Shown piece by piece: positions 1 through 64,000 of a stretch of 64,000 nt of DNA (positions are counted from its first letter, which is position 1; each line of letters opens with the position of its first letter). The stretch spans positions 62,001 to 126,000 of the forward strand of contig CANRNN010000009.1 of assembly GCA_947632025.1 (NCBI GenBank), in the 5' to 3' direction. The position numbers were made by a program, and so were the translations under genes. The stretch comes from an uncultured Clostridia bacterium. Its GTDB lineage: Bacteria > Bacillota > Clostridia > Oscillospirales > Ruminococcaceae. The notes under the pieces were generated by a model. That model did no database searches. It saw only the letters and a program-made list of their open reading frames with translations, and was not told where the DNA came from.

Positions 1-130
1 GATTTTGCCCGACCACGAGAGCATTGGGGTTTCTCAGCATATTGTCTGACGCTATGCGGTTTATCGGAACTCCGAACCGCCGTGATATCTCCGTGAGCGT
101 ATCGCCCGCCTCAACAGTATAGATGTACAA
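1..130 (-). CDS. LysM-domain protein (5' end only)
   Basis: Partial gene running off the left edge; only about 43 N-terminal residues are visible. They form one LysM peptidoglycan-binding motif beginning right after the start (YTVEAGDTLTEISRRFGV, ending in NALVVGQN). The start is taken as TTG at 130, preceded by AAGGAGGG that overlaps the stop of the upstream amidase-domain gene, so the two are translationally close. In Clostridia an N-terminal LysM like this is common in spore-cortex or cell-wall hydrolases (for example LysM plus glycosyl hydrolase 18), but the catalytic part lies outside the window, so the enzyme type is not known. Confidence 0.75.
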   Translation of the reverse strand, partial: MYIYTVEAGDTLTEISRRFGVPINRIASDNMLRNPNALVVGQN

Positions 131-142
131 TTCTGTCCCTCC

Positions 143-649
143 TTAAAAATCGGTGTTTTTTCTTGCTCCGATAATGTGGAATCCGACCGCGTCAGCGTAA
201 TTGTACGTTGAAAGGCGGCGGTTTCTGGCGTTGATGGAATGTGCGCAGACGAAGATCTGGCGCGGGTCCGGACCGAAGATCTCAGATATGAAAAGCGTGT
301 GATAGAATCTTCCGGCAGGATTTACAAGCTGGATAACATCGCCGCGCCGCAGCTCGGAATACGGGGCTTCTTCGCCGTAAACTCCCGTGCCGAGGTTGTT
401 TATCAGAAATTCACGGAAGAAATTCACGCCTGTCCAAGCGGGAGCGCGGTTGTTGGAGTTTATGTAATACCAGCCCGTTTCGGGAGTGTAGTTCATCACT
501 CCGCAGCCCGCGTAAAGACATTGTGAAACATAGTTCGTGCAGTCGCCGCCGATATCCTGAAAATCATAGAATCGCGGATTCCTCGCGAACGCCCAGTTCA
601 GGGCATAACGAACAGCTGCACGACGGTCGTATTCGGTTTCGATAAGCAT
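143..649 (-). CDS. Putative amidase-domain protein (Amidase_6 type)
   Basis: 168-residue protein. The GGDCTNYVSQCLYAG segment (around residue 34) carries the Cys that is catalytic in this NlpC/P60-like amidase family, and a later SRGD-like turn (ELRRGDVIQL) and a conserved His (FYHTLFIS) complete the pattern. These domains are associated with cell-wall peptide hydrolysis. Start chosen at ATG 649 because AAAGGAGG sits just upstream; a longer in-frame reading from 721 has no such site and would run over a terminator. No signal peptide is seen, so export is unclear. It lies directly upstream of the LysM gene, fitting a wall or spore-envelope role (inference). Confidence 0.75.
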   Translation of the reverse strand: MLIETEYDRRAAVRYALNWAFARNPRFYDFQDIGGDCTNYVSQCLYAGCGVMNYTPETGWYYINSNNRAPAWTGVNFFREFLINNLGTGVYGEEAPYSELRRGDVIQLVNPAGRFYHTLFISEIFGPDPRQIFVCAHSINARNRRLSTYNYADAVGFHIIGARKNTDF

Positions 650-701
650 AATAAAACCTCCTTTGGAGCAGTATATGCCGAAAGGGGGAATTTGGTCAAA
701 G

Positions 702-732
702 AAAAACCCCGTATTTATCACGGGGCTTTTTT
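702..732 (-). terminator. Rho-independent terminator
   Basis: A CCCCGT/ACGGGG hairpin flanked by A-runs on the left and T-runs on the right. On the minus strand it follows the DUF4363 gene directly and ends in a U-tract; it could also work on the other strand. Confidence 0.75.
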
Positions 733-1103
733 CAGAGTATTTTCCACAGCGACGGAGTCTGCATTTCCTTAAACAGCCGTATCTGAGCCTGCGCCCTGTC
801 GCAGGACGCGTAAAGTTCGTCGTCCTCGTCCTGTGCGAACGAAACTATTTCCGCTATCGACGAGGTTATTTCCAGTGCCGAGCCAGTGTCCGATATCAAG
901 ACCGTAAAATCCGTGAAATCGTCCCACATTTCCTGAAGCTCACGCGCCTGCTCGTCACATTTTTCACCGTTCGAGTAAAGCGTTTCCACCTCGTGTATCT
1001 TATCGGAAATTTCGGTCGTGACCTTCGACACATACAGCGCCGCCGCCGTGCTTACCGCCGTCAATATTACAAGTATTACGGCGCTTATGATTATACGCTT
1101 CAT
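732..1103 (-). CDS. DUF4363 family membrane-anchored protein
   Basis: 123 residues: one N-terminal transmembrane helix (about residues 4-26) followed by an acidic helical outer domain rich in Glu and Asp. It matches the DUF4363 pattern, a family normally encoded next to DUF421 genes. Here it overlaps the DUF421 gene by 4 bp (ATGA arrangement), so the two are co-translated and probably form a complex. Function is unknown; in spore formers the pair is often linked to the envelope, which is background and not shown here. Confidence 0.75.
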   Translation of the reverse strand: MKRIIISAVILVILTAVSTAAALYVSKVTTEISDKIHEVETLYSNGEKCDEQARELQEMWDDFTDFTVLISDTGSALEITSSIAEIVSFAQDEDDELYASCDRAQAQIRLFKEMQTPSLWKIL

Positions 1104-1777
1104 TTAGCGTCCTCTTTTCGTATGATAGTGTAGTTTCCGCCGTTATCCGCGGTCATAAGAAACACCTGCTTTTCGGAAACGTTATTTTCCCGAAGAATTT
1201 TACTGAGCCATTTCTGCCCCAGCTCCAGCAGCCTCAGCTGATTCGGGTCGGCTATCCCGTCGCGGATTATCACCGAAGGCGGATCTTTTGTTGAGCCGCC
1301 CGCATTTACGTCCGCTTTTTCGGCGGGCTGATAGTCTTTTTTCTGGAGGAAGCTTATTTTGCCGGTGGTTTCGACGATAGCGTAGTGTACTTCGGTTATA
1401 TCGAAGATGCCTTGACCGCGCATAGCTTCAAAAAGGTCGTCGACAGTATAGCGCAGCCGCTTCATTTCTTTCTGAAGGATCTCGCCGTCGGATACGATTA
1501 TTCTCGGAGAGCCTATCATAAGCTTGCGGAATCTCGCGGATTTCAGCATTACTCCCGACAAGATAACGTCAAGACACACCAGCGTCAGTATCGGCACTAT
1601 CCCCATGACCATCGGCACTCCGCTTTCCTCAACAGGAAGCGACGCAATGTTTGAAATAAGGATAGTCACGACCAGCTCCGACGGCTGAAGCTCGCCCAGC
1701 TGACGCTTTCCCATAAGACGAAGCGAAAAGGTTATAACAACATACAGAATAACCGCACGAATAAGCACAATAGCCAT
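1100..1777 (-). CDS. DUF421 (YetF-type) membrane protein
   Basis: 225 residues with three N-terminal transmembrane segments (roughly 3-20, 38-50 and 57-78), the family signature RLMGKRQLGELQPSELVVT, and a cytoplasmic C-terminal domain containing DGEIL and the LRENN region. This is the domain order of Bacillus YetF/YkjA-type DUF421 proteins. Start ATG at 1777 follows AAGGAGTGA. First gene of a two-gene operon with the DUF4363 gene. Molecular function is not established for the family. Confidence 0.85.
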   Translation of the reverse strand: MAIVLIRAVILYVVITFSLRLMGKRQLGELQPSELVVTILISNIASLPVEESGVPMVMGIVPILTLVCLDVILSGVMLKSARFRKLMIGSPRIIVSDGEILQKEMKRLRYTVDDLFEAMRGQGIFDITEVHYAIVETTGKISFLQKKDYQPAEKADVNAGGSTKDPPSVIIRDGIADPNQLRLLELGQKWLSKILRENNVSEKQVFLMTADNGGNYTIIRKEDAK

Positions 1778-1834
1778 AAAATCACTCCTTTTTGTTATTG
1801 TCGCCCTGTTTTTGCGAAATATTCCTTTCCCGCC

Positions 1835-1864
1835 TTGACAATTTCGGCAATGTTGTGCTATAAT
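1835..1864 (+). promoter_or_regulatory. SigA-type promoter
   Basis: TTGACA, an 18-base spacer ending in TTGTGC, then TATAAT. It points into the gene at 1920. Confidence 0.75.
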
Positions 1865-1867
1865 AAA

Positions 1868-1918
1868 GGTTAGGGATTAGAGGTTAGAGGTAAGAAGTAA
1901 GAGATAAGGTGGTGAGAG
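1868..1918 (+). repeat. Purine-rich heptamer-like tandem repeat in a leader
   Basis: Directly behind the promoter the leader consists of degenerate 7-base units of the type GGTTAGA, GGTAAGA, AGTAAGA, GATAAGG. The last unit supplies the ribosome binding site (AAGGTGGTGAG) of the gene at 1920. Confidence 0.5.
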
Positions 1919-1919
1919 A

Positions 1920-2711
1920 ATGGTTGTGGGAGTTTCAACGGCATCGCTGTATCCGCTTCACGCGGAGGACGCTCTCGCGGAACTGGCGTCGCTCGGCGTG
2001 AAAAACGCAGAGATATTCGCAAACGCCACCGTCGAGGCACAGGAGCCCATTGTTTCTCAAATGTTGAAAATACGCGACGAAAACGGAATGAAAATAACGT
2101 CGTTCCACCCGTTTTCGTCGCCGATGGAAAGCGTGTTCCTGTTCTCGACTTACGACAGGCGTGTCGAGGAAATGATGGAGCTTTATCGGGGCTTTTTCGG
2201 AAGTATGAACCGTCTGGGAGCAAAGATATTTGTCCTGCACGGGGCAATTTTAAGCAGCAAATGTCCGGAGGAGCATTACCTGCGGCAGTTCGGTATGCTC
2301 GCCCGCGTCGGGCGCGAATACGGAATAACCGTCGCTCAGGAAAACGTTTCATATTGTATGTCGGGGGATCTCGAATTCCTCAAGAAAATGAAGCGCGAGT
2401 TGGGCGACCTTGCAAGGTTCGTTCTTGACCTGAAACAGGCAAGAAGAAGCCACGCCGACCCGTTCGATTATATAAGGGAGCTGGGCGGGTCAATAGCGCA
2501 CTGCCACCTTTCGGACGCTGATGCCGACCGCGATTGCCTGCCTATAGGAAACGGGAATTTTGATTTCCGCGAGCTTATCAGACGGCTTGCTTCAACAGGA
2601 TTCGACGGAGCGCTTATAGTCGAGCTTTACCGCTCGAATTACGGTGAGTTCAGTGAGCTTAAAAAATCGGCTGAGATACTCGAAGAAATAGTTCAAGACA
2701 CTAAAGCGTAA
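1920..2711 (+). CDS. TIM-barrel sugar phosphate isomerase/epimerase-like protein
   Basis: 263-residue protein of the xylose isomerase-like TIM barrel (AP endonuclease 2) superfamily. Visible features are the N-terminal strand GVSTASLYP, the VLHGA strand, the metal-ligand-like QENV segment, VLDLKQA, the HCHLSD motif (around 195-200) and the final VELYR strand. Members isomerise or epimerise sugars or inositol derivatives with a divalent metal; the substrate cannot be told from sequence. ATG at 1920 follows AAGGTGGTGAGAGA. Monocistronic from its own promoter; aroF-type DAHP synthase follows with a separate promoter. Confidence 0.8.
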   Translation: MVVGVSTASLYPLHAEDALAELASLGVKNAEIFANATVEAQEPIVSQMLKIRDENGMKITSFHPFSSPMESVFLFSTYDRRVEEMMELYRGFFGSMNRLGAKIFVLHGAILSSKCPEEHYLRQFGMLARVGREYGITVAQENVSYCMSGDLEFLKKMKRELGDLARFVLDLKQARRSHADPFDYIRELGGSIAHCHLSDADADRDCLPIGNGNFDFRELIRRLASTGFDGALIVELYRSNYGEFSELKKSAEILEEIVQDTKA

Positions 2712-2730
2712 AATTTTTTCTTAAACCCTC

Positions 2731-2759
2731 TTGAAATTTACAATAAACGGTGTTATAAT
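2731..2759 (+). promoter_or_regulatory. SigA-type promoter for DAHP synthase
   Basis: TTGAAA, 17-base spacer ending GGTGT, TATAAT. It lies 45 bases before the ATG at 2805. Confidence 0.75.
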
Positions 2760-2804
2760 ATAAAGGAATACTTTCTATTTATTTTTATTTAAGGAGAGAT
2801 TAAA

Positions 2805-3833
2805 ATGTCAATGACGTTCAACAGAAAACTTCCTATACCGAAGGAAGTAAAGGAAATGTACCCCATTTCCGAGGAGATAAAAACCGTAAAAGCAGCACGC
2901 GATAAGGAGATAGCGGACGTTTTTATGGGGAATTCCGATAAATTCCTGCTTATAATCGGTCCATGCTCGGCGGACAGCGAGGAGCCGGTTATGGATTACG
3001 TTCACCGTCTGGCAAGAGTACAGGAGCAGGTCAAGGATAAAATACTCATTATCCCCCGTGTCTATACCGGAAAGCCCCGCACCAACGGTATGGGCTATAA
3101 GGGAATGCTGCACCAGCCCGACCCCACAAAGGGCGAGGATATGTTGGAGGGCATAATCAAAATACGCGAGCTGCACTCGAAGGTCATAGCGGAAACCCAC
3201 CTCACGACCGCCGACGAAATGCTTTACCCCGAAAATTATCGCTATCTGAGCGATATATTGTCGTATGTGGCAGTCGGGGCGCGCTCGGTGGAGGATCAGC
3301 ATCACCGACTTGTCGCAAGCGGAATGGAATGTCCCGTCGGTATGAAAAATCCGACTTCGGGAACTCTTTCGGTAATGTTCAATTCCATTCAGGCGGCGCA
3401 GGCAAGTCATACGTTCATCTACCGCGGCTGGGAGGTTGTGTCTGACGGAAATCCGCTGGCTCACGCTATCCTGCGCGGCGCACAGAACAAGCACGGTCAG
3501 ACACTGCCGAATTATCACTATGAGGATCTAAAGCTCTGTTACGACCTGTATATGGAAAAGGGCTTGAAATACCCCTCTATTATAGTGGACACGAACCACT
3601 CGAATTCGGGAAAGAAATATCTGGAGCAGATACGCATTTCCAACGAGATACTCCACTCTATGCGCCACTCGGAAGAGATACGCGGGATAGTCAAGGGACT
3701 TATGATTGAGTCTTATATCGAGGACGGCAGCCAGAAGATCGAGGAGGGCGTTTACGGAAAGTCGATTACCGACCCGTGCCTTGGCTGGGACAAGACCGAA
3801 AAGCTCATTCTCGGCATTGCAAGCCAGCTTTAA
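2805..3833 (+). CDS. aroF: 3-deoxy-7-phosphoheptulonate synthase (class I)
   Basis: 342 residues, full length for an AroF/AroG/AroH-type DAHP synthase, which condenses phosphoenolpyruvate and erythrose 4-phosphate in the first step of the shikimate pathway. Key motifs: IIGPCSADSEEP (about 49-60), the PEP-binding KPRTNGMGYKG, EDQHHRLVASG, NPTSGTL and the metal-site DTNHSNSGKK. GGAGAGATTAAA precedes the ATG. The symbol denotes the reaction; which aromatic amino acid inhibits it cannot be read here. A tyrosine-type T-box lies directly downstream, which may connect aromatic supply with tyrosyl-tRNA synthetase in this neighbourhood. Confidence 0.93.
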   Translation: MSMTFNRKLPIPKEVKEMYPISEEIKTVKAARDKEIADVFMGNSDKFLLIIGPCSADSEEPVMDYVHRLARVQEQVKDKILIIPRVYTGKPRTNGMGYKGMLHQPDPTKGEDMLEGIIKIRELHSKVIAETHLTTADEMLYPENYRYLSDILSYVAVGARSVEDQHHRLVASGMECPVGMKNPTSGTLSVMFNSIQAAQASHTFIYRGWEVVSDGNPLAHAILRGAQNKHGQTLPNYHYEDLKLCYDLYMEKGLKYPSIIVDTNHSNSGKKYLEQIRISNEILHSMRHSEEIRGIVKGLMIESYIEDGSQKIEEGVYGKSITDPCLGWDKTEKLILGIASQL

Positions 3834-3849
3834 AATAACAGAATAATAA

Positions 3850-4095
3850 AAGCGTTGATGAGAAATCAGTAGTTTGCGGAAACTTCTTTCAGAGAGCCGT
3901 TGGCGGGTGTGAAACGGCAGAAGTCTGCAGGCGAATTACCTCTCGGAGTGGTTTTGCGAACGGAATTTATGTTCTCAATAGCAGGCACGGGAAAGCCCGT
4001 TACAGCTTTCAAAGGCGGCGAGTTTCGCCGTAAACTGAGGTGGTACCGCGATAATTCGCCCTCTATGATCACGTTCATAGAGGGCTTTATTATTG
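3850..4095 (+). promoter_or_regulatory. T-box riboswitch leader (probably tRNA-Tyr)
   Basis: The leader contains the conserved T-box TGAGGTGGTACCGCG (4036-4050), whose UGG pairs with the uncharged tRNA CCA end. Stem I marks are AGTA (3868-3871), AGAGAG (3891-3896) and the apical GGTGTGAAACGGC, then the 3' specifier side GCGAATTACC. A UAC tyrosine codon is present at 3937-3939, fitting the downstream tyrS. An overlapping UUA (Leu) cannot be excluded without folding. A terminator (4058-4094) competes with the antiterminator. A weak promoter (TTGCAA at 3817) could start the RNA near 3850. Confidence 0.92.
4058..4094 (+). terminator. T-box-controlled terminator
   Basis: Perfect 11-bp stem GCCCTCTATGA/TCATAGAGGGC with a 6-base loop, followed by TTTATTATT. 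Part of the riboswitch: it forms when the tRNA is charged. Confidence 0.92.
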
Positions 4096-4175
4096 AGAGG
4101 GGGAGTTATCCGTGAGATGTAATTATCTCATCGGCTATGTAAAATTCTCACTTTAATAATTAAAGGAGGATTTAC

Positions 4176-4637
4176 TTGACTAGACTTGCAAAAAAGGACG
4201 ACCGTGAAGAGCTTACAGCGCTGTTTACAGAGCTTCACAGGCATCATGTTGAGATAAAGCCCGAAACGTTCAGAATGCCCGAAAACGAATGGTTTTCGCA
4301 GCGCATTTCGGAAATCCTTGATGATGACAAACTTAAAGTTTTCGTTCATGATAACGGCTGCGGCATAGACGCTTACGCGGTCGTGAAAATAATAGATATA
4401 ATAACCGAGGAGAAATTTCCGAGGAAGGTTTGCTATATTGACTGCTTTGCGGTAGCTGAAAACTGCCGCAGAAAAGGCATAGGCACAGAGCTTTTCAGCG
4501 CCGTAAAAAAATACGGAGCTGAAAACGGCTGCACAAGCATTCAGCTGGGAGTTTCGGCGTGTAATCGCGGCGCGGTCGCATTTTATGAAAAACAGGGTCT
4601 TTCGCCGAGGACAATACAAATGGAGCTTCGGCTTTAA
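4176..4637 (+). CDS. GNAT family N-acetyltransferase
   Basis: 153 residues with the GNAT fold: [20 protein letters not shown] carries the acetyl-CoA pyrophosphate-binding RRKGIG loop (about 88-94), followed by the C-terminal [10 protein letters not shown] signature. Start is TTG at 4176, chosen because AAAGGAGGA lies 5 bases upstream. The acceptor substrate is unknown. It is the first gene behind the T-box, 62 bases before tyrS, so uncharged tRNA (probably Tyr) should raise its expression. That placement hints at a role linked to tyrosine or aminoacyl metabolism, for example detoxifying an aminoacyl analogue (inference). Confidence 0.85.
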
Positions 4638-4652
4638 ATAACAATAATACTT

Positions 4653-4675
4653 CGTTTTGTCAAAAGAACAAAACG
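4653..4675 (+). other. Inverted repeat before tyrS
   Basis: CGTTTTGT, a 7-base spacer, ACAAAACG, in the GNAT-tyrS gap. It has no long U-tract, so it is at most a weak terminator or an mRNA-processing hairpin. Confidence 0.4.
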
Positions 4676-4699
4676 TTTGAGATTCAGGAGGAAATAAAA

Positions 4700-5905
4700 A
4701 TGGAATTATATGACGAGCTTACGGCGCGCGGACTTATCGCGCAGGTAACTGACGAAAACGAGATCCGCAAGATGATAAACGCGGGCAAGGCAACGTTTTA
4801 TATCGGCTTCGACCCGACAGCCGATTCGCTGCACGTCGGGCATTTTATGGCTCTGTGCCTTATGAAGCGGCTTCAGATGGCGGGAAATAAGCCTATTGCG
4901 CTCCTCGGCGGCGGCACGGGAATGATAGGCGACCCGTCGGGAAAATCCGATATGCGGAAAATGCTCACAAAAGAGGACATCGACCACAACATCGCCTGCT
5001 TTAAGAAGCAGATGAGCCGTTTTATCGACTTCTCGGACGACAAGGCGATAATGGTAAACAATGCGGACTGGCTGATGAAGCTGAATTATATCGACGTTCT
5101 GCGCGAGGTGGGAGCGTGCTTTTCGGTAAATAAAATGCTGACATTCGAGTGCTATAAGCAGCGCATGGAGCGGGGGCTTACGTTCCTTGAGTTCAACTAT
5201 ATGATAATGCAGAGCTACGATTTTTATATGCTCTATCAAAAATACGGCTGCAATATGCAGTTCGGCGGCGACGACCAGTGGGCGAATATGCTCGGCGGCA
5301 CGGAGCTTATAAGAAAGAAACTCGGCAAGGACGCTCACGCTATGACGATAACCCTGCTGCTGAATTCCGAGGGCAAAAAAATGGGCAAGACCGAAAAAGG
5401 CGCGGTATGGCTCGACCCCGATAAAACTTCGCCGTATGAGTTTTTCCAGTACTGGAGAAACGTGGCGGACGCGGACGTTATAAAGTGCCTGTATATGCTG
5501 ACTTTCCTGCCTATCGAGCAGATAAAGGAAATGGAAAAGTGGGAGAGCGCACAGCTGAACAAGGCTAAGGAAACCTTAGCGTTCGAGCTTACAAAACTTG
5601 TACACGGCGAGGACGAAGCGAAAAAGGCTCTCGACGGCGCAAAATCGCTTTTCGGCGGTGCGGGGAACACCGACAATATGCCCACCTGCGCGGTCGAAAC
5701 CGTCAACGGCAAGATAGGGATTCTCGACCTGCTTGTGACGGCGAAACTTGCTCCGTCAAAGCGCGAGGCGAGAAATCTTGTCGCGGGCAAGGGTATTGCC
5801 GTTGACGACGTGGTAATCGAGGACGCTGCCGCTCAAATAGGAATAGGCGAACAGATAATTCTCCGCAAGGGCAAAAAGGTGTTTGTAAAGATAACTAAGG
5901 CTTAA
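4700..5905 (+). CDS. tyrS: Tyrosyl-tRNA synthetase
   Basis: 401 residues, a normal bacterial TyrRS. It charges tRNA-Tyr with tyrosine using ATP. The class I signature appears as LHVGHF (about 37-42), the tyrosine pocket as [22 protein letters not shown] (described in part: [11 protein letters not shown]), and the KMSKS loop as KKMGKTE (about 229-235). The C-terminal 60 residues form an S4 RNA-binding domain ([17 protein letters not shown]). AGGAGGAAATAAAA precedes the ATG. It lies in a T-box-led operon after the GNAT gene and 23 bases before an HD-GYP gene. Confidence 0.96.
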
Positions 5906-5928
5906 TCGAGGAGAACAAGGAGGACGCT

Positions 5929-7176
5929 TTGAAGCTTGATTTAACCGACTTGCTGTGTGCGCTGTCGACTGCGCTTGATTCCGTAGAGATAGAGCTTCTG
6001 GGACTGGATACGGGTCACGGTCGGCGTGTGGCGTGCCTTGCGTATCTTATGGGAAAGGGCGCGGGCTGTGGCGAAGAGGAACTGCGCGATTTCGCGGGGT
6101 GCTGCATTTTGCACGACAACGCCCTGACCGAATTTATTCACGAGGAACTTGAAAGATCCGCAGATTTCGCCGCCGCAGTTAAGAATTTTGTAAGCAATGA
6201 AAATAACGCCGATTTCGGGGAGTACAAGTCCGTAAATTCCCGTCACAGCGTTATCGGCGAGAAAAATATCAGAATGATGCCGTTTAAGACCGACGTTTCG
6301 GGAATAATCCTTTACCACCACGAAAACGCCGACGGCACGGGCGATATGGGGAAAACTTCGGCAGAAACGCCGCTGAAGTCCCAGATATTGCGGCTCGCGG
6401 ACGACGTAGATATGACCTCTCATTTCAACAAGATGGACGAGAGCGATTTTGAAAATGTACGCGAGAGGGTAAAGGCGCGTTCGGGGACGCTGTTCTCGAA
6501 AGAAGCCGTGGAACTTTTCCTTGATAACGTTACATTCAATGATATTCTGGAGATACGTCAAAAATCGCCGAAAACGTTTCTGCGGGAGCGGCTTCCCGAA
6601 AAATTCACGGAGTATTCCGAAAACGAGATACGCGGTATAGCGGAGCTTTTCGCACAGATAGTCGACTATAAGTCGGAGTTTACGGAGCGTCATTCTATGG
6701 GCGTCGCGAGAATTGCCGAGCGTATGGCTAGAAGATTCAGATTCGACGACGAAAAGCGTGTACGGTTTTACCTTGCGGGTGCACTTCACGATATAGGAAA
6801 GCTCACCACTCCGAACGTCATTCTTGAAAAGCCCGATAAGCTGACGGCTGAGGAATTTTCACAAATGAAACAGCACGCTGCCGCAACGCGTGAGATTTTG
6901 TCCGAGATAAAAGGCATTCCCGACATAATCGAATGGGCTTCAAATCATCACGAAAAACTAAACGGCAAAGGTTATCCGAACGGACTTGACGCAAACAAGC
7001 TCGGTTTTGAGGAGCGGCTTATGGCTTGCGTTGACATCTATCAGGCGCTTACCGAGCCGCGCCCGTATAAAGCGGGAATGTCCCGCGCAAAGGCTGTTTC
7101 CATAATGCGGGAAATGGCGGATAAGGGTGAGCTTGACGGGAATATAGTAAGCGAGTTTGAAAAGGAATTTGTATAA
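5929..7176 (+). CDS. Tandem HD / HD-GYP domain protein
   Basis: 415 residues. The C-terminal half is an HD-GYP domain with HDIGK (286-290) and HHEKLNGKGYPNG (around 345-357), which hydrolyses cyclic-di-GMP in characterised relatives. The N-terminal half looks like a second, diverged HD domain (ILHDN near residue 61, HHENADGTG near 126). No sensor or membrane domain is visible, so it is probably cytosolic. Start TTG at 5929 follows AAGGAGGACGC. It is 23 bases downstream of tyrS and probably shares the T-box transcript, which would tie a nucleotide-signalling hydrolase to tRNA charging (inference). A terminator closes the unit. Confidence 0.82.
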   Translation: MKLDLTDLLCALSTALDSVEIELLGLDTGHGRRVACLAYLMGKGAGCGEEELRDFAGCCILHDNALTEFIHEELERSADFAAAVKNFVSNENNADFGEYKSVNSRHSVIGEKNIRMMPFKTDVSGIILYHHENADGTGDMGKTSAETPLKSQILRLADDVDMTSHFNKMDESDFENVRERVKARSGTLFSKEAVELFLDNVTFNDILEIRQKSPKTFLRERLPEKFTEYSENEIRGIAELFAQIVDYKSEFTERHSMGVARIAERMARRFRFDDEKRVRFYLAGALHDIGKLTTPNVILEKPDKLTAEEFSQMKQHAAATREILSEIKGIPDIIEWASNHHEKLNGKGYPNGLDANKLGFEERLMACVDIYQALTEPRPYKAGMSRAKAVSIMREMADKGELDGNIVSEFEKEFV

Positions 7177-7185
7177 TTACATAAT

Positions 7186-7219
7186 AAAAACGGCTGCTTT
7201 CGGCAGCCGTTAATTTTTT
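7186..7219. terminator. Bidirectional terminator between convergent genes
   Basis: CGGCTGC/GCAGCCG stem with A-run before and TTAATTTTTTG after, between the HD-GYP gene (+) and thrH-like gene (-). Confidence 0.8.
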
Positions 7220-7222
7220 GTT

Positions 7223-7828
7223 TTACTTTGCAAGACATTCTTTCAGGAATTTCATAAGGTCGGAATATTCCTCGAAAGCGGGAAGCTCCGGATAGTCGGA
7301 CTTTATTTTCTCGGTCGAGCGGAACAGGAAACCGTACTTCGACGCTTGTATCATTCCCAGATCGTTGAACGAGTCGCCGCCCGCGATTGTTTCAAATCCC
7401 ATTGACTGGAGTGCCTTTACGGTCGTAAGCTTGGACTTTTCACAGCGCATTTTATAGCCTGTGATCTCGCCGTTCGGATCGACTTCAAGCGTGTTGCAGA
7501 AAATGGTCGGCATACCGAGCTTTTTCATAAGCGGTGCTGCGAACTGCGTGAACGTGTCGCTTATGATAATGACCTGCGAAAGAGATCTCAGCTCGTCAAG
7601 GAATTCCTTTGCGCCGTCCATGGGGTCTATCTTCTCGATGGTCTGCTGTATCTCACGAAGTCCCAGCCCGTGTTCCTTAAGTATACCGAGCCGCCATTTC
7701 ATCAGCTTGTCATAATCCGGCTCGTCACGGGTCGTTCTGCGAAGCTCCGGTATACCGCTCGCTTCGGAAAATGCTATCCATATTTCGGGAACAAGAACGC
7801 CTTCAAGGTCAAGACAGGTAACGTACAT
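7223..7828 (-). CDS. thrH: Phosphoserine phosphatase / homoserine phosphotransferase (ThrH-type)
   Basis: 201-residue HAD-superfamily phosphatase. Motif I is LDLEGVLVPE (the Pseudomonas ThrH form of DxDGT), motif II is IIISDTF, motif III the Lys of KSKLT and motif IV GGDSFNDLGM. The ThrH-like N-terminal LEGVLVPEIW separates it from ordinary SerB. Characterised ThrH removes phosphate from phosphoserine and can transfer it to homoserine, linking serine and threonine synthesis. Start set at ATG 7828, where AAAGGAG is 8 bases upstream; a start 7 codons earlier would place that site inside the gene. Monocistronic. Confidence 0.85.
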   Translation of the reverse strand: MYVTCLDLEGVLVPEIWIAFSEASGIPELRRTTRDEPDYDKLMKWRLGILKEHGLGLREIQQTIEKIDPMDGAKEFLDELRSLSQVIIISDTFTQFAAPLMKKLGMPTIFCNTLEVDPNGEITGYKMRCEKSKLTTVKALQSMGFETIAGGDSFNDLGMIQASKYGFLFRSTEKIKSDYPELPAFEEYSDLMKFLKECLAK

Positions 7829-7867
7829 AAAAAAATCTCCTTTTTTCAAAATAAATTATACCATAAT

Positions 7868-7896
7868 ATTATACCATATTCCGTATCTTTTTTCAA
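7868..7896 (-). promoter_or_regulatory. SigA-type promoter for thrH-like gene
   Basis: Minus-strand TTGAAA, 17-base spacer ending ATGG, TATAAT. Confidence 0.7.
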
Positions 7897-7950
7897 GTAG
7901 CTTTTTTATTTTTTTACTGCCGTCACGGGTCGGCTATATTAAAAATGTAA

Positions 7951-7979
7951 TTGACAAGAGGAAATAATTGTGTTATAAT
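7951..7979 (+). promoter_or_regulatory. SigA-type promoter for the DUF1858-trmK-Nif3-rqcH-valS run
   Basis: TTGACA, 17-base spacer ending TTGTGT, TATAAT, 60 bases before the ATG at 8039. Confidence 0.8.
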
Positions 7980-8038
7980 ATAAATGTAGTATGCGTGGAA
8001 AACTATAAACAGTACACGCAAGGAAAGGAAGTTATAAT

Positions 8039-8239
8039 ATGAAGGTCACAAAGGATACTATAATAGGCGATATTCTTGATTTTAATGCGGAAGCTGCCGC
8101 TCCCATCTTCTTTGAAATGGGAATGCACTGCTTGGGCTGCCCGTCGTCACGCGGCGAGAGCGTCGGTCAGGCTTGCGAGGTACACGGAGTCGACGCCAAT
8201 GAAATAGTCGATTCTCTGAACGCTGCTCTCGGAGAGTAA
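8039..8239 (+). CDS. DUF1858 domain protein (redox disulfide type)
   Basis: 66 residues, full length for the family. It starts MKVTKDTIIGDIL and carries the CLGCPSS motif (Cys 31 and 34), the CxxC of the 'hybrid-cluster-protein-associated redox disulfide' or DUF1858 domain. A role in thiol redox chemistry or metal binding is suggested by the family name but unproven. It leads a tight operon with trmK (1-base gap). AAGGAAGTTATAAT precedes the ATG. Confidence 0.85.
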   Translation: MKVTKDTIIGDILDFNAEAAAPIFFEMGMHCLGCPSSRGESVGQACEVHGVDANEIVDSLNAALGE

Positions 8240-8240
8240 T

Positions 8241-8921
8241 TTGGCAGGTCTTGACGAAAGGCTTATGACGGCAGCCGCCTTCTGCCGCAGCGGGAGGATC
8301 GTCTGCGATGTGGGCTGCGATCACGCACGATTGGCGTGCTATTTAGCCGCGAACGGCGCTTCGGAGGTGATAGCCTCCGATATAGCGGACGGTCCTTTGG
8401 AATCAGCCAGACGGACCGTCAAAGCCGAGGGAGTTTCCAACGTCCGTGTGGTGAAGTCCGACGGTCTTGCTGCCGTCGGTTTCGCTGATGATGTTGTTGT
8501 CTGCGGAATGGGCGGGGAGCTTATCGCGTCCGTAATAGGCAGCTGCCGTTTCCTTTCTGAGGATACAAGGTTTATTTTGCAGCCGATGACAAGGGCGAAT
8601 TTTCTGCGGAAGTGGCTTTATTCCAACGGTTTTTCGATAATCGAGGAAAAAGCCGCCCGTGCCGCCGGAAGAATATACACGGTCATGCTCGTGGGATTTA
8701 CGGGAGAAAAACGCGATATTGACGAGCTTTTTTCCTATACGGGAAAAAACCGTGACCGCGAATACTTAATATATACCGCTCATAAGCTTAAAACCGCCGC
8801 TGTTGAAATGGAAAAGTCTGACAGCGCGCGAAAGAAAGCAGAGGAATTGCTTTCACTAAGCGAAAAAATCTACAAAACAGCGAACGACGGAGGTTCGGAG
8901 GGACAAAATGACAACAGGTGA
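8241..8921 (+). CDS. trmK: tRNA (adenine(22)-N(1))-methyltransferase
   Basis: 226 residues. SAM-binding motif I is CDVGCDHARLACYL (about 22-35) with ASDI as motif II and VCGMGGELI as motif IV, the pattern of Bacillus TrmK, which makes m1A22 in tRNA. Start is taken as TTG at 8241, one base after the DUF1858 stop; the GGAGAG in that gene's last codons serves as ribosome binding site. Overlaps the Nif3-like gene by 14 bp, the usual trmK-Nif3 pairing in Firmicutes. Confidence 0.9.
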   Translation: MAGLDERLMTAAAFCRSGRIVCDVGCDHARLACYLAANGASEVIASDIADGPLESARRTVKAEGVSNVRVVKSDGLAAVGFADDVVVCGMGGELIASVIGSCRFLSEDTRFILQPMTRANFLRKWLYSNGFSIIEEKAARAAGRIYTVMLVGFTGEKRDIDELFSYTGKNRDREYLIYTAHKLKTAAVEMEKSDSARKKAEELLSLSEKIYKTANDGGSEGQNDNR

Positions 8922-9678
8922 AGTTCTGGAATTTCTTGACAAAAACGCCCCGCTCTCAAACGCCGAAAGCTTCGACAATGTCGGGCTTCTAGTCGGGAGC
9001 GCCGAAAGCGATGTTACGGGCATCTGCTGCTGTCTTGATATCACTCACAGCGTGATAGCCGAGGCGGCTGAAAAGGAAGCCAATCTTATCGTTTCGCATC
9101 ACCCTGTTATTTTCGACGGGCTGAAATCCGTCCCCGAATGGAGCCCCGTGTATTCTCTTATCCGAAACGGAATAGCGGCAATCGCCATGCACACCAACTT
9201 CGATATTGCGCCCGACGGCGTGAACGATACGCTGGTGGAGCTTCTGGAGTTTGAGGCTGCGGGAGTTTTCGAGATAACCCGCGGAGTACTCGGATTCGGT
9301 GCCGTGTGCGAGATAGGACTGGAATATTCCCCGAAAGCCCTCGCGGAATATTGTAAGGAGAAACTGTACCTTGAGGGCGTTAAATATTCGCGGTTTGAGA
9401 AATCTATCAAAAAAATCGCGGTCTGCTGCGGTGGCGGCGTGAACAGTGGTGTAATGCAGCTCGCACGAAAGCAGCATATCGACGCTATCATTTCGGGCGA
9501 TATAAAACATAATTTCTGGATAGAAGCGGAAAATTGCGGTATCGCGCTTATTGACGCGGGTCATTTCGGAACGGAAAAGGCAGCGGCACACAGGCTTGCG
9601 AAGATCCTTACGGGAAAGTTTCCGCAGGTGCCTGTGTTCGCTTCGGAGCGTGAAACCGACCCCGCAAGGTTCTGCTGA
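8908..9678 (+). CDS. Nif3-like dinuclear metal centre protein
   Basis: 256 residues of the Nif3/YqfO family. Metal-site residues are visible: IVSHHPVIF (about 62-70), MHTNFD (about 94-99) and, near the C-terminus, DAGHFGTE. Homologues form hexameric rings with a two-metal site; the reaction is unsettled. It lacks the central YqfO insert domain of some Bacillus members, having only a short middle section (VKYSRFEKSIKKIAVCCGGG). Begins inside the end of trmK; GGAGGTTCGGAGGG is the ribosome binding site. Confidence 0.9.
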   Translation: MTTGEVLEFLDKNAPLSNAESFDNVGLLVGSAESDVTGICCCLDITHSVIAEAAEKEANLIVSHHPVIFDGLKSVPEWSPVYSLIRNGIAAIAMHTNFDIAPDGVNDTLVELLEFEAAGVFEITRGVLGFGAVCEIGLEYSPKALAEYCKEKLYLEGVKYSRFEKSIKKIAVCCGGGVNSGVMQLARKQHIDAIISGDIKHNFWIEAENCGIALIDAGHFGTEKAAAHRLAKILTGKFPQVPVFASERETDPARFC

Positions 9679-9711
9679 TCTGATTTTTCTGTAGAGGAGG
9701 AGAGGGACGGA

Positions 9712-11484
9712 ATGTCGCTTGACGGTGCGCTTTTGCACTGCGTTAAGGAGGAGCTTTCCGCGCTGGTGGGGGCGCGTGTCGAAAAGGTCAGAATGCCCTC
9801 ACGCGAGGAGATCGTCATAACGCTGAGAATATTGTCGGGAAGCGGTAAAGGCTCCCACGATGTGATTTTTTCGGCGAATTCCGCGGCAGCGAGAGTTCAT
9901 ATAGCCACATTCACGTCCGAATTGCCGAAACAGCCGCCAATGCTTTGTATGCTTCTGAGAAAAAGGCTCGGCGGCGGTAAGCTCTCGGCGGTAAGGCAGG
10001 ACGGCTTGGAGCGCATACTGTTCCTTGACTTTGACTGCGTAAACGAAATAGGCGACCCCGTTGTGTATACTATAGCAGCGGAAATTATGGGAAGAAATTC
10101 CAATATTATCCTGCTGTCTGGCGGGAAGATCGTCGAAAGCATAAGGCACGTTCCCGATTCGCCCCGAAGAGTACTGCCGAATATGGAGTATGAACTTCCG
10201 CCGCGCAGAGAGCGGCTGAATATCCTCGAATGTTCGGTCGGAGAGGTTATCCGTGAGTTGGAAAGCCGTTCGGGCAGACTTGCGAAAGCACTTCCCGAAA
10301 TTCTGGAGGGGATCTCTCCCGTTTTTGCGAGGGAGGCGGCATTCCGCGCCTGCGGGGACGTTGATGCAGCGTGCGGGCTTTACGATACCGAAAAAGCGCG
10401 TCTTGCGGAATTCCTGAACGAAGCGAAAGCAGCTCTCGGCGGGCAGGGAGGAAAATTTGTCCTTATTACTGACGACACGGGAAAAAAGCGCGATTTTTCT
10501 TTCGTCAGGATAGAACAGTACGGAAACGCAGTGAGGGTGTCGGAATTTCCGACAGCCAGCGCACTGTTGGAGGATTTTTATTCGGAAGAGAGCGGCTCGG
10601 AACGCCGCCGACAGCGCTCGCGCGAGCTTATGAAAACTCTGAACACCGCATACGAGCGGGCTTTGCGGAAACTGGAGCTGCGTAAAAAAGAGCTTTCGGA
10701 GTGTGCCTCCCGCGAGGAGCTGAAAATGTTCGGCGACCTTATAAACGCCAATATTTTCCGGCTTGAAAAGGGAATGACAAAGTGTACGCTCGAAAATTTC
10801 TACGGCAGCGGGACCGTCGAGATACCGCTTGACGCAAGACTTACACCACAGCAGAACGCGCAGAAGTATTACGCCGAATACCGAAAACTCGACAACGCCG
10901 AGAAAAAGCTCTCGGAGCTTATCGAGAGCGGAGCGGCAGAGGTCGGATACCTCGACAGTGTGCTTGACAGCGCGTCAAGGGCGCAGTCCGACGAGGAATT
11001 GTCCGAAATAAAACGCGAGCTTGCCAAACAGGGATATCTTCGGCTTCCGAAAGACGACAAAAGCAGGGGAGCAAAGCAAAAGCCCACAGAGCCGCTTGAG
11101 TTTAAGTCGTCGGACGGATATGAGATCCTCGTTGGGCGCAACAATCGCCAGAACGATCTGCTTACGCTCAAAACCGCAAGGGCTGCCGATTTGTGGCTGC
11201 ACACAAAGAATATAGCAGGTTCGCACGTCATCGTGAAAAATCCGGACGGCGGGACTGTTCCTGAAAAAACAATAACCGAGGCCGCGATTTTGGCAGCGTA
11301 TCACTCAAGAGCAAGAAGCTCTTCGGGCGTTCCCGTGGACTGCACCGCCGTCAGATTCGTAAAAAAACCGGCGGGCGCAAAGCCCGGAATGGTAATTTTC
11401 ACCAATAACAGAACGCTTTACGTCACTCCCGATGAGGAAGCCGTAAATTCATTAAAGGACAACCGAAAGGAACAGCATCAATGA
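9712..11484 (+). CDS. rqcH: NFACT family protein RqcH (ribosome quality control)
   Basis: 590 residues in the order NFACT-N (about 1-200, starting with SLDGALLHCVKEEL), helical and coiled-coil middle (about 290-440, with ELRKKELSE and EKKLSELIE) and NFACT-R (about 455-560, with LWLHTKNIAGSHVIV). The bacterial homologue of Rqc2 binds stalled 50S subunits with peptidyl-tRNA and adds C-terminal Ala tails; the older name FbpA reflects fibronectin binding reported for some members. GAGGAGGAGAG precedes the ATG. Overlaps valS by 4 bp (ATGA). Confidence 0.92.
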   Translation: MSLDGALLHCVKEELSALVGARVEKVRMPSREEIVITLRILSGSGKGSHDVIFSANSAAARVHIATFTSELPKQPPMLCMLLRKRLGGGKLSAVRQDGLERILFLDFDCVNEIGDPVVYTIAAEIMGRNSNIILLSGGKIVESIRHVPDSPRRVLPNMEYELPPRRERLNILECSVGEVIRELESRSGRLAKALPEILEGISPVFAREAAFRACGDVDAACGLYDTEKARLAEFLNEAKAALGGQGGKFVLITDDTGKKRDFSFVRIEQYGNAVRVSEFPTASALLEDFYSEESGSERRRQRSRELMKTLNTAYERALRKLELRKKELSECASREELKMFGDLINANIFRLEKGMTKCTLENFYGSGTVEIPLDARLTPQQNAQKYYAEYRKLDNAEKKLSELIESGAAEVGYLDSVLDSASRAQSDEELSEIKRELAKQGYLRLPKDDKSRGAKQKPTEPLEFKSSDGYEILVGRNNRQNDLLTLKTARAADLWLHTKNIAGSHVIVKNPDGGTVPEKTITEAAILAAYHSRARSSSGVPVDCTAVRFVKKPAGAKPGMVIFTNNRTLYVTPDEEAVNSLKDNRKEQHQ

Positions 11485-14117
11485 AGAAGGAACTCGACAA
11501 AACCTACTCCCCGAAGGATTTCGAGGACAGACTGTATAAATACTGGGAGGACAGCGGCTTTTTCCGTGCAGAAATCGACCCCAAGAAAAAACCATACACT
11601 ATAGTAATGCCGCCGCCCAACATAACGGGTCAGCTGCATATGGGACACGCGCTGGACTGCACGCTTCAGGATATCCTTATCCGTTTTAAGAGGATGCAGG
11701 GGTATTCCGCGCTGTGGCTTCCGGGGACGGATCATGCCGCTCTCGCAACAGAAGCGAAGATCGTTTCCACTATGAAGGAAGAGGGTATCACAAAATACGA
11801 CCTTGGGCGCGAGGGCTTTATGAAGCGCGCTTGGGAATGGAACGACAAGTACGGCGGAACAATCAAAAAACAGCAGCGTAAAATGGGTACTTCCTGCGAC
11901 TGGAGCCGCGACCGTTTTACAATGGACGAGGGCTGCTCCAAAGCCGTCCAGAAGGTCTTTATGGATCTCTACAACAAGGGCTTTATTTACCGCGGAGAGC
12001 GCATAATCAACTGGTGTCCGAACTGCCGCACCTCTATTTCCGATATAGAAACTGAATACGAGGAGCAGGACGGGTTTTTCTGGCATATAAACTATCCGTT
12101 TGCGGACGGCAGCGGTTTTCTGGAAATTGCGACCACAAGACCCGAAACGCTTTTGGGCGACTCGGCTGTCGCGGTAAATCCCAAAGACGAGCGGTATACG
12201 AATATCGTCGGGAAAATGCTGAAACTCCCGCTTACCGACAAGGAAATTCCCGTTATCGCGGACGAATATGTCGATATGGAATTCGGAACGGGCTGCGTGA
12301 AGATAACTCCCGCTCACGACCCCAACGACTTTGAAGTCGGAAAACGCCACGATCTGCCCGTTATTCATATGATGAACGACGATGCGACAATTATGGACGG
12401 CGTTGGCGGAAAATACGCCGGAATGGACAGATACGAAGCAAGAAAGGCTATGGTATCCGACTTAGAGGAGCAGGGACTTCTTGTGAAAGTCGAGCCTCAC
12501 AAGCACAATGTCGGCACTTGCCAGCGGTGCGGGACGATCGTAGAGCCTACCGCGTCTTTACAGTGGTTCGTTAAGATGAAAGAGCTTGCAAAGCCCGCTG
12601 TTGACGTTGTAAAGAGCGGGGAGCTGAGATTTGTTCCGAAGCGTTTTGAGAACGGTTATCTCTACTGGATGGAGAATATCCGCGACTGGTGCATTTCCCG
12701 TCAGATCTGGTGGGGACACAGGATTCCCGCGTTCTACTGCCAAAACAAGGATTGCAAAAACACTGTGATAACGCTCGACGGGATAGAAAAATGCCCGAAG
12801 TGCGGCGCGTCTATGGTTCAGGACGAGGACACGCTGGACACATGGTTCAGTTCGGCGCTCTGGCCCTTTTCAACGCTCGGTTGGCCCGACGAAACCGAGG
12901 ATTTCAAGTATTTCTATCCGACAGATACGCTTGTCACGGGGTATGATATAATCACGTTCTGGGTATCGCGTATGATTTTCAGCGGACTTGAACACACGGG
13001 GCAAAAGCCGTTCAAGGACGTTTTGATACACGGACTTGTGCGCGACGAACAGGGCAGGAAAATGTCGAAATCTCTCGGAAACGGCGTTGACCCGCTTGAA
13101 ATAATCGACAAATACGGCGCGGACGCTCTGCGGCTGACGCTCGTTACGGGAAACGCCCCCGGAAACGATATGCGCTGGACGGAAACAAAAGTCACCAATT
13201 CCAGAAACTTCGCAAACAAGCTCTGGAACGCGTCACGCTATATCCTGATGAATCTGCCCGAAGATTTTGACGAGCAGGCAAAAACGCTCCCCGAAAATCT
13301 GAGCGTCGAGGACAAGTGGGTGCTGTCGCTTTACAATAATCTTGTGCGCAGTGTCACCGTAAATCTTGAGGCGTATGAGCTTGGCGTTGCGGTTCAGAAC
13401 CTTTACGACTTCATATGGGATATTTTCTGCGACTGGTATATCGAGCTTACAAAACCCCGTATAGCCGAGGGCGGAGAGGACGCTGTCACCGCACAGAGGG
13501 TGCTGGTGTTCGTTATCCGCGGGATTTTGAAACTTCTGCACCCGTTTATGCCGTTCATTACCGAGGAGATCTGGCAGTCTATGCCCGGCACGGAGTGCGA
13601 GAGCGTGATGACCGCTAAATGGGAGAAATTCGACGAGAAGCTTAGTTTCCCCAAAGAGGAGGAGGAATTTTCAAGGATAGTCCGCGCGATTAGAGCCGTG
13701 AGAGTTCAAAGAAACGAAATGAACGTTCCGCCCTCAAAGAAGGTCACGATGATAGTCGAAACACGTTTCAAGGAGCTGTTCCAAAGCGCACGGGCATTCT
13801 TCGAGAAGCTCGCAGGCGCGGGAGAATTCAGCGTGGAAGATCACGTTTCGGCTGAGGGTATGGTAACGGTCGTTACCGACGCCGCGAGGGTGTTTATGCC
13901 GCTAGGTGAGCTTGTTGACAAGGAAAAGGAGCTTGCCCGCCTTGAAAAGGAGCGTAAAGCCGCAAAGAAGGATATAGACTTCCTTTCCGGCAAACTCAAC
14001 AATCAGGGCTTCCTCTCGAAAGCCCCTGCACAGCAGATCGAGAACGAGCGCGCAAAACTTGCGAAAGCAGAGGAAAAAATGGCGAAAATTCTCGAATCTA
14101 TCAAAGGTCTGCAATAA
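11481..14117 (+). CDS. valS: Valyl-tRNA synthetase
   Basis: 878 residues, normal bacterial length. Class I signature PPPNITGQLHMGHALD (about 44-59, HMGH as HIGH), editing domain with TTRPETLLGDSAVAVNP, zinc-binding-like CxxC pairs (CPNCR; CQNKDCKN; CPKCG), KMSKS at GRKMSKSLGN (about 524-533), anticodon-binding domain, and the C-terminal coiled-coil arm typical of ValRS (from about 810, LVDKEKELARLEKERKAAKK). Charges tRNA-Val. Last gene of the overlapping trmK-Nif3-rqcH-valS run; no T-box is present in front, so control is via the upstream promoter. Confidence 0.97.
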   Translation: MKKELDKTYSPKDFEDRLYKYWEDSGFFRAEIDPKKKPYTIVMPPPNITGQLHMGHALDCTLQDILIRFKRMQGYSALWLPGTDHAALATEAKIVSTMKEEGITKYDLGREGFMKRAWEWNDKYGGTIKKQQRKMGTSCDWSRDRFTMDEGCSKAVQKVFMDLYNKGFIYRGERIINWCPNCRTSISDIETEYEEQDGFFWHINYPFADGSGFLEIATTRPETLLGDSAVAVNPKDERYTNIVGKMLKLPLTDKEIPVIADEYVDMEFGTGCVKITPAHDPNDFEVGKRHDLPVIHMMNDDATIMDGVGGKYAGMDRYEARKAMVSDLEEQGLLVKVEPHKHNVGTCQRCGTIVEPTASLQWFVKMKELAKPAVDVVKSGELRFVPKRFENGYLYWMENIRDWCISRQIWWGHRIPAFYCQNKDCKNTVITLDGIEKCPKCGASMVQDEDTLDTWFSSALWPFSTLGWPDETEDFKYFYPTDTLVTGYDIITFWVSRMIFSGLEHTGQKPFKDVLIHGLVRDEQGRKMSKSLGNGVDPLEIIDKYGADALRLTLVTGNAPGNDMRWTETKVTNSRNFANKLWNASRYILMNLPEDFDEQAKTLPENLSVEDKWVLSLYNNLVRSVTVNLEAYELGVAVQNLYDFIWDIFCDWYIELTKPRIAEGGEDAVTAQRVLVFVIRGILKLLHPFMPFITEEIWQSMPGTECESVMTAKWEKFDEKLSFPKEEEEFSRIVRAIRAVRVQRNEMNVPPSKKVTMIVETRFKELFQSARAFFEKLAGAGEFSVEDHVSAEGMVTVVTDAARVFMPLGELVDKEKELARLEKERKAAKKDIDFLSGKLNNQGFLSKAPAQQIENERAKLAKAEEKMAKILESIKGLQ

Positions 14118-14164
14118 TTTTATTATGCGTTTCGGCACTGTTTTTGTAAAATTTGGAGGACGTT

Positions 14165-15064
14165 ATGAAAAAACTTACTTTGGCGGTATTGGCAGCAGGA
14201 ATCGGTTCTCGTTTCGGCGGCAGGTTAAAGCAGCTTGAGCCACTGGGTCCCAACGGTGAGATCCTTATTGATTATTCCGTTCACGACGCTGTTGAGGCGG
14301 GATTTGAGCGTGTGGTTTTCATTATCCGAAGTGATATTGAAAAAATCTTTCGTGAAACCGTCGGCGACAGACTTTCAAAGCGTTTAGAGGTGGAATATGT
14401 GTTCCAGTCGACGGATAAGCTCCCCGTGAGGGCGGGGGATTTCCCGTCGCGCACAAAGCCGTGGGGTACGGCACAGGCGCTGTGGTGCTGTAAGAACGTT
14501 ATAAACGGTCCGTTCGCGGTGATAAATTCCGACGACTTTTACAGTGCGGAGGCATTCGGGCAGCTTGCGGGATTCCTGAAGAATTTTACGGCGGACGCCT
14601 GCTCGGTAGATTTCAGGCTCTCGAATACGCTTTCCGATTACGGCTCTGTAAATCGCGGAATATGCCGTGTCGACGAGAAAGGACTTTTAACGTCCGTCGA
14701 GGAAACAAAATCCATCAAGCGTGGCACGGACGGCGTTATAAGAGGAAAATACGACGGCTATGAAAAAATTCTCGGCGAAGATGCCGTCACTTCAATGAGT
14801 ATGTGGGGTTTCGGCGCGGATTTTATGCCAAAGCTTGAAAGAAGACTTAAGAGTTTCATTGAAAATCTCCAGCCCGACGAGCTTTCGGGTGAGCTTACAA
14901 TAGCTGACGCTGTGGGAATGGAGATCCGTGCGGGGTATACCGTGCGTGATATTCCGACCGACGGACGCTGGTTCGGGATTACATACGAAAGCGACGTGGA
15001 AAAGGCGCGTGAAACACTGCTCGAATATCAGAACAAGGGAGTGTATACGCCGCCTATCATCTGA
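14165..15064 (+). CDS. Sugar-phosphate nucleotidyltransferase-like protein
   Basis: 299 residues of the GT-A nucleotidyltransferase fold: AVLAAGIGSRFGG (about 7-19) is the NTP-binding loop with the catalytic Arg, and FAVINSDDFY (about 120-129) the metal-binding acidic pair. Family members activate sugar phosphates or phosphocholine with NTP; the substrate cannot be told. ATG 14165 is preferred over an in-frame TTG four codons upstream, because TTGGAGGA forms the ribosome binding site. It is 11 bases from the following HD-GYP gene and 47 from valS. Confidence 0.82.
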   Translation: MKKLTLAVLAAGIGSRFGGRLKQLEPLGPNGEILIDYSVHDAVEAGFERVVFIIRSDIEKIFRETVGDRLSKRLEVEYVFQSTDKLPVRAGDFPSRTKPWGTAQALWCCKNVINGPFAVINSDDFYSAEAFGQLAGFLKNFTADACSVDFRLSNTLSDYGSVNRGICRVDEKGLLTSVEETKSIKRGTDGVIRGKYDGYEKILGEDAVTSMSMWGFGADFMPKLERRLKSFIENLQPDELSGELTIADAVGMEIRAGYTVRDIPTDGRWFGITYESDVEKARETLLEYQNKGVYTPPII

Positions 15065-15075
15065 CGGAGGACTTT

Positions 15076-16212
15076 ATGTTAATTGTACCTGTAGATAAAC
15101 TTCGCGAGGGAATGCAGCTTGCGGACAACGTGGATTCCACCACCGCCCTCGAATACCAGACCTTGCTGCTTAAGGGGACGTTTCTGTCATCGGGCATGAT
15201 AGAAATGCTTAAGGAAAAGGGAATCAAGACCGTTCATATCGTCGGAGGAGGTATAGCTGACGGCGCGAAGGTCGATCCTTCAATTTATGCCGCAAGACGC
15301 TCCGCCGACGACGAGCGCAACCGCGAACGAAACGAGCGTATAGGAAAAGCCCTGCGCGACCTCGACGAGATATTCGACTGCAGCGAAGAAATAAAGGAGC
15401 TTTCTCAGGTCGCCGTAAAAAAAGTCGACGTTATCGCGGACGACATAATAAATGATATAGCGTCGGATTCGTCTTTTCTGGGGAATCAGATGATCGCGCT
15501 GCAAAACTACGACGATTATACCTACAAGCACTGCCTGCGGGTGGCTATGCTTTCGGCAAGCGTCTGCGGAGAGCTGAATATGACTCCCGAACAGACAAAG
15601 GAAGTCGTCGTAGCCGGACTTTTACACGACATCGGAAAATCAAATATCGACCACGATATAATCATCAAGCCGGGAAAACTCACCAACGAGGAATTTGACG
15701 AGATAAAGCGTCACCCGCTTATAGGCTATAATATCCTTAAGGCAGGCGGAAATTACAGCCCGAATATTCTGGCAGGAGTTCTGTATCATCAGGAGAAATA
15801 CGACGGTTCGGGCTATCCTACGGGAATTTCCGGAGATAAGATACCGCTTATCGCGAGAATTATGACGGTATGCGATGTGTTTGACGCGCTGACTTCAAAC
15901 CGTCCTTACCGTGTGCCGTGGTCTGTCGCCGAAACGGAGGAATATATTCTGGGCGGCAGCGGCACTCACTTTGACCTTACTGTGACACAGGCGTTCCTCC
16001 GCGCTTTCAACCCGTATCCCGTCGGGACAATGGTGCAGCTTTCGGACGGGCGGCACGGCGTTGTCATCGCGCACAGCTCGAATGTGCTGCGTCCGACTGT
16101 CCGTATTATGGGAAAATTCGCGGGGGAGGAGCTGGATCTTATGAACGACTTCAGATTCCTGACGATCTCCGTGACGGGACTGTATATGGGCGACGACTAC
16201 ACGTCAAACTGA
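15076..16212 (+). CDS. HD-GYP domain protein
   Basis: 378 residues. N-terminal region (about 1-130) resembles the DUF3391-like cap preceding many HD-GYP domains, then an HD-GYP catalytic domain with LLHDIGKSNID (about 184-194), HPLIGYNIL and HQEKYDGSGYPTG (about 238-250), followed by a small beta domain (GRHGVVI). It probably hydrolyses cyclic-di-GMP. No membrane helix or receiver domain. ATG follows GACGGAGGACTTT. Likely co-transcribed with the nucleotidyltransferase. Confidence 0.88.
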   Translation: MLIVPVDKLREGMQLADNVDSTTALEYQTLLLKGTFLSSGMIEMLKEKGIKTVHIVGGGIADGAKVDPSIYAARRSADDERNRERNERIGKALRDLDEIFDCSEEIKELSQVAVKKVDVIADDIINDIASDSSFLGNQMIALQNYDDYTYKHCLRVAMLSASVCGELNMTPEQTKEVVVAGLLHDIGKSNIDHDIIIKPGKLTNEEFDEIKRHPLIGYNILKAGGNYSPNILAGVLYHQEKYDGSGYPTGISGDKIPLIARIMTVCDVFDALTSNRPYRVPWSVAETEEYILGGSGTHFDLTVTQAFLRAFNPYPVGTMVQLSDGRHGVVIAHSSNVLRPTVRIMGKFAGEELDLMNDFRFLTISVTGLYMGDDYTSN

Positions 16213-16245
16213 AACTCTTAAAATTTTGATTAAGGAAATGATAAT

Positions 16246-17079
16246 TTGAAGCTGATTGAAAATCAAACCTTTGACGAGGAGCGCGCTCTTTACGGCGGGA
16301 ACGATATCCATGCCGTGAACGTCCGTTTCGACGGACCTGCCGACGGCGAAAGCGCGTTCAAGGAATGTAAAAATATTCTCGCCGAAAAATGTTATTTCAA
16401 CTTGAGGTATCCGCTGTGGCACTGCGAGGGAATACAGGTTTCGGACTGCGAAATGACCGGAAACTGCCGTGCGGCTCTTTGGTATTCCGCGAAAATAAAG
16501 ATAAGCAGTACGAAAATGTTCGGCATAAAAGCCCTGCGCGAGTGTGCGGACGTTGAAATTTCACGCTGCGATATAAATTCCCCCGAATTCGGGTGGTCGG
16601 TAAACGGCGTTAAAATGCGGGACTGCACAGCCGTAAGCGAGTATTTTATGATGCGCTCGAAAGATCTCGTTTTTGAGAACGTAAAGTTTACGGGTAAATA
16701 CTCGTTTCAGTATATTGAGGATTCCGTTTTCGAGAACTGCGAATTCGACACGAAAGACGCTTTCTGGCACGCGAAAAATGTCACTGTAAAAAACTGCACC
16801 GTCAAGGGAGAATATCTCGCGTGGTATTGTGAAAACGTTACTTTTGAGAATTGCAAAATAATCGGAACTCAGCCGCTTTGCTGGTGCAGGGGACTGAAGC
16901 TTGTAAACTGCGAGATGTACGAAGCGGATCTTGCGTTTGAAAAATCCGATGTTCTGGCGGAGGTCACAACTCCAATAATAAGCGTTAAAAATCCGTATTC
17001 GGGAAGCATATCCGCTCCGGAAATCGGCGAAATTATCCGTACCGACGAAAGGTCCAAGGCAGAAATAATAAAAAAATAA
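16246..17079 (+). CDS. DUF3737 family protein (right-handed beta-helix)
   Basis: 277 residues. The sequence is a run of short repeats of the type 'x-F-x-N-C-x-I' (FENCEFD, VKNCTVKG, FENCKII, LVNCEMY), as in pectate-lyase-like right-handed beta-helices, and it starts with QTFDEERALYGG, the DUF3737 signature. Function unknown; annotated as hydrolase-like in many gut Firmicutes. Start TTG at 16246 follows AAGGAAATGATAA. A terminator follows directly. Confidence 0.82.
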   Translation: MKLIENQTFDEERALYGGNDIHAVNVRFDGPADGESAFKECKNILAEKCYFNLRYPLWHCEGIQVSDCEMTGNCRAALWYSAKIKISSTKMFGIKALRECADVEISRCDINSPEFGWSVNGVKMRDCTAVSEYFMMRSKDLVFENVKFTGKYSFQYIEDSVFENCEFDTKDAFWHAKNVTVKNCTVKGEYLAWYCENVTFENCKIIGTQPLCWCRGLKLVNCEMYEADLAFEKSDVLAEVTTPIISVKNPYSGSISAPEIGEIIRTDERSKAEIIKK

Positions 17080-17103
17080 CGCGGCGTTTATGCCGCGTTT
17101 TTC
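17078..17103. terminator. Bidirectional terminator
   Basis: AACGCGGC/GCCGCGTT hairpin with A-run before and TTTTTC after, between the convergent DUF3737 gene and hybrid kinase gene. Confidence 0.85.
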
Positions 17104-17114
17104 TTTGAAATATT

Positions 17115-19286
17115 TCACAAACGGAGCTTCGCGAGCTTTTCATAAAGCACCGAAACATCAATTGGCTTTGTGAGGAAATCGTCCATTCCGCTTTCGAGTG
17201 CGCGGTCGCGGTCCTCCTTGAACGTGTTTGCCGTGCAGGCGAAGATAGTCACCCTTTGCGCGTCCGAGCGGTTAAGACCGCGGATCTCCCGTGCCGCTTC
17301 GCAGCCGTCCATAACGGGCATCTGCATATCCATCAGTATAACGTCATAATGCCCCTCTGTGCTTCTTGCGAACGCCTCGACAGTCTGCTTTCCGTCCACA
17401 GTGTGTACCACTTCAAAGCCGTTTTCGGAGAGTATCTCAAGCAGTATCTCGGCGTTAAGCTCGTTGTCCTCGGCGACGAGTATACGCATTTTTTTCTTTG
17501 GTAGTTCTAATTTTTCGGGAGTGTTGTTTTCCGGAGCCGAGATCTCCTCATTCTCTGCTTCAGCCGGCACAGACGGCAGCGTCACGGTGAAAATACTTCC
17601 CACGCCGATTTCGCTATCAACGGATATAGTGCCGCCCATAGCCTTTACAAGCAGGTCGCAGATAGACATTCCCAGTCCCGTGCCTTTGACGGAATCGGAA
17701 TTGCGGTTCCGTTCCTGACTGAACGGGTCGAATATCTTATCCAGAAATTCGCGTGACATTCCTATTCCCGTATCGGCGACGCTGTAGATGGTTTTTACTT
17801 CATTTTCGTTTACTTCTTGACTTACGGAAAGATTTATCGTTCCGTTTTCAGGGGTGAATTTGGCGGCGTTGCCGACAATATTCATCAATATCTGCTTTAT
17901 CCTGACGGTATCTCCGATAACTGACGGGACTTTTATATCCTTTTGTGTAATGAGTTTTACTCCGCGGCTGCGGGCGTTTTCAGCCTGCATCGTATATACC
18001 TCGTCAATTATTTTCGATATATTGACGGGTTCTTTGATTATATCGACTTTTCCCGCCCGAAGTTTTGAAATATCGAGAACATCATTCACGAGAGAAAGCA
18101 GATAATTCGCCGTATCATGGGATTTTACCAGCCAAGTTTTTATCTGCTCGGACTTTTCGGGGTCGTCGATATGCGACATCATCAGATGATTCAGTCCGAT
18201 AAGCCCGTTAAGCGGCGTGCGTATCTCGTGTGACATATTTGACAGGAAATCGCCCTGAGCCTTTGCTTTGGCATCTGCGGCAGCGATTTTTGAGCGTTCC
18301 CTTGTCGCCGCAAGCATTACAAAGACCAGCAGCGCGAGTATTACCGCAAGCGCTATCACCGAAAGCGTCACGAACGCTCTTGTCTGCTCCGTGAAAGCCT
18401 CGCTGTCCACGACCATCAGGAAATACCAGTTTATATTTTCTCCGAACGGCGTACAGTGTACAAGCTTTCGTGAAAGATTGCGGTCTGTATAGTAAAACGT
18501 GAACGTTTCGCTCACCCGCATTTTTCGGAGGATCTCGTCATTTGAAAGCTGCGATTGACTTCCCGCGTCCAGCAGGTCGAACATTCCCTCGGCTTCGGCA
18601 AGATCGTCGGAAGTCTTATGATTGTTGATAATAAATTTCGCGGACAGATTGATTATCGAACAGTAGCCTCTGCGCCTGCCGTTTTTTATGAACGAATCGA
18701 AAACGATATACTTTGAAAATTCTTTAATATCCACTATGCCGACTATACCTATCAGCTTATGCCCGTCGATCGTCATATTGTCGAGCCGTACTCCGTAGAT
18801 CAGTTCGTCTGTATCGCTGTTATCGTCGAAATTCACTTTTTGGATAATGTACTTCTGTTCTCCCTCAAAATTGGCAAGATAATTTGTGCGCATATGACCG
18901 TCGGGCAGATCTCTTCCCGAATCAGTATCATATGGGTTGTAGACGGTGTTCTCGTCCGTGAATACCGTTCCATCCTCCGCGACAAGGTGGATATGCCTGA
19001 AGTCGGTGTTGGTGGAATTCTCCATATTAAGGCGGCGAAGAACGGTTTCCGTGTCGTCGTTTTCCCTTACTACACGCACTGCCACGCCCTCAAGCCTCAT
19101 CCAGCTGTTTTTTATGATCTGTTCAATGCTCTGCTTGTCGTGGATAGCCATTTCGCTTATGGTGTTGAGGGTATTTGCGGAAATAGTGCGGTCAAGCTGT
19201 GTTATATAAATTCCCGAAACGAGAGCTATCAGCAAAACTCCGGCAATGATCTGCAAAACCATTCGTACAATTTTTGTTTTATTCAT
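17115..19286 (-). CDS. Hybrid sensor histidine kinase/response regulator
   Basis: 723 residues: transmembrane helix (about 8-29), an extracellular sensor of roughly 280 residues (Cache-like by layout, with DGTVFTDENTVYNPYD), second helix (about 313-335), HisKA with FLSNMSHEIRTPLNGL (phospho-His near 358), HATPase with N (IVGNAAKF), G1 (DTGIGM) and G2 (GTGLGMSI) boxes, and a C-terminal receiver with AEDNE and MDMQMPVMDG (phospho-Asp near 647). No output domain, so the receiver probably passes phosphate on or controls the kinase. GGAGAAATGT precedes the ATG. Close in design to the kinase at 60096, as if paralogous. Confidence 0.9.
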   Translation of the reverse strand: MNKTKIVRMVLQIIAGVLLIALVSGIYITQLDRTISANTLNTISEMAIHDKQSIEQIIKNSWMRLEGVAVRVVRENDDTETVLRRLNMENSTNTDFRHIHLVAEDGTVFTDENTVYNPYDTDSGRDLPDGHMRTNYLANFEGEQKYIIQKVNFDDNSDTDELIYGVRLDNMTIDGHKLIGIVGIVDIKEFSKYIVFDSFIKNGRRRGYCSIINLSAKFIINNHKTSDDLAEAEGMFDLLDAGSQSQLSNDEILRKMRVSETFTFYYTDRNLSRKLVHCTPFGENINWYFLMVVDSEAFTEQTRAFVTLSVIALAVILALLVFVMLAATRERSKIAAADAKAKAQGDFLSNMSHEIRTPLNGLIGLNHLMMSHIDDPEKSEQIKTWLVKSHDTANYLLSLVNDVLDISKLRAGKVDIIKEPVNISKIIDEVYTMQAENARSRGVKLITQKDIKVPSVIGDTVRIKQILMNIVGNAAKFTPENGTINLSVSQEVNENEVKTIYSVADTGIGMSREFLDKIFDPFSQERNRNSDSVKGTGLGMSICDLLVKAMGGTISVDSEIGVGSIFTVTLPSVPAEAENEEISAPENNTPEKLELPKKKMRILVAEDNELNAEILLEILSENGFEVVHTVDGKQTVEAFARSTEGHYDVILMDMQMPVMDGCEAAREIRGLNRSDAQRVTIFACTANTFKEDRDRALESGMDDFLTKPIDVSVLYEKLAKLRL

Positions 19287-19324
19287 ACATTTCTCCGAAT
19301 CAAAAAATACACTTATACATTATA

Positions 19325-19353
19325 ATTATACCACACTTTTAATATGATTTCAA
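19325..19353 (-). promoter_or_regulatory. SigA-type promoter for hybrid kinase
   Basis: Minus-strand TTGAAA, 17-base spacer ending GTGTGG, TATAAT. Confidence 0.75.
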
Positions 19354-19361
19354 GGGCTTTA

Positions 19362-19390
19362 TTGACATTATGAAATTTTTATGTTATAAT
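19362..19390 (+). promoter_or_regulatory. SigA-type promoter for rlmN-like gene
   Basis: TTGACA, 17-base spacer, TATAAT. Expected transcript start near 19397 rules out the in-frame TTG at 19395 and supports the ATG at 19434. Confidence 0.8.
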
Positions 19391-19433
19391 TTATTTGTTG
19401 ATCGTTGAATATAATGATTTGAGGAATCTGAAT

Positions 19434-20453
19434 ATGAACATTTACGGCATGACCCGTGCGGGTCTTTGCAAATATTTTGAGGAAATAGGTGAAAATCCCG
19501 CTAAGGCGGCTATCATTCTGGACGGGATCTATAAAAAGGGAATGACGGATTTTTCGGGGTTCGGCTTTGCGGAAAGAAACATCAGACGGCTTTCGGAGGA
19601 CTTTGATTTTGCGCTTCCTGAGGTAGTCGAAAAGAGGGAGAACGAAACAGCTGCAAAGCTGCTTTTGCGGCTGTCGGACGGGGAATTTGCCGAAACCGTG
19701 CTTATGCGGCAGCGTTTCGGGAACGTCGTTTGTGTTTCCACGCAGGTAGGGTGCAATATGGGCTGTGCATTCTGTCGCAGCGGACTGCTGAAGCGTCGGA
19801 GAGATCTCACGACCGCAGAAATTCTCGGACAGGTCTTGCTTGTTTCGCGGGAGTTTTCGGAGGAAATTTCAGGAGTTTCCGTCATGGGAATAGGTGAGCC
19901 GTTCGACAATTTCAATGCTGTTAAGGATTTCTGCGAGCTTGTGACTGACGACTGCGGTTTTGCGGTAGGACGGCGGAGAGTAACTGTGTCGACTTGCGGT
20001 ATAGCGCCGAAGATACGCGAATACGCGGAGCTTCCGCGTCCGTGCAGCCTTGCGATAAGTCTGCACGCGCCCGACGACGACCTGCGCAGCAGACTTATGC
20101 CGATAAACAAGCGCTATTCCATAAAAGAAGTGCTTGATGCTGCGGAATACTTCACGAAAAAAACCGTTCACCGCGTAACATTGGAATACGTTATGCTTCG
20201 CGATGTAAACGATTCGGCGGAACACGCCGAGCGGCTTGCAAAGCTTATAGCGGGTCGGGATTTTTATGTGAATCTGATACCGTATAATTCGACCGATACG
20301 GAATTCCGCAAGTCGCCGCCGGAGCGTGTAGAGGAATTCTGCGCGGTCTTGAAGGCTAACGGAGCGGTGGCGACTAAGCGTCGGGAGTTTGGCGCGGAGC
20401 TGGACGCTGCCTGCGGACAGCTGCGTGCGGATTATTTGAAAAAAAGTACTTGA
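19434..20453 (+). CDS. rlmN: 23S rRNA (adenine(2503)-C(2))-methyltransferase-like radical SAM enzyme
   Basis: 339 residues of the RlmN/Cfr family. The radical SAM cluster motif is CNMGCAFC (CxxxCxxC), followed by VMGIGEPFDNF, STCGI, SLHAPDD and YVMLRDVNDS. The second catalytic Cys is kept in the C-terminal AACGQLR, so it should be active. RlmN methylates C2 of A2503 in 23S rRNA and A37 of some tRNAs. The N-terminus (NIYGMTRAGLCKYFEEIGE) is shorter and different from classical RlmN, so a paralogue with related specificity is possible. ATG 19434 chosen from promoter position and GAGGAATCTGAAT. Confidence 0.82.
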   Translation: MNIYGMTRAGLCKYFEEIGENPAKAAIILDGIYKKGMTDFSGFGFAERNIRRLSEDFDFALPEVVEKRENETAAKLLLRLSDGEFAETVLMRQRFGNVVCVSTQVGCNMGCAFCRSGLLKRRRDLTTAEILGQVLLVSREFSEEISGVSVMGIGEPFDNFNAVKDFCELVTDDCGFAVGRRRVTVSTCGIAPKIREYAELPRPCSLAISLHAPDDDLRSRLMPINKRYSIKEVLDAAEYFTKKTVHRVTLEYVMLRDVNDSAEHAERLAKLIAGRDFYVNLIPYNSTDTEFRKSPPERVEEFCAVLKANGAVATKRREFGAELDAACGQLRADYLKKST

Positions 20454-20478
20454 CAAATAGAAGGGAATGTGGTATAAT
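20450..20478 (+). promoter_or_regulatory. SigA-type promoter for tRNA-Leu
   Basis: TTGACA, 17-base spacer ending ATGTGG, TATAAT; the -35 box overlaps the stop codon of rlmN. Confidence 0.85.
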
Positions 20479-20495
20479 AAAATAAGTAATTTTAT

Positions 20496-20582
20496 GCCGG
20501 TGTGTTGGAATTGGCAGACGAGACGGACTCAAAATCCGTTGGCAGCAATGTCGTGTGGGTTCAAGTCCCACCACCGGCACCA
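20496..20582 (+). tRNA. tRNA-Leu (anticodon CAA)
   Basis: Complete 87-base class II tRNA with encoded CCA end. Acceptor stem GCCGGTG/CACCGGC, anticodon stem ACGGA/TCCGT with loop CTCAAAA (anticodon CAA, reads UUG), a long variable arm (TGGCAGCAATGTCG) and a T-loop GGTTCAAGTCC. It has its own promoter and a terminator 27 bases downstream. Confidence 0.97.
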
Positions 20583-20586
20583 GCAG

Positions 20587-20650
20587 GCAGGACAATGTCC
20601 TGCACCGGTTCCCAGCAGAGGTAGCTCTGCTGGGAATGTTTTTTCTGTAC
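20587..20650 (+). repeat. Hairpin repeat family A, copy 1 (tRNA-Leu terminator)
   Basis: Two parts: a short palindrome GCAGGACAATGTCCTGC (20587-20603), then a perfect 12-bp hairpin TTCCCAGCAGAG/CTCTGCTGGGAA (20609-20636) followed by TGTTTTTTCTGTACGG. The second hairpin with its T-run is a good terminator for tRNA-Leu. The same composite recurs at 20759, 20834 and, worn, at 22203. Confidence 0.85.
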
Positions 20651-20684
20651 GGATATTATGTAGCAGAGCAATGCACTAATCAAA

Positions 20685-20753
20685 GCGTTTCACAGGTCGC
20701 TGCGGGACGATTTGTTTTCGCTCGACTTCTGGGAAATCTTTTTTATAAAGGTT
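20685..20753 (+). repeat. Repeat family B, copy 1
   Basis: Begins GTTTCACAGGTCGCTGCGGG and ends GGGAAATCTTTTTTATAAAGGTTA. A related copy lies at 21459-21545 and inverted pieces at 23599-23664. No coding potential. Confidence 0.75.
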
Positions 20754-20758
20754 AGTCA

Positions 20759-20829
20759 GCAGGGCATAGCCCTGCCCTGCACCGATTCCCAGCAGAGGTA
20801 GCTCCGCTGGGAATGTTTTTTTCTGTACG
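20759..20829 (+). repeat. Hairpin repeat family A, copy 2
   Basis: Palindrome GCAGGGCATAGCCCTGC (20759-20775), then ATTCCCAGCAGAGG...CCGCTGGGAAT hairpin, T7 run and CTGTACGG. Same build as copy 1 with scattered base changes, one of which unpairs a stem position. Confidence 0.85.
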
Positions 20830-20833
20830 GCTA

Positions 20834-20900
20834 GCAGGGCAATGCCCTTGACCTTTTCCCAGCAGGGGTGGCTCTGTTGGGAATGTTGTTTTCTGTAAGG
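20834..20900 (+). repeat. Hairpin repeat family A, copy 3
   Basis: GCAGGGCAATGCCCTTG (20834-20850), then TTCCCAGCAGGGGTGGCTCT and GTTGGGAA, TGTTGTTTTCTGTAAGG. More diverged. With copies 1 and 2 it fills the 356-base stretch between tRNA-Leu and the gene at 20939. Confidence 0.8.
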
Positions 20901-20938
20901 CTAAAGTGTGGACGGCAGTATTTGGAGGATTTTATAAA

Positions 20939-21343
20939 ATGAGAACGTTAAGGCTTTTCTTTGATTATAGCGCGTATTTTGTGTGGATATGTGAAGAAGG
21001 ACAGATTTCCGCACCCGTAAGAATAAGTAGCGATGGGTATTTTGCAGATGATATCTATTTGCTTGATGGCACTCATAAAGCAATTAAATATTATGAGGAT
21101 AGATTAATAGGTCAATCCGAATTAGAAAGCATGACCAATTATATTAACGAGGCATATCCCAAATTGTTTATCAACAATGAGTATGAATTCTCCTACAAAG
21201 GCTTTGACAGCAAAGAGGACGAACAGAGATTTGATGATGCGGTCAGATTTGTGTATAATAAGCTATGCGAGTTGCTGGGAGATGAATATGAAATCATCAA
21301 TGATACCGGGTATGGTATGTCTGACAAGACAATGGGAATGTAA
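20939..21343 (+). CDS. Hypothetical protein, AT-rich orphan
   Basis: 134 residues, not recognised. Composition is acidic and aromatic (MRTLRLFFDYSAYFVW at the start, then YYEDRLIGQSELES and a C-terminal DEYEIINDTGYGMSDK). No signal peptide or membrane helix. ATG 20939 follows TTTGGAGGATTTTATAAA, a good ribosome binding site; 11 earlier in-frame codons lack one. Codon use is clearly more A/T-rich than the genes before 20450, as expected of recently acquired DNA. It sits between repeat copies and could be a small accessory protein such as an immunity-type protein, but nothing proves this. Confidence 0.65.
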   Translation: MRTLRLFFDYSAYFVWICEEGQISAPVRISSDGYFADDIYLLDGTHKAIKYYEDRLIGQSELESMTNYINEAYPKLFINNEYEFSYKGFDSKEDEQRFDDAVRFVYNKLCELLGDEYEIINDTGYGMSDKTMGM

Positions 21344-21361
21344 TAAAACTGAAATAAGTTG

Positions 21362-21390
21362 TTGACAGGTTTAGAAAAATGTGATATAAT
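21362..21390 (+). promoter_or_regulatory. SigA-type promoter in repeat region
   Basis: TTGACA, 17-base spacer ending TGTGA, TATAAT. The next open gene is at 21651, about 255 bases after the expected start site, so either that gene has a long repeat-containing leader or a small RNA is made here. Confidence 0.7.
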
Positions 21391-21437
21391 TCAACTGTGT
21401 GGACAAATTAAATAATCTTTTTTGTCAATGAAACACA

Positions 21438-21454
21438 GCAGGGCATAGCCCTGC
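21438..21454 (+). repeat. Family A palindrome, solo copy
   Basis: GCAGGGCATAGCCCTGC, identical to the 20759 palindrome but followed by family B sequence instead of the CCCAGCAG hairpin. Confidence 0.75.
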
Positions 21455-21458
21455 GCCG

Positions 21459-21545
21459 AAACGTTTCACAAGTCGCTGCGGGACGTTTTGCTAGGCTCGT
21501 TTCGAGCCGCTCTCGACTTCGGGGAAATCTTTTATCGTAAAGGCT
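21459..21545 (+). repeat. Repeat family B, copy 2
   Basis: GTTTCACAAGTCGCTGCGGGACG, a CTCGTTTCGAG mini-hairpin insert, CTCGACTTCGGGGAAATCTTTTATCGTAAAGGCTA. Compared with copy 1 it has an extra stretch of about 18 bases in the middle. Together with the promoter at 21362 it occupies the 307-base gap before 21651. Confidence 0.75.
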
Positions 21546-21650
21546 ATACATCTCTAGTGTAGATAGTGTAGAGGAAAAAATATCCGAATGTGCTGGAATT
21601 GTAGAAAACATGTAACACATTATAATGCCATATAAATGGAGAGAACCATT

Positions 21651-21995
21651 ATGAAGAAACAATCACTATTTCAGAAACATTCTATAACTTATCTAATTTT
21701 AAATATAGTTTTTATTTTGCCGGTATTTATTATGCTGAATTTGCCGAATCTAGGGTATGTTAATCAATTTTACCCACTTATTGTCTATGTGATTCCATTA
21801 GGTTATTACTGCATATTAAAATTAACGTATTTCCATATAATTTTAAGCATTGTTTTTTTGATCTGCTATATTCATATTTTTCTTCGCCATAAAATGTGCA
21901 TACATTCTTTTTTGCTTTCACTTTTTTGCGTTGCCGGAACTATTGGGCAAAATATATTTTTAATAATTAATGCGGATCAATTTACAGTTCAATAG
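21651..21995 (+). CDS. Hypothetical small membrane protein
   Basis: 114 residues with four predicted transmembrane stretches (about 12-30, 36-50, 55-76 and 85-105), rich in Ile, Leu and Phe, with short loops. No family recognised. Start placed at ATG 21651 because GGAGAG sits 7 bases upstream; an ATG five codons earlier overlaps that site. Strongly AT-rich compared with core genes in this window, and flanked on both sides by repeats, so probably acquired. Confidence 0.6.
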   Translation: MKKQSLFQKHSITYLILNIVFILPVFIMLNLPNLGYVNQFYPLIVYVIPLGYYCILKLTYFHIILSIVFLICYIHIFLRHKMCIHSFLLSLFCVAGTIGQNIFLIINADQFTVQ

Positions 21996-22418
21996 AATGA
22001 GGGCACTCTATATGCTTGCTTGTTTAGGTATTCTAATCTGAATTTGTATGATTTCTCTGGAATGATACCCTGCAATGCCATCTTGTGTTACAATTGAACA
22101 CGTTCGAGATGAGATTGAGGTGATGAACGACTGTCTTTCGCGAAAGCGGAGAGCCTGTCTTGACATTATTTCCGTTCAGCAACAAATTGTCAATAAACGC
22201 CTGCAAGGGCAATGCCCTTGAGCGGTTCTCGGCAGAGGTGGTTCGGTTTCAAATGCCTTTCTCTGTACGGCGGTTAAATGAACAAAGAATCTGAGCAATG
22301 TCAATAGTCGTTTTGTCAACATTTCATCTTTGTAACAATCCAATAAATCCGCCAAAGGCGGATAACCCTATCCATACTGTTCACAGCACTATATATTGTA
22401 AACTTTTCAAATCCCCTC
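21996..22418. other. Gene-poor stretch
   Basis: No convincing gene. A 48-codon reading frame at 22075-22221 lacks a clear ribosome binding site and ends inside the repeat copy at 22203. A CTTTCGCGAAAG palindrome occurs near 22135. The rest looks like decayed accessory DNA. Confidence 0.5.
22203..22266 (+). repeat. Hairpin repeat family A, copy 4 (degenerate)
   Basis: GCAAGGGCAATGCCCTTG palindrome, then GGTTCTCGGCAGAGGTGG, and a CTGTACGG end. The large hairpin has lost pairing. Confidence 0.65.
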
Positions 22419-22447
22419 TTGAAATTTTCTGCTGTTTGGTGTATAAT
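22419..22447 (+). promoter_or_regulatory. SigA-type promoter for PfkB kinase
   Basis: TTGAAA, 17-base spacer, TATAAT, 55 bases before the ATG. Confidence 0.7.
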
Positions 22448-22501
22448 GTTAGGTAGGGAGATTTTTCTCTTATTTCGACCGCATTTATAAGGAGAACAAC
22501 T

Positions 22502-23590
22502 ATGGAACATTATAACCCGCTCCTCCCCAAAAACGGAGATGGAAAGAAATTTATCACTATAGGCGAAATCATGCTTCGCCTGACCCCCCCAAATTACGAG
22601 AAAATACGCATGGCGTCCACGTTTGAGGCAAGCTACGGCGGAAGCGAGGCTAATATCGCCCTCGCTCTCGCGAACCTCGGCGTAGACAGCACGTTTTTCA
22701 GCGTAGTCCCCAATAACAGCCTCGGCAAGAGCGCCGTGCGTATGCTGCGCTCAAATGACGTACACTGCACGCCCGTTATCTTGTCCACCGCCGAGGAGAC
22801 ACCTACTCACAGGCTCGGCACTTATTATCTTGAAACAGGCTACGGGATACGTCCGAGCAAGGTTACTTACGACCGTATGCACAGCGCTATCACAGAGTAC
22901 AATTTCGATAACTACGATATTGACGCTCTTCTGGACGGATTTGACTGGCTGCATCTGAGCGGAATCACTCCCGCGCTCGGCGAAAACTGCCGCAAGCTTA
23001 TTATGAACTGCCTTAAAAAGGCAAAGGAAAAAGGGCTTGTGGTAAGCTTTGACGGAAACTTCCGTTCGCAGCTCTGGAGCTGGGAGGAAGCTCGTGACTA
23101 CTGCACCGAATGTCTGCCGTATGTAGATGTTCTGTTGGGAATTGAGCCTTATCATCTCTGGAAAGACGAGAATGACCATTCCAAAGGCGACTGGAAAGAC
23201 GGAGTCCCGCTTCAGCCCTCGTATGAGGAACAGGAGGACGTGTTCTGTCACTTCGTTGAGAGATACCCGAACCTTAAGTGCATAGCGCGCCATGTCCGCT
23301 ATGCTCACAGCGGAAGCGAAAACAGCCTTAAGGCGTTTATGTGGTTTGACCAGCACACTTTTGAGAGTCGTTTGTTTACGTTCAACATTCTTGACCGAGT
23401 AGGCGGCGGCGACGCGTTCGCAAGCGGACTTATCTATGCTATGATGAACAATTTCAAGCCGATAGATATGATAAACTTTGCGGTAGCGTCAAGTGTTATC
23501 AAGCACACGATCCACGGCGACGGAAATATCACCGACGACGTTCAGAGTATCCGCAACCTAATGAATATGAACTACGATATTAAGAGATAA
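22502..23590 (+). CDS. PfkB-family sugar kinase (2-keto-3-deoxygluconate kinase-like)
   Basis: 362 residues of the ribokinase/PfkB fold. N-terminal IGEIMLRLTPP and the glycine pair in ASYGGSEANIALALANLG (substrate side, about 42-60), and the ATP/anion-hole motif GGGDAFASGL (about 300-309, Asp as base). The opening resembles KdgK, which phosphorylates 2-keto-3-deoxygluconate in hexuronate catabolism, but no aldolase or uronate gene is adjacent, so substrate is uncertain. A stretch around 210-240 (HLWKDENDHSKGDWKDG) is longer than in typical KdgK. AAGGAGAACAACT precedes the ATG. Codon use returns to the core pattern. Confidence 0.85.
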   Translation: MEHYNPLLPKNGDGKKFITIGEIMLRLTPPNYEKIRMASTFEASYGGSEANIALALANLGVDSTFFSVVPNNSLGKSAVRMLRSNDVHCTPVILSTAEETPTHRLGTYYLETGYGIRPSKVTYDRMHSAITEYNFDNYDIDALLDGFDWLHLSGITPALGENCRKLIMNCLKKAKEKGLVVSFDGNFRSQLWSWEEARDYCTECLPYVDVLLGIEPYHLWKDENDHSKGDWKDGVPLQPSYEEQEDVFCHFVERYPNLKCIARHVRYAHSGSENSLKAFMWFDQHTFESRLFTFNILDRVGGGDAFASGLIYAMMNNFKPIDMINFAVASSVIKHTIHGDGNITDDVQSIRNLMNMNYDIKR

Positions 23591-23598
23591 TTTTATAC

Positions 23599-23664
23599 AG
23601 CTAACCTTTATAAAAAGATTCCTTAATGTTGAACTAAAATAAATCGTCCCGCAGCGACCCTGCG
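23599..23664 (-). repeat. Repeat family B, inverted fragments and hairpin
   Basis: AGCTAACCTTTATAAAAAGATTCC (23599-23622, stated in part: AACCTTTATAAAAAGATT) is the reverse complement of the end of family B copy 1, and AAATCGTCCCGCAGCGACC (from 23640) of its start. The latter folds with the adjacent CTGCGGGACG into a 10-bp hairpin, which may serve as terminator for the kinase gene although its T-run is poor. Confidence 0.7.
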
Positions 23665-23795
23665 GGACGAATTATTTGTAGATATTTGCTTCCTTTCTCT
23701 GCCTTAAAATTACCACGTCAAATACGAGTCCGGAATTCATCAATAAAATAAAAAATTTTCAAACACTTTATTATTCTGTATTACATTTTATTAAA

Positions 23796-25274
23796 TTATT
23801 TTCCGACCGAAGCTTTCAGCCCGTTCAGGAATTCGGCATACCATGTTTCAAAAGCTTCGTCGCCGGTAAGCTCCTCCAAAACAATGTGCCGTTCCTCTCC
23901 TTTGGAGATGCGCTCTGACGCGGTATTGTAAGCGGATTCCGCTGTCTGCTGAATAAAGCTCTCCAAAAAACCGCGAAGCTCTGTTGATTTTTCAAACGGT
24001 TTCATTGCATAAGGTTTTCCGTCGGAAATTTCCCCGACTGCCACCTTTATAGCTTTCTGAAGCGGGCTTTCGGGCTTATCCGACTGGTGGAGCTTGGATA
24101 TCTCCTCATAGCTGTTTGCGGCTTTTTTTACGGGAAGATACCCCGAATTCGCGGAAAATTCAATATTGCGTTCCTTTTCCGTTATCCACTTAAGGAAAAG
24201 CGCACACGCCGATTCTTTTTGAGCATTTGATTTTACAACGACCATTCCCGCGCCCTGTTGAGTGATGTATTTCTCGCACCCCTCAAAAACCGGAACAGGC
24301 AGCGCCTCGACTTCAATAGGGTAACTTCCGTCGTTTTCTTTAGTTATCTCCTGCGGGAAATACGCAGCTCCCGTCGTCGAGCAGACCGCCGCGATTATCG
24401 AACCGTCCTTTGCGTCGTCGCTTCTGAAACGATTTTTCGAGTAGAAATATCCTTTCACATACGGGACATAATAGCAGTCCCAAAGCTTTCTTACGGAATT
24501 TTTGTCCGGAGTCACCTCAAATCCCGAATCGCTTGTTTCAACAAAATCAAAACCCAGCTGTTTTGCGCCCACTACCATATAATTTCCCATAGCGTCGCGC
24601 CCGAAAAGGGCTTTGCCGTCGTTTGGGATAAACGGCGTGAAAGCGTCGGTGTAGTTGTAGTATTTCTCGGCGGTCACGCAAAGCTTTTCCCACGTTGAAA
24701 GGTCGTCCAGCGACGCGCCCTCTGCTTCGGCGAATTTATTCCAGTCGGTGATGTTTATAAGCATTACTTCCGTGGATTTTGCCGTAGGAAAAATTTTCAG
24801 CTCGCCGTCCGACAGTTCACCTTCACTTAGGTAGCCCTCGATATACTCCGAAAGCTCCTCGTCCGTGAAGTATTCTTTAAGATTTACGACCCTGCCCGGT
24901 TTGTCGGCGAGAAACGCGGTTTCGGAATAAGCCGTGAACATATCGGGACATTTATCGTTTTCTCCGCCGAGCGACGCCAGAACTCTCTCCGAAAGCTCGG
25001 AAATTGTGCCGTGGTTTTCGGAGATGACTGTGATATTGCGGTCTTTGCCGACGGTTTCGTTGAACTCCGAAACCATATTGTCAAAATATTCCTGCTGCAC
25101 GCCGCTGTAGTAATGCCACACTGTTATCGTCACATTATTATTTGAGTTTGGCAGGCTTTCGGACGGTTCTTTTTCGGAGCAGCCCGAAGAAATACCGGCG
25201 ACAGCAGCAAGGCTCAGGAGCATACAAATTGATCTGTAAAAAAATCCGCTTTTAAGGATATTTCTTAAATTCAC
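23796..25274 (-). CDS. Extracellular solute-binding lipoprotein (ABC family 1)
   Basis: 492 residues. Lipoprotein signal: positively charged start, hydrophobic stretch (about 15-30) and the lipobox ISSGC with Cys near 32, so it should be anchored outside the membrane. The mature part has family 1 binding-protein marks: VTITVWHYYSG, a middle FLKWITEKERN (substrate-cleft helix) and a C-terminal helical tail. Sugars or oligosaccharides are usual ligands. No permease or ATPase gene is adjacent, so it is an orphan in this window. Ribosome binding site AAAGGGGAA. Its own promoter lies at 25328. Confidence 0.85.
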   Translation of the reverse strand: MNLRNILKSGFFYRSICMLLSLAAVAGISSGCSEKEPSESLPNSNNNVTITVWHYYSGVQQEYFDNMVSEFNETVGKDRNITVISENHGTISELSERVLASLGGENDKCPDMFTAYSETAFLADKPGRVVNLKEYFTDEELSEYIEGYLSEGELSDGELKIFPTAKSTEVMLINITDWNKFAEAEGASLDDLSTWEKLCVTAEKYYNYTDAFTPFIPNDGKALFGRDAMGNYMVVGAKQLGFDFVETSDSGFEVTPDKNSVRKLWDCYYVPYVKGYFYSKNRFRSDDAKDGSIIAAVCSTTGAAYFPQEITKENDGSYPIEVEALPVPVFEGCEKYITQQGAGMVVVKSNAQKESACALFLKWITEKERNIEFSANSGYLPVKKAANSYEEISKLHQSDKPESPLQKAIKVAVGEISDGKPYAMKPFEKSTELRGFLESFIQQTAESAYNTASERISKGEERHIVLEELTGDEAFETWYAEFLNGLKASVGK

Positions 25275-25327
25275 ACAAAATTCCCCTTTAAGACGATTTA
25301 CTCACAAAGAATCAAGATACCATTTTC

Positions 25328-25356
25328 ATTATACAACATTTGAATAAATTTTGCAA
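25328..25356 (-). promoter_or_regulatory. Probable SigA-type promoter for solute-binding protein
   Basis: Minus-strand TTGCAA, 17-base spacer, TATAAT. Confidence 0.6.
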
Positions 25357-25480
25357 GCGTGGAAAAATTTTTTGGTGAATATAACAAAAATCCTGTGAAT
25401 TACAGCATTGTGTTCGTTCTTTTGCCGAATACAAGAGCCTTAAGGTTGAGTCCCCGATAGAATATTATTCAGCGGCTGTG

Positions 25481-25509
25481 TTGCATTTTTGAGCGTGGTG
25501 TGATATAAT
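25481..25509 (+). promoter_or_regulatory. Probable SigA-type promoter
   Basis: TTGCAT, 17-base spacer ending GGTGTGA, TATAAT; 58 bases before the ATG at 25567. Confidence 0.65.
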
Positions 25510-25566
25510 GAATATAAGTACGAGCATTCGGTTCGCTTGTTAGATCAAAACTATGGAGGTTTAATT

Positions 25567-26409
25567 ATGGAAATCAATGAAATGGAGTCGTCTTTGAACG
25601 GTAAATTTTTTATGGCGGGTTCGCCCGACGGAGAAATTTTGGTGTTCAATTCCGAAACCGGCGAGAGGTTCGGACCGTATAAGACCGAGTTTTTGAGCGG
25701 CGGGCGGAGAATGTGTCTGAGCGAAGACGGAGAGCTTTTTGCAGCGGGGCAATACAAGGGGAATACGACGATTTACGAGACAAAAACCGGCAAAGAAATT
25801 CGGAGCAACGAATTTTTCCATGCGCAAAGGCTGAGGTTTTCGCTTGACAAAAAACAGCTGTGGGTGTTTTATTCCGATATGCAGTTTATTGTAACTTTGG
25901 GCGAAAAACTCCAGGACCTAAAGCATAATATCAGCGATATTTACCCCGACGCGGAAATGCCGCTGACGTTGTCTGGCGACGAAAAGCAGATAAAATTCCC
26001 CGGAAAAATTCTGAAACTCGAAAAAATGGTAATGGATATGTTTCCGCAAAACGGACGGGTCTATTGTGCTCTGTTCGGCGGCGGAATGAAATGTTTCTCG
26101 AAAACCAAAAAGGAGCTTTGGTCTGCGGAAAACAATCCGGGCGAAATTTATCAGAAAATAGCCTACTGCGGGAAATTTAATTACGTTCTTGGACTTGGTT
26201 TCAAAGCCGAAGAACCGCGGACAGAGCCTTTTCATTTTGTTGACGTGAGGAGTGCCGAAACAGGTGAGCTTGTCTATACCGTGGGACTTTACGAGGGTAA
26301 TTATTTTACGTTTACAGATTGCGGAATTGTCGCTTCAAACGGCGATTTTTACGAACTTCAAGAAAAAGATTTTGTGTTAAAAGAAAAGCGGTTTGATATG
26401 CTTACATAA
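25567..26409 (+). CDS. Hypothetical WD40/beta-propeller-like protein
   Basis: 280 residues, cytosolic, no signal peptide. Repeating segments of about 40 residues resemble beta-propeller blades: FMAGSPDGEILVFNSETGERFG, FAAGQYKGNTTIYETKTGKEI (given in part) and VDVRSAETGELVYTVGL. This blade-like pattern (G-x-x-x-x-U-x-x-x-T-G-x-x) suggests WD40-type repeats, but I recognise no characterised family. ATG 25567 follows TATGGAGGTTTAATT; ten in-frame codons further upstream are unsupported. Monocistronic with its own promoter and a terminator at 26474. Confidence 0.65.
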   Translation: MEINEMESSLNGKFFMAGSPDGEILVFNSETGERFGPYKTEFLSGGRRMCLSEDGELFAAGQYKGNTTIYETKTGKEIRSNEFFHAQRLRFSLDKKQLWVFYSDMQFIVTLGEKLQDLKHNISDIYPDAEMPLTLSGDEKQIKFPGKILKLEKMVMDMFPQNGRVYCALFGGGMKCFSKTKKELWSAENNPGEIYQKIAYCGKFNYVLGLGFKAEEPRTEPFHFVDVRSAETGELVYTVGLYEGNYFTFTDCGIVASNGDFYELQEKDFVLKEKRFDMLT

Positions 26410-26473
26410 CCATAGCATTTTACATTGTCCGATTGCCGTATAAAATCCATACTGACTTAAAGTGAAAATAAAA

Positions 26474-26508
26474 TATCCGCCGTTTGCTCACGGCGGATAA
26501 ATTTTTTC
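26474..26508 (+). terminator. Rho-independent terminator
   Basis: TATCCGCCG/CGGCGGATA 9-bp stem, 8-base loop, then AATTTTTTC. Ends the gene at 25567 and marks the left border of the putative island. Confidence 0.85.
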
Positions 26509-26523
26509 GCTTAAAATTCGGAA

Positions 26524-26557
26524 TTACGCCTTCATAGCCTCTTCAACCGCAACAGTA
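26524..26557 (-). pseudogene. Displaced 3' end of the GGGtGRT gene (putative distal att site)
   Basis: On the minus strand this stretch reads YTVAVEEAMKA-stop. The intact GGGtGRT gene at 36416-37417 ends CAVAVEEAMKG-stop. The 20 bases 26531-26550 are identical to 36423-36442 (TTCATAGCCTCTTCAACCGC) and in the same orientation. Upstream coding sequence is absent, so this is only the gene's tail, as left at the far end of an element that inserts into a gene's 3' end. Confidence 0.75.
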
Positions 26558-26674
26558 TACACGGTGTATAGCGTGTTAAAGCCCCGTTTGCATCTTACCT
26601 GTGTATTGTAAATACGGCTTTGCAAAAAATATTCCTTGTTCACGGCAATTGTAAAAAGCGTGCTTTGCAAATAC

Positions 26675-27910
26675 TTATTTTATAGTAATAGGAAACCAAA
26701 CCGTAACAGTTGTCCCTTTTCCGATGTCGCTTTCAATGTGTATCTGCGCGTGATGATACATTGCACCGTGCTTTACAATAGACAGCCCAAGACCCGTTCC
26801 GCCTATCGCTTTTGAACGCGCTTTGTCCACGCGATAAAAACGCTCGAAAATGCGCTCCTGCTCCTCTTTTGCAATGCCGATACCGGTATCCCGCACAGAC
26901 AGCAAGACAGTATTTTCGGTTTCACGAACACTTATCTCCGCAAGCCCGTTCGGGTGGTTGTATTTTATAGCATTGTCGCAAAGATTATAAATCACTTCGT
27001 CCAGAATTTTCCGAACTCCGAAAATATGACAATGCTCACCGATAACACGCACCTGTACCTGTGATTTTTCCGCCTCGGACTGTAAACGTTCTGCTATATT
27101 TTCCGCAAGGTCATAAATGTCAACTTGTTCCTGTTCAAATTCCGTTTTTTCGTCTAATTCCGAAATTCGCAGAATATCCTGCACAAGCGTTATCATTCTC
27201 TGTGATTCATCATAAATGGATTTTGAAAAATCAGCGACCGTTTCCCTGTCCGCGTCGCCCTGCATAAGCATTTCCGCAAATCCCGAAATAGAGGTCAGCG
27301 GAGTTTTCAGCTCGTGCGAAACATTCGATGTAAATTCACGCCGCATTTGTTCGCGTTTTTCGCGTTCTTCATCATCTATAATGTTCTTTGAGATCTTCAC
27401 TGAAAGAATTGCCGACGCTCCAACCGCAAGCAGAATTATTACCGCTATCGGAACGGCAAGATTTATGATGATATTTAAAATCGTGTTCTGCCTTGCAGAA
27501 ACGCGGAGAATATTCCCGTTTTCGAGTTTCACGGCATAGTAGACCGTCCTCTCCATAAAGGTTTCGGAATAACGAACGCTTGTGCCGCTGCCGTTTTCCA
27601 GTGCAAGCTGAATTTCCTTTCGGTCAAGATGATTTTCGAGTTTGTCCAGATCCGCCCGTGTGTCGGCAATTACCGTGCCGTCGGGTGCGATAAGCGTAAC
27701 GCGCTCATCGCTGTTTATCCTGTCAAAATAAGAAACGCCCTCCGAAGAAATTGCCGCGCCGACATATTCAGCCTCGGTTTCAAGCCGCGATTTCAACTGC
27801 GCTTCAAAATTCCCGTAGAGCAGTCCGACAATAGCCGCAATGCTTATTACAAGCAGAATTATCGTTATAAAAAGCGTATATCGGAATATTTTCTTATTCA
27901 TCATCTTCAC
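26675..27910 (-). CDS. phoR: Phosphate-sensing histidine kinase PhoR
   Basis: About 411 residues: transmembrane helix (about 8-30), extracellular domain (about 31-150), second helix (about 151-172), HisKA with FTSNVSHELKTPLTSIS, and HATPase with N-box (YNLCDNAIKYN), DTGIGIA and GTGLGLSIV. This is the PhoR layout of Firmicutes; it phosphorylates PhoB/PhoP under phosphate limitation. Last gene of the pst-pho operon and overlaps the end of phoB. Three start codons (27910, 27904, 27901) are possible; none has a strong ribosome site, so it may depend on coupling with phoB. Confidence 0.88.
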   Translation of the reverse strand: MKMMNKKIFRYTLFITIILLVISIAAIVGLLYGNFEAQLKSRLETEAEYVGAAISSEGVSYFDRINSDERVTLIAPDGTVIADTRADLDKLENHLDRKEIQLALENGSGTSVRYSETFMERTVYYAVKLENGNILRVSARQNTILNIIINLAVPIAVIILLAVGASAILSVKISKNIIDDEEREKREQMRREFTSNVSHELKTPLTSISGFAEMLMQGDADRETVADFSKSIYDESQRMITLVQDILRISELDEKTEFEQEQVDIYDLAENIAERLQSEAEKSQVQVRVIGEHCHIFGVRKILDEVIYNLCDNAIKYNHPNGLAEISVRETENTVLLSVRDTGIGIAKEEQERIFERFYRVDKARSKAIGGTGLGLSIVKHGAMYHHAQIHIESDIGKGTTVTVWFPITIK

Positions 27911-28571
27911 CGATTTTATAACCGATATTTTTCACGGTCTGAATGTATTTTCCCGCTTTTCCAAGTTTACTTCTCAGATTTCGGATATGCACGTCAAGCG
28001 TCCGCGATTCGCCGTAAAATTCTCCCCATATTTTGGAGAATAATTCCTCACGGGAAACAACTTTCCCGCCCGCTCTCATCAGAATTTCAAGCAAGGCAAA
28101 TTCCTTGAACGAAAGAGATACAGGCTCTCCCGAAACGGTTACAACGTGCTTTGCGCTATCCACGGTCATTATTCCGATATGAAAAACGGAATTTTCATCT
28201 GCCATTCTTTTACTTCTCCGCAATACCGCACGCACACGGGAAATCATTTCCGTCATTCCGAACGGTTTGGCAATATAGTCGTCCGCGCCAGCGTCAAGCC
28301 CCGTCACCTTGTCAAATTCGCTGTCCTTTGCCGTTATCATAATAACGGGAATTTTGGAGTCTTTGCGGCGTATTTTTCCGAGTATCGAAAGTCCGTCCTC
28401 TTCGGGGAGCATTATGTCAAGCAGTATCAAATCGGGCTTTTCATTCTGATATGCGCTGTAAAATTCGGACGGCAAGGCAAATCCCTCCACCGCATAATTT
28501 TCACGTTTCAATGCGTAACAGACAAGCTTTCGGATATTGTCGTCGTCCTCAACAAAATAGATTTTCTCCAT
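27894..28571 (-). CDS. phoB: Phosphate regulon response regulator PhoB/PhoP
   Basis: 225 residues (from ATG 28571). Receiver domain with acidic pocket FVEDDD, phospho-Asp in LILLDIMLPEEDG and Lys in AKPFG, then an OmpR/PhoB winged-helix domain (LSFKEFALLEILMRAGG, RTLDVHIRNLRSKLG). It should bind the PHO box at 32712 and activate the operon. A GTG three codons upstream is an alternative; GGGTGAT precedes the ATG. Lies 42 bases downstream of phoU. Confidence 0.88.
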   Translation of the reverse strand: MEKIYFVEDDDNIRKLVCYALKRENYAVEGFALPSEFYSAYQNEKPDLILLDIMLPEEDGLSILGKIRRKDSKIPVIMITAKDSEFDKVTGLDAGADDYIAKPFGMTEMISRVRAVLRRSKRMADENSVFHIGIMTVDSAKHVVTVSGEPVSLSFKEFALLEILMRAGGKVVSREELFSKIWGEFYGESRTLDVHIRNLRSKLGKAGKYIQTVKNIGYKIGEDDE

Positions 28572-28613
28572 TTTTATCACCCGTTAATATGATACCACAT
28601 TTTGCACAGAAAA

Positions 28614-29255
28614 TCAAGCCTTATGCTGTCCCGTGAGAGCGTATATTACCCACTCGGCGATATTTTCCGCGTGGTCGCCGATACGCTCGAAATATTTCGC
28701 TATCATCAGCAAATCAAGAAGTGCCGCCGCGTCCTCAGCTTCGCTTTTTACGGCATTAAGCAGCTTTTGTTTCATCTCGATAAACAACTCGTCAACGGTG
28801 TTGTCCATTAAAATTACTGACTTTGCAAGGTCCGCGTCTTTTTCTGTGTAAGAGTTGACGCTTGCGGCAAGCATTTTCACCGCCGCTTCTGCCATTTTCC
28901 CTATATGCTCGCGGAGAGTTTTGTCCGTTTCGCCGATGTAGTCGCCAAGTTCTACAATGTCCTCCGCGTGGTCGCCGATACGCTCCATATCGGAAATCAT
29001 TTTCAGCGCGGCGGTGATTTGCCTGAAATCCGCCGCGACAGGCTGCTGGTGCATTAAAAGCCGCATACAAAGCGCCTCGATGTCGCGCTCTGTTCGGTCT
29101 ATCTGCTTTTCGCATTCCTCGGCGTTTTTCTTCATTTCGGGTTTATTTTCCGTGAGATATTTTACGGCGTAGGATATGCCCTCTTCGCAAAGCCCGCCCA
29201 TTTCCGCAAGTTCTTTATTCAGCAGTCGGAGCTGTTCTTCATAACGGTCGCGCAT
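28614..29255 (-). CDS. phoU: Phosphate transport regulator PhoU
   Basis: 213 residues, two PhoU three-helix repeats, each with the acidic metal-binding signature (ERIGDHAEDIVELGDY near 90-105 and ERIGDHAENIAEWVIY near 192-207). PhoU restrains PhoR signalling when Pst transports phosphate. Its ATG overlaps the pstB stop (TAATG), with GGGAGG in the end of pstB. Confidence 0.95.
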   Translation of the reverse strand: MRDRYEEQLRLLNKELAEMGGLCEEGISYAVKYLTENKPEMKKNAEECEKQIDRTERDIEALCMRLLMHQQPVAADFRQITAALKMISDMERIGDHAEDIVELGDYIGETDKTLREHIGKMAEAAVKMLAASVNSYTEKDADLAKSVILMDNTVDELFIEMKQKLLNAVKSEAEDAAALLDLLMIAKYFERIGDHAENIAEWVIYALTGQHKA

Positions 29256-30004
29256 TAACCAAACCTCCCTGTGATGTAATCTTCCGTGCGCTTGTCGGAC
29301 GGCATTGAAAACATTTTGTCGGTGTCGCCCGCTTCAATAAGCTCTCCGAGCAGGAAAAACGCCGTTTGGTCAGCAATTCTCGCCGCCTGCTGCATATTGT
29401 GCGTGACAATTACAATGGTATATTTTTCACTAAGTTCCATTGCCAGATCTTCAATTTTGGAAGTGGAGATAGGGTCAAGCGCGGAAGTCGGTTCGTCCAT
29501 TAAAAGCACTTCCGGCTCGACTGCCAAGGCTCTTGCGATACACAATCTCTGCTGCTGACCGCCGCTCATTCCGAGCGCGCTCTTTTTCAGTCTGTCCTTG
29601 CATTCGTCCCAGATAGCCGCTTTTTTCAGCGACATTTCCACAATTTCGTCCAACTTTTTCCGAGAACGTATGCCGTGAATGCGCGGTCCGTAGGCGATGT
29701 TGTCGTAAATGCTCATAGGAAACGGGTTCGGTTTCTGAAAGACCATTCCCACGCGCTTTCTCAGTTCATTCACATCATAGTCTTTGTAAATATCCACACC
29801 GTCAAGCGTAATTTCACCCTCTACGCGGCAGCCCTCCACAAGGTCGTTCATTCGGTTGAGGGATTTCAGAAACGTGGATTTTCCGCACCCCGACGGACCT
29901 ATAAGCGCGGTTATCTTCCGCGCGGGGAAATCGAGGTTTATGTCTTTCAAGGCTTGATTTTTGCCGTACCACAAATTGACATTTTTCGCCGAAACAGCGT
30001 TCAT
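29255..30004 (-). CDS. pstB: Phosphate ABC transporter ATP-binding protein
   Basis: 249 residues, full length. Walker [20 protein letters not shown] (about 33-51), signature [15 protein letters not shown], Walker [14 protein letters not shown] and the switch His in VTHNM. Energises phosphate import with PstA and PstC. Overlaps pstA (ATGA) and phoU. Confidence 0.97.
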
Positions 30005-30855
30005 TTTCCTTTTCCTTTCTTAAGTAGTTTTGCGGCGATCTTAGCGGCAATATTGAGCAAAAGCGTGAGTACCAGCAGTATCGCGGCAATTGCGAACGCC
30101 GTGTCGATATCCACGCGCTCCTTTGTGTAAAAGTACATCGAAACCGTGAGCGTAGAACCCGCACCGCCTGCGCTTAACGCTTCCTTAGGCGTTAATATCT
30201 CGTTCGCCATACCCGCCGTGTACATCAGCGCGGCGCTTTCTCCGACAATTCTTCCCACCGCTAAAATGCAGCCTGTGACAATGCCGTCAATCGCGGACGG
30301 CAGAACGACCGTTCTTATTGCATGCCATTTTCCCGCGCCAAGTCCGAAAGCACCCTCGCGGTAGCTTTCGGGAACGGTTTTCAGGCTTTCCTGAGTTGTC
30401 CTGATGATAGTCGGCAGGGTCATTATCACAAGCGTCAGCGCGCCTGCAAGCAGACTTGTCTGAAGCGAGCAGAACTGCACGAAAATCAACATTCCGACAA
30501 GTCCGTAGATTATCGACGGTATTCCCGAAAGCGTTTCGGCGGCAAGCTCTATAATTCTCACGGCTTTTTTGTTTTTCGCGTATTCGCTCAGATACACCGC
30601 TGCGCCCACTCCGAGCGGCAGCACGATGACAAGCGTCATAAGGATAATATAGAGCGTGTTCAGCAGGTTTGGCAGAATACCGACAGTATGATGGAGCAGG
30701 CTCGGTTTACTTGTGAGGAAATCAAGGCTTATGTTCGGAAGTCCGCGCGCGAGGATACATAAAATCATTCCCGCAAGCAGAAGGCAGATAAAAGCCGCGG
30801 CTGTCCGAACAAGGAAATTCAGGAAAATGCTCTTTATTTTCCGAGATTTTTTCAT
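30001..30855 (-). CDS. pstA: Phosphate ABC transporter permease PstA
   Basis: 284 residues with six transmembrane helices and the permease signature ([19 protein letters not shown] type, seen as [14 protein letters not shown], followed by [16 protein letters not shown]). Forms the membrane channel with PstC. Overlaps pstC and pstB by 4 bp each, showing tight coupling. Confidence 0.95.
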
Positions 30856-31781
30856 TTCTTATCCCTCTTTACAATAAGGTTCAGCACAAGATTTATCGCC
30901 AAAATGAATATCAAAAGAACTAAAGCGATAGAAAACAGCGCCTCGCGGTGAAGTCCCGAAGAATACGACATCTCGCTTACTACCGCTGTTGTGAGAAGTC
31001 TTACGCTCTTGAAAATGCCGGGCATATTCGCGACGTTTCCCGCGACCATTATAACCGCCATTGCTTCTCCTACCGCTCTGCCCACTCCGAGAACGACAGA
31101 CGCGGTTATTCCGCTTTTCGCGGCGGGAATACTTACCTTGAAAACCGTTTCCGCGTGCGTTGCGCCGAGAGCCAAAGACGCTTCCTCGTATTCCCTCGGA
31201 ACGGCTCGCAGAGCGGTTTCCGATACCGAGATGACCGACGGCAGTATCATAATGGCAAGCACGATTATCGCCGAAAGCAAATTTGCTCCGTCGGGAAGTC
31301 CGAAAATTTCACGCACGGCAGGAACAACGTAGATCATTCCCAGAAGTCCATAAACCACCGACGGTATTCCTGCCATAAGGCTGACTGCGCCGCTTACCGC
31401 CGTACTTATCCGCTTTCCCGAAAATTTCGCGAGAAACGCCGCGCATAAAATGCCGACAGGCACTCCGATAATTACCGCGCCTGTTGTCGCGCAGACCGAG
31501 CTTAAAATAAACGGCAGTATGCCGAATTTCGGGTCGGAGTTTGTCGGCGCCCATTCCGTTCCGAAAAGGAAATCCGTTATTCCTATCTCGTTTATCGCGG
31601 GCGCTCCCGAAATGACAAGAAATACCGTTATCACCAGTACAAACGCCACGGCTATAAACCCGCATACTCCGAAAATAATGTGCATAAGCTTTTCGGAGAT
31701 TTCCGCGGCGGGATTTGCCTTTTTCGGCTTTTCGAGAATATGTATAGCTGAAACCGCATTATTCTGCAACAGGAACCGCAC
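30852..31781 (-). CDS. pstC: Phosphate ABC transporter permease PstC
   Basis: About 309 residues, six transmembrane helices, with the permease loop EASLALGATHAETVFKV and VGRAVGEAMAVIMVAGN. The chosen GTG start at 31781 overlaps the end of pstS by 23 bp, which is unusual; TTG 31769 or ATG 31685 are alternatives, the last giving an N-terminus right at the first helix. Confidence 0.92.
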   Translation of the reverse strand: MRFLLQNNAVSAIHILEKPKKANPAAEISEKLMHIIFGVCGFIAVAFVLVITVFLVISGAPAINEIGITDFLFGTEWAPTNSDPKFGILPFILSSVCATTGAVIIGVPVGILCAAFLAKFSGKRISTAVSGAVSLMAGIPSVVYGLLGMIYVVPAVREIFGLPDGANLLSAIIVLAIMILPSVISVSETALRAVPREYEEASLALGATHAETVFKVSIPAAKSGITASVVLGVGRAVGEAMAVIMVAGNVANMPGIFKSVRLLTTAVVSEMSYSSGLHREALFSIALVLLIFILAINLVLNLIVKRDKK

Positions 31782-32628
31782 CCGCCTCTCTTATATACTC
31801 GCTTACCTCGCTGCTTGTGCAGAAATCGAAGAACGCCTGCGCCGACGCCGAAAGCGCTTTGTCTTTAGATGTCACAAGCAAAAATCCTCTTTGAATGGGG
31901 TATTCCTTGCTTAAAACCGTATCTTCCGAGGGAGTAACTCCGTCAACGCTCAATGCTTTTACGGTATTTCCGACAGCAGCAAGCGACGCGTAACCTATGG
32001 CGTTAGGATTAGACGCGACTGTCTGAATAACGTCGCCTGTTGAGGTGAGCTCCTGTGAGTAAACGCATTTTTCCGCAGTACCCGTGACGGATTCAAAGCC
32101 GTCGCGAGTTCCCGACGCTGCCTCTCTGCCTATGCAGACGATAGGAGCGTCACTGCCGCCGACTTCCGACCAGTTTTTGATTTCACCAAGATAGATTTTT
32201 GTTATCTGCTCTTTTGTGAGATCTGTAACGGCGTTATCTTTGTTGACGATAACAGCTATGCCGTCGAGAGCAATTACCGTACCGTTAAGAGTTTGGGATT
32301 CTTCGGGCTTGAGGTCGCGGCTTGAAAGTCCGATGTCGCAACGTCCGTCCTGAACGGCTTGTATCCCCGAACCCGAACCTGTGGGATTGTAGGTCACTTT
32401 AACGCCCGTTTTCTCCTGATAAGCTTCGCTTAAAAATCCGATAACGGATTCCATAGACGTCGAGCCGTCCGTTGAAACGGACGAGGACTGCTCGTCGTTT
32501 TTCGCTTGCTGATTTACCGAGGACGTCTGAGAATTGCCGCTCTCCGAGCCTTTTTCAGCGGAACAACCCGCCGCGCAAATCGCCATCAAGACCGCCAAAA
32601 TACCCGCCATAAATTGTTTGTTTTTCAT
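31759..32628 (-). CDS. pstS: Phosphate-binding lipoprotein PstS
   Basis: 289 residues. Signal peptide with lipobox ICAAGC (Cys near 22), a Ser/Gln/Asn linker, then the binding domain with the phosphate-contact segments STDGSTSMESVIGFL, TYNPTGSGSGIQAV and GREAASGTRDGFE. ATG 32628 chosen because AAGGAAG lies 8 bases upstream and a proper signal peptide follows; a longer reading to 32706 would cover the promoter. First gene of the operon, behind the PHO box. Confidence 0.93.
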   Translation of the reverse strand: MKNKQFMAGILAVLMAICAAGCSAEKGSESGNSQTSSVNQQAKNDEQSSSVSTDGSTSMESVIGFLSEAYQEKTGVKVTYNPTGSGSGIQAVQDGRCDIGLSSRDLKPEESQTLNGTVIALDGIAVIVNKDNAVTDLTKEQITKIYLGEIKNWSEVGGSDAPIVCIGREAASGTRDGFESVTGTAEKCVYSQELTSTGDVIQTVASNPNAIGYASLAAVGNTVKALSVDGVTPSEDTVLSKEYPIQRGFLLVTSKDKALSASAQAFFDFCTSSEVSEYIREAGAVPVAE

Positions 32629-32672
32629 ATACTTACTTCCTTTCAAAAATATTGCTTTTTGTTTGCAATTTA

Positions 32673-32728
32673 AGTATACATCACGGCGTGTTAAGGTTGA
32701 AATCATTTTAGTGTAAATTGTATGTAAA
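32673..32728 (-). promoter_or_regulatory. PHO box and promoter of the pst-pho operon
   Basis: Minus strand: TTTACA-N5-TTTACA (32712-32728), the PhoP/PhoB direct-repeat form known from Firmicutes (TT[ATC]ACA with 11-base period). A further TTAACA half-site lies at 32689-32694, and a TATACT -10 box at 32673-32678. The -35 region is poor, as expected for an activator-dependent promoter. Confidence 0.8.
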
Positions 32729-32742
32729 ATTCAATTTTTGTA

Positions 32743-32776
32743 TAAAAAATTCCGTCTCGCCAAAAAACGAGACGGC
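32743..32776 (-). terminator. Rho-independent terminator
   Basis: CCGTCTCG/CGAGACGG 8-bp stem with a minus-strand U-run. Ends the XRE gene at 32822 and insulates the pst operon. Confidence 0.85.
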
Positions 32777-32821
32777 ACTAAATATGTTCGGTTCAGAATT
32801 GTTCCAAAAACGCAGGCTTTT

Positions 32822-33532
32822 TTATTCGCCGCTGCTCCTTACCCCTGTAAGCATATAATCAAAGCTGATGTTGAACGCTTCGGATATTCTGCACAAGTCG
32901 GAGAAGTTATAGTTACGCTTTTTCTTTTCGGCTATGCCTATATCGCCCAACTCGTAAATCTTCTGTTTGGGTAAGAGTGTTTCTTCAAGCTGTTCGGGCG
33001 TAATTCCCATAATCATAAGGTGTTGGAGAATTACCATTGATAACCGCACTTGCAGGAATTTATACTCCTCTCCCGCAGGCAGCTTGCCCAAAATGCTTAA
33101 AATCATATCCCGCGCAGGGATATTGTTATGCTTTGATACCCGTGCGCTTTCGGGTAGCCTGATAAGCTGACAGTACAGTTCGGGAGTCATCAGATAGCGC
33201 ATATCGACGTGCATATAATCGGCTATTCGCTCGTAATCCGAATATTTCGGCAAATTCTTATCAAAGCCGTTTAAAAGGCTTGAGATATAGTCGGGGTGCG
33301 CCTTAAAGGAATTATACACTTCCTTAAGCGAGTTTCCAGATTTGACCCACTCAACAGACGGTTCATCGTCATCATCAAAGAAATAGCTTATCTGCACATC
33401 AAAATAATCCGACAGCATTTTGACGGTATCAAAGCTAACGTTTGAACCGTTCTTCCAACGCTTTAGATTTGTAGAGCTTATTCCGAGCTTGTTAAGCAGC
33501 GGGGTGGGCTTTTCATTGTGCAACTCGCACAA
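32822..33532 (-). CDS. XRE-type helix-turn-helix regulator (N-terminus disturbed)
   Basis: 236 residues from TTG 33532. The N-terminal Cro/CI-like domain shows LLNKLGISSTNLKRWKNGS and FDTVKMLSDYF; a second domain of similar style is visible at the end (ITPEQLEETLLPKQKIYELG, CRISEAFNISFDYMLTG). In-frame codons just upstream of the TTG read FDKFIQL, matching the normal N-terminus of such regulators, but they run into the opposite-strand ATPase remnant without an ATG. I infer that the true start was lost at a junction near 33555. It may once have controlled element genes. Confidence 0.7.
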   Translation of the reverse strand: MCELHNEKPTPLLNKLGISSTNLKRWKNGSNVSFDTVKMLSDYFDVQISYFFDDDDEPSVEWVKSGNSLKEVYNSFKAHPDYISSLLNGFDKNLPKYSDYERIADYMHVDMRYLMTPELYCQLIRLPESARVSKHNNIPARDMILSILGKLPAGEEYKFLQVRLSMVILQHLMIMGITPEQLEETLLPKQKIYELGDIGIAEKKKRNYNFSDLCRISEAFNISFDYMLTGVRSSGE

Positions 33533-33536
33533 TTGT

Positions 33537-34086
33537 ATAAATTTATCAAATGGCTGTGGTATCCGTACATACCGCTTGGGAAAATCACGATAATGCAGGG
33601 CAATTCGGGAATTGGCAAGACGATGCTTGCGTTAAATATCGCAGCTGCGCTCTCGAAAGGCGAACCTCTCCCAGGCGACACTCAGCCGCGCGAACCTGTC
33701 AACATCATTTACAACACTGCTGAGGACGGTTTGGGCGATACGATAAAGCCTCGGCTGCGTGCGGCGGAAGCAGACCCATACTATTTCAATGACAGATGAA
33801 CGTATAGAAGATTCGGTTGTTGAGCTTAATGCTATAACTGCTTATTCTCGATCCAATACAGGCGTATCTCGGAGCAAAGATAGATATGAACAAGGCAAAC
33901 GAGGTGCGTTTCATTTTTGCGCAATTGGGGCGCGTAGCCGAGGAAAAAGAATGCTCTGTTGTTCTTATCGGGCATAAAGGGAAAAATCAGATGTACAGTG
34001 AGCTGCAAAGTCTGCTCGGTTCTACCGACCAAGTAGCGGCAGCGCGAAGCGTTCTTACAGTCACAAAGCACCCAAAAAATTCCTAA
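33537..34086 (+). pseudogene. AAA-family ATPase (RepA/helicase-like), frameshifted
   Basis: A single protein is spread over three frames. Part 1 (to 33799): KWLWYPYIPLGKITI and Walker A GNSGIGKTMLAL. Part 2 (near 33790-33815): TDERIED. Part 3 (from about 33838): Walker B LLILDPIQAYLGAKIDMNKANEVR and VVLIGHKGKNQ (both shown in part), ending AAARSVLTVTKHP. This is the RepA-like plasmid/ICE ATPase (AAA_25) found beside relaxases. Two frameshifts and loss of both ends make it non-functional. Confidence 0.75.
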
Positions 34087-34375
34087 AAGTGAGATAGCCA
34101 CATAGTCATAAATTTTTATAGTACGGGAATGGCAAGATGGTCTTGCAACGTGGTCGCGGCGTTCTTGCGTGGGTTTGTGACTATCTTCTCAAATCAACAT
34201 AGCCATTCTTAGTGTCTGAAAATGACTGACTATCTGACAATGTTAAGACAGCGGAGCGGGGAGTGCAGAGGGGCGGCAGTCCCTTTGCCCCTCGGAGAGC
34301 CCCTGTACTTATGATACGATATAGGTTACCTACGGCAAGCCGTAGGTAAAAACGAGCGCGGAAAGGAGAACGAAT
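34087..34375. other. Non-coding mobility region (possible oriT)
   Basis: No gene. A perfect 9-bp inverted repeat ACCTACGGC-AA-GCCGTAGGT lies at 34328-34347, 29 bases before the relaxase remnant, where origins of transfer usually sit. A GC-rich patch (GGGGCGGCAGTCCCTTTGCCCC, in part) precedes it. GAAAGGAGAACGAAT is the ribosome site of the former relaxase. Confidence 0.45.
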
Positions 34376-35115
34376 ATGGCGGCAAAAACAATTTCCCATT
34401 GTGAAGGAAAGGGGAGTTTGTCACATAATAATAGAAAGTTTCAAGCGAAGAATGTTGACAGCTCACGCACGGCAGACAACGTGTCTTTTGTCGAAATCCC
34501 CATAAAGCAAGCCTACGAGGAGTGTTTCGGTTCTGCGGTGGAACGGTACAACGCAAAACAGAAACGTTCCGACCGCAAGATAAAAAACGGGTATTTTCAA
34601 TATGCGTTTGACCGAAAGCCGTGCGATACTGTTGTGACTGCGGCAGACAAACGCAAGAGCTTTTACGAGGACATTGTTCAAATCGGCACAAAAGGCGATA
34701 CGGGCGTAGGTTCATCAGATGCCGAAATCGCCAAGCGAGCCTAACCGAATATATGTCGGGATTTGCGGAGCGTTCACCAATTTTTTTCGTGTTTAATGCG
34801 GTTCTTCATATGGACGAGGCTACTCCACACTTGCATATTGACTACATACCTATCGCACATTGCAAGCGCGGGTTGGACACCCAAAACGGTATGGCGTAGG
34901 CTCTAAAAGAAATGGGTTTCGGCGACGGCAAGGATGCAATTAGTCGTTGGCGTGAACGGGAGCGCAAGGTGCTTGCCGAAATATGCAAGCGACACGGCAT
35001 TGAAATTTCCGCGCCCGAAAAAGTGCGCGGCAGCTTTGAAGTGGACGAATACAAGCGGTATAAGGACAATATCTCGGAGCTTGAACAGAAAGAAACGGAG
35101 GCTCTGAGTGAGTAG
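34376..35115 (+). pseudogene. MobV-type relaxase / plasmid recombination protein, broken
   Basis: Frame 1 (34376-34744) encodes MAAKTISHCEGKGSLSHNNR to AEIAKRA and then stops; one base seems to be missing at about 34740, and the protein continues in another frame as LTEYMSGFAER with the MOBV motif HMDEATPHLHIDYIPI. An in-frame TAG at 34897 interrupts NGMA-stop-ALKEMGFG (a CAG to TAG change would explain it). The remainder to 35115 keeps the relaxase pattern (ISRWRERERKVL), then ends early. So: one frameshift, one nonsense codon, truncated C-terminus. Confidence 0.8.
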
Positions 35116-35228
35116 TGGGAAAAGGCTCTTATGACGAAAAGTCGTGGGCGCGGCAGATAGGGGGAGTAGAATGAAACTTATTTGACATTTTTCTTTTCAG
35201 CTCTGAAATAAAAAAGGAGGTTATAACG

Positions 35229-36271
35229 ATGAAACAACCTAATGGTTACGGTTCGGTTCACAAGTTGTCGGGAAAACGTCGCAAGCCGTGGCGTGTTTGT
35301 AAAACCAACGGTTGGGCAATGAACAAGGATGGAACGAAACTTGTTCAGCAATACATAACGATAGGTTATTATGAAACGCGGCAGGAAGCCTTGCAGGCTC
35401 TCGCTGATTATAATCAAGACCCATACGATATAAAAAACACAACGTCAACTTTTGCGGAGGTCTATGCAAAATGGTCTGAAGAGCATTTCGATGAGATTTG
35501 CGCGTCTGCTGTACGAACTTGGAAATCCGCGTACAACTACAGTAAACCTTTGTGGGATATGAGAATGAGGGATATAAGGGCGGCGCACCTTGAACAAACC
35601 ATAAAAGAAGCCGCCGTAGGAGATGATACCAAAGGTCGTATGAAGTCATTGTATAATCAAATGTTTCGGTATGCAATGAAACACGAGATAGTCAACAAGG
35701 ACTATGCCGCCCTCTGCAATCCTGTAAAGAAAACCGCTTCATCTGCACCTAAAGTACCGTTCACGGAAGATGAAATTCAACTTTTGTGGGATAACCTCGA
35801 TTATTCTGTGGTGGATATGATACTTATTGAGATATATTCGGGTTGGCGACCGCAGGAGCTTGCACTTTTAAAGACAAAGGACATTGATTTGGCGCAAGGC
35901 ACAATGTTCGGCGGAATAAAGACAGACGCGGGAAAAAACCGCTATGTGCCTATTCACACGAAAATTCGTCCGCTTATTGAAAAGAGATATGATGCCGCCA
36001 ACGAGCAGTTGTTCAACGATTTCACAAGCAAAGAACCGAAAATGACTTACGACAAGTACGACCAACGTTTTAAGCGTGTTATGGAACACCTCGGACTGAA
36101 ACACAAACCTCACTAAACGCGTCATACATTCATTACTCGGGCAAAAGAAGCGGGAGTTGACGAATATTGTCTGAAGCTGATTGTAGGTCATCAAATCGGT
36201 GACGTGACAGAAAAAGTTTACACCCACCGACAATAGAAAACCTGCCAAGAGAGATTGAGAAAATCCCATAA
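35229..36271 (+). pseudogene. Tyrosine integrase, interrupted at the catalytic HxxR box
   Basis: The first 295 codons give an arm-binding N-terminus (QPNGYGSVHKLSGKRRKPW), an SAM-like core-binding domain and the first catalytic Arg (YSGWRPQELALLK). A TAA at 36114 replaces the Asp of the H-D-T-R-H box (KPH-stop-TRHTF). The frame then continues with LKLIVGHQIGDVTEKVYTH (His and the Tyr nucleophile), and a further one-base shift before TIENLPREIEKIP-stop. Catalytic domain is thus split and inactive. It lies next to the 36423 repeat, the expected position for an integrase beside its att site. Confidence 0.85.
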
Positions 36272-36277
36272 AAACAA

Positions 36278-36308
36278 GCGGCTGCCAAATCGACAGCCGC
36301 CTTAATTT
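36278..36308 (+). terminator. Terminator after integrase remnant
   Basis: GCGGCTG/CAGCCGC 7-bp stem, 9-base loop, then CTTAATTT. Confidence 0.65.
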
Positions 36309-36352
36309 GTGTATTACAGATGTGTATTACCTGTGTATTATTTGTGTATTAC
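36308..36352 (+). repeat. Four direct repeats TGTGTATTAC
   Basis: TGTGTATTAC at 36308, 36321, 36332 (last base T) and 36343, spaced 13, 11 and 11 bases, so on about the same helix face. A fifth near-match (TGTGTATTGT) occurs at 26600 close to the distal repeat. This is what arm-type integrase binding sites would look like, 70 bases from the core repeat. Confidence 0.65.
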
Positions 36353-36415
36353 AAATAATTTTTTATTTTATTTCACGGTATTGGACAAAGCCTAAACCCG
36401 CATTCCTGCGTGTTA

Positions 36416-37417
36416 TCAGCCTTTCATAGCCTCTTCAACCGCCACCGCACAGGCAACAGTTGCGCCTACCATCGGGTTGTTGCCCATTCCGATAAGACCC
36501 ATCATCTCAACGTGAGCAGGCACCGACGAAGAACCTGCGAACTGCGCGTCGGAGTGCATACGTCCCATCGTATCGGTCATACCGTAGGAAGCGGGACCCG
36601 CCGCCATATTGTCGGGGTGGAGAGTACGTCCCGTACCGCCGCCCGAAGCCACCGAGAAATACTTCTTGCCCTTGTCGTTGCACTCTTTCTTGTAAGTGCC
36701 TGCAACAGGGTGCTGGAATCTCGTGGGGTTGGTGGAGTTGCCCGTAATGGAAACGTCAACGCCCTCTTTCCACATAATAGCCACGCCCTCGGTAACATCA
36801 TTTGCGCCGTAGCAGTTTACCTTTGCGCGAAGTCCGGTGGAGTATGCCTTGCGGAATACTTCCTTAACTTCTCCTGTGTAATAATCCATCTCGGTTTCAA
36901 CATAAGTAAATCCGTTAATTCTCGCGATTATCTGAGCCGCGTCTTTTCCAAGACCGTTCAGGATAACGCGCAGCGGCTCCTTGCGGACTTTGTTTGCTTT
37001 TTCGGCGATACCGATAGCGCCCTCTGCTGCTGCGAAGCTCTCGTGACCTGCAAGGAAGCAGAAGCACTTTGTTTCTTCTTCAAGGAGCATCTTGCCGAGG
37101 TTTCCGTGACCCAAGCCGACTTTTCTCTGGTCTGCAACAGATCCCGGAATGCAGAACGACTGAAGTCCCTCGCCGATAGCCGCAGCCGCGTCAGCAGCTC
37201 TCGTGCAGCCTTTTTTAACAGCGATAGCGCAGCCCACTGTGTACGCCCACTTTGCATTCTCGAAGCAGATAGGCTGTATACCCTCAACTATTTTGTACGG
37301 GTCGAAGCCCTTTGCCTTGCATATTTCGGCGCACTCTTCAATGGAGTTTATGCCGTATTGCTTAATGACAGCGAGGATCTGTTTTTCTCTTCTGTCGTAA
37401 GATTCAAATAAAGCCAT
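36416..37417 (-). CDS. GGGtGRT protein
   Basis: 333 residues. It carries the eponymous VASGGGTGRTLHPDN motif (about 213-227) and a C-terminal GATVACAVAVEEAMKG. This conserved anaerobe protein has no settled function and is nearly always encoded with the NifU-like scaffold gene found here just upstream (17-base gap), so they probably act together, perhaps in metal or cofactor chemistry (inference). AGGAGGTACATAGAA is the ribosome site. The 3' end has served as an integration target for the element to its left and remains intact. Confidence 0.88.
   Translation of the reverse strand: MALFESYDRREKQILAVIKQYGINSIEECAEICKAKGFDPYKIVEGIQPICFENAKWAYTVGCAIAVKKGCTRAADAAAAIGEGLQSFCIPGSVADQRKVGLGHGNLGKMLLEEETKCFCFLAGHESFAAAEGAIGIAEKANKVRKEPLRVILNGLGKDAAQIIARINGFTYVETEMDYYTGEVKEVFRKAYSTGLRAKVNCYGANDVTEGVAIMWKEGVDVSITGNSTNPTRFQHPVAGTYKKECNDKGKKYFSVASGGGTGRTLHPDNMAAGPASYGMTDTMGRMHSDAQFAGSSSVPAHVEMMGLIGMGNNPMVGATVACAVAVEEAMKG
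36423..36442. repeat. Putative att core at the GGGtGRT gene 3' end
   Basis: TTCATAGCCTCTTCAACCGC, identical to 26531-26550. It encodes the last residues AVEEAMK of the GGGtGRT protein. Confidence 0.7.
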
Positions 37418-37433
37418 TTCTATGTACCTCCTC

Positions 37434-38126
37434 TTACTGCTTTCTGGGGTCGATGAACTTCACGGCGTCCGCTACTCGTCCATACTGTCCCTTTGCCTTT
37501 TCGAGAGCGGTATTTGCATCGTCGCCGTTTTTAATGAAGTCCATCATCTTGCCGAAGTTCACGAACTTATAGCCGATGATCTCATTGTCTTCGTTGAGAG
37601 CGAGTTCGGTAACATAGCCGTCCGTCATTTCGAGGTAACGCGGTCCTTTTGCTAGAGTACCGTACATAGTACCTATCTGGGAACGCAGACCCTTTCCGAG
37701 GTCCTCAAGACCTGCGCCTACTGTAAGTCCGTCCTCAGAGAAAGCGGACTGCGAACGTCCGTATACTATCTGAAGGAACAGCTCGCGCATTGCGGTATTG
37801 ATAGCGTCGCACACGAGGTCTGTGTTCAGCGCTTCAAGAATGGTTCTGCCGGGGAGAATTTCAGCCGCCATAGCCGCCGAATGTGTCATACCGGAGCAGC
37901 CGATGGTTTCGACCAGTGCTTCCTGTATAACGCCCTCTTTAATGTTGAGAGAAAGTTTACAGGTACCCTGCTGCGGCGCGCACCAGCCTATGCCGTGCGT
38001 AAAGCCCGAAATGTCCTTGATTTCCTTTGCCTTGACCCACTTTGCCTCCTCCGGGATAGGAGCGCAACCATGAGCCACGCCCTGCGCTACGGGGCACATT
38101 GCGTTCACTTCGTGAGAATAAGTCAT
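37434..38126 (-). CDS. Iron-sulfur cluster assembly scaffold-like protein
   Basis: 230 residues related to the NifU/IscU scaffold: conserved Cys in IGWCAPQQGTCKLSL and in TIGCSGMTHSAAMAAEIL (the IscU CSGS-like site, here CSGM), plus an earlier CPVAQGVAHGC pair. The usual third IscU Cys is not in its normal place, so it is a divergent member, as typical of the GGGtGRT-linked family. Promoter at 38175; ATG follows AAAAGGAGAATC. Confidence 0.83.
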   Translation of the reverse strand: MTYSHEVNAMCPVAQGVAHGCAPIPEEAKWVKAKEIKDISGFTHGIGWCAPQQGTCKLSLNIKEGVIQEALVETIGCSGMTHSAAMAAEILPGRTILEALNTDLVCDAINTAMRELFLQIVYGRSQSAFSEDGLTVGAGLEDLGKGLRSQIGTMYGTLAKGPRYLEMTDGYVTELALNEDNEIIGYKFVNFGKMMDFIKNGDDANTALEKAKGQYGRVADAVKFIDPRKQ

Positions 38127-38174
38127 TTTAGATTCTCCTTTTAGAAATTTAGAGACGACAGTCTCTTACCTTAT

Positions 38175-38203
38175 ATTATACTACAGCCTGTCATTTTTTT
38201 CAA
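38175..38203 (-). promoter_or_regulatory. SigA-type promoter for scaffold-GGGtGRT operon
   Basis: Minus-strand TTGAAA, 17-base spacer ending TGTAG, TATAAT. Confidence 0.75.
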
Positions 38204-38342
38204 GGGGATTTTTTTATTTTTTGATATTTTTTTCACAGGCTCGGCGCGTTATCCCTTGAAAACGTTTACACAAAAGGCTTTTCCGACGCTCCCCAACCGT
38301 TTCACGACCTATAGAGCGGGTGAGTTCCTGCCGTAAAATCCC

Positions 38343-38371
38343 TTGACAAATATCCCGTAAAGTGGTATAAT
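38343..38371 (+). promoter_or_regulatory. SigA-type promoter for hybrid kinase/HD-GYP gene
   Basis: TTGACA, 17-base spacer ending AGTGG, TATAAT, 71 bases before the ATG. Confidence 0.85.
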
Positions 38372-38442
38372 TATAATGTATTGATGATTCTTAACCGTTT
38401 TGAATATATAAATATTATTTTATTGGACAGGGGTGAAATTTT

Positions 38443-41400
38443 ATGAGAGAGCTGCTGTATAACGTTGATTTTGAAATAGCAGGCGCGGCGTATATCCTTG
38501 TAATGTTCATATTCCTTAAGGTTCAGTACATAAATGATTCCGAGGGCAACAGACGCTTTTCGCAGCTCCTGCTTATGGGCTTCTTCACGAACCTTTTCGA
38601 TATATTGACAACTATTACCATAACCTATGCGGACATTGTTCCCATTCCCGTAAACCTTGTCCTGAATATGCTGCTGTTTATGTTCACGGCTATGTTCGGA
38701 CACGCGTTTGTAATGTACTTAGTCGCCTTTATTGGCTCGGACGATAACGGCATATGTATAAAAATATGTCACGGCGGGCTTATCGCTTATGCGCTTTTCC
38801 ACGTCTTAAATCTCGTGACGGGGTGGGTGTTCTCGTTTGAGGAGAACGCTTCCGGAATGGTGGAGTATATCCACGGACCTGTCTATCCGATAATTTTCGT
38901 TGTCCCCATGCTCTACCTGCTTGTGGCTTCGGGAATGATGATAGTTTACCGGCGCAGCTTCCCGCGAAAGCAGCAGATAACGATGATAATTTTCGTTATG
39001 ATGTGCTTTCTGGGAACGGTGGTTCAGGCGGTGTTCCTGCCGCACATTATGCTCGGCTGCGCTATGCCGGCAGTAGCACTGCTGTGTATTTTCTTTTCAC
39101 TGGAAACTCCCGACTATCAGCGACTTCAGGACGCTTTCTCCGATCTGGCACAGGCAAAAGCCGAAGCTCAGAAAGCCGACGAGGCAAAATCGCGCTTCCT
39201 CGCCCAGATGTCCCACGAAATAAGGACCCCTATCAACGCCGTCCTCGGAATGAACGAGATGATACTCCGCGAAAGCGCCAACGGCAGCATACGCGATTAT
39301 TCCGAAAACATCAAAAGCGCGGGCAATACCCTCCTTGCACTTATCAACGACATTCTCGATTTCACCAAGCTCGACGAGCATAAGCTCACGCTGCTGCCCG
39401 TAAATTATGACGTAAGCTCTTTGGTGAACGACCTCGTGAACACTATTTCCGAACGCGCAAAGGAAAAGGGTCTTGATTTCAAAACAGAAGTCGACCCGAA
39501 TATCCCGTGTTCGCTTTTCGGCGACGATATACGCATACGCCAGATCGTGATGAATCTTCTCACAAACGCCGTCAAGTATACCGAAAAGGGCGGCTTCAAG
39601 CTCGGAGTTTCCGTAAAATCCAAAAAAGACGATACCGTTACGCTCCTGTTTGAGGTAACAGATACGGGTATCGGTATAAAAAAAGAGGAGATGGGAAAAC
39701 TTTTCCGTTCGTTCCAGCGGCTTGACGAGGAGAAAAACCGCTCTATCGAGGGCACGGGACTGGGAATTATGATAACCGAATCCCTCCTAAGAATGATGAA
39801 CAGCACGCTGAAAGTCGAAAGCGACTACGGAAGCGGTTCGCGGTTCTTCTTCGAGCTTGAACAGACTATCGTCGACAGCGAGCCTATCGGTGATTTTGCC
39901 GAGCGCCGCAAGAAATCCCTTGCCGAAGCAAAGGCTCAGAAGTTCGTCTACGCGCCGAAAGCTTCCGTTCTTATCGTCGACGACAATCAGATGAATCTTA
40001 AAGTCGCCTGCGCTCTCTTAAAGCGCAACGGAATAATCCCCGACACCGCCGAATCCGGTAAGGAGTGCCTTAAACTCGTCGGCAAAAAGCATTACCACAT
40101 AATCTTTATGGACCATATGATGCCCGAAATGGACGGCATCGAAACGCTCCGAAAGCTGGAGGAGCAGGCTCTCCTCTCGGACGATACGGCTGTTATCGCT
40201 ATGACCGCAAATGCCGTCGTCGGCGCAAAAGAGGAGTATCTTAACAATGGATTCGCGGATTATCTCTCAAAGCCCATTGTCGTCGCGGAGCTTGAAAAGG
40301 CGCTTGCCGAATATCTCCCCAAGGAGATAGTGTCCTACGGCGGCGAGGAGAGTGTGACCGATACGCAGGATTTGACGTTCGCCGGAAGATTCTCGTTCCT
40401 CGACCTGTCCGTCGGTATGAAATACTGCCTCGACGACGAGGAGTTCTACGAGGAAATGATAGCGTCGTATCTTGAATGTGACAAGACAAGCGAGATAACT
40501 CTCGCATTTGAAAAGCGCGACTGGAATACCTACCGTGCCCTCATTCACGCGCTTAAGTCAACATCGCTCTCAATAGGTGCGGTCGACCTTTCCGAAAAGG
40601 CAAAGGCTCTCGAATTCGCCGCAAGGGACAGCGATATTGCGTTTATCGCCGCGAACCATATGCATTGTATGAACGACTATGCACGGCTACTCGAAAGGAT
40701 CCGTGCGGCTATGGCGGTGTCCTCGGACGAGGAAGAAATCACCGCTGTAGACCCCGGTGCGCCGAGAATACTCGTTATCGACGACAACGCCATGTCCTTA
40801 AAGATGGCGGAACGTCTGCTTAAAGGCTCTTACATATGCGAAACGGCAAATTCCGGAAAAAGCGCTCTCGAAAGATTAAAGCGCGATCCGTTGCCAGACC
40901 TTGTGCTGCTCGATCTGCATATGCCCGATATGGACGGATTTGAGGTGTTGAGCGCGGTCAAGTCCGACCTTCGCACACAGAATCTTCCCGTTATCTTCCT
41001 CACTGCCGACGACGACCGTGCCGCCGAGATACGCGGATTTAAGGAGGGCGCTCACGACTTCATCAGAAAGCCTTTTATCGCCGAAATTATGCTGGAGCGT
41101 GTAAAGCGCACACTGGAGCTTTCGCGCCTGCGCCGCGATCTGTGGTCAGAGGTCACACGGCAGACTTCCAAGGCGGATAAGCTTACTCAGGAAGCAGTGC
41201 TTTCTCTCGCAAAAGCCGTCGAGATGAAAGACAAATACACGAACGGTCATTCCGAGCGCGTGGCAAAATATTCCGCCGAGATCGCCCGCCGTGCCGGATT
41301 CGACGAGAATACCCAGCGAGAGGTCTATTTTATCGGACTTCTCCACGATATAGGAAAAATAGGAGTTCCCGATACCGTGATAAACAAGCCCTCCCGCCTG

Positions 41401-41787
41401 ACCGACGAGGAGTATGAGATGATAAAAAAACACCCGCAGATAGGTGCGGATATCCTCAAAAATATCACAACTATCCCCGGCATCGAGCAGGGCGCACGTT
41501 ATCACCACGAGCGTTACGACGGGCACGGCTATCCCGACGGAATAGCGGGAAAGGATATCCCGCTGTATGCCCGCATTATCGGAGTAGCCGACGCTTACGA
41601 CGCTATGACCTCAAACCGTTCCTACCGCGGAATACAGCCGCAGGAGCGTGTCCGTGAGGAGATCGTCAAGGGAAAAGGAACACAGTTCGACCCGCAGTTT
41701 GCGGATTATATGGTCGCCATGATCGACGAGGACAAGAATTATACGATGCACGAAGCAGGCAAGCCGATCTCCGACGGAACAAAATAA
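38443..41787 (+). CDS. Hybrid histidine kinase with REC-Hpt-REC-HD-GYP
   Basis: 1114 residues, one chain with a full phosphorelay: seven predicted membrane helices (about 8-225), HisKA with FLAQMSHEIRTPINAV (phospho-His near 257), HATPase (TNAVKY, DTGIGI, GTGLGI), receiver 1 (IVDDNQ near 508, MDHMMPEMDG near 559), an Hpt domain with HALKST (phospho-His near 702), receiver 2 (VIDDNAM near 778, LLDLHMPDMDG), then HD-GYP with LLHDIGKIGVP (near 966-976) and HHERYDGHGYPDG (near 1023). The likely output is phosphorylation-controlled cyclic-di-GMP hydrolysis at the membrane. GGGGTGAAATTTT precedes the ATG. Monocistronic; terminator at 41792. Confidence 0.92.
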   Translation: MRELLYNVDFEIAGAAYILVMFIFLKVQYINDSEGNRRFSQLLLMGFFTNLFDILTTITITYADIVPIPVNLVLNMLLFMFTAMFGHAFVMYLVAFIGSDDNGICIKICHGGLIAYALFHVLNLVTGWVFSFEENASGMVEYIHGPVYPIIFVVPMLYLLVASGMMIVYRRSFPRKQQITMIIFVMMCFLGTVVQAVFLPHIMLGCAMPAVALLCIFFSLETPDYQRLQDAFSDLAQAKAEAQKADEAKSRFLAQMSHEIRTPINAVLGMNEMILRESANGSIRDYSENIKSAGNTLLALINDILDFTKLDEHKLTLLPVNYDVSSLVNDLVNTISERAKEKGLDFKTEVDPNIPCSLFGDDIRIRQIVMNLLTNAVKYTEKGGFKLGVSVKSKKDDTVTLLFEVTDTGIGIKKEEMGKLFRSFQRLDEEKNRSIEGTGLGIMITESLLRMMNSTLKVESDYGSGSRFFFELEQTIVDSEPIGDFAERRKKSLAEAKAQKFVYAPKASVLIVDDNQMNLKVACALLKRNGIIPDTAESGKECLKLVGKKHYHIIFMDHMMPEMDGIETLRKLEEQALLSDDTAVIAMTANAVVGAKEEYLNNGFADYLSKPIVVAELEKALAEYLPKEIVSYGGEESVTDTQDLTFAGRFSFLDLSVGMKYCLDDEEFYEEMIASYLECDKTSEITLAFEKRDWNTYRALIHALKSTSLSIGAVDLSEKAKALEFAARDSDIAFIAANHMHCMNDYARLLERIRAAMAVSSDEEEITAVDPGAPRILVIDDNAMSLKMAERLLKGSYICETANSGKSALERLKRDPLPDLVLLDLHMPDMDGFEVLSAVKSDLRTQNLPVIFLTADDDRAAEIRGFKEGAHDFIRKPFIAEIMLERVKRTLELSRLRRDLWSEVTRQTSKADKLTQEAVLSLAKAVEMKDKYTNGHSERVAKYSAEIARRAGFDENTQREVYFIGLLHDIGKIGVPDTVINKPSRLTDEEYEMIKKHPQIGADILKNITTIPGIEQGARYHHERYDGHGYPDGIAGKDIPLYARIIGVADAYDAMTSNRSYRGIQPQERVREEIVKGKGTQFDPQFADYMVAMIDEDKNYTMHEAGKPISDGTK

Positions 41788-41791
41788 AATC

Positions 41792-41820
41792 AAAAGAGCC
41801 GAAGGGATTCGGCTCTTTTC
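41792..41820 (+). terminator. Rho-independent terminator
   Basis: AAAAGAGCCGAA/TTCGGCTCTTTT 12-bp stem with a GGGA loop. Confidence 0.9.
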
Positions 41821-41845
41821 ACAAAATATCACAGCGAGGCGAAAA

Positions 41846-42610
41846 ATGGACGAAAGTCAAGATGTTTCCGAAAAAAACGGCATAAGAGTGCTGAATTCTC
41901 TGCACCTGAAAATTATCGCGTGTTTTTTTATGCTCTGCGACCACGCTTGGGCGACAGTCGTCGCAGGGAACGATTGGCTGACGCTTATCGGCAGGATAGC
42001 GTTCCCGATATTTGCGTTTCAGGTCGTAGAGGGATTTTTCCTCACACACAGCTTTTGGAAATATTTCAGAAGAATGCTCATCTTCGCGCTTATCTCGGAG
42101 ATACCGTTCAACCTTATGGTGGGCGGTTCGCCGATCTATCCCATGCACCAGAACGTTATGTTTACGTTCTGCTTGTCGCTGTTGTGTATGTATTTCCTTG
42201 AAAAGGCGAGGAAAAAAGGCAGGGCAGTGCTGGTCCTCACGGCAATAGCGGTGTTTATTGTGGGATTCCTTGCGGGATTTGTCACGTTCGTGGACTATTT
42301 CGGCTACGGGATCTGGATAGTGCTGCTGTTCTATATGACGAGAGGAATGAAATTCGGCTGGATACCGCAGCTTGCGGGAATGGTCTACATAAACTGTTTT
42401 ATGATAGGCGGTCTGGTGTACAATATTCCGATTTTCGGAACGGTGCTTGAATTTCCCGAACAGGGTACGGCTGTTTTGGCGCTTATCCCTATCTGGCTCT
42501 ATAACGGAAAAAACGGCGTGACGAACAAGGCAGGAAAGTACTTTTTCTATATATTCTATCCCGCGCATATGCTTGTGCTTTTCCTGCTGTCGCAAATAAT
42601 TCATTATTGA
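41846..42610 (+). CDS. TraX family membrane protein
   Basis: 254 residues with about seven transmembrane helices and the TraX opening LHLKIIACFFMLCDHAWAT, followed by IGRIAFPIFAFQVVEGF and MHQNVMFTF. TraX of F-type plasmids acetylates pilin, and the chromosomal Firmicutes versions are thought to be acyltransferases of unknown substrate. No conjugation gene lies next to it, so the name gives family only. The gene starts 26 bases after a terminator; no consensus promoter was found. Confidence 0.85.
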   Translation: MDESQDVSEKNGIRVLNSLHLKIIACFFMLCDHAWATVVAGNDWLTLIGRIAFPIFAFQVVEGFFLTHSFWKYFRRMLIFALISEIPFNLMVGGSPIYPMHQNVMFTFCLSLLCMYFLEKARKKGRAVLVLTAIAVFIVGFLAGFVTFVDYFGYGIWIVLLFYMTRGMKFGWIPQLAGMVYINCFMIGGLVYNIPIFGTVLEFPEQGTAVLALIPIWLYNGKNGVTNKAGKYFFYIFYPAHMLVLFLLSQIIHY

Positions 42611-42627
42611 TAACAGATAACAAAAAA

Positions 42628-42644
42628 TACCCCCGCGGGGGATA
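42628..42644 (+). other. GC palindrome between genes
   Basis: TACCCCCGCGGGGGATA, preceded by A6, in the TraX to 42671 gap. No U-run follows on the plus strand; on the minus strand it would end in TTTTTT, so it could block antisense transcription. Confidence 0.5.
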
Positions 42645-42670
42645 CTTTCAGAGGAGTTGATCTTAATTTT

Positions 42671-43210
42671 ATGGCGAAAAAGGATATTCTTGACCTTAAC
42701 GGCGGCAGTGCTTCTCCCGAAGAGGATATAGCGGGATTCGGTCTTGCTGTGGGAATTTCGGATATACATTCCGAGAGCGATTGGCGCGAACGTGCCGAGG
42801 ACGGCTCGGAATACGGTCTGTTTCCCGAAAACTTCGATTCCGAAGAGGAATACACGGACGCTCTTGAGGACGCAAAAAACGATTGGCGCGAACGTGCCGA
42901 CGACGGCTTCGAGTACGGTCTTGACCCCGCCGACTTTGATTCCGAGGAAGAGTATAACGAAGCATATACAAAGGCGAAATACGGTTGGCGTGAAACCTGC
43001 AGCGACGGCGGGGAATTCGGCATTTTCCCCGACGATTACGAAACCGAGGACGATTATAACGAAGCCCTGTTTAACGCAAAAAACAAGTATCGCAAGTATG
43101 CCGAGGACGCTTCCGATCTTGGAGCAGACCTCGAAGATTACGATACCGAAGAGCAATTTCAGGAGGATATTGAAGAATCACTGAAAGAAACGGACACTTA
43201 TGACGAGTGA
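42671..43210 (+). CDS. Acidic protein with four 34-residue repeats
   Basis: 179 residues. After a 37-residue leader come four units starting at residues 38, 72, 106 and 140. Consensus: W-R-E-x-A-x-D-G-x-E-Y-G-L-x-P-x-x-F-D-S-E-E-E-Y-x-x-A-x-x-x-A-K. The last unit is most diverged (Y for W). Very rich in Asp, Glu and Tyr, no Cys-rich or membrane part. The mix of aromatic start and acidic helix suggests a helical-repeat or cation-binding protein, but I know no named family with a function. Ribosome site AGAGGAG is 14 bases from the ATG, rather far. Confidence 0.75.
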   Translation: MAKKDILDLNGGSASPEEDIAGFGLAVGISDIHSESDWRERAEDGSEYGLFPENFDSEEEYTDALEDAKNDWRERADDGFEYGLDPADFDSEEEYNEAYTKAKYGWRETCSDGGEFGIFPDDYETEDDYNEALFNAKNKYRKYAEDASDLGADLEDYDTEEQFQEDIEESLKETDTYDE

Positions 43211-43221
43211 AATGGTTTTCG

Positions 43222-43791
43222 TTAAAACGAGTACGCGACGGCTCCAATTACCGCCGAGCAGACGATAACCATTATAGGCGACGGATTTTTCTTGAATGCA
43301 CGAAGTCCGTACAGTATCGCCGCCAGCAGTACAGTGATGATCAGCGCACGGAAATTCGGCTCTCCGAACGAAAGTACTCCCGTCACGGGAAGAATATTTG
43401 TGAACATCATAAATATTCCCGTCGCGAAGATTATTCCGATAATACAAGGTGAAAGCCCCGAAAGCGCGCCCTTTACAAAGCGGTTTTTCATTGCTTTTTT
43501 CAGAGCGAACATCACGACCAGAATTATCACGAACGACGGAGTAATTACCGCCAGTGTTGCGAGTATCGAACCCCATACTCCTCCCTGATTGAACCCGATA
43601 TAGGTCGCGAGATTTACCATTATCGACCCCGGAGTGCTTTCCGAAACGGCTATCATATATGTTATTTCCTCGTCGGTAAGCCACCCGTAGGACAAAACCA
43701 CGTCGCGTATGAGCGGAATCGCCCCGTATGCTCCGCCAAAAGCGAAAAGTCCAACTTTCAGGAATCCGACAAGCAGGTCAAGGTATATCAT
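43222..43791 (-). CDS. chrA: Chromate transporter, half-size subunit
   Basis: 189 residues with about five or six membrane helices and the ChrA signature FAFGGAYGAIPLI (about 16-28) and the SESTPGSIMVNLATY motif (about 49-63). Half-size ChrA proteins are encoded in pairs and act together; family members export chromate or related anions. Overlaps its partner by 4 bp. Confidence 0.9.
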   Translation of the reverse strand: MIYLDLLVGFLKVGLFAFGGAYGAIPLIRDVVLSYGWLTDEEITYMIAVSESTPGSIMVNLATYIGFNQGGVWGSILATLAVITPSFVIILVVMFALKKAMKNRFVKGALSGLSPCIIGIIFATGIFMMFTNILPVTGVLSFGEPNFRALIITVLLAAILYGLRAFKKNPSPIMVIVCSAVIGAVAYSF

Positions 43792-44384
43792 TCGGCTTCA
43801 TCACCGCCCCTCGCTTTGCGGAATATTTCCGCGAATATCCCAAGCGCCCCCGCAATTAGCATTAACCGCAGCGAAGAAAAATTCCACGAAAAGATGTTTA
43901 TCGCAAGCATTGCCGCGCAGGAAGCCGCCGTCACAATTATCGAAAATCTGTCCTTTTCGGATTTTCTGAGCATACGAACAGCCGCGTCGACTATCAGCAG
44001 TCCCACGGCGATTTTTATTCCCTTGAAAGCGTTCGCGATTATCTTTATTTCCAGAAAATTGTCGAGGAACATCGCAATAAGGAAAATGCACAGAAACGAC
44101 GGCAGAATGACCCCCAGCGTCGCGGCAAGCGCCCCCGCCAGTTTCGCCTGCCGGAATCCGACATACGTCGAGCAGTTTATCGCTATAGGTCCGGGAGTTG
44201 ATTCCGCGACGACGGTAAGGTTCATCATTTCCTCGTGTGTTATCCATTTTTTCTTTTCGACGCAGTTGTCCTCAATTATTGATATCATGGCGTACCCGCC
44301 CCCGACCGTGAAAAACCCTATTTTCACAAATGTAAGGAACAGATCGAGAATAACATTTTTCTTCATTTTCTTAGTTTTATTCAT
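43788..44384 (-). CDS. chrA: Chromate transporter, half-size subunit
   Basis: 198 residues from ATG 44384 (a GTG three codons upstream is possible). Motifs FFTVGGGYAMISII and VVAESTPGPIAINCSTYVG parallel those of the neighbouring subunit, as expected of a duplicated pair with opposite topology. First gene of the two-gene unit. Chromate resistance is not certain, since many gut homologues have unknown anions. Confidence 0.9.
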   Translation of the reverse strand: MNKTKKMKKNVILDLFLTFVKIGFFTVGGGYAMISIIEDNCVEKKKWITHEEMMNLTVVAESTPGPIAINCSTYVGFRQAKLAGALAATLGVILPSFLCIFLIAMFLDNFLEIKIIANAFKGIKIAVGLLIVDAAVRMLRKSEKDRFSIIVTAASCAAMLAINIFSWNFSSLRLMLIAGALGIFAEIFRKARGGDEAE

Positions 44385-44405
44385 TTTCCGCACCCTTTCC
44401 GAAAA

Positions 44406-44888
44406 TCAGACAGTGACAAAGATTATTTTCCGTCCCTTTTTTCTTGCGTATTCGACTGTGTAGCGCGTGCCGCCCGAACGGTTCTCGTAGACTGCAATAA
44501 GCAGATCGCATATATCGACAAGCGCCCTGTCGCGCTTATGCATACAGCCGCTTGTATATTCGGGGGAGATAGTCATAATTTTGTCGCATTGTTCCATTAT
44601 ACGGGTGTATTGCAAAATATGTTCTCTGCCCCATTTTTCACACTGATTCGGGCAGGGTATCATCGCGATGAGCTTTATGTGCGGGTATTTTTCCCTGAGC
44701 TTCAGAACCTCGTCGGCAGCCATCATATCCGTACCTATTGCCATTCCCGAATAGAATTCGTCAGCCCCGTCGAGTATCGTTTTTTCTATTTCCGCGGAAA
44801 TACGTTTTTTCAGATCTATCAAAAGCGGGTCGTCGTCAGAAAAAAACTTCACGGAAAACTCCCTGTGTCCCGTAAACGCCACTCTCAC
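44406..44888 (-). CDS. SLOG family protein (DUF1273/YpsA-like)
   Basis: 160 residues with a Rossmann-like SLOG fold: VAFTGHR at the start, GADEFYSGMAIGTDMMAADEVL (shown in part) and the end GGTRYTVEYARKKGRKIIFV. SLOG proteins bind nucleotides or their derivatives; YpsA itself is linked to division and stress, but its reaction is unknown. Overlaps ruvX by 4 bp. Confidence 0.85.
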   Translation of the reverse strand: MRVAFTGHREFSVKFFSDDDPLLIDLKKRISAEIEKTILDGADEFYSGMAIGTDMMAADEVLKLREKYPHIKLIAMIPCPNQCEKWGREHILQYTRIMEQCDKIMTISPEYTSGCMHKRDRALVDICDLLIAVYENRSGGTRYTVEYARKKGRKIIFVTV

Positions 44889-45304
44889 TTTTGGTTCCTC
44901 CTGAAATTCAAGTACGATTCGAGGATCACCGCCGCTGCGGCTTGGTCAAGAACGGCTTTTCGCTTTTTTCCGCGGACGTTCATTTCGTTCATATAGCCTA
45001 TAGCCGTGACGGTCGTGGAGCGCTCGTCCCACATATGTACCTCGACCCCTAAAATTTCACGCAGCTTATCCGCGAACATACGGCATTTTTCCGAGCGTTC
45101 TCCGCGGGTGCCGTTCATATTCATCGGGTCGCCCACTATCAGCATTTCAGCCTTTTTTTCACGAGCGATCTCTGCAACCCTTTCCGCACATTTATCAAAA
45201 TCCCGCATTACAACCGTTTCAAGCGGGGAAGCAATGATCTCCCCCGCGTCGCATATCGCAAGACCCGTTCTGCTGTCGCCGTAATCCACCGCAAGTATCT
45301 TCAT
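44885..45304 (-). CDS. ruvX: Holliday junction resolvase-like YqgF/RuvX
   Basis: 139 residues, normal length. RNase H-like fold with the first catalytic Asp in ILAVDYGDSRTGLA, the GDPMNMNGTRGERS loop and the acidic end in DERSTTVTA and DQAAAAVILESYL. Implicated in pre-16S rRNA processing. GGAGAATGTAAA precedes the ATG. Confidence 0.94.
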   Translation of the reverse strand: MKILAVDYGDSRTGLAICDAGEIIASPLETVVMRDFDKCAERVAEIAREKKAEMLIVGDPMNMNGTRGERSEKCRMFADKLREILGVEVHMWDERSTTVTAIGYMNEMNVRGKKRKAVLDQAAAAVILESYLNFRRNQK

Positions 45305-45333
45305 TTTACATTCTCCTTTATGAAATTGATTCT

Positions 45334-45362
45334 ATTATACCACAATCAGAAGTTTTTGTCAA
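45334..45362 (-). promoter_or_regulatory. SigA-type promoter for ruvX-SLOG
   Basis: Minus-strand TTGACA, 17-base spacer ending TTGTGG, TATAAT. Confidence 0.85.
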
Positions 45363-45390
45363 CAAATATTTCAGATGTTTGAAAATTCCC

Positions 45391-45419
45391 TTGACAAAAT
45401 TGAAAAGATGTGGTACAAT
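45391..45419 (+). promoter_or_regulatory. SigA-type promoter
   Basis: TTGACA, 17-base spacer ending ATGTGG, TACAAT; back-to-back with the ruvX promoter and serving the gene at 45459. Confidence 0.8.
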
Positions 45420-45458
45420 TAGGGTAGAGTATTAGAAGGTTAGAAGGGGAGTGAGGAA

Positions 45459-46088
45459 ATGTCTGTTATGCCTTTGGGATTGGAAATGGGCGGCTTCGGC
45501 GGTTTCGGCGGAACAGGTGCCGCAGGCGGAGTGTCGGGTGTCGGCAGAAACAATCGCTCGGATCTTCGCGACAATATTCAAGATACTATCTCCCGCTTAG
45601 AGCAGGAACGCGATAAGTATAAAAAACAGCAGGAGGACAATAATTCCGACCTCCTCAATAAGCGTATAAAAAACCTTGAGGATCGCATAAATAATCTCCA
45701 AAATCGTCTTGGCAAGCTGAAAGCCGAGGAGAACGACGGCGAGTGCGAAACCTGTAAAAACCGAAAATATCAGGACGAGTCCGATGACCCCGGCGTTTCG
45801 TTCAAGAATGCGTCAAAAATAGCTCCGGGTGCTGTGGAGGCGGCTGTCCGCGGACACGAGCAGGAGCATGTCACGCGCAATCAGGCAAAAGCTGACCGCG
45901 AGGGCAGGGAGATCGTTTACCAGAGCGTCGTGATAAAGCACGCTATCTGCCCCGAATGCGGAAAGTCCTACGTTTCGGGCGGCGAAACCACAACAGTCAC
46001 AAGAAACAAACCCGTTGAGGAAAAATTCAACGTCGGGCTTCAGGACCCGAACGCACAGTCGGGCGCATTGCTGAACGTGGTCGCTTGA
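45459..46088 (+). CDS. SprA-related putative metalloprotease
   Basis: 209 residues: Gly-rich start (GGFGGFGGTGAAGG), coiled coil (about 45-95, EQERDKYKKQQEDNN and KNLEDRINNLQNRLGKL), a CETCKNRKYQDESDDPGVSF segment (shown in part), then a zinc-protease-like HEQEH (about 131-135) and a CPECG pair near 170. The CETCKNRKYQ-DxSDD-HEQEH order is that of the SprA-related family. Proteolytic activity is predicted only from HExxH. No signal peptide. Leader contains TTAGAAGGTTAGAAGGGG purine repeats like those at 1868. Confidence 0.78.
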   Translation: MSVMPLGLEMGGFGGFGGTGAAGGVSGVGRNNRSDLRDNIQDTISRLEQERDKYKKQQEDNNSDLLNKRIKNLEDRINNLQNRLGKLKAEENDGECETCKNRKYQDESDDPGVSFKNASKIAPGAVEAAVRGHEQEHVTRNQAKADREGREIVYQSVVIKHAICPECGKSYVSGGETTTVTRNKPVEEKFNVGLQDPNAQSGALLNVVA

Positions 46089-46100
46089 ATCTGTTACAGT

Positions 46101-46139
46101 AAAAAAATAACGGCGGATCTTTTTATCCGCCGTTTTTCT
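46101..46139. terminator. Bidirectional terminator
   Basis: AACGGCGGAT/ATCCGCCGTT 10-bp stem flanked by A7 and T5, between convergent genes. Confidence 0.9.
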
Positions 46140-47357
46140 TTATGATTTTATCCACTTTACAAGGTCGCGCCGTTCAAGATATTCCTGTATAAGCTCGTAG
46201 CTGAACGGTTCGTAGTCGTTCACGCCGTGATTTTTTGCAAGCTCCGGAGTATAGTCCGAGAATTTGATTAACCGAACATTCTTTATTCCCCAGTCGTAGT
46301 GCGTGATAACGGGAGTAAATTCCACATTTTCGATTTTTGTGCCGCTTCCGTCGGCAGGAACGACCACGTCAAAATCAAGTATCCCGCCTATAAGATTGTA
46401 GCTCTCAAGCTGCGCCGAAATGAGATTTCCGAGCGAGTACGCGACGATAGTCTGACTTCCGTCCGAGTTGTCAAGGACCTCTATCTCACGCAGAACGTGC
46501 GGGTGGTTTCCGATAATTACGTCAACTCCCGCTTCGGCAAGCTTTTTAGCGGCGATTTCCTGATATTCCTCCTGAGCACCTCGGTTTTCCGTTCCCCAGT
46601 GCAGCGAAACCACGCATATATCGGAAATTTCCTTTGCTTTTGCTACTTCTTCGAGGATAACGTCCATATCGTACATTCCTATTTCAAGTTCCGAGCCGCT
46701 CGGAAGCTTTAGACCGTTAAGGCTCTCTGTGTAGCTTAAGAACGAGATAGTAAGTCCGTTGCGCTCTATTGTGCGTATATTTGAGCGGTCCTCTTTGTTG
46801 AGATACGCTCCAACGCGCAGCAAGTTGTTTTCGTCGTAGAAATTAAGGCAGTCCCGCAGTCCCTCCTCGCCCTTGTCAAGGCAGTGATTGTTAGCGATAG
46901 TGAACACGTCCACGCCGATATCGCGCATATGAAGCCCCAGCTCTTTTGGCGAGTTGAACATCGGATAGCTTGTGATCTTCCAACCGTCGCCGCAGATAAG
47001 CGTTTCCTGATTAAGTACCGTAACGTCCTTTCGGCTGAACATATCCTCGACCTCGGCATAAGCATAGCCGAAGTCATACCCGTCGCCGCCGTTCGCAACG
47101 GCGCGTTCGTGAGCCTGATTGTAGTTCGGCGCGTGAGCGATATTGTCGCCCAGCGCCGTAAAGGAAACCACAATGTCCTTCGGCTCTTCCGGTTCTGACG
47201 AGGTTTCCTCTTCGGAAGAGGCGTCCGCATCGGACGGGTCGTTGTTTGTAATAGAAAATGAATCCGGAAGTGAGTGCTGCTCTGTAGAGCTGCACCCTCC
47301 GAAAGCCGCCGTGACGGCGAATGCTGAAATAATGCCGAGAATTTTTCTGATTTTCAT
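46140..47357 (-). CDS. CapA family lipoprotein
   Basis: 405 residues. Lipobox in AAFGGCSS (Cys near 21), an acidic Ser/Glu linker, then the CapA/PgsA phosphoesterase-like domain with FTALGDNIAH (about 66-75), FTIANNHCLDKG (about 154-165), VVSLHWGTENR and VIIGNHPHVLREIE. CapA proteins take part in poly-gamma-glutamate or capsule export, but most Clostridial lipoprotein versions have unknown targets. No capB/capC genes nearby. The gene precedes no operon partner. Confidence 0.88.
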   Translation of the reverse strand: MKIRKILGIISAFAVTAAFGGCSSTEQHSLPDSFSITNNDPSDADASSEEETSSEPEEPKDIVVSFTALGDNIAHAPNYNQAHERAVANGGDGYDFGYAYAEVEDMFSRKDVTVLNQETLICGDGWKITSYPMFNSPKELGLHMRDIGVDVFTIANNHCLDKGEEGLRDCLNFYDENNLLRVGAYLNKEDRSNIRTIERNGLTISFLSYTESLNGLKLPSGSELEIGMYDMDVILEEVAKAKEISDICVVSLHWGTENRGAQEEYQEIAAKKLAEAGVDVIIGNHPHVLREIEVLDNSDGSQTIVAYSLGNLISAQLESYNLIGGILDFDVVVPADGSGTKIENVEFTPVITHYDWGIKNVRLIKFSDYTPELAKNHGVNDYEPFSYELIQEYLERRDLVKWIKS

Positions 47358-47378
47358 ATTTAAGCTCCTGTTAAAAAA

Positions 47379-50300
47379 TTATTTTATTTCCGCGTGGAAT
47401 GCCTGAAGCGACTTCACGCCGAGATGCGTATTGTTTTTGATAGCAGCGATGCCCTCCGCGCTCGCCTTTGCCGCAGCCATTGTGGTAATATAGGGGATTC
47501 TGTGCTTTATTGCCGCTTTTCTGATGTAGCTGTCGTCGTTGACGCTGGTTTTTCCGGCGGGAGTGTTGATAATAAGCTGAATTTCGCCGTTTGCTATCTT
47601 ATCGGTGATATTCGGTCTGCCCTCGTAGAGTTTGAGGACCTTACGGGCGGAGATACCCGCGTCCGTTATCATTTCATAGCTTTTTCCTGTTGAAAGAATA
47701 TTGAAGCCGAGCTTTTCAAACGCTCTTGCTATTTCTACAAGCTCCGGCTTGTCGCGGTCGCATACGGAAAGCAGCACGGTCCCCTCCGTGGGGAGTTTTA
47801 CCTGAGTAGCCTCCTCCGCCTTGTAGTACGCTTCTCCGAAGCTCGGAGAAATTCCGAGTACCTCGCCCGTAGAGCGCATTTCCGGACCCAAAACGGGGTC
47901 TACCTCGCGGAACATATTGAACGGGAACACTGCTTCCTTCACGCCGTAATGCGGTATATCCCTGTCGCGAAGCTCCGGCACGGGAGATTTTCTCCCTGTG
48001 AATTTCGCGGTCATAATTTCCGTCGCAATTCTCACCATATTTATGCTGCACACCTTTGAAACCAGCGGCACTGTGCGCGACGCTCTCGGATTTGCTTCGA
48101 GAACATACACCGTGTCGTCCTCAATGGCGTACTGCATATTCATAAGCCCCACGACGCCCATTTCGACGGCGATCTTGCGGGTGTATTCCTTGATAGTCGC
48201 GATATGCTTTTCGGAGAGATTCTTTGACGGGAGAATGCACGCCGAATCTCCGCTGTGAACTCCCGCAAGCTCGATATGTTCCATAACAGTCGGCACGAAA
48301 CAGTGTTCTCCGTCCGAGATAGCGTCCGCTTCGCACTCTGTCGCGTGATTTAAGAATCTGTCTATGAGTATCGGTCTGTCGGGAGTAACTCCCACCGCCG
48401 CACTCATATAAACTTTCATCATCTCATCATCGTGAACGACTTCCATTCCGCGCCCGCCGAGAACGTAAGACGGTCTTACCATAACAGGATAGCCTATCTT
48501 GTTCGCTATCTGCAAAGCGTCGTCCACTGTGACAGCCATTCCGCTTTCCGGCATGGGAATACCCAACTTGTCCATCATAGCGCGGAACAGATCTCTGTCC
48601 TCCGCTTCGTCAATCGTTTCGGGGGTCGTTCCGAGAATATTCACGCCGTTCTTTTTAAGCTCCGCTGCCAGATTCAGCGGAGTCTGCCCGCCGAACTGCG
48701 CTATAACGCCAAGCGGCTTTTCTTTCTCGTAGATAGAAAGCACGTCCTCAAGAGTCAGCGGCTCAAAATAGAGTTTGTCCGAGGTGTCATAGTCGGTCGA
48801 AACCGTTTCGGGGTTGCAGTTGACGATTATCGACTCAAAGCCGAGCGATTTCAGAGCCAGAGCCGCGTGAACGCAGCAGTAGTCAAATTCGATACCCTGA
48901 CCAATTCTGTTCGGACCGCCGCCGAGAATCATTATCTTCGGCCTGTCGGTATTAACGGGACTTTTATCCTCGTCGAGATTGTATGTGGAATAGTAGTACG
49001 CCGCGTCCTTTGTGCCGCTTACATGAACGCCCTCCCAAGCCTCGCGGATATTGTACTCATACCGTTTTTCGCGAATGTTCTGTTCCGGAACTCCTATCAT
49101 CTGCGCCAAATATCTGTCGGAGAAGCCGTCGCGCTTTGCTTTAAGCAGAGTTTCCTTGTCGGGGATCACTCCCTTGTTTGCCGCGAGAGCTTCCTCCTCG
49201 GCGATAAGCTCCTTCATCTGCTCCAAGAACCAGTGCTTTATTTTCGTGAGGTTGTAGATTTCCTCAACAGTCGCGCCTTTTCGGAGCGCTTCGTAAATTA
49301 TAAACTGCCGTTCCGACGACGGATAAGTCAGCATACCGAGCAATTCTTCTTTTGACTTCTCGTGGAAATTCTTCGCGTACCCCAAGCCGTAACGCCCCGT
49401 TTCAAGCGAACGTATGGCTTTCTGGAACGCCTCTTTATAGGTCTTGCCGATAGACATCACCTCGCCGACAGCTTTCATCTGCGTGCCGAGTTTGTCCTCC
49501 GCGCCCTTGAATTTCTCAAATGCCCAACGCGCGAATTTTATAACGACATAATCCCCGTCGGGAACATATTTATCGAGAGTGCCGTATTTTCCGCAGGGGA
49601 TCTCCGACAGCCTAAGCCCGCAAGCCAGCATTGCCGAAACAAGCGCTATCGGGAATCCCGTAGCCTTAGACGCCAACGCAGACGAACGCGACGTGCGCGG
49701 ATTTATCTCGATAACTACTATTCTCCCGCTTACGGGGTCGTGAGCAAACTGGCAGTTGCAGCCGCCTATTACCTCAATAGCTCTCACTATGCTGTAGGAA
49801 TATTCCTGAAGCTTTTTCTGAACGTCCTCGGCGATAGTCAGCATAGGCGCGGAACAGAAACTGTCGCCCGTGTGAACGCCTATGGGGTCGATATTCTCGA
49901 TAAAGCACACGGTTATAACGTTATCATCTGCGTCGCGGACGACTTCAAGCTCAAGCTCCTCCCAGCCGGCGATAGACTCCTCGACCAGAACCTGCCCTAC
50001 CAGTGAAGCCTGCAAGCCCCTTGCGCAGACTATTTTCAGCTCGTCGACATTGTAGACTAAGCCTCCGCCCGCGCCTCCCATTGTATACGCGGGACGCAAT
50101 ACGACGGGGTAGTGGAGTTTTTCGGCGATAGCCAGTGCTTCGTCAACGGAATAAGCCACTTCACTTCGCGGCATTTCTATACCGAGTTTCTGCATGGTAT
50201 GCTTGAATTCTATTCTGTCCTCGCCGCGTTCGATAGCGTCCACCTGAACGCCTATTACCTGCACGCCGTATTTTTCAAGGATCCCCGCCTCGGAAAGCTC

Positions 50301-50600
50301 CGAGCAGAGATTAAGTCCGCTTTGTCCGCCCAGATTCGGCAGCAGCGCGTCGGGACGTTCTTTCTCGATTATCTGTGTAAGTCTGTTTACGTTCAGCGGC
50401 TCGATGTAGGTGATATCCGCGACGTCGGGGTCTGTCATTATTGTCGCGGGGTTGGAGTTTACGAGGACTATCTCGTAGCCGAGTTTTTTGAGCGCCTTAC
50501 ACGCCTGCGTTCCCGAATAGTCGAATTCGCACGCCTGCCCTATGATAATAGGACCCGACCCGATTATCATGATCTTGTGAATGTCTGTTCTTTTAGGCAT
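47379..50600 (-). CDS. carB: Carbamoyl-phosphate synthase large subunit
   Basis: 1073 residues, full length: two homologous ATP-grasp halves (first from MIIGSGPIIIGQACEFDYSG, second from ILGGGPNRIGQGIEFDYC near 557), an oligomerisation region between, and a C-terminal MGS-like allosteric domain (about 935-1070, LLSVCDRDKPELVEIARAF). Makes carbamoyl phosphate for pyrimidines and arginine with the CarA glutaminase, which is not in this window. Promoter-like TTGCTT...TATAAT lies at 50661-50689 on the minus strand. Confidence 0.97.
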   Translation of the reverse strand: MPKRTDIHKIMIIGSGPIIIGQACEFDYSGTQACKALKKLGYEIVLVNSNPATIMTDPDVADITYIEPLNVNRLTQIIEKERPDALLPNLGGQSGLNLCSELSEAGILEKYGVQVIGVQVDAIERGEDRIEFKHTMQKLGIEMPRSEVAYSVDEALAIAEKLHYPVVLRPAYTMGGAGGGLVYNVDELKIVCARGLQASLVGQVLVEESIAGWEELELEVVRDADDNVITVCFIENIDPIGVHTGDSFCSAPMLTIAEDVQKKLQEYSYSIVRAIEVIGGCNCQFAHDPVSGRIVVIEINPRTSRSSALASKATGFPIALVSAMLACGLRLSEIPCGKYGTLDKYVPDGDYVVIKFARWAFEKFKGAEDKLGTQMKAVGEVMSIGKTYKEAFQKAIRSLETGRYGLGYAKNFHEKSKEELLGMLTYPSSERQFIIYEALRKGATVEEIYNLTKIKHWFLEQMKELIAEEEALAANKGVIPDKETLLKAKRDGFSDRYLAQMIGVPEQNIREKRYEYNIREAWEGVHVSGTKDAAYYYSTYNLDEDKSPVNTDRPKIMILGGGPNRIGQGIEFDYCCVHAALALKSLGFESIIVNCNPETVSTDYDTSDKLYFEPLTLEDVLSIYEKEKPLGVIAQFGGQTPLNLAAELKKNGVNILGTTPETIDEAEDRDLFRAMMDKLGIPMPESGMAVTVDDALQIANKIGYPVMVRPSYVLGGRGMEVVHDDEMMKVYMSAAVGVTPDRPILIDRFLNHATECEADAISDGEHCFVPTVMEHIELAGVHSGDSACILPSKNLSEKHIATIKEYTRKIAVEMGVVGLMNMQYAIEDDTVYVLEANPRASRTVPLVSKVCSINMVRIATEIMTAKFTGRKSPVPELRDRDIPHYGVKEAVFPFNMFREVDPVLGPEMRSTGEVLGISPSFGEAYYKAEEATQVKLPTEGTVLLSVCDRDKPELVEIARAFEKLGFNILSTGKSYEMITDAGISARKVLKLYEGRPNITDKIANGEIQLIINTPAGKTSVNDDSYIRKAAIKHRIPYITTMAAAKASAEGIAAIKNNTHLGVKSLQAFHAEIK

Positions 50601-50719
50601 AATTTATCTCCCTGTCCCTATTTTTTGAAGCTCTCGGCTTCATACAACATACTACATTTAATTATACCATAAAAAAGGACAAAAAGCAACAGTTTTTCCT
50701 TGAAACCGGAATAAAAAAA

Positions 50720-50753
50720 TTCCCGTATAGAAAAAGCGGGGGATACCCGCTTA
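50720..50753 (-). terminator. Terminator of the MATE gene
   Basis: AAGCGGG/CCCGCTT hairpin overlapping the stop codon, followed on the minus strand by TTTCT. Confidence 0.7.
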
Positions 50754-52115
50754 TAATTTTTTGGTTTTGTAAAATTCGGGATCTTTCTTGATATTTTTGT
50801 TTACATGAATATAATAGAAAATGCAGATAATTATCGCGAAGCAGGTAGCCGACGGTGCGGCAAGTCCTATTCCGGTAAGGGAAGCGTTTTCCCGAATACT
50901 CATAAAATAGCTTACGGGAAGCCTTACAAGGAACGACTGAAGTATTCCCTGAAGCATTACAAATCCCGACAGCGAGTGTCCGTTGAAATATCCCATAAAG
51001 CTGAACAGAATGCTTGTCACGACGGCTTCTATCGCGAATCCCCGCAGGAATTCAAAGCTCCTTGCGATAACGGCGGGGTCGTTCGAGAAAATTCCCGAAA
51101 TGAGGTCGCCTTTCGTAAACGCAAGTACAGCCACGGGAACACCTATTGCCGCGCCGATAAGCATACCGCACTTCATAGCCTGACGGGCTCGTTTTTCGTT
51201 TCCCGCGCCGACGTTCTGTGCCACGAAAGACGCCATACTCTGCATTATGGACGACGGTATAAGCATTACAAACGACACTATTCTCTGCGCCACGCCGTAT
51301 CCCGAAGACGCTTCAAGCGACAGCTTGTTTACGAACGCGCATATCGCCAGAAAAGTCGCGCTTGTCAGCAGCTCCTGAAGCGCCAGCGGAAATCCTATCC
51401 TCAGAAAATGTCCTATCTCCGTGTCAAAGCGCATATCCTCGCGCTTTATCGAGAACGGAAGCTTTTGTTTTTTGATTATCGGAAGCGAGATAAAAACGCT
51501 TGCCGCCTGCGATATTACCGTTGCAATCGCCGCGCCGGTAACGTTCATTTTAAGTCCCGCCACAAGGACCAAGTCGCCGATTATATTCATTACACACGCT
51601 ATCGCCACGAAGATAAGCGGCAGACGGGAGTTGCCCATTCCGCGAAAAATGCAGGAAATGAAATTGTAAAACACAACAAACACAAATCCCGCACCGCATA
51701 TCCGTATATAGTTCACCGTAAGCGCGAGCGCCTCGGCAGGAGCCTGCATCAGAACGGCTATAGGCTCGGCAAGCGTAAAGAGCAGAACGCTCATCACCGC
51801 CGCGAACGCTATGAAAAAGCATACGGCGTTTCCTAAAAGCCTGCCTATCTTGTTCGCTATGCCTACGCCTATGTACTGCCCCATAAGCACGGTCACTCCC
51901 GTAGACAGCGAGCTTATCAGCACGGTAAATGTCTGCATTATCGACGCGCCCGTTGATACTCCCGAAATTCCCTCCGTCGTGCCGAACTTGCCGACTACCA
52001 GCAGGTCGACCGCGCTGTACATGGACTGCAGAACAAGCGCTCCGAGTATCGGAAGCATAAATCCCGCGAGTTTTTTCGGTATGCTTCCCTTGGTGAAATC
52101 TGTTTTTTCTTCCAT
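50751..52115 (-). CDS. MATE family efflux transporter
   Basis: 454 residues with twelve membrane helices in two homologous halves. Typical MATE openings FTKGSIPKKLAGFMLPILGALVLQ (shown in part: KKLAGFMLP) and, in the second half, GFPLALQELLTSATFLAI. Exports cationic drugs or metabolites using Na+ or H+; substrate unknown. Own promoter at 52172. Confidence 0.92.
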   Translation of the reverse strand: MEEKTDFTKGSIPKKLAGFMLPILGALVLQSMYSAVDLLVVGKFGTTEGISGVSTGASIMQTFTVLISSLSTGVTVLMGQYIGVGIANKIGRLLGNAVCFFIAFAAVMSVLLFTLAEPIAVLMQAPAEALALTVNYIRICGAGFVFVVFYNFISCIFRGMGNSRLPLIFVAIACVMNIIGDLVLVAGLKMNVTGAAIATVISQAASVFISLPIIKKQKLPFSIKREDMRFDTEIGHFLRIGFPLALQELLTSATFLAICAFVNKLSLEASSGYGVAQRIVSFVMLIPSSIMQSMASFVAQNVGAGNEKRARQAMKCGMLIGAAIGVPVAVLAFTKGDLISGIFSNDPAVIARSFEFLRGFAIEAVVTSILFSFMGYFNGHSLSGFVMLQGILQSFLVRLPVSYFMSIRENASLTGIGLAAPSATCFAIIICIFYYIHVNKNIKKDPEFYKTKKL

Positions 52116-52171
52116 AATATACCTTTTTCTCCGTCATAATCTTAATAAATTTCCATAAAATCCTCATATTG

Positions 52172-52200
52172 ATTATATCACCTTTTTCGGAATTTGTCAA
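52172..52200 (-). promoter_or_regulatory. SigA-type promoter for MATE gene
   Basis: Minus-strand TTGACA, 17-base spacer, TATAAT. Confidence 0.75.
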
Positions 52201-52209
52201 CAAGATGTA

Positions 52210-52238
52210 TTGACAAGGGACACGAAATGTGGTATAAT
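52210..52238 (+). promoter_or_regulatory. SigA-type promoter for aldo/keto reductase operon
   Basis: TTGACA, 17-base spacer ending ATGTGG, TATAAT; the two divergent -35 boxes are only 9 bases apart. Confidence 0.85.
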
Positions 52239-52308
52239 ATAAAGCAGAAAGCGGTTTGTAATGCGCATTTGCTTACAAACATAGTTTGTTTTATGAATCG
52301 AGGTCATT

Positions 52309-53424
52309 ATGGGAGATTATTTCGGAAGCAATGTCGGCAAGCTCGGCTTCGGGCTTATGAGATTGCCGAGAAAGGGATTGTCTATCGACGTAGAACAATT
52401 CAAGAAAATGGTGGATATGTTTATCAACGCGGGTTTTACTTATTTCGATACCGCTTACGTCTATCCGGGAAGCGAAGCCGCGACAAAAAAGGCTCTTGTC
52501 GACCGCTATCCCCGTAATAGATACACGCTTACGACAAAGATAAACGCGTTTATGCCGACTTTTACGGAAAAATCCGTAAAACAGCAGTTTTATACCAGTC
52601 TGGAACGTACAGGCGCGGGTTATTTCGATTATTACCTGCTCCACGCAATAATGGAGAACAATTATAAAAAATATGAGAAATTCGGTATCTGGGATTACGT
52701 TTCACAGCTAAAAGCCGACGGAAAGGTCAAGCATATCGGTTTTTCGTATCATTCCGGTCCGGAGCTTCTTGACAGACTTCTGACAGAACACCCCGAAGTG
52801 GATTTTATTCAGCTCCAGATAAATTACGCCGATTGGGAGCGCAGAAGCGTCGCTTCCCGTGCAAATTACGAAACTGCACGCCGTCACGGTGTTTCCATAG
52901 TCGTTATGGAGCCGGTCAAGGGCGGAGCTTTGGCAAATCCGCCGTCCGCGGTCAAGAAACTGTTTTCGGAGTACGCTCCAAACGCGTCCTATGCGTCGTG
53001 GGCGATAAGGTTCGCGGCTTCGCTAGACGGTATAATCACCGTTCTGTCTGGAATGTCGAATATTTTTCAGGTGAACGATAATGTTTCGTATATGAAGGAT
53101 TTCAAGCCGCTTAACGCCGAGGAACAGGCGATTATCCGCAAGGCTCAGGAAATTATCGGAAGGTCCTCAGCCATACCTTGCACGGCGTGCCGCTATTGCT
53201 CCGAGGTCTGCCCGAAAAAGATCCCCATACCGGATATTTTTACGGCGGCGAACAAGCAGCTTACGAACGGTCAGATAAAAGAGGCTCTCGCGGATTATAC
53301 TTCCGTCACCGAAAACGCGGGAAAAGCGTCCGATTGTATACGCTGCCGCAGCTGTGAGAACGCCTGCCCGCAGCACCTCAAAATCACGGAATTCCTCAAG
53401 CAGTGCGCCGAAATGTTTGAATAA
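52309..53424 (+). CDS. Aldo/keto reductase with C-terminal 4Fe-4S domain
   Basis: 371 residues. TIM-barrel AKR domain (about 5-280) with FGLMRLP, active-site Asp/Tyr in FDTAYVYPGSE, catalytic Lys in LTTKI and His in YLLHAI. The C-terminal part has two ferredoxin-type clusters: CTACRYCSEVCPKKIPIP (about 288-305) and CIRCRSCENACPQHLKI. Such fused reductases are common in anaerobes; substrate unknown and electron donor could be the clusters instead of NADPH. First gene of a likely three-gene unit. Confidence 0.9.
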   Translation: MGDYFGSNVGKLGFGLMRLPRKGLSIDVEQFKKMVDMFINAGFTYFDTAYVYPGSEAATKKALVDRYPRNRYTLTTKINAFMPTFTEKSVKQQFYTSLERTGAGYFDYYLLHAIMENNYKKYEKFGIWDYVSQLKADGKVKHIGFSYHSGPELLDRLLTEHPEVDFIQLQINYADWERRSVASRANYETARRHGVSIVVMEPVKGGALANPPSAVKKLFSEYAPNASYASWAIRFAASLDGIITVLSGMSNIFQVNDNVSYMKDFKPLNAEEQAIIRKAQEIIGRSSAIPCTACRYCSEVCPKKIPIPDIFTAANKQLTNGQIKEALADYTSVTENAGKASDCIRCRSCENACPQHLKITEFLKQCAEMFE

Positions 53425-53462
53425 TTTTGTAGGGCAAATCGGGATTTAGGGAGGTTATCAAA

Positions 53463-53747
53463 ATGAAATGTAACAGTTTAGAGGAAGTACGTTCAAACAT
53501 AGACAGAATTGATAATGAGATCATCAAATTGATAGCTGAGAGAACAGACTATGTAAAGCAAGCGTCTTCATTTAAGAAAAGCGAAGATGGGGTTAAAGCG
53601 CCTGAACGTGTTGAAGCAGTTATTCAAAAGGTTAGAGAAAAAGCGGCAGAATATGGTGCAGATCCGGATATGGTCGAAGTATTGTATAGAGAAATGATTT
53701 CAAGATTTGTCAGCATGGAAATGGACGAATTTAAGAAGAGTGAATAG
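53463..53747 (+). CDS. Chorismate mutase (AroQ type)
   Basis: 94 residues, all-helical AroQ fold. Active-site residues lie at expected places: Arg in VRSNIDRIDNEIIKL (N-terminal Arg), Arg in IAERTDYVKQAS, the Lys at KQASSFKK, Asp/Glu in DGVKAPERVE, and EMISRFVSMEM near the end. Converts chorismate to prephenate. It is more AT-rich than the flanking aldo/keto reductase genes and, with codons such as AGA and ATA, looks acquired or unlike its neighbours. GGGAGGTTATCAAA precedes the ATG. A link to aromatic metabolism of the neighbours is possible but unproven. Confidence 0.87.
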   Translation: MKCNSLEEVRSNIDRIDNEIIKLIAERTDYVKQASSFKKSEDGVKAPERVEAVIQKVREKAAEYGADPDMVEVLYREMISRFVSMEMDEFKKSE

Positions 53748-53807
53748 CATAAATCATGACCGTTCAATCCGGATATTCCAATAATTTATATTTTTTAGGA
53801 GGATCTT

Positions 53808-54995
53808 ATGATCTACAGACAATTCAAGGATAAAAAGCTGTCGCTGCTCGGTTTCGGGACAATGCGCCTGCCGCTGCTCGAAAACGGCGAAGTCGACGAG
53901 GAACAGGTGTCGCGTATGGTGAAATACGCCGCAGAACACGGCGTAAATTATTACGATACGGCATATCCTTACCATAATTGCCGTTCCGAAATAATCATCG
54001 GAAAAGCCCTGAAACAGCTCCCGCGCGAGAGCTTTTACCTCGCGACTAAATACCCCGGTCATCAGATAGCGTCAAGTTACGACCCCGCGGGCGTTTTCGA
54101 GGAACAGCTTCAAAAATGCGGCGTCGATTATTTCGATTTTTACCTCTTACATAATATCTACGAGAATTCGCTTAAGACCTACACCGACCCGCGCTGGGGG
54201 ATAGTTGACTATTTTATTGAGCAAAAACGAAAAGGCAGGATAAAACATCTCGGCTTTTCCTGCCACGGCTCGCTCGAAACTTTGAAAACTTTCCTCGACC
54301 TCTACGGAAGTGAGATGGAATTTTGTCAGATACAGCTGAACTATCTCGACTGGACTCTGCAAAACGGAAAGGAAAAGTACGAGCTTCTGACCGAGCGGAA
54401 TATCCCCGTGTGGGTAATGGAGCCCGTCCGCGGCGGAAAACTCGCGAATCTCCCGAAGGAGCCGCACGAGCGGCTTGCGGATTTCCGTTCGGGAGTTTCG
54501 GACGCGTCGTGGGCGTTCCGCTGGCTTGAGGGACTGCCGAATGTCACAATGATCTTGTCGGGAATGTCAAATATGGCGCAGATGGAGGACAATGTCCGCA
54601 CATTCGCGGACAGCGACCCGCTTTCCGATACGGAGAAAAATACGCTTTTCGAGATAGCGGAGGGGCTTAAAAATTCCGTTCCGTGTACGGCTTGCGGATA
54701 TTGCCGCGCGGACTGCCCGAAAAAACTGAATATTCCGAAACTTCTGGCGCTGTACAACGATATGAAATTTTCCCCGTCAAACAACGTCGGAATGGCGATA
54801 GACAGCTTGTCTGAGGACGAACGTCCGAGCGCGTGCGTGTCCTGCGGAAAGTGCGCGAGGACCTGCCCGCAGAAGATAGATGTTCCCGCCGCGTTCAAAG
54901 ATTTCACCGCCTTGCTCGAAACCGTCCCGCATTGGGCGGATATGTGCAGACAGCGCGAGGAAGCCGCAAGAAAACTCCGAACACAAAATTCGTAA
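53808..54995 (+). CDS. Aldo/keto reductase with C-terminal 4Fe-4S domain
   Basis: 395 residues, paralogous to the protein at 52309 and of the same design: AKR barrel with FGTMRLP, YDTAYPYHNCRSE, LATKYP and YLLHNI, then CTACGYCRADCPKKLNIP (about 297-314) and CVSCGKCARTCPQKIDVP. Sequence identity to the first copy is moderate, so they are old duplicates with probably different substrates. AGGAGGATCTT precedes the ATG. Terminator at 55010. Confidence 0.9.
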   Translation: MIYRQFKDKKLSLLGFGTMRLPLLENGEVDEEQVSRMVKYAAEHGVNYYDTAYPYHNCRSEIIIGKALKQLPRESFYLATKYPGHQIASSYDPAGVFEEQLQKCGVDYFDFYLLHNIYENSLKTYTDPRWGIVDYFIEQKRKGRIKHLGFSCHGSLETLKTFLDLYGSEMEFCQIQLNYLDWTLQNGKEKYELLTERNIPVWVMEPVRGGKLANLPKEPHERLADFRSGVSDASWAFRWLEGLPNVTMILSGMSNMAQMEDNVRTFADSDPLSDTEKNTLFEIAEGLKNSVPCTACGYCRADCPKKLNIPKLLALYNDMKFSPSNNVGMAIDSLSEDERPSACVSCGKCARTCPQKIDVPAAFKDFTALLETVPHWADMCRQREEAARKLRTQNS

Positions 54996-55007
54996 TATTC
55001 CGTAAAA

Positions 55008-55043
55008 TAAAAGGCTGCGTTTTATCGGCGCAGCCTTTTTTAT
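55008..55043. terminator. Bidirectional terminator
   Basis: AAAGGCTGCG/CGCAGCCTTT 10-bp stem flanked by A- and T-runs, between the AKR gene and convergent larC. Confidence 0.9.
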
Positions 55044-56279
55044 TCAGTCGTTTTCCTTGTCGAGAATTTTCTTTACTTCCGATATCGGAATGTTTTTCTC
55101 GCGGGAAATTTTTGCTATGTCGTCGTATTCCCACTTTGTTTTTGTAACACCATAGCCGCTTGAAATTTTCCTGCGGACTTTTCCGAGCGAGCTGTCGAAA
55201 ATCTCCTCTTTTCGTTCGAGAACGTGCCGCAGCGTGCGTGTTTCGCGTATTCCTATAGTTGAGGTGTTCGCGAAGATAAGCGACAGCATTTTCTCCTTTT
55301 CGTTATCCCCGCACATCACACGGATAAGCGTTCCCGTGCGGTTTTTTTTCATTCCTATGGGAATTGTGTAGACCTCCCGCGCACCTGCCGAAAACAGCGT
55401 TTCTACCGCGAATGAAATTTCCTCAGCGGTCATATCGTCGACATTCGCGGAAAGCTCCCATACAACGTCCGTATTCTCGGAAAGATCCTCTCCGAGAAAA
55501 GCCCTCACGCAGTTTGCAGCGGGAAACTCCCTTTTCCCCATTCCGTAGCCAACGGAATTTGTCGCCATAACGGGCATTTCCCCGAATTCCGAAACGAAAT
55601 GCCGCAGCAGCGCCGCTCCCGTCGGCGTGCAGAGTTCGCCCTCTATCTTCCCGCCATAAATAGGGATATCCCGCAGAATATACGCCGTCGCAGGCGCGGG
55701 TACGGGCAATATCCCGTGTGCGCAGTGTACCTGCCCGCTTCCGACGTGAATGGGCGAAGCAGCGATTTTATCGGGCTTAATTTCGTTTATCAGCATGCAA
55801 ACGGCAGTAATGTCCGCCACCGCGTCCAGCGTTCCCACCTCGTGAAAATGAATTTCCGTCACGGGCTTTCCGTGAACGTGACTTTCCGCCTCGGCAATTA
55901 AACCGTACACTTCAAGAACGTCCTTTTTCACGTTTTCGGGGATATTCATATGACTTACAATATGCTCTATATCGTGCATACTCGCGTGATGATGTTCATG
56001 ATGCTCGTGAGAATGTTCGTGATGTTCGTGAGTATGCTCGTGATGTTCGTGCTGATGTTCGTGATGTTCTTCCTCTTCTTCGCCGTTGACCAAGACAGAC
56101 ACGCGCGTGCCCGTTATTCCGCATTTTACATCTGAATGTCTTTCAAAGTGAACCTTTGGTATTCCGAGCGAATTCAGCTTATTTATAAATTCGTCGGGTT
56201 CGGGAAGAAGCTCCAGAAGCGCTGCCGAAAGCATATCTCCCGCTGATCCCATCGAGCAGTCAATATATAAAGTTTTCAT
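55044..56279 (-). CDS. larC: Nickel-pincer cofactor biosynthesis protein LarC
   Basis: 411 residues in a single frame. N-terminal YIDCSMGSAGDMLSAALLEL is the LarC signature; a His-rich stretch with 17 His in residues 72-98 (HHEHQHEHHEHTHEH and on) is encoded at 55986-56069 and should bind nickel; the C-terminal half holds ELSANVDDMTAEE and MKKNRTGTLIRVMC. LarC inserts nickel (CTP-dependent) into the pyridinium pincer cofactor first described for lactate racemase LarA. In Lactobacillus the gene needs a ribosomal frameshift; here no frameshift is needed. Overlaps larB by 4 bp. Confidence 0.92.
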   Translation of the reverse strand: MKTLYIDCSMGSAGDMLSAALLELLPEPDEFINKLNSLGIPKVHFERHSDVKCGITGTRVSVLVNGEEEEEHHEHQHEHHEHTHEHHEHSHEHHEHHHASMHDIEHIVSHMNIPENVKKDVLEVYGLIAEAESHVHGKPVTEIHFHEVGTLDAVADITAVCMLINEIKPDKIAASPIHVGSGQVHCAHGILPVPAPATAYILRDIPIYGGKIEGELCTPTGAALLRHFVSEFGEMPVMATNSVGYGMGKREFPAANCVRAFLGEDLSENTDVVWELSANVDDMTAEEISFAVETLFSAGAREVYTIPIGMKKNRTGTLIRVMCGDNEKEKMLSLIFANTSTIGIRETRTLRHVLERKEEIFDSSLGKVRRKISSGYGVTKTKWEYDDIAKISREKNIPISEVKKILDKEND

Positions 56280-57055
56280 TTCTCCTCCTTAAAATCAGTC
56301 TGTTTTCGTGTTTCCATATGATTTATCATACTCGCGAAATATCCCGCTCCGAAGCCGTTGTCGATATTCATAACGCACACTCCCGAAGCGCAGGAATTAA
56401 GCATCGACAAAAGCGCCGAGATGCCGCCGAAAGACGCTCCGTAGCCCACGCTCGTCGGCACAGCGATAACGGGGCAGTCCGAAAGCCCGCCTATAACGCT
56501 CGCGAGCGCGCCTTCCATTCCCGCTATAGCGATTATCACAGACGCGGACATAATCTCCTCTTTATGCGCGAGCAGCCTGTGAAGTCCTGCCACCCCCACG
56601 TCGAATAATCTCACGACCTCGTTTCCGAGAGCCTCGGCGGTCAGAGCGGCTTCCTCGGCGACGGGAATATCGCTTGTGCCGCCTGTCGCGACAACTATTT
56701 TCCCGATACCGTCGGGTTTCGGAATTCCGCCCGAAATCGCCAGATGTGCCGTTTCATAGTAGGTAATTTCGCAGCTTTCTGAAATCATTTTTGCTGCTTC
56801 GGGCGAGAGTCGCGTGATTAAAATGCGCTCCTGCCCGTGCTTTTTCAGTGAATCAATTATCCCTATCATCTGTGTGTGGGTTTTTCCCGCGCCGTATATC
56901 ACTTCCGGCGCACCCTGACGCACCTTTCTGTGAATATCGACATTCGCATAGCCCAGCTCGTCGAACGGCTCGGCTTTCAGCTTCAAAAGCGCCTCGTCTA
57001 CTGAAATTTTCCCGTCACGGACGGATTCCAGAAGCCTTTTTGTTTCGGTGTTCAA
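56276..57055 (-). CDS. larB: Nickel-pincer cofactor biosynthesis protein LarB
   Basis: 259 residues with a PurE-like carboxylase domain: EVIYGAGKT, VATGGTSDIPVAEEA, MEGALASVIGGL and SVGYGASFGGISAL (each in order from about 65 to 225). LarB carboxylates and hydrolyses nicotinic acid adenine dinucleotide in pincer cofactor synthesis. Start fixed at TTG 57055 by AAGGGGG 8 bases upstream; a longer reading to 57217 would run through a terminator. larE and larA are absent from this window, so the enzyme using the cofactor lies elsewhere. Confidence 0.9.
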   Translation of the reverse strand: MNTETKRLLESVRDGKISVDEALLKLKAEPFDELGYANVDIHRKVRQGAPEVIYGAGKTHTQMIGIIDSLKKHGQERILITRLSPEAAKMISESCEITYYETAHLAISGGIPKPDGIGKIVVATGGTSDIPVAEEAALTAEALGNEVVRLFDVGVAGLHRLLAHKEEIMSASVIIAIAGMEGALASVIGGLSDCPVIAVPTSVGYGASFGGISALLSMLNSCASGVCVMNIDNGFGAGYFASMINHMETRKQTDFKEEK

Positions 57056-57081
57056 AAAAATCCCCCTTCGGATAAAAATCG

Positions 57082-57113
57082 TGAAAAGCGGCTCCGCAAA
57101 ACGCGGAACCGCC
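57082..57113 (-). terminator. Terminator before larB
   Basis: GCGGCTCCGC/GCGGAACCGC hairpin (one mismatch) with a minus-strand TTTTC tail; it follows the gene at 57118. Confidence 0.65.
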
Positions 57114-57117
57114 AATT

Positions 57118-57435
57118 TTACTTTTTGCGATTTGTCAGAGCGTTCCGTATAACGCCCTTCGGGTCGCTGAAAAGCAGCATTCCCAGCCAGATCGTCAGTC
57201 CCAGTGCGACAACGCAAAGTCCGAGATAACTGTCGTTCAGCATATCCGCCGCGGCAGGGGAGAAGAACTCCGCGCCAAGCTCCGCATACTCAAAAACAGC
57301 GTCCACAAGCCACATAAGCGACGCTCCCCAGAACATCAGCGCCAACGCTCCCAGTTTCAGCTCACGGCGGCGCGTATTGAAGTACCACACCAGCGTCGCT
57401 GCTATTGCCGCGAAAACAGTTATAAGAAGCGTCAT
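57118..57435 (-). CDS. Hypothetical small membrane protein
   Basis: 105 residues with three predicted membrane helices (about 2-20, 29-47, 70-90) and a basic C-terminus (ALTNRKK). No family recognised. Overlaps the upstream partner gene by 4 bp (ATGA), so the two products are probably made in equal amount and may interact. Sits between the lar genes and an XRE regulator, but a terminator separates it from larB, so a link with nickel is weak. Confidence 0.65.
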   Translation of the reverse strand: MTLLITVFAAIAATLVWYFNTRRRELKLGALALMFWGASLMWLVDAVFEYAELGAEFFSPAAADMLNDSYLGLCVVALGLTIWLGMLLFSDPKGVIRNALTNRKK

Positions 57436-57842
57436 TTAATTTCGACCTCGGCGTCGTTATCGGATTTTTCGGAGCGTTTTTCAATGATATGCGAGATCCC
57501 CACCATTGCGCCCCATACTGCCGTTACCAGAGCCGCCATAGCTACTCCCGCCGTACCCATTTCATGAAGCATAGCGGCAGCGTCCTCAGGATTTGCCGCA
57601 TTAGTTAGGAACGGGAACACGGGTATGATCTCGCCGTGCCATATATGCTCGAACGCAAGCAGTGCCGAGCCGCCCCAGAGCATACCGTTCAGCCATTTTA
57701 TTTTTGCGGAAAACGGCATTTTCACGGATTTTTCGGAAACTTCCTCCGTTGTTTTTCCCGCCGAGCTTTCCTTATGCTCGATGATTTTCTGAGTGATCGT
57801 CGTTATCACTGCTTCGCCTGCCGGTATAAGAAAACAAGCCAT
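57432..57842 (-). CDS. Hypothetical membrane protein
   Basis: 136 residues: MACFLIPAGEAVI at the start forms a short hydrophobic segment, then a polar stretch (about 18-45), a helix around KWLNGMLWGGSALLAFEHIWHGEI (shown in part, WLNGMLWGGSALL) and another near GTAGVAMAALVTAVWGAMVGI (about 95-115), and a polar C-terminus. The His pair EHIWHG inside a helix could bind a metal or haem. Not recognised. ATG follows TTTAGGAGGTACTT, and the promoter is at 57892. Confidence 0.65.
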   Translation of the reverse strand: MACFLIPAGEAVITTITQKIIEHKESSAGKTTEEVSEKSVKMPFSAKIKWLNGMLWGGSALLAFEHIWHGEIIPVFPFLTNAANPEDAAAMLHEMGTAGVAMAALVTAVWGAMVGISHIIEKRSEKSDNDAEVEIK

Positions 57843-57891
57843 TTTAAGTACCTCCTAAATTAACAAAAAATAGAAAAGTTCATTTTATATT

Positions 57892-57920
57892 ATTATACAC
57901 CCTTTTTTTCCGTTTGTCAA
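57892..57920 (-). promoter_or_regulatory. SigA-type promoter for the two membrane genes
   Basis: Minus-strand TTGACA, 17-base spacer ending GGGTG, TATAAT. Confidence 0.8.
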
Positions 57921-57993
57921 GGGGTAAATTCACTGTATGTGTTCATTTATTTAAATATGGGGCAGGCTTTATAAAAATCAATTATCTGCGGAC

Positions 57994-58031
57994 ACAAAAA
58001 ATGCCCGTCCGATAGATACGGCGGGCATTTG
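57994..58031 (-). terminator. Terminator after XRE gene
   Basis: AAATGCCCG/CGGGCATTT 9-bp stem with a minus-strand T6 tail. Confidence 0.85.
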
Positions 58032-58047
58032 TTTTCCAAACTGGTTA

Positions 58048-58404
58048 TCATTTATCTTTTTGCTTAGTGGGTCTTGATTTTTGAGGTTCCTTGATTTCGG
58101 TCTGAATGGTTTTTCTGCGAAGCATTTCCACGGTATTTGTCACATACAGTATATCCTCGTCGCTCAGTCCCTGAACGTCGATTTTTTGAGATTTGGTTTC
58201 AAGTCCGAGCAGATAATCCGTTGTGACGTGAAACGCCTTTGCGATCTTTACGAGTACCTCCGCGGAAGGATAACGAAGTGACTGTTCATAATAGCTTACT
58301 GAAGCTTTAGAAAGCATCATTCTATCGGCAAGCTGCTGTTGTGTAAGTCCTGATTTTTTGCGTAGTTCTTTAAGAGTCAATCCAAAATCCGCCATATTTT
58401 TCAC
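58048..58404 (-). CDS. XRE family transcriptional regulator
   Basis: 118 residues. A clear Cro/CI helix-turn-helix (LKELRKKSGLTQQQLADRMM and KASVSYYEQSLRYPS, about 11-48) and FHVTTDYLLGLE, then a basic tail (KSRPTKQKDK). Likely a DNA-binding repressor controlling itself or neighbours. Ribosome site GGAGGTGAAAA. The upstream region up to 58585 (about 180 bases) has no gene; a TTGACA and a TATAAT occur there but not at standard spacing. Confidence 0.87.
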   Translation of the reverse strand: MKNMADFGLTLKELRKKSGLTQQQLADRMMLSKASVSYYEQSLRYPSAEVLVKIAKAFHVTTDYLLGLETKSQKIDVQGLSDEDILYVTNTVEMLRRKTIQTEIKEPQKSRPTKQKDK

Positions 58405-58585
58405 CTCCGTCGATTTAATTATACACTATTTGAATATTACAGTTCTTGAATTGTCAATATCAAAAATGTTTATTTTCCGTTTTTTGGCGAAAGTTCGTGT
58501 TTCCGAAAAATGAAATAACGGACTTCAATTACAGTATAAAAGCCGAAAATATCATTCTCCGCCCCGTGATATATCAATTTTCATA

Positions 58586-59956
58586 TCAGCCGGCAGGCTG
58601 TTCGGCTTCGTCCGTGTTTTGTACTATCGTTTGAATATTCAGTTCAACGGCAGAGATACCGCTTTCCTCGGAAACGAGATTTTTCAGTATCTGTTCTTCC
58701 GAAGCGGAAAGTTCGTTCTCCGTTTCACCCGAAACGTAAATGTTTTTCCCGCTGCTGCCGAACATGATACCGACCCGAATATTGCTCATATCCTTGAAAA
58801 CAGCCGATATTTTCGCCGATATCGCCGCACAGTCCACCTGTTCGTGCAGATTTTCCGAAAGCTCCTCGTTCTTTGCTTTTTCCTCGTCGAGCTGTTTTTG
58901 CAGGTCGCGTATCGTGTTTTCCTGAATGGCAATAGTCACCTTGTCGGTATCGAATTCGCCTTCAATGCTCTTATTCTGCGTAACGTGGAGCTTGTAGCCC
59001 TTGAGGTCATAGTTTTCCAGCTTGCTTTCAAGCTCGGCGATTTTTTCGTCGGATATCGGCGTTCCGACCAAGGAAACCGATATAGTTTTATCGGCTATGT
59101 CGATATTGTTCTGCACCTGTTGGGTATCCGTGAAAACAAATTCCTGCTTTAAGTAATCGTTTGCGTTTTTCTCCAGTACCGATTTGTATACCGTGTACAT
59201 CGCGAAAAGTATACTCGGAATTATTGTAATTATAACAGCTGTCGTTATCGCGCGGCTTATGCGTTTTTCTTTTTTGGCGTCAAGCTCCGTGCGAAGCGGC
59301 ACTCTCAGCAGCTTTGTCACAAAGAACGCCGAAAGCGCTATGAACAGCGTATTTATAAGGAACAGATAAAGCGCTCCGAGAATGAAATTCAGCTGCATTG
59401 TGGCTATTCCGTATCCTACCGTACACAGCGGCGGCATAAGTGCGGTCGCTATCGCCACTCCCGGAATAACGTTTCCTGTTTTCTTGCGGGTATTTCCTAT
59501 CCCGCCTGCTATTCCTCCGAAGAGGGCGATAAGCACGTCCCACAGTGTGGGCGTGGTTCGCGCGAGCATTTCGCTTGTCGCTATTGTAAGCGGAGTAAGT
59601 CTGAAATAGATCGTCGACGTGATAAGGCTTATCAGCACCTGCGTCCCGAAGCGTGATACGGCGTGCTTAAACAGCGACAGATCGTGTATTGCCAGAGAAT
59701 ACCCCATCGTAAGTATCCCGCTCATAAGCGGGGAGATAAGCATAGCGCCTATGATGACCGCCGTGGAATTCACGTTAAGACCTATTGACGCGATAAGTAT
59801 CGCCATCATCAGTATCCACATATTCGCGCCGTGAATGACCGTGTTTTCCTCCATCATATCGTGCAGCTCGTCATAACCCAGCATATCGCTGCGCATATCG
59901 AGAAGTCTGTGAAAATATTCTTTTATGGGGTGCCTGTCCTTTTTTGACGAAGTCAT
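58586..59956 (-). CDS. DUF389 / TIGR00341 family membrane protein
   Basis: 456 residues. About six membrane helices (residues 45-260) with the family motifs NSTAVIIGAMLISPLMSGI and LFGGIAGGIGNTRK and GVAIATALMPPLCTVGYGIA, then a C-terminal soluble coiled-coil and BON-like region (DIADKTISVSLVG, DLQKQLDEEKAKNEELSENL). Function not established. GGAGGCTAAAGAAAT precedes the ATG. Confidence 0.88.
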   Translation of the reverse strand: MTSSKKDRHPIKEYFHRLLDMRSDMLGYDELHDMMEENTVIHGANMWILMMAILIASIGLNVNSTAVIIGAMLISPLMSGILTMGYSLAIHDLSLFKHAVSRFGTQVLISLITSTIYFRLTPLTIATSEMLARTTPTLWDVLIALFGGIAGGIGNTRKKTGNVIPGVAIATALMPPLCTVGYGIATMQLNFILGALYLFLINTLFIALSAFFVTKLLRVPLRTELDAKKEKRISRAITTAVIITIIPSILFAMYTVYKSVLEKNANDYLKQEFVFTDTQQVQNNIDIADKTISVSLVGTPISDEKIAELESKLENYDLKGYKLHVTQNKSIEGEFDTDKVTIAIQENTIRDLQKQLDEEKAKNEELSENLHEQVDCAAISAKISAVFKDMSNIRVGIMFGSSGKNIYVSGETENELSASEEQILKNLVSEESGISAVELNIQTIVQNTDEAEQPAG

Positions 59957-59990
59957 ATTTCTTTAGCCTCCAAAATAATTTACTATCACA

Positions 59991-60019
59991 ATTATACAAC
60001 AGTATCCTTGCATTGTCAA
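59991..60019 (-). promoter_or_regulatory. SigA-type promoter for DUF389 gene
   Basis: Minus-strand TTGACA, 17-base spacer ending TGTTG, TATAAT. Confidence 0.8.
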
Positions 60020-60051
60020 TACGGAAATCCGATTTTTTCAATTTTTTTTGG

Positions 60052-60088
60052 AAAAAAACTGCCCTCCCGCTGCATCGGGGGAGGGCAT
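60052..60088 (-). terminator. Terminator of hybrid kinase gene
   Basis: GCCCTCCC/GGGAGGGC 8-bp stem with a minus-strand TTTTTTTCC tail. Confidence 0.8.
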
Positions 60089-60095
60089 TGTTCTG

Positions 60096-62201
60096 TTACG
60101 GCTTCAGAAGTTTTTCCAGAAGCTCGTCCACGTCCATAGGTTTTGTCATAAAATCGTTCATACCGCAGTCAAGCGAACGTTTCTGCTCGTTGTTGAAAGA
60201 ATTTGCCGTGCAGGCGATTATCTTCACGGTTTTAGCGTCGGAGCGGTCAAGAGCGCGCACAGCCTTTGCCGTTTCAAATCCGTCCAGTTCCGGCATAAGC
60301 AGATCCATAAGGATAACGCCGAATTCGCCCTCGGCGGAATTTTTGAATATTTCAAGCGCCAGCTTGCCGTTTTCGGCGACCTCCGCCTCGAAGCCGTTGT
60401 TTTTCAGCAGCTCCACGACGATCTCCGCGTTAAGCTCGTTATCCTCGGCAACAAGCACCTTAGGGTGCGGGATATCTTCATTTCCGGCTTTGGCAAAATT
60501 ATCATCCGGCGCCCCGCACACCTTCGCGTCGAACGTGAACGTAAACGTGCTTCCCATGCCTTTCTCGCTCACGCACGAAAGCTCTCCGCCCATAAGCCGC
60601 GCCAGACGGCGGCTTATCGAAAGCCCCAGACCCGTTCCCTGATTTCCTTTTGAAACCGTTTCAAGCTCTTGAGAAAACGCTTCAAATATCTTCCCTCGGA
60701 ATTCCTCGCTCATACCTTTTCCCGTATCGGCTACGGTAAAGACGTTATGTACTTTTTCGCCGCGTATTTCCTGCCTGAGCGCGAGAGTCACCCCTCCGCC
60801 CTTAGACGTGAATTTCCTTGCATTGTCAAGGAGGTTCAGCAGTATCTGCTGTATCCTTACCGGATCGCCGAGAAAATACGGCGCTTTTATTTTGGTGTTT
60901 ACGGTAAAATGCAAGCCTTTTTCGTTCATAGCGGAGCTTACGGAAGTCCCGACGGTTTCCGTTAGAAGTTTTATATCAACGGGTGAGTTTTCAAGCTCCA
61001 GCCGCTTTGCTTCAAGTTTTGAGGAATCCAGAATATCGTTTACCAGCGAGAGCAGATATTTTGCCGTAACGGTCGACTGTTTAAGATACTCTTCCAGTTT
61101 CGAGTTGTCGGTGGATTGCGACATCAGGTGATTCAGCCCGATAAGACCGTTAAGCGGCGTGCGTATCTCGTGGCTCATAGTCGAGAGGAACTGTCCCTTT
61201 GCCTTGGCGTCGGCTCGGCTCTCCGCGGCGTGTATCCTCTGACGTATTAGCAATATCGCCAGCAGCACTATTACCGAAAACGAAACGCAGAAAATAATAA
61301 CGGCATATTTGTACCTGCTGAAAAAATCATCGAAATTATAATTGTATTGATTTTCCATCACGCCCTGAATGGTGAAATTTCCTATTTCGTCCTCGCTCAG
61401 TGATGCAATGGCTTTGTCGAGGATATGTATTATGCGCTCACATTCCTGCTGTTTTGCTTCAGATCCCTCGCCAAACGGCATAACCGCCGAAAAGCAGTGT
61501 CTGTCGTCAAGTCCCACGACGGGAATGACTTTCAAACTCTCGTATTTCGGTTTTGCGAGCCAGTATTCAACCACATACTGATTCTGTATCATCAAATCGG
61601 ATTTTCCGTTTTCAAGTGCGTCCAGACAGTCGGATATCGAGTCATAATCCTCCAGCACAAAATTCGGATACGCCTTTGCCAGAACCTTTTTCAGAGTCTG
61701 TGAACCTGTTGAAACCGCTACCTTAAAATGACTGTCATATTTGAATTCAAAATTCTGGTGTGCTACGATGACCTTTCTGCTGGAAAAATACGGTTCGCTG
61801 ATAAGTATTCCGCGGGCTTTCTTGTTTTCCTCGTTGAATTCGACGCTTGTCACGAGGTCGAATCCGTTTCCGATAAGGTAGTCATAGGTGACGTTTTTGG
61901 TGGGAAGCTCGGCATACTCGAACTCAAAGCCGGATATCTCGCTTATTCTGTCGAGTATATGGCGCGAGATCCCCGCGAACTCTCCGTTTTTATCCGCGAA
62001 AGAAACGGGTATCCTGTCGGTTACGAAGCCCACTTTAAGGTGCTTATGCGATTTTACGAACTCCTGTTCTTCGGGAGTAAATATCATTGCCGTGTCGGAT
62101 CCTGTCTGCGCGAATGTTGTGATATTCACCGAAACCGTGGTAATAAAAAAAGCACATATCAAAAGCACGGCGGCTGCCGCACGGAAAAATATCCGAGCCA
62201 A
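60096..62201 (-). CDS. Hybrid histidine kinase with periplasmic-type binding domain
   Basis: 701 residues: signal/TM helix (about 6-28), an extracellular SBP_bac_3-like domain (about 48-265; KVGFVTDRIPVSFADKNGEFAGISRHILD and GFDLVTSVEF, shown in part), TM helix (about 293-315), HisKA with FLSTMSHEIRTPLNG (phospho-His near 345), HATPase (LLDNARKF, DTGKGM, GTGLGLSI) and a receiver with VAEDNE and MDLLMPELDG (phospho-Asp near 626). The sensor suggests direct binding of an amino acid-like ligand. Kinase and receiver parts resemble those of the protein at 17115. Confidence 0.9.
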   Translation of the reverse strand: MARIFFRAAAAVLLICAFFITTVSVNITTFAQTGSDTAMIFTPEEQEFVKSHKHLKVGFVTDRIPVSFADKNGEFAGISRHILDRISEISGFEFEYAELPTKNVTYDYLIGNGFDLVTSVEFNEENKKARGILISEPYFSSRKVIVAHQNFEFKYDSHFKVAVSTGSQTLKKVLAKAYPNFVLEDYDSISDCLDALENGKSDLMIQNQYVVEYWLAKPKYESLKVIPVVGLDDRHCFSAVMPFGEGSEAKQQECERIIHILDKAIASLSEDEIGNFTIQGVMENQYNYNFDDFFSRYKYAVIIFCVSFSVIVLLAILLIRQRIHAAESRADAKAKGQFLSTMSHEIRTPLNGLIGLNHLMSQSTDNSKLEEYLKQSTVTAKYLLSLVNDILDSSKLEAKRLELENSPVDIKLLTETVGTSVSSAMNEKGLHFTVNTKIKAPYFLGDPVRIQQILLNLLDNARKFTSKGGGVTLALRQEIRGEKVHNVFTVADTGKGMSEEFRGKIFEAFSQELETVSKGNQGTGLGLSISRRLARLMGGELSCVSEKGMGSTFTFTFDAKVCGAPDDNFAKAGNEDIPHPKVLVAEDNELNAEIVVELLKNNGFEAEVAENGKLALEIFKNSAEGEFGVILMDLLMPELDGFETAKAVRALDRSDAKTVKIIACTANSFNNEQKRSLDCGMNDFMTKPMDVDELLEKLLKP

Positions 62202-62245
62202 CTATAATCACCTCACGGAGTGAAAATTTCAAACTTCCATAATAT

Positions 62246-62274
62246 ATTATACAATATTCCGACGATTTTGTCAA
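62246..62274 (-). promoter_or_regulatory. SigA-type promoter for hybrid kinase
   Basis: Minus-strand TTGACA, 17-base spacer ending TATTG, TATAAT. Confidence 0.8.
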
Positions 62275-62278
62275 GCGC

Positions 62279-62306
62279 AAAAAAAACCGCCGTCCGAAAA
62301 CGGCGG
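62279..62306 (-). terminator. Minus-strand terminator upstream of 62371
   Basis: CCGCCG/CGGCGG stem with a minus-strand T8 tail. It can only stop minus-strand RNA arriving from the tspO side. Confidence 0.7.
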
Positions 62307-62370
62307 CGGCTGAATAATTATTTTCTATAATGAAATAATATAATATCAAATCGGAAAAGGAGTTGTTTTT

Positions 62371-62805
62371 ATGATAGAATCCGATACAATAAAGCTCCTG
62401 CGGGAATGTGACGCGGGAATAAAAACCGGTGTTTCGTCTATAGACGGTGTCCTTGAATATGTAAGCGACAAAACGCTTCTCAAATATCTCACCGACTGCA
62501 AGGACGAGCATAACAAGCTTAAAAATGAAATTCAGACCCTGCTTGAAAAATATCATGACGACGGCAAAGACCCAAATCCCATGGCGAAAAGTATGTCGTG
62601 GCTCAAAACTAACGTCAAGCTGGGCGTGAACGAATCCGACGAAACCATCACCGACCTTATGACGGACGGTTGCAATATGGGCGTAAAGTCGCTCAACAAG
62701 TACCTTAACAAATACAAAGCCGCCGACGAAAAGACCAAGGATATAACCAAGCGTCTGATAAATCTCGAAGAAAAGCTTGCCGTGGATATACGCGGCTTTC
62801 TATGA
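62371..62805 (+). CDS. Small helical protein (ferritin-like/DUF2383-like)
   Basis: 144 residues, almost wholly helical with regular Lys, Glu and Leu, and no membrane part. Segments such as LLRECDAGIKTGVSSIDGVL, CKDEHNKLKNEIQTLLEKYH and LMTDGCNMGVKSLNKYLNKY (each in part) look like a four-helix bundle; the arrangement resembles DUF2383 proteins, but clear iron ligands are not all visible. Function unknown. AAAAGGAGTTGTTTTT precedes the ATG. Its end overlaps the convergent tspO gene by 6 bp. Confidence 0.6.
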   Translation: MIESDTIKLLRECDAGIKTGVSSIDGVLEYVSDKTLLKYLTDCKDEHNKLKNEIQTLLEKYHDDGKDPNPMAKSMSWLKTNVKLGVNESDETITDLMTDGCNMGVKSLNKYLNKYKAADEKTKDITKRLINLEEKLAVDIRGFL

Positions 62806-63267
62806 TCGGTTAAGCAGATATATTGAGAGATTGAGATATCCCGCGAATGTCACCCAGATAATATACGGTATCATCAGTATCCCCGAAATCGTGCTTATAC
62901 CGAAGAATTTCATCGTTGTCCGCACTATCAGTATCCACAATATAACAAGCCAGATAAACGCGAACAAAAACGCCTGCATATTGAAAAATATTATCGGCCA
63001 GAAAAAGTTGAATATCAGCTGAAGCCCGTAGGTAATAAGCGCACCGCCGTTCGGCTTTTTGGACACGGCGACGAAGTAGGAAGCCGTTCCCATAAGGACA
63101 TACAGTATCGTCCATACCACGGGAAACAGCCACGCGGGCGGTGAAAGTGCCGGCTGGTCAAGCTCGCCGAATGCCGCCATGCTGCCGCGTGTTAAAAGCG
63201 ACGAAAACAATCCCACTCCGAGCGGTATTGCTATGCAGATAATAAGCGTTTTCCACTGAATTTTCAT
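62800..63267 (-). CDS. tspO: TspO/MBR family protein
   Basis: 155 residues with five membrane helices and the TspO motifs PALSPPAWLFPVVWTILYVLMG (in part: PPAWLFPVVWTILY) and NFFWPIIFF. TspO binds porphyrins and related ligands in membranes. Start set at ATG 63267 because GAGGTGATTTT is just upstream; ten codons more would cover it. Confidence 0.93.
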   Translation of the reverse strand: MKIQWKTLIICIAIPLGVGLFSSLLTRGSMAAFGELDQPALSPPAWLFPVVWTILYVLMGTASYFVAVSKKPNGGALITYGLQLIFNFFWPIIFFNMQAFLFAFIWLVILWILIVRTTMKFFGISTISGILMIPYIIWVTFAGYLNLSIYLLNRS

Positions 63268-63316
63268 AAAATCACCTCTTGTTATCTTATGAAACAAGCC
63301 GTGAATTAAGAACAGA

Positions 63317-63346
63317 AAACCGAGGGCGTATGCTCTCGGTTTTTGT
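63317..63346. terminator. Probable terminator
   Basis: ACCGAG...CTCGGTTTTT hairpin with A4 before it; could end minus-strand RNA from the gene at 63511 or act in both directions. Confidence 0.65.
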
Positions 63347-63406
63347 GTTGTTTAACATAGATGTGCAGGATATATTTCCGTCGGCAGTCAGCTTTTTGCT
63401 TTTTAT

Positions 63407-63463
63407 TCCCACGCCCGAAAATTGTCCACAATAATTTCCACGTCTGAAATTTGTCCACAATAT
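63407..63463 (-). repeat. Two direct repeats, possible IS21-type end remnant
   Basis: On the minus strand TGTGGACAAATTTCAGACGTGG and TGTGGACAATTTTCGGGCGTGG (22 bases each, first given as TGTGGACAAATTTCAG..., second as TGTGGACAATTTTCGG...) follow each other 29 bases apart; a shorter CCCACGCTTGAA relative is at 63491. Repeated TGTGGAC units are typical of the multi-repeat ends of IS21-family elements. No transposase is present. TTGTCCACA within each is also one base from a DnaA box. Confidence 0.45.
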
Positions 63464-63507
63464 TTTCGTGCAATATATTGTATGCTTATACCCACGCTTG
63501 AAGCGAA

Positions 63508-63534
63508 CTGTCAGCGGCGACTCGCCGCTGACAG
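63508..63534. other. Perfect 13-bp palindrome over a stop codon
   Basis: CTGTCAGCGGCGA-C-TCGCCGCTGACAG. It encodes the last residues (LSAASRR) and stop of the gene at 63511. No U-run on either side. Confidence 0.7.
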
Positions 63535-63984
63535 AGTAGCGTGTACGGAGTTTATCCAGTCGGAGTAAGCCACCATTCCTATATCGGTGATTGTCACCTT
63601 AGCAGGGATATAGGTGTTTCTTTCGGAAAAATCGGACAGGTCAACCGAAGTGTCGGAAATGTTTCCGAGATCAATGACAGGATATTCGTTTTGCCATACA
63701 AGCCCGTAGCTGTAGCCGACAGTTTTTTCGGAGTATATTCCATCAAAAGAAACTCTAGTGATATTCATTACGGGCAAGCCGCATTTACCGCTCGGAACAA
63801 ACAAAATATCGCCCGCTGCAATGCCGTAATCGTCCTCGCCCGCGATGGCAAGATAGCCTTCAAGCTCCATATCGCCTTCAAATTCCGCTTCGCAATATTG
63901 AAAAAATATTTCGGGGCAGTATCGTGCCACTTCACTCATTGTCATGGTTTCACCGTTCGGGGAGGTGAAGTACGCGTTTGCCAT
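63511..63984 (-). CDS. Hypothetical protein, probably incomplete at the right edge
   Basis: At least 157 residues. No family recognised. The sequence is acidic with ATG 63984 followed by ANAYFTSPNGETMTMSEVA; segments EGYLAIAGEDDYGIAAGDIL and YSYGLVWQNEYPVIDLGNIS (in part) suggest a beta-rich domain. No ribosome site precedes the ATG and the frame stays open to base 64000, so the real start may lie outside. The C-terminus ends abruptly in a palindrome, which may reflect truncation by an inserted element. Confidence 0.5.
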   Translation of the reverse strand: MANAYFTSPNGETMTMSEVARYCPEIFFQYCEAEFEGDMELEGYLAIAGEDDYGIAAGDILFVPSGKCGLPVMNITRVSFDGIYSEKTVGYSYGLVWQNEYPVIDLGNISDTSVDLSDFSERNTYIPAKVTITDIGMVAYSDWINSVHATLSAASRR

Positions 63985-64000
63985 ATTATTGAAACAGCTT

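Follow-up and report, generated by a model that had tools for sequence, protein, structure and literature searches.

The 9.9-kb interval described here lies in a 64,000-nucleotide stretch of DNA from an uncultured gut Clostridia bacterium (the window; G000 denotes its genome in the comparisons with relatives). It is probably a CIME, a decayed integrative mobilizable element (IME), with a horizontally acquired pst-pho operon as cargo that was kept after the decay. At the level of sequence, it presents an att pair, an original gene end, empty sites, a complete relative, a cargo slot, decay, and divergence of the transfer type. The first-pass annotation had placed an intact pstSCAB-phoU-phoB-phoR operon at one end of a dead mobile element, integrase, relaxase, and ATPase remnants at the other, and a 20-bp direct repeat around both. 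These points were borne out: the repeat spans 23 nt (22 identical, 20 exact), the remnants all lie at the 36-kb end (Pfam, tblastn), all seven pst/pho genes, at the 26–32-kb end, have open, full-length reading frames (with the phoB and phoR models below their cut-offs), and a dead element is supported by the att pair, the remnants, the empty sites, and a complete relative in genome G009 (Table 1).

Table 1. Features of the interval and its target gene, in window positions.
Feature	Position	Strand	Basis
GGGtGRT gene (PF14057), integration target	36416..37417	-	Pfam E 1.4e-193; 3′ end compared in 23 congener loci
attL, repeat copy at GGGtGRT 3′ end	36423..36445		repeat comparison
four TAATACACA repeats just inside attL	36308..36351	-	4 in window vs 0.22 expected
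tyrosine integrase pseudogene, facing attL	35229..36251	+	Pfam PF00589; in-frame stops 36114, 36234
Mob_Pre (MobV-type) relaxase remnants, two frames	34349..35106	+	tblastn with uninterrupted G002 protein
AAA_25 ATPase remnants, three frames	33539..34080	+	PF13481 E 2.6e-17 on one piece
element HTH regulator, open	32822..33532	-	PF01381; 75% to G002 and 74% to G009 proteins
PHO-box-like pstS promoter region, TTTACA-type repeats	32686..32731	-	block conserved in G000, G033, G038, G042, G037
pstS	31759..32628	-	TIGR02136 over cut-off on longer ORF 31759-32706
pstC	30852..31781	-	TIGR02138 over cut-off
pstA	30001..30855	-	TIGR00974 over cut-off
pstB, sole copy found in genome	29255..30004	-	TIGR00972 over cut-off
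phoU	28614..29255	-	TIGR02135 over cut-off
phoB-like response regulator	27894..28580	-	best NCBIfam match TIGR02154, below cut-off; place in operon
phoR/pnpS-like histidine kinase	26675..27910	-	best NCBIfam matches PnpS, PhoR, below cut-offs; place in operon
element right arm, inside attR	26554..26662 (inner limit approximate)	-	partly common to G009, G011, G039, G033, G037
attR, original GGGtGRT 3′ end	26531..26553		repeat; stop codon 26524-26526; like end in empty sites
original GGGtGRT terminator hairpin	26475..26498		aligns with empty sites in G038, G041

Att sites and the GGGtGRT target

A search for the exact 20-mer with up to three mismatches returned only the two repeat copies in the window, and the 20-mer was absent from all 100 shuffled sequences, which rules out a chance repeat. 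The repeated sequence is the 3′ end of a GGGtGRT gene. The 36.4-kb copy forms the end of the present gene, whose last codons are derived from the element, and the 26.5-kb copy, judged from its sequence, is the original gene end with the terminator attached. Just 23 nt and no gene remnant were common to both copies, ruling out a remnant of GGGtGRT duplication. The single tRNA gene of the window (Leu, 20496-20582) fell outside the interval, and a tRNA integration site was rejected. Of 35 genomes matching GGGtGRT, 23 entered the 3′-end comparison, and the 3′-end locus survey took 72 of 80 loci, eight with incomplete 3′ ends being left out. The TAATACACA repeats inside attL are probably integrase arm-binding sites; AATACAC occurred within 260 nt past GGGtGRT in 10 of the 23 congener loci.

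Three relatives, G038, G041, and G042, carried a GGGtGRT end without the element. In G038 and G041 the gene ended in VAVEEAMKA and a stop codon, followed by a terminator like that of the window (75% over 93 nt and 74% over 90 nt, respectively). A like gene end and similar terminator were recognized by eye in G042, where just 30 nt aligned. The expectation of a strain with GGGtGRT directly before the 26.4-kb side thus held for the gene end and terminator; it failed for the gene beyond, as no homologue of 25537-26409 lay beside GGGtGRT in G033, G038, or G041. That gene is WD40-like, with homologues in six other genomes of the 43 in the genus.

Mobility-gene remnants and a complete relative

The integrase remnant was 91% and 82% identical to the uninterrupted copies in G002 and G009, respectively. 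The relaxase remnants covered residues 127–379 of the 542 in the G002 protein, with PF01076 below cut-off on one piece, and the ATPase remnants covered residues 16–206 of 314. Integrase relatives outside the genus were at most 43% identical across 394 genomes of the order, and a search of plasmids gave 33 records, all below 60% identity. With two in-frame stops in its integrase and its relaxase in pieces, the window copy lacks the uninterrupted pair of a functional IME. It has kept attL and attR and lost its integration and transfer genes, which makes it a CIME under the definition in PMC5704250.

A complete related element of about 5.5 kb was located at the GGGtGRT site of G009, with six ORFs of at least 80 aa (integrase, Mob_Pre relaxase, AAA ATPase, HTH, RelB, and YoeB). 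It is bounded by att sites, and G024 supplies its empty site (right flank 94% over 1215 nt, GGGtGRT side 96% over 1036 nt, 33-nt overlap). It encodes its own integrase (347 aa, PF00589 E 1.6e-16) and its own relaxase (PF01076 E 1.2e-28; PDB 4lvi, plasmid recombination enzyme, E 1e-20), and no conjugation machinery was found among its six ORFs, as in an IME; conjugative mobilization would presumably be provided by a helper. The G002 relaxase scored over the Pfam cut-off and below the NCBIfam MobV cut-off (30 of 100 bits). G009 had an unbroken integrase-relaxase-AAA-HTH order, as did G002 as far as its contig reached, and RelB/YoeB or ToxN occupied the attR side in G009, G039, and G011. The best PDB match of the G009 integrase was a XerC-like recombinase (4a8e, E 1e-13). 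Its C-terminal catalytic part, with just residues 277–346 aligned, matched 6emy and 6emz (“Int protein”, E 5e-10 to 1e-9), which we take to be the Tn1549-type integrase.

Under the proposed mechanism, a tyrosine integrase would have recombined attP with the GGGtGRT 3′ end, giving the gene a new, nearly identical end. The element family in the genus is ordered attL, integrase, Mob_Pre relaxase, AAA ATPase, HTH, cargo, attR, and the window slot from HTH to attR holds the PHO-box-like promoter, pstSCAB, phoU, the phoB-like regulator, and the phoR-like kinase. Horizontal transfer would have brought in the operon, with an element of this kind as its likeliest vehicle; the mobility genes would then have decayed and the operon, the sole Pst system found in the genome, been retained. 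Alternatively, two elements or CIMEs using the same att site could have lain in tandem, the distal one carrying pst, with the inner att since lost. Tandem accretion of IMEs is described in PMC5704250, right arms are doubled in tandem in G039, the HTH-tail stretch is present twice in G011, and G037 has pst and a right arm with no detected integrase. We nevertheless regard accretion as improbable: a third att copy, which would have indicated it, was not found in the window at up to three mismatches, and the single G009 element is also ordered HTH, then cargo and right arm.

The Pst-Pho operon and its apparent movement between species

PstS, PstC, PstA, PstB, and PhoU all exceeded NCBIfam cut-offs, as expected of a high-affinity Pst phosphate transporter with PhoU, whereas the two regulators did not (TIGR02154, 206 of 296 bits; PnpS, 268 of 400; PhoR, 235 of 334) and owe their phoB-like and phoR-like names to operon place and best match. 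The TTTACA-type repeat region before pstS is PHO-box-like; pstS most likely starts at 32628 and not at the ORF start, 32706, inside that region. A further Pst system was not detected in the genome, where the next-best match to pstB was just 34% identical. A dN/dS of about 0.1 for pst indicates selection for function, and the operon presumably works in phosphate uptake here.

Pst-Pho is usually treated as core, and the first-pass annotation had taken the same view. Within this genus it did not hold, PstC being found in 17 of the 43 genomes and not seen in 26. The operon lay at other loci with other neighbours in G037, G038, G042, and G007, and in G026 pst and GGGtGRT were on separate contigs, each of which ended nearby. 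In G033 pst was near GGGtGRT with the same neighbour as in the window and with element remnants kept, probably also inside att-bounded mobile DNA; the G033 right end was on another contig, and the flank beyond its attR did not align with that of the window. The closeness to GGGtGRT in G033 would also suit a pst operon that had always been downstream of this gene, the repeat being fortuitous or a duplication remnant. To that reading we give practically no credence, given the mere 23 nt common to the repeat copies, the empty sites, complete G009 element, and shared right arm that explain both copies, and the scattered, patchy distribution of pst. None of G037, G038, G042, G007, and G033 showed the like pst order and neighbours free of repeat and remnants, an arrangement that had been named as telling against a mobile origin.

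Both operon-element junctions recurred: the HTH-tail/pst junction was common to the window and G033, and the phoR/right-arm junction to the window and G037. Given this recurrence, the operon likely rode this element. In G037, however, operon and right arm stood apart from GGGtGRT, and the genome yielded no integrase match at E 1e-20. Equally similar operons stood at other loci without element sequence in G038 and G042, so the window element was not the sole vehicle. No composite of open integrase and pst was seen. A near integrase occurred in three other genomes, G009, G002, and G026; the G009 slot held RelB/YoeB, and the G002 and G026 contigs ended inside the element. All 43 genomes were in at least 10 contigs, and the relatives compared were in 10 to 500. 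An assembly or binning artefact that such fragmentation might suggest is very unlikely, since the window sits on a 132-kb contig, every operon-element junction recurs in a second genome, and G033 has a diverged GGGtGRT and a similar pst on one contig.

The operon seems to have passed from one species to another. Its copies in G000, G033, G038, and G042 were nearly equally similar (dS about 0.2; 0.12–0.38 per pst/pho gene over all six pairs), compared with 0.4–2.3 for core genes of the same genomes (GGGtGRT and nifU 0.44–1.88, rpoB 0.83–1.64, gyrA 1.03–2.28), a difference that points to horizontal transfer. Tree path lengths among these genomes were 0.06–0.08 for pst versus 0.19–0.46 for core; between G000 and G037 they were 0.33 and 0.43, respectively. 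The case rests on divergence because the core tree of the seven genomes with compared pst is consistent with the group, placing G000, G033, G038, and G042 together, weakly (62/62). Core genes rejected this clade in a wider set (p-AU 2.8e-73) that included four genomes without compared pst, nesting with G038 and G042. The pst genes rejected a G000+G033+G037+G026 clade (p-AU 2.4e-12), contradicting no supported core branch. One conflict stood: G037+G026 was supported by core (97/99) and rejected by pst (p-AU 4.5e-48). The pst tree comprised 7 of the 17 PstC genomes, eight others (PstC 46–50% identical) being left out; G008 and G016 were left out of the final trees, the G008 rpoB row being faulty (branch length 10). 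Tree conflict was dropped as proof of transfer, tree shapes alone being insufficient; of the suggested comparison with core phylogeny, it was the divergence contrast that showed transfer.

Transfer could also have delivered the pst block, by homologous or illegitimate recombination, into the slot of an element already integrated and decaying, so that the operon was never element-borne. The element-free operons of G038 and G042 fit such a late insertion, as does marine HIMB59, which exchanges pst islands without mobile hallmarks according to PMC10734472. We consider it unlikely, though worth weighing, as both junctions recur and the pst block, taken together with about 20 nt of HTH tail, has diverged less between G000 and G033 (94%) than the adjoining GGGtGRT-nifU stretch (90%). 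A CIME that brought the operon with it remains our preferred reading.

Relation to known elements and phosphate islands

In the available parts of PMC5704250 and PMC5357655, Firmicutes IMEs and CIMEs with a tyrosine integrase and MobV relaxase resemble the window family in their outward-facing integrase at one end, gene 3′-end site, PF01076 relaxase, toxin-antitoxin cargo, lack of T4SS genes (here in the complete G009 relative), and retention of attL/attR after decay. GGGtGRT is not among the IME sites named there; other ABC transporter components are listed as cargo, but a whole Pst-Pho unit is carried here and the word “phosphate” is absent from those texts. A literature search turned up no relevant paper on pst carried by integrative elements, and among nine publications on GGGtGRT none was about integration by title and abstract opening.

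The HIMB59 phosphate islands (pstSCAB and phoU) are likewise an accessory, horizontally exchanged pst operon, and Prochlorococcus is cited beside them for phosphate-related flexible genomic islands (PMC10734472). As described there, the HIMB59 island always occupies the same position and lacks mobile hallmarks, and its exchange is thought to be homologous. Unlike it, pst in this genus occupies several loci (others in G037, G038, and G042), one of them inside mobile DNA with an att pair and integrase remnants.

Pst-Pho is patchy within this genus, present at several loci, and near-identical in sequence across species with distant core genes. A mobile-element route is offered for phosphate-regulon exchange, beside the homologous recombination thought to act in HIMB59 (PMC10734472), and the GGGtGRT 3′ end looks to be a repeatedly used integration site in gut Clostridia. 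More tentatively, and with rather less confidence than we place in the CIME itself, GGGtGRT-targeting IMEs may carry whole Pst-Pho regulons from one gut member of the Oscillospiraceae to another, and high-affinity phosphate uptake with its own sensor would be an exchangeable accessory trait in this group, kept after its carrier dies.

Decayed element at the 3′ end of the GGGtGRT gene

The interval from 26.5 to 36.4 kb is flanked by a direct repeat of 23 nt (22/23 identical), which bears out the first-pass annotation that a direct repeat (given there as 20 bp) frames it. The direct junction of GGGtGRT with the terminator, which that annotation had proposed seeking in related genomes, was seen in three congeners (G038, G041, and G042), where the gene ends in VAVEEAMKA* and is followed by a similar hairpin without an intervening element. 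The window flank aligned with these empty sites at 75% over 93 nt (G038) and 74% over 90 nt (G041), and the alignment with G042 comprised 30 nt only. Because the empty sites show the same gene end and a similar hairpin, the 26.5-kb repeat copy is the original end of GGGtGRT, and the present end was supplied by the element.

The integrase contains two in-frame stops, the relaxase matched over residues 127–379 of 542 in two frames, and the ATPase over residues 16–206 of 314 in three frames; all three are remnants, as previously claimed, while the HTH gene is still open. This state agrees with the PMC5704250 definition of a CIME, the decayed form of an integrative mobilizable element (IME) with attL and attR kept. 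IMEs with MobV relaxases and tyrosine integrases at gene 3′ ends are described in PMC5357655 and PMC5704250. Open-access searches, mostly at title or summary level, returned no literature describing GGGtGRT as a target of integration or pst as a passenger of IMEs.

Coordinates of features in the window and in congener genomes
Feature	Location	Remarks
GGGtGRT 3′-end repeat (attL)	36423-36445	PF14057 gene
Second repeat copy (attR)	26531-26553	read on minus strand; translates ...VAVEEAMKA*
Terminator hairpin	26475-26498	after VAVEEAMKA*
Integrase in-frame stops	36114, 36234	
Intergenic repeat	20693-20775, 21411-21551 (~21 kb); L066 18230-18353	L066 copy just downstream of G038 pst
Second pst promoter/PHO-box-like copy	L066 (G038) 8457-8517	88%; ahead of 614-aa gene
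tRNA-Leu(CAG) stretch	L068, L312, L313 (G042:C13) 4865-27145	22 kb, intact tRNA to fragment; pst operon at end
tRNA-Leu(CAG) 3′ fragment	G042 C13:27084-27145	62 nt
Locus with a different tyrosine integrase	L128 (G005:C5) 3875-16592	immediately after GGGtGRT
Tandem right arms	L124 (G039:C33) 5746-6623	enclose RelB/YoeB
Region with ToxN type III toxin gene	L125 (G011:C103) 7893-10073	HTH-gene matches on both sides

Element family and cargo slot

A complete related element of ~5.5 kb was found at GGGtGRT in G009, in the order GGGtGRT, integrase (347 aa), Mob_Pre relaxase, AAA_25 ATPase, HTH, RelB/YoeB, attR. Its empty counterpart is in G024, where the two G009 flanks abut with an overlap of 33 nt (right flank 94% over 1215 nt; GGGtGRT side 96% over 1036 nt). 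G002 carried the same genes uninterrupted as far as HTH, where the contig stops, and G026 an open integrase just before its contig end. Near integrases (≥79% identity) were present in 4/43 genus genomes (the source genome G000, G002, G009, and G026). AATACAC motifs occurred within 260 nt after GGGtGRT in 10/23 congener loci, compared with 1/23 for the reversed motif used as a control.

The right arm, just inside attR, was partly common to G009, G011, G039, G033, and G037. The family has a cargo slot on the attR side, holding RelB/YoeB in G009 and RelB/YoeB flanked by two right arms in G039. In G011, where another stretch of HTH tail is also present, the slot holds ToxN, with a right arm on one side and an HTH fragment on the other. 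The tandem arms of G039 may be either a cargo-only remnant or an accretion. In the window, the slot is occupied by the pst operon.

Other integrases also lie at this gene end. The G005 locus, with an exact 24-nt copy of the GGGtGRT end 12.7 kb further along, is probably a second element type at the same site. Integrase-like ORFs starting within ~310 nt past the GGGtGRT match were found in 6/72 public loci (L161, L170, L207, L210, L211, and L226, Lachnospiraceae among them; E 2e-6 to 4e-55), and L211 and L220 had a GGGtGRT-end repeat downstream.

Association of the operon with the element

Two junctions recur, the HTH-gene tail (last ~20 nt) with pst in G033 and phoR with the right arm in G037, and both argue for the operon having ridden the element. 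The first is not simply inherited from an ancestor of G000 and G033, because these two genomes resemble each other more closely in the block, HTH tail included, than in GGGtGRT-nifU. Against such a ride, equally similar operons are located elsewhere without element sequence in G038 and G042, the operon and right arm of G037 lie away from GGGtGRT, and no intact element-pst composite was found in the genus genomes. The G042 operon is followed by a fragment of tRNA-Leu(CAG), whose intact copy lies 22 kb upstream; this suggests a second island context, possibly a tRNA island. A model based on four integrases detected no integrase in this stretch.

Transfer and function of the pst operon

Across all six pairs among G000, G033, G038, and G042, dS was 0.12–0.38 per pst/pho gene, 0.44–1.88 for GGGtGRT and nifU, 0.83–1.64 for rpoB, and 1.03–2.28 for gyrA, and tree path lengths were 0.06–0.08 for pst vs. 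0.19–0.46 for the core set, a contrast that indicates horizontal transfer. On a single G033 contig, the pst block was 94% and GGGtGRT-nifU 90% identical to the window. Inherently slow evolution of pst was ruled out by G000–G037 (path lengths 0.33 for pst, 0.43 for core; dS 1.09 for pstSCAB, 0.70 for pho genes). Tree shape contributes less to the case for transfer than divergence. Among seven shared genomes, the same four were grouped by pst (100/100) and by core (only 62/62), their branching order not being resolved in the pst tree; the core supported grouping G037 with G026 (97/99), which pst rejected (p-AU 4.5e-48). A core tree of more genomes groups G042 with G041, G031, and G035, and the genus search (E 1e-10) found no PstC in those three.

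At that threshold, PstC was present in 17/43 genus genomes and 13/27 good genomes. PstS, PstC, PstA, PstB, and PhoU all exceeded NCBIfam cut-offs; the regulator (best match PhoB) and kinase (best match PnpS/PhoR) fell below theirs. The genome's two PstC matches were PstC and PstA of this operon, and no second PstB was found in it (next best match, 34% identity). A PHO-box-like block upstream of pstS is kept in five genomes. Horizontal exchange of pst islands is already reported in PMC10734472. The pst dN/dS between species, ~0.1, indicates that the operon is under selection for function.
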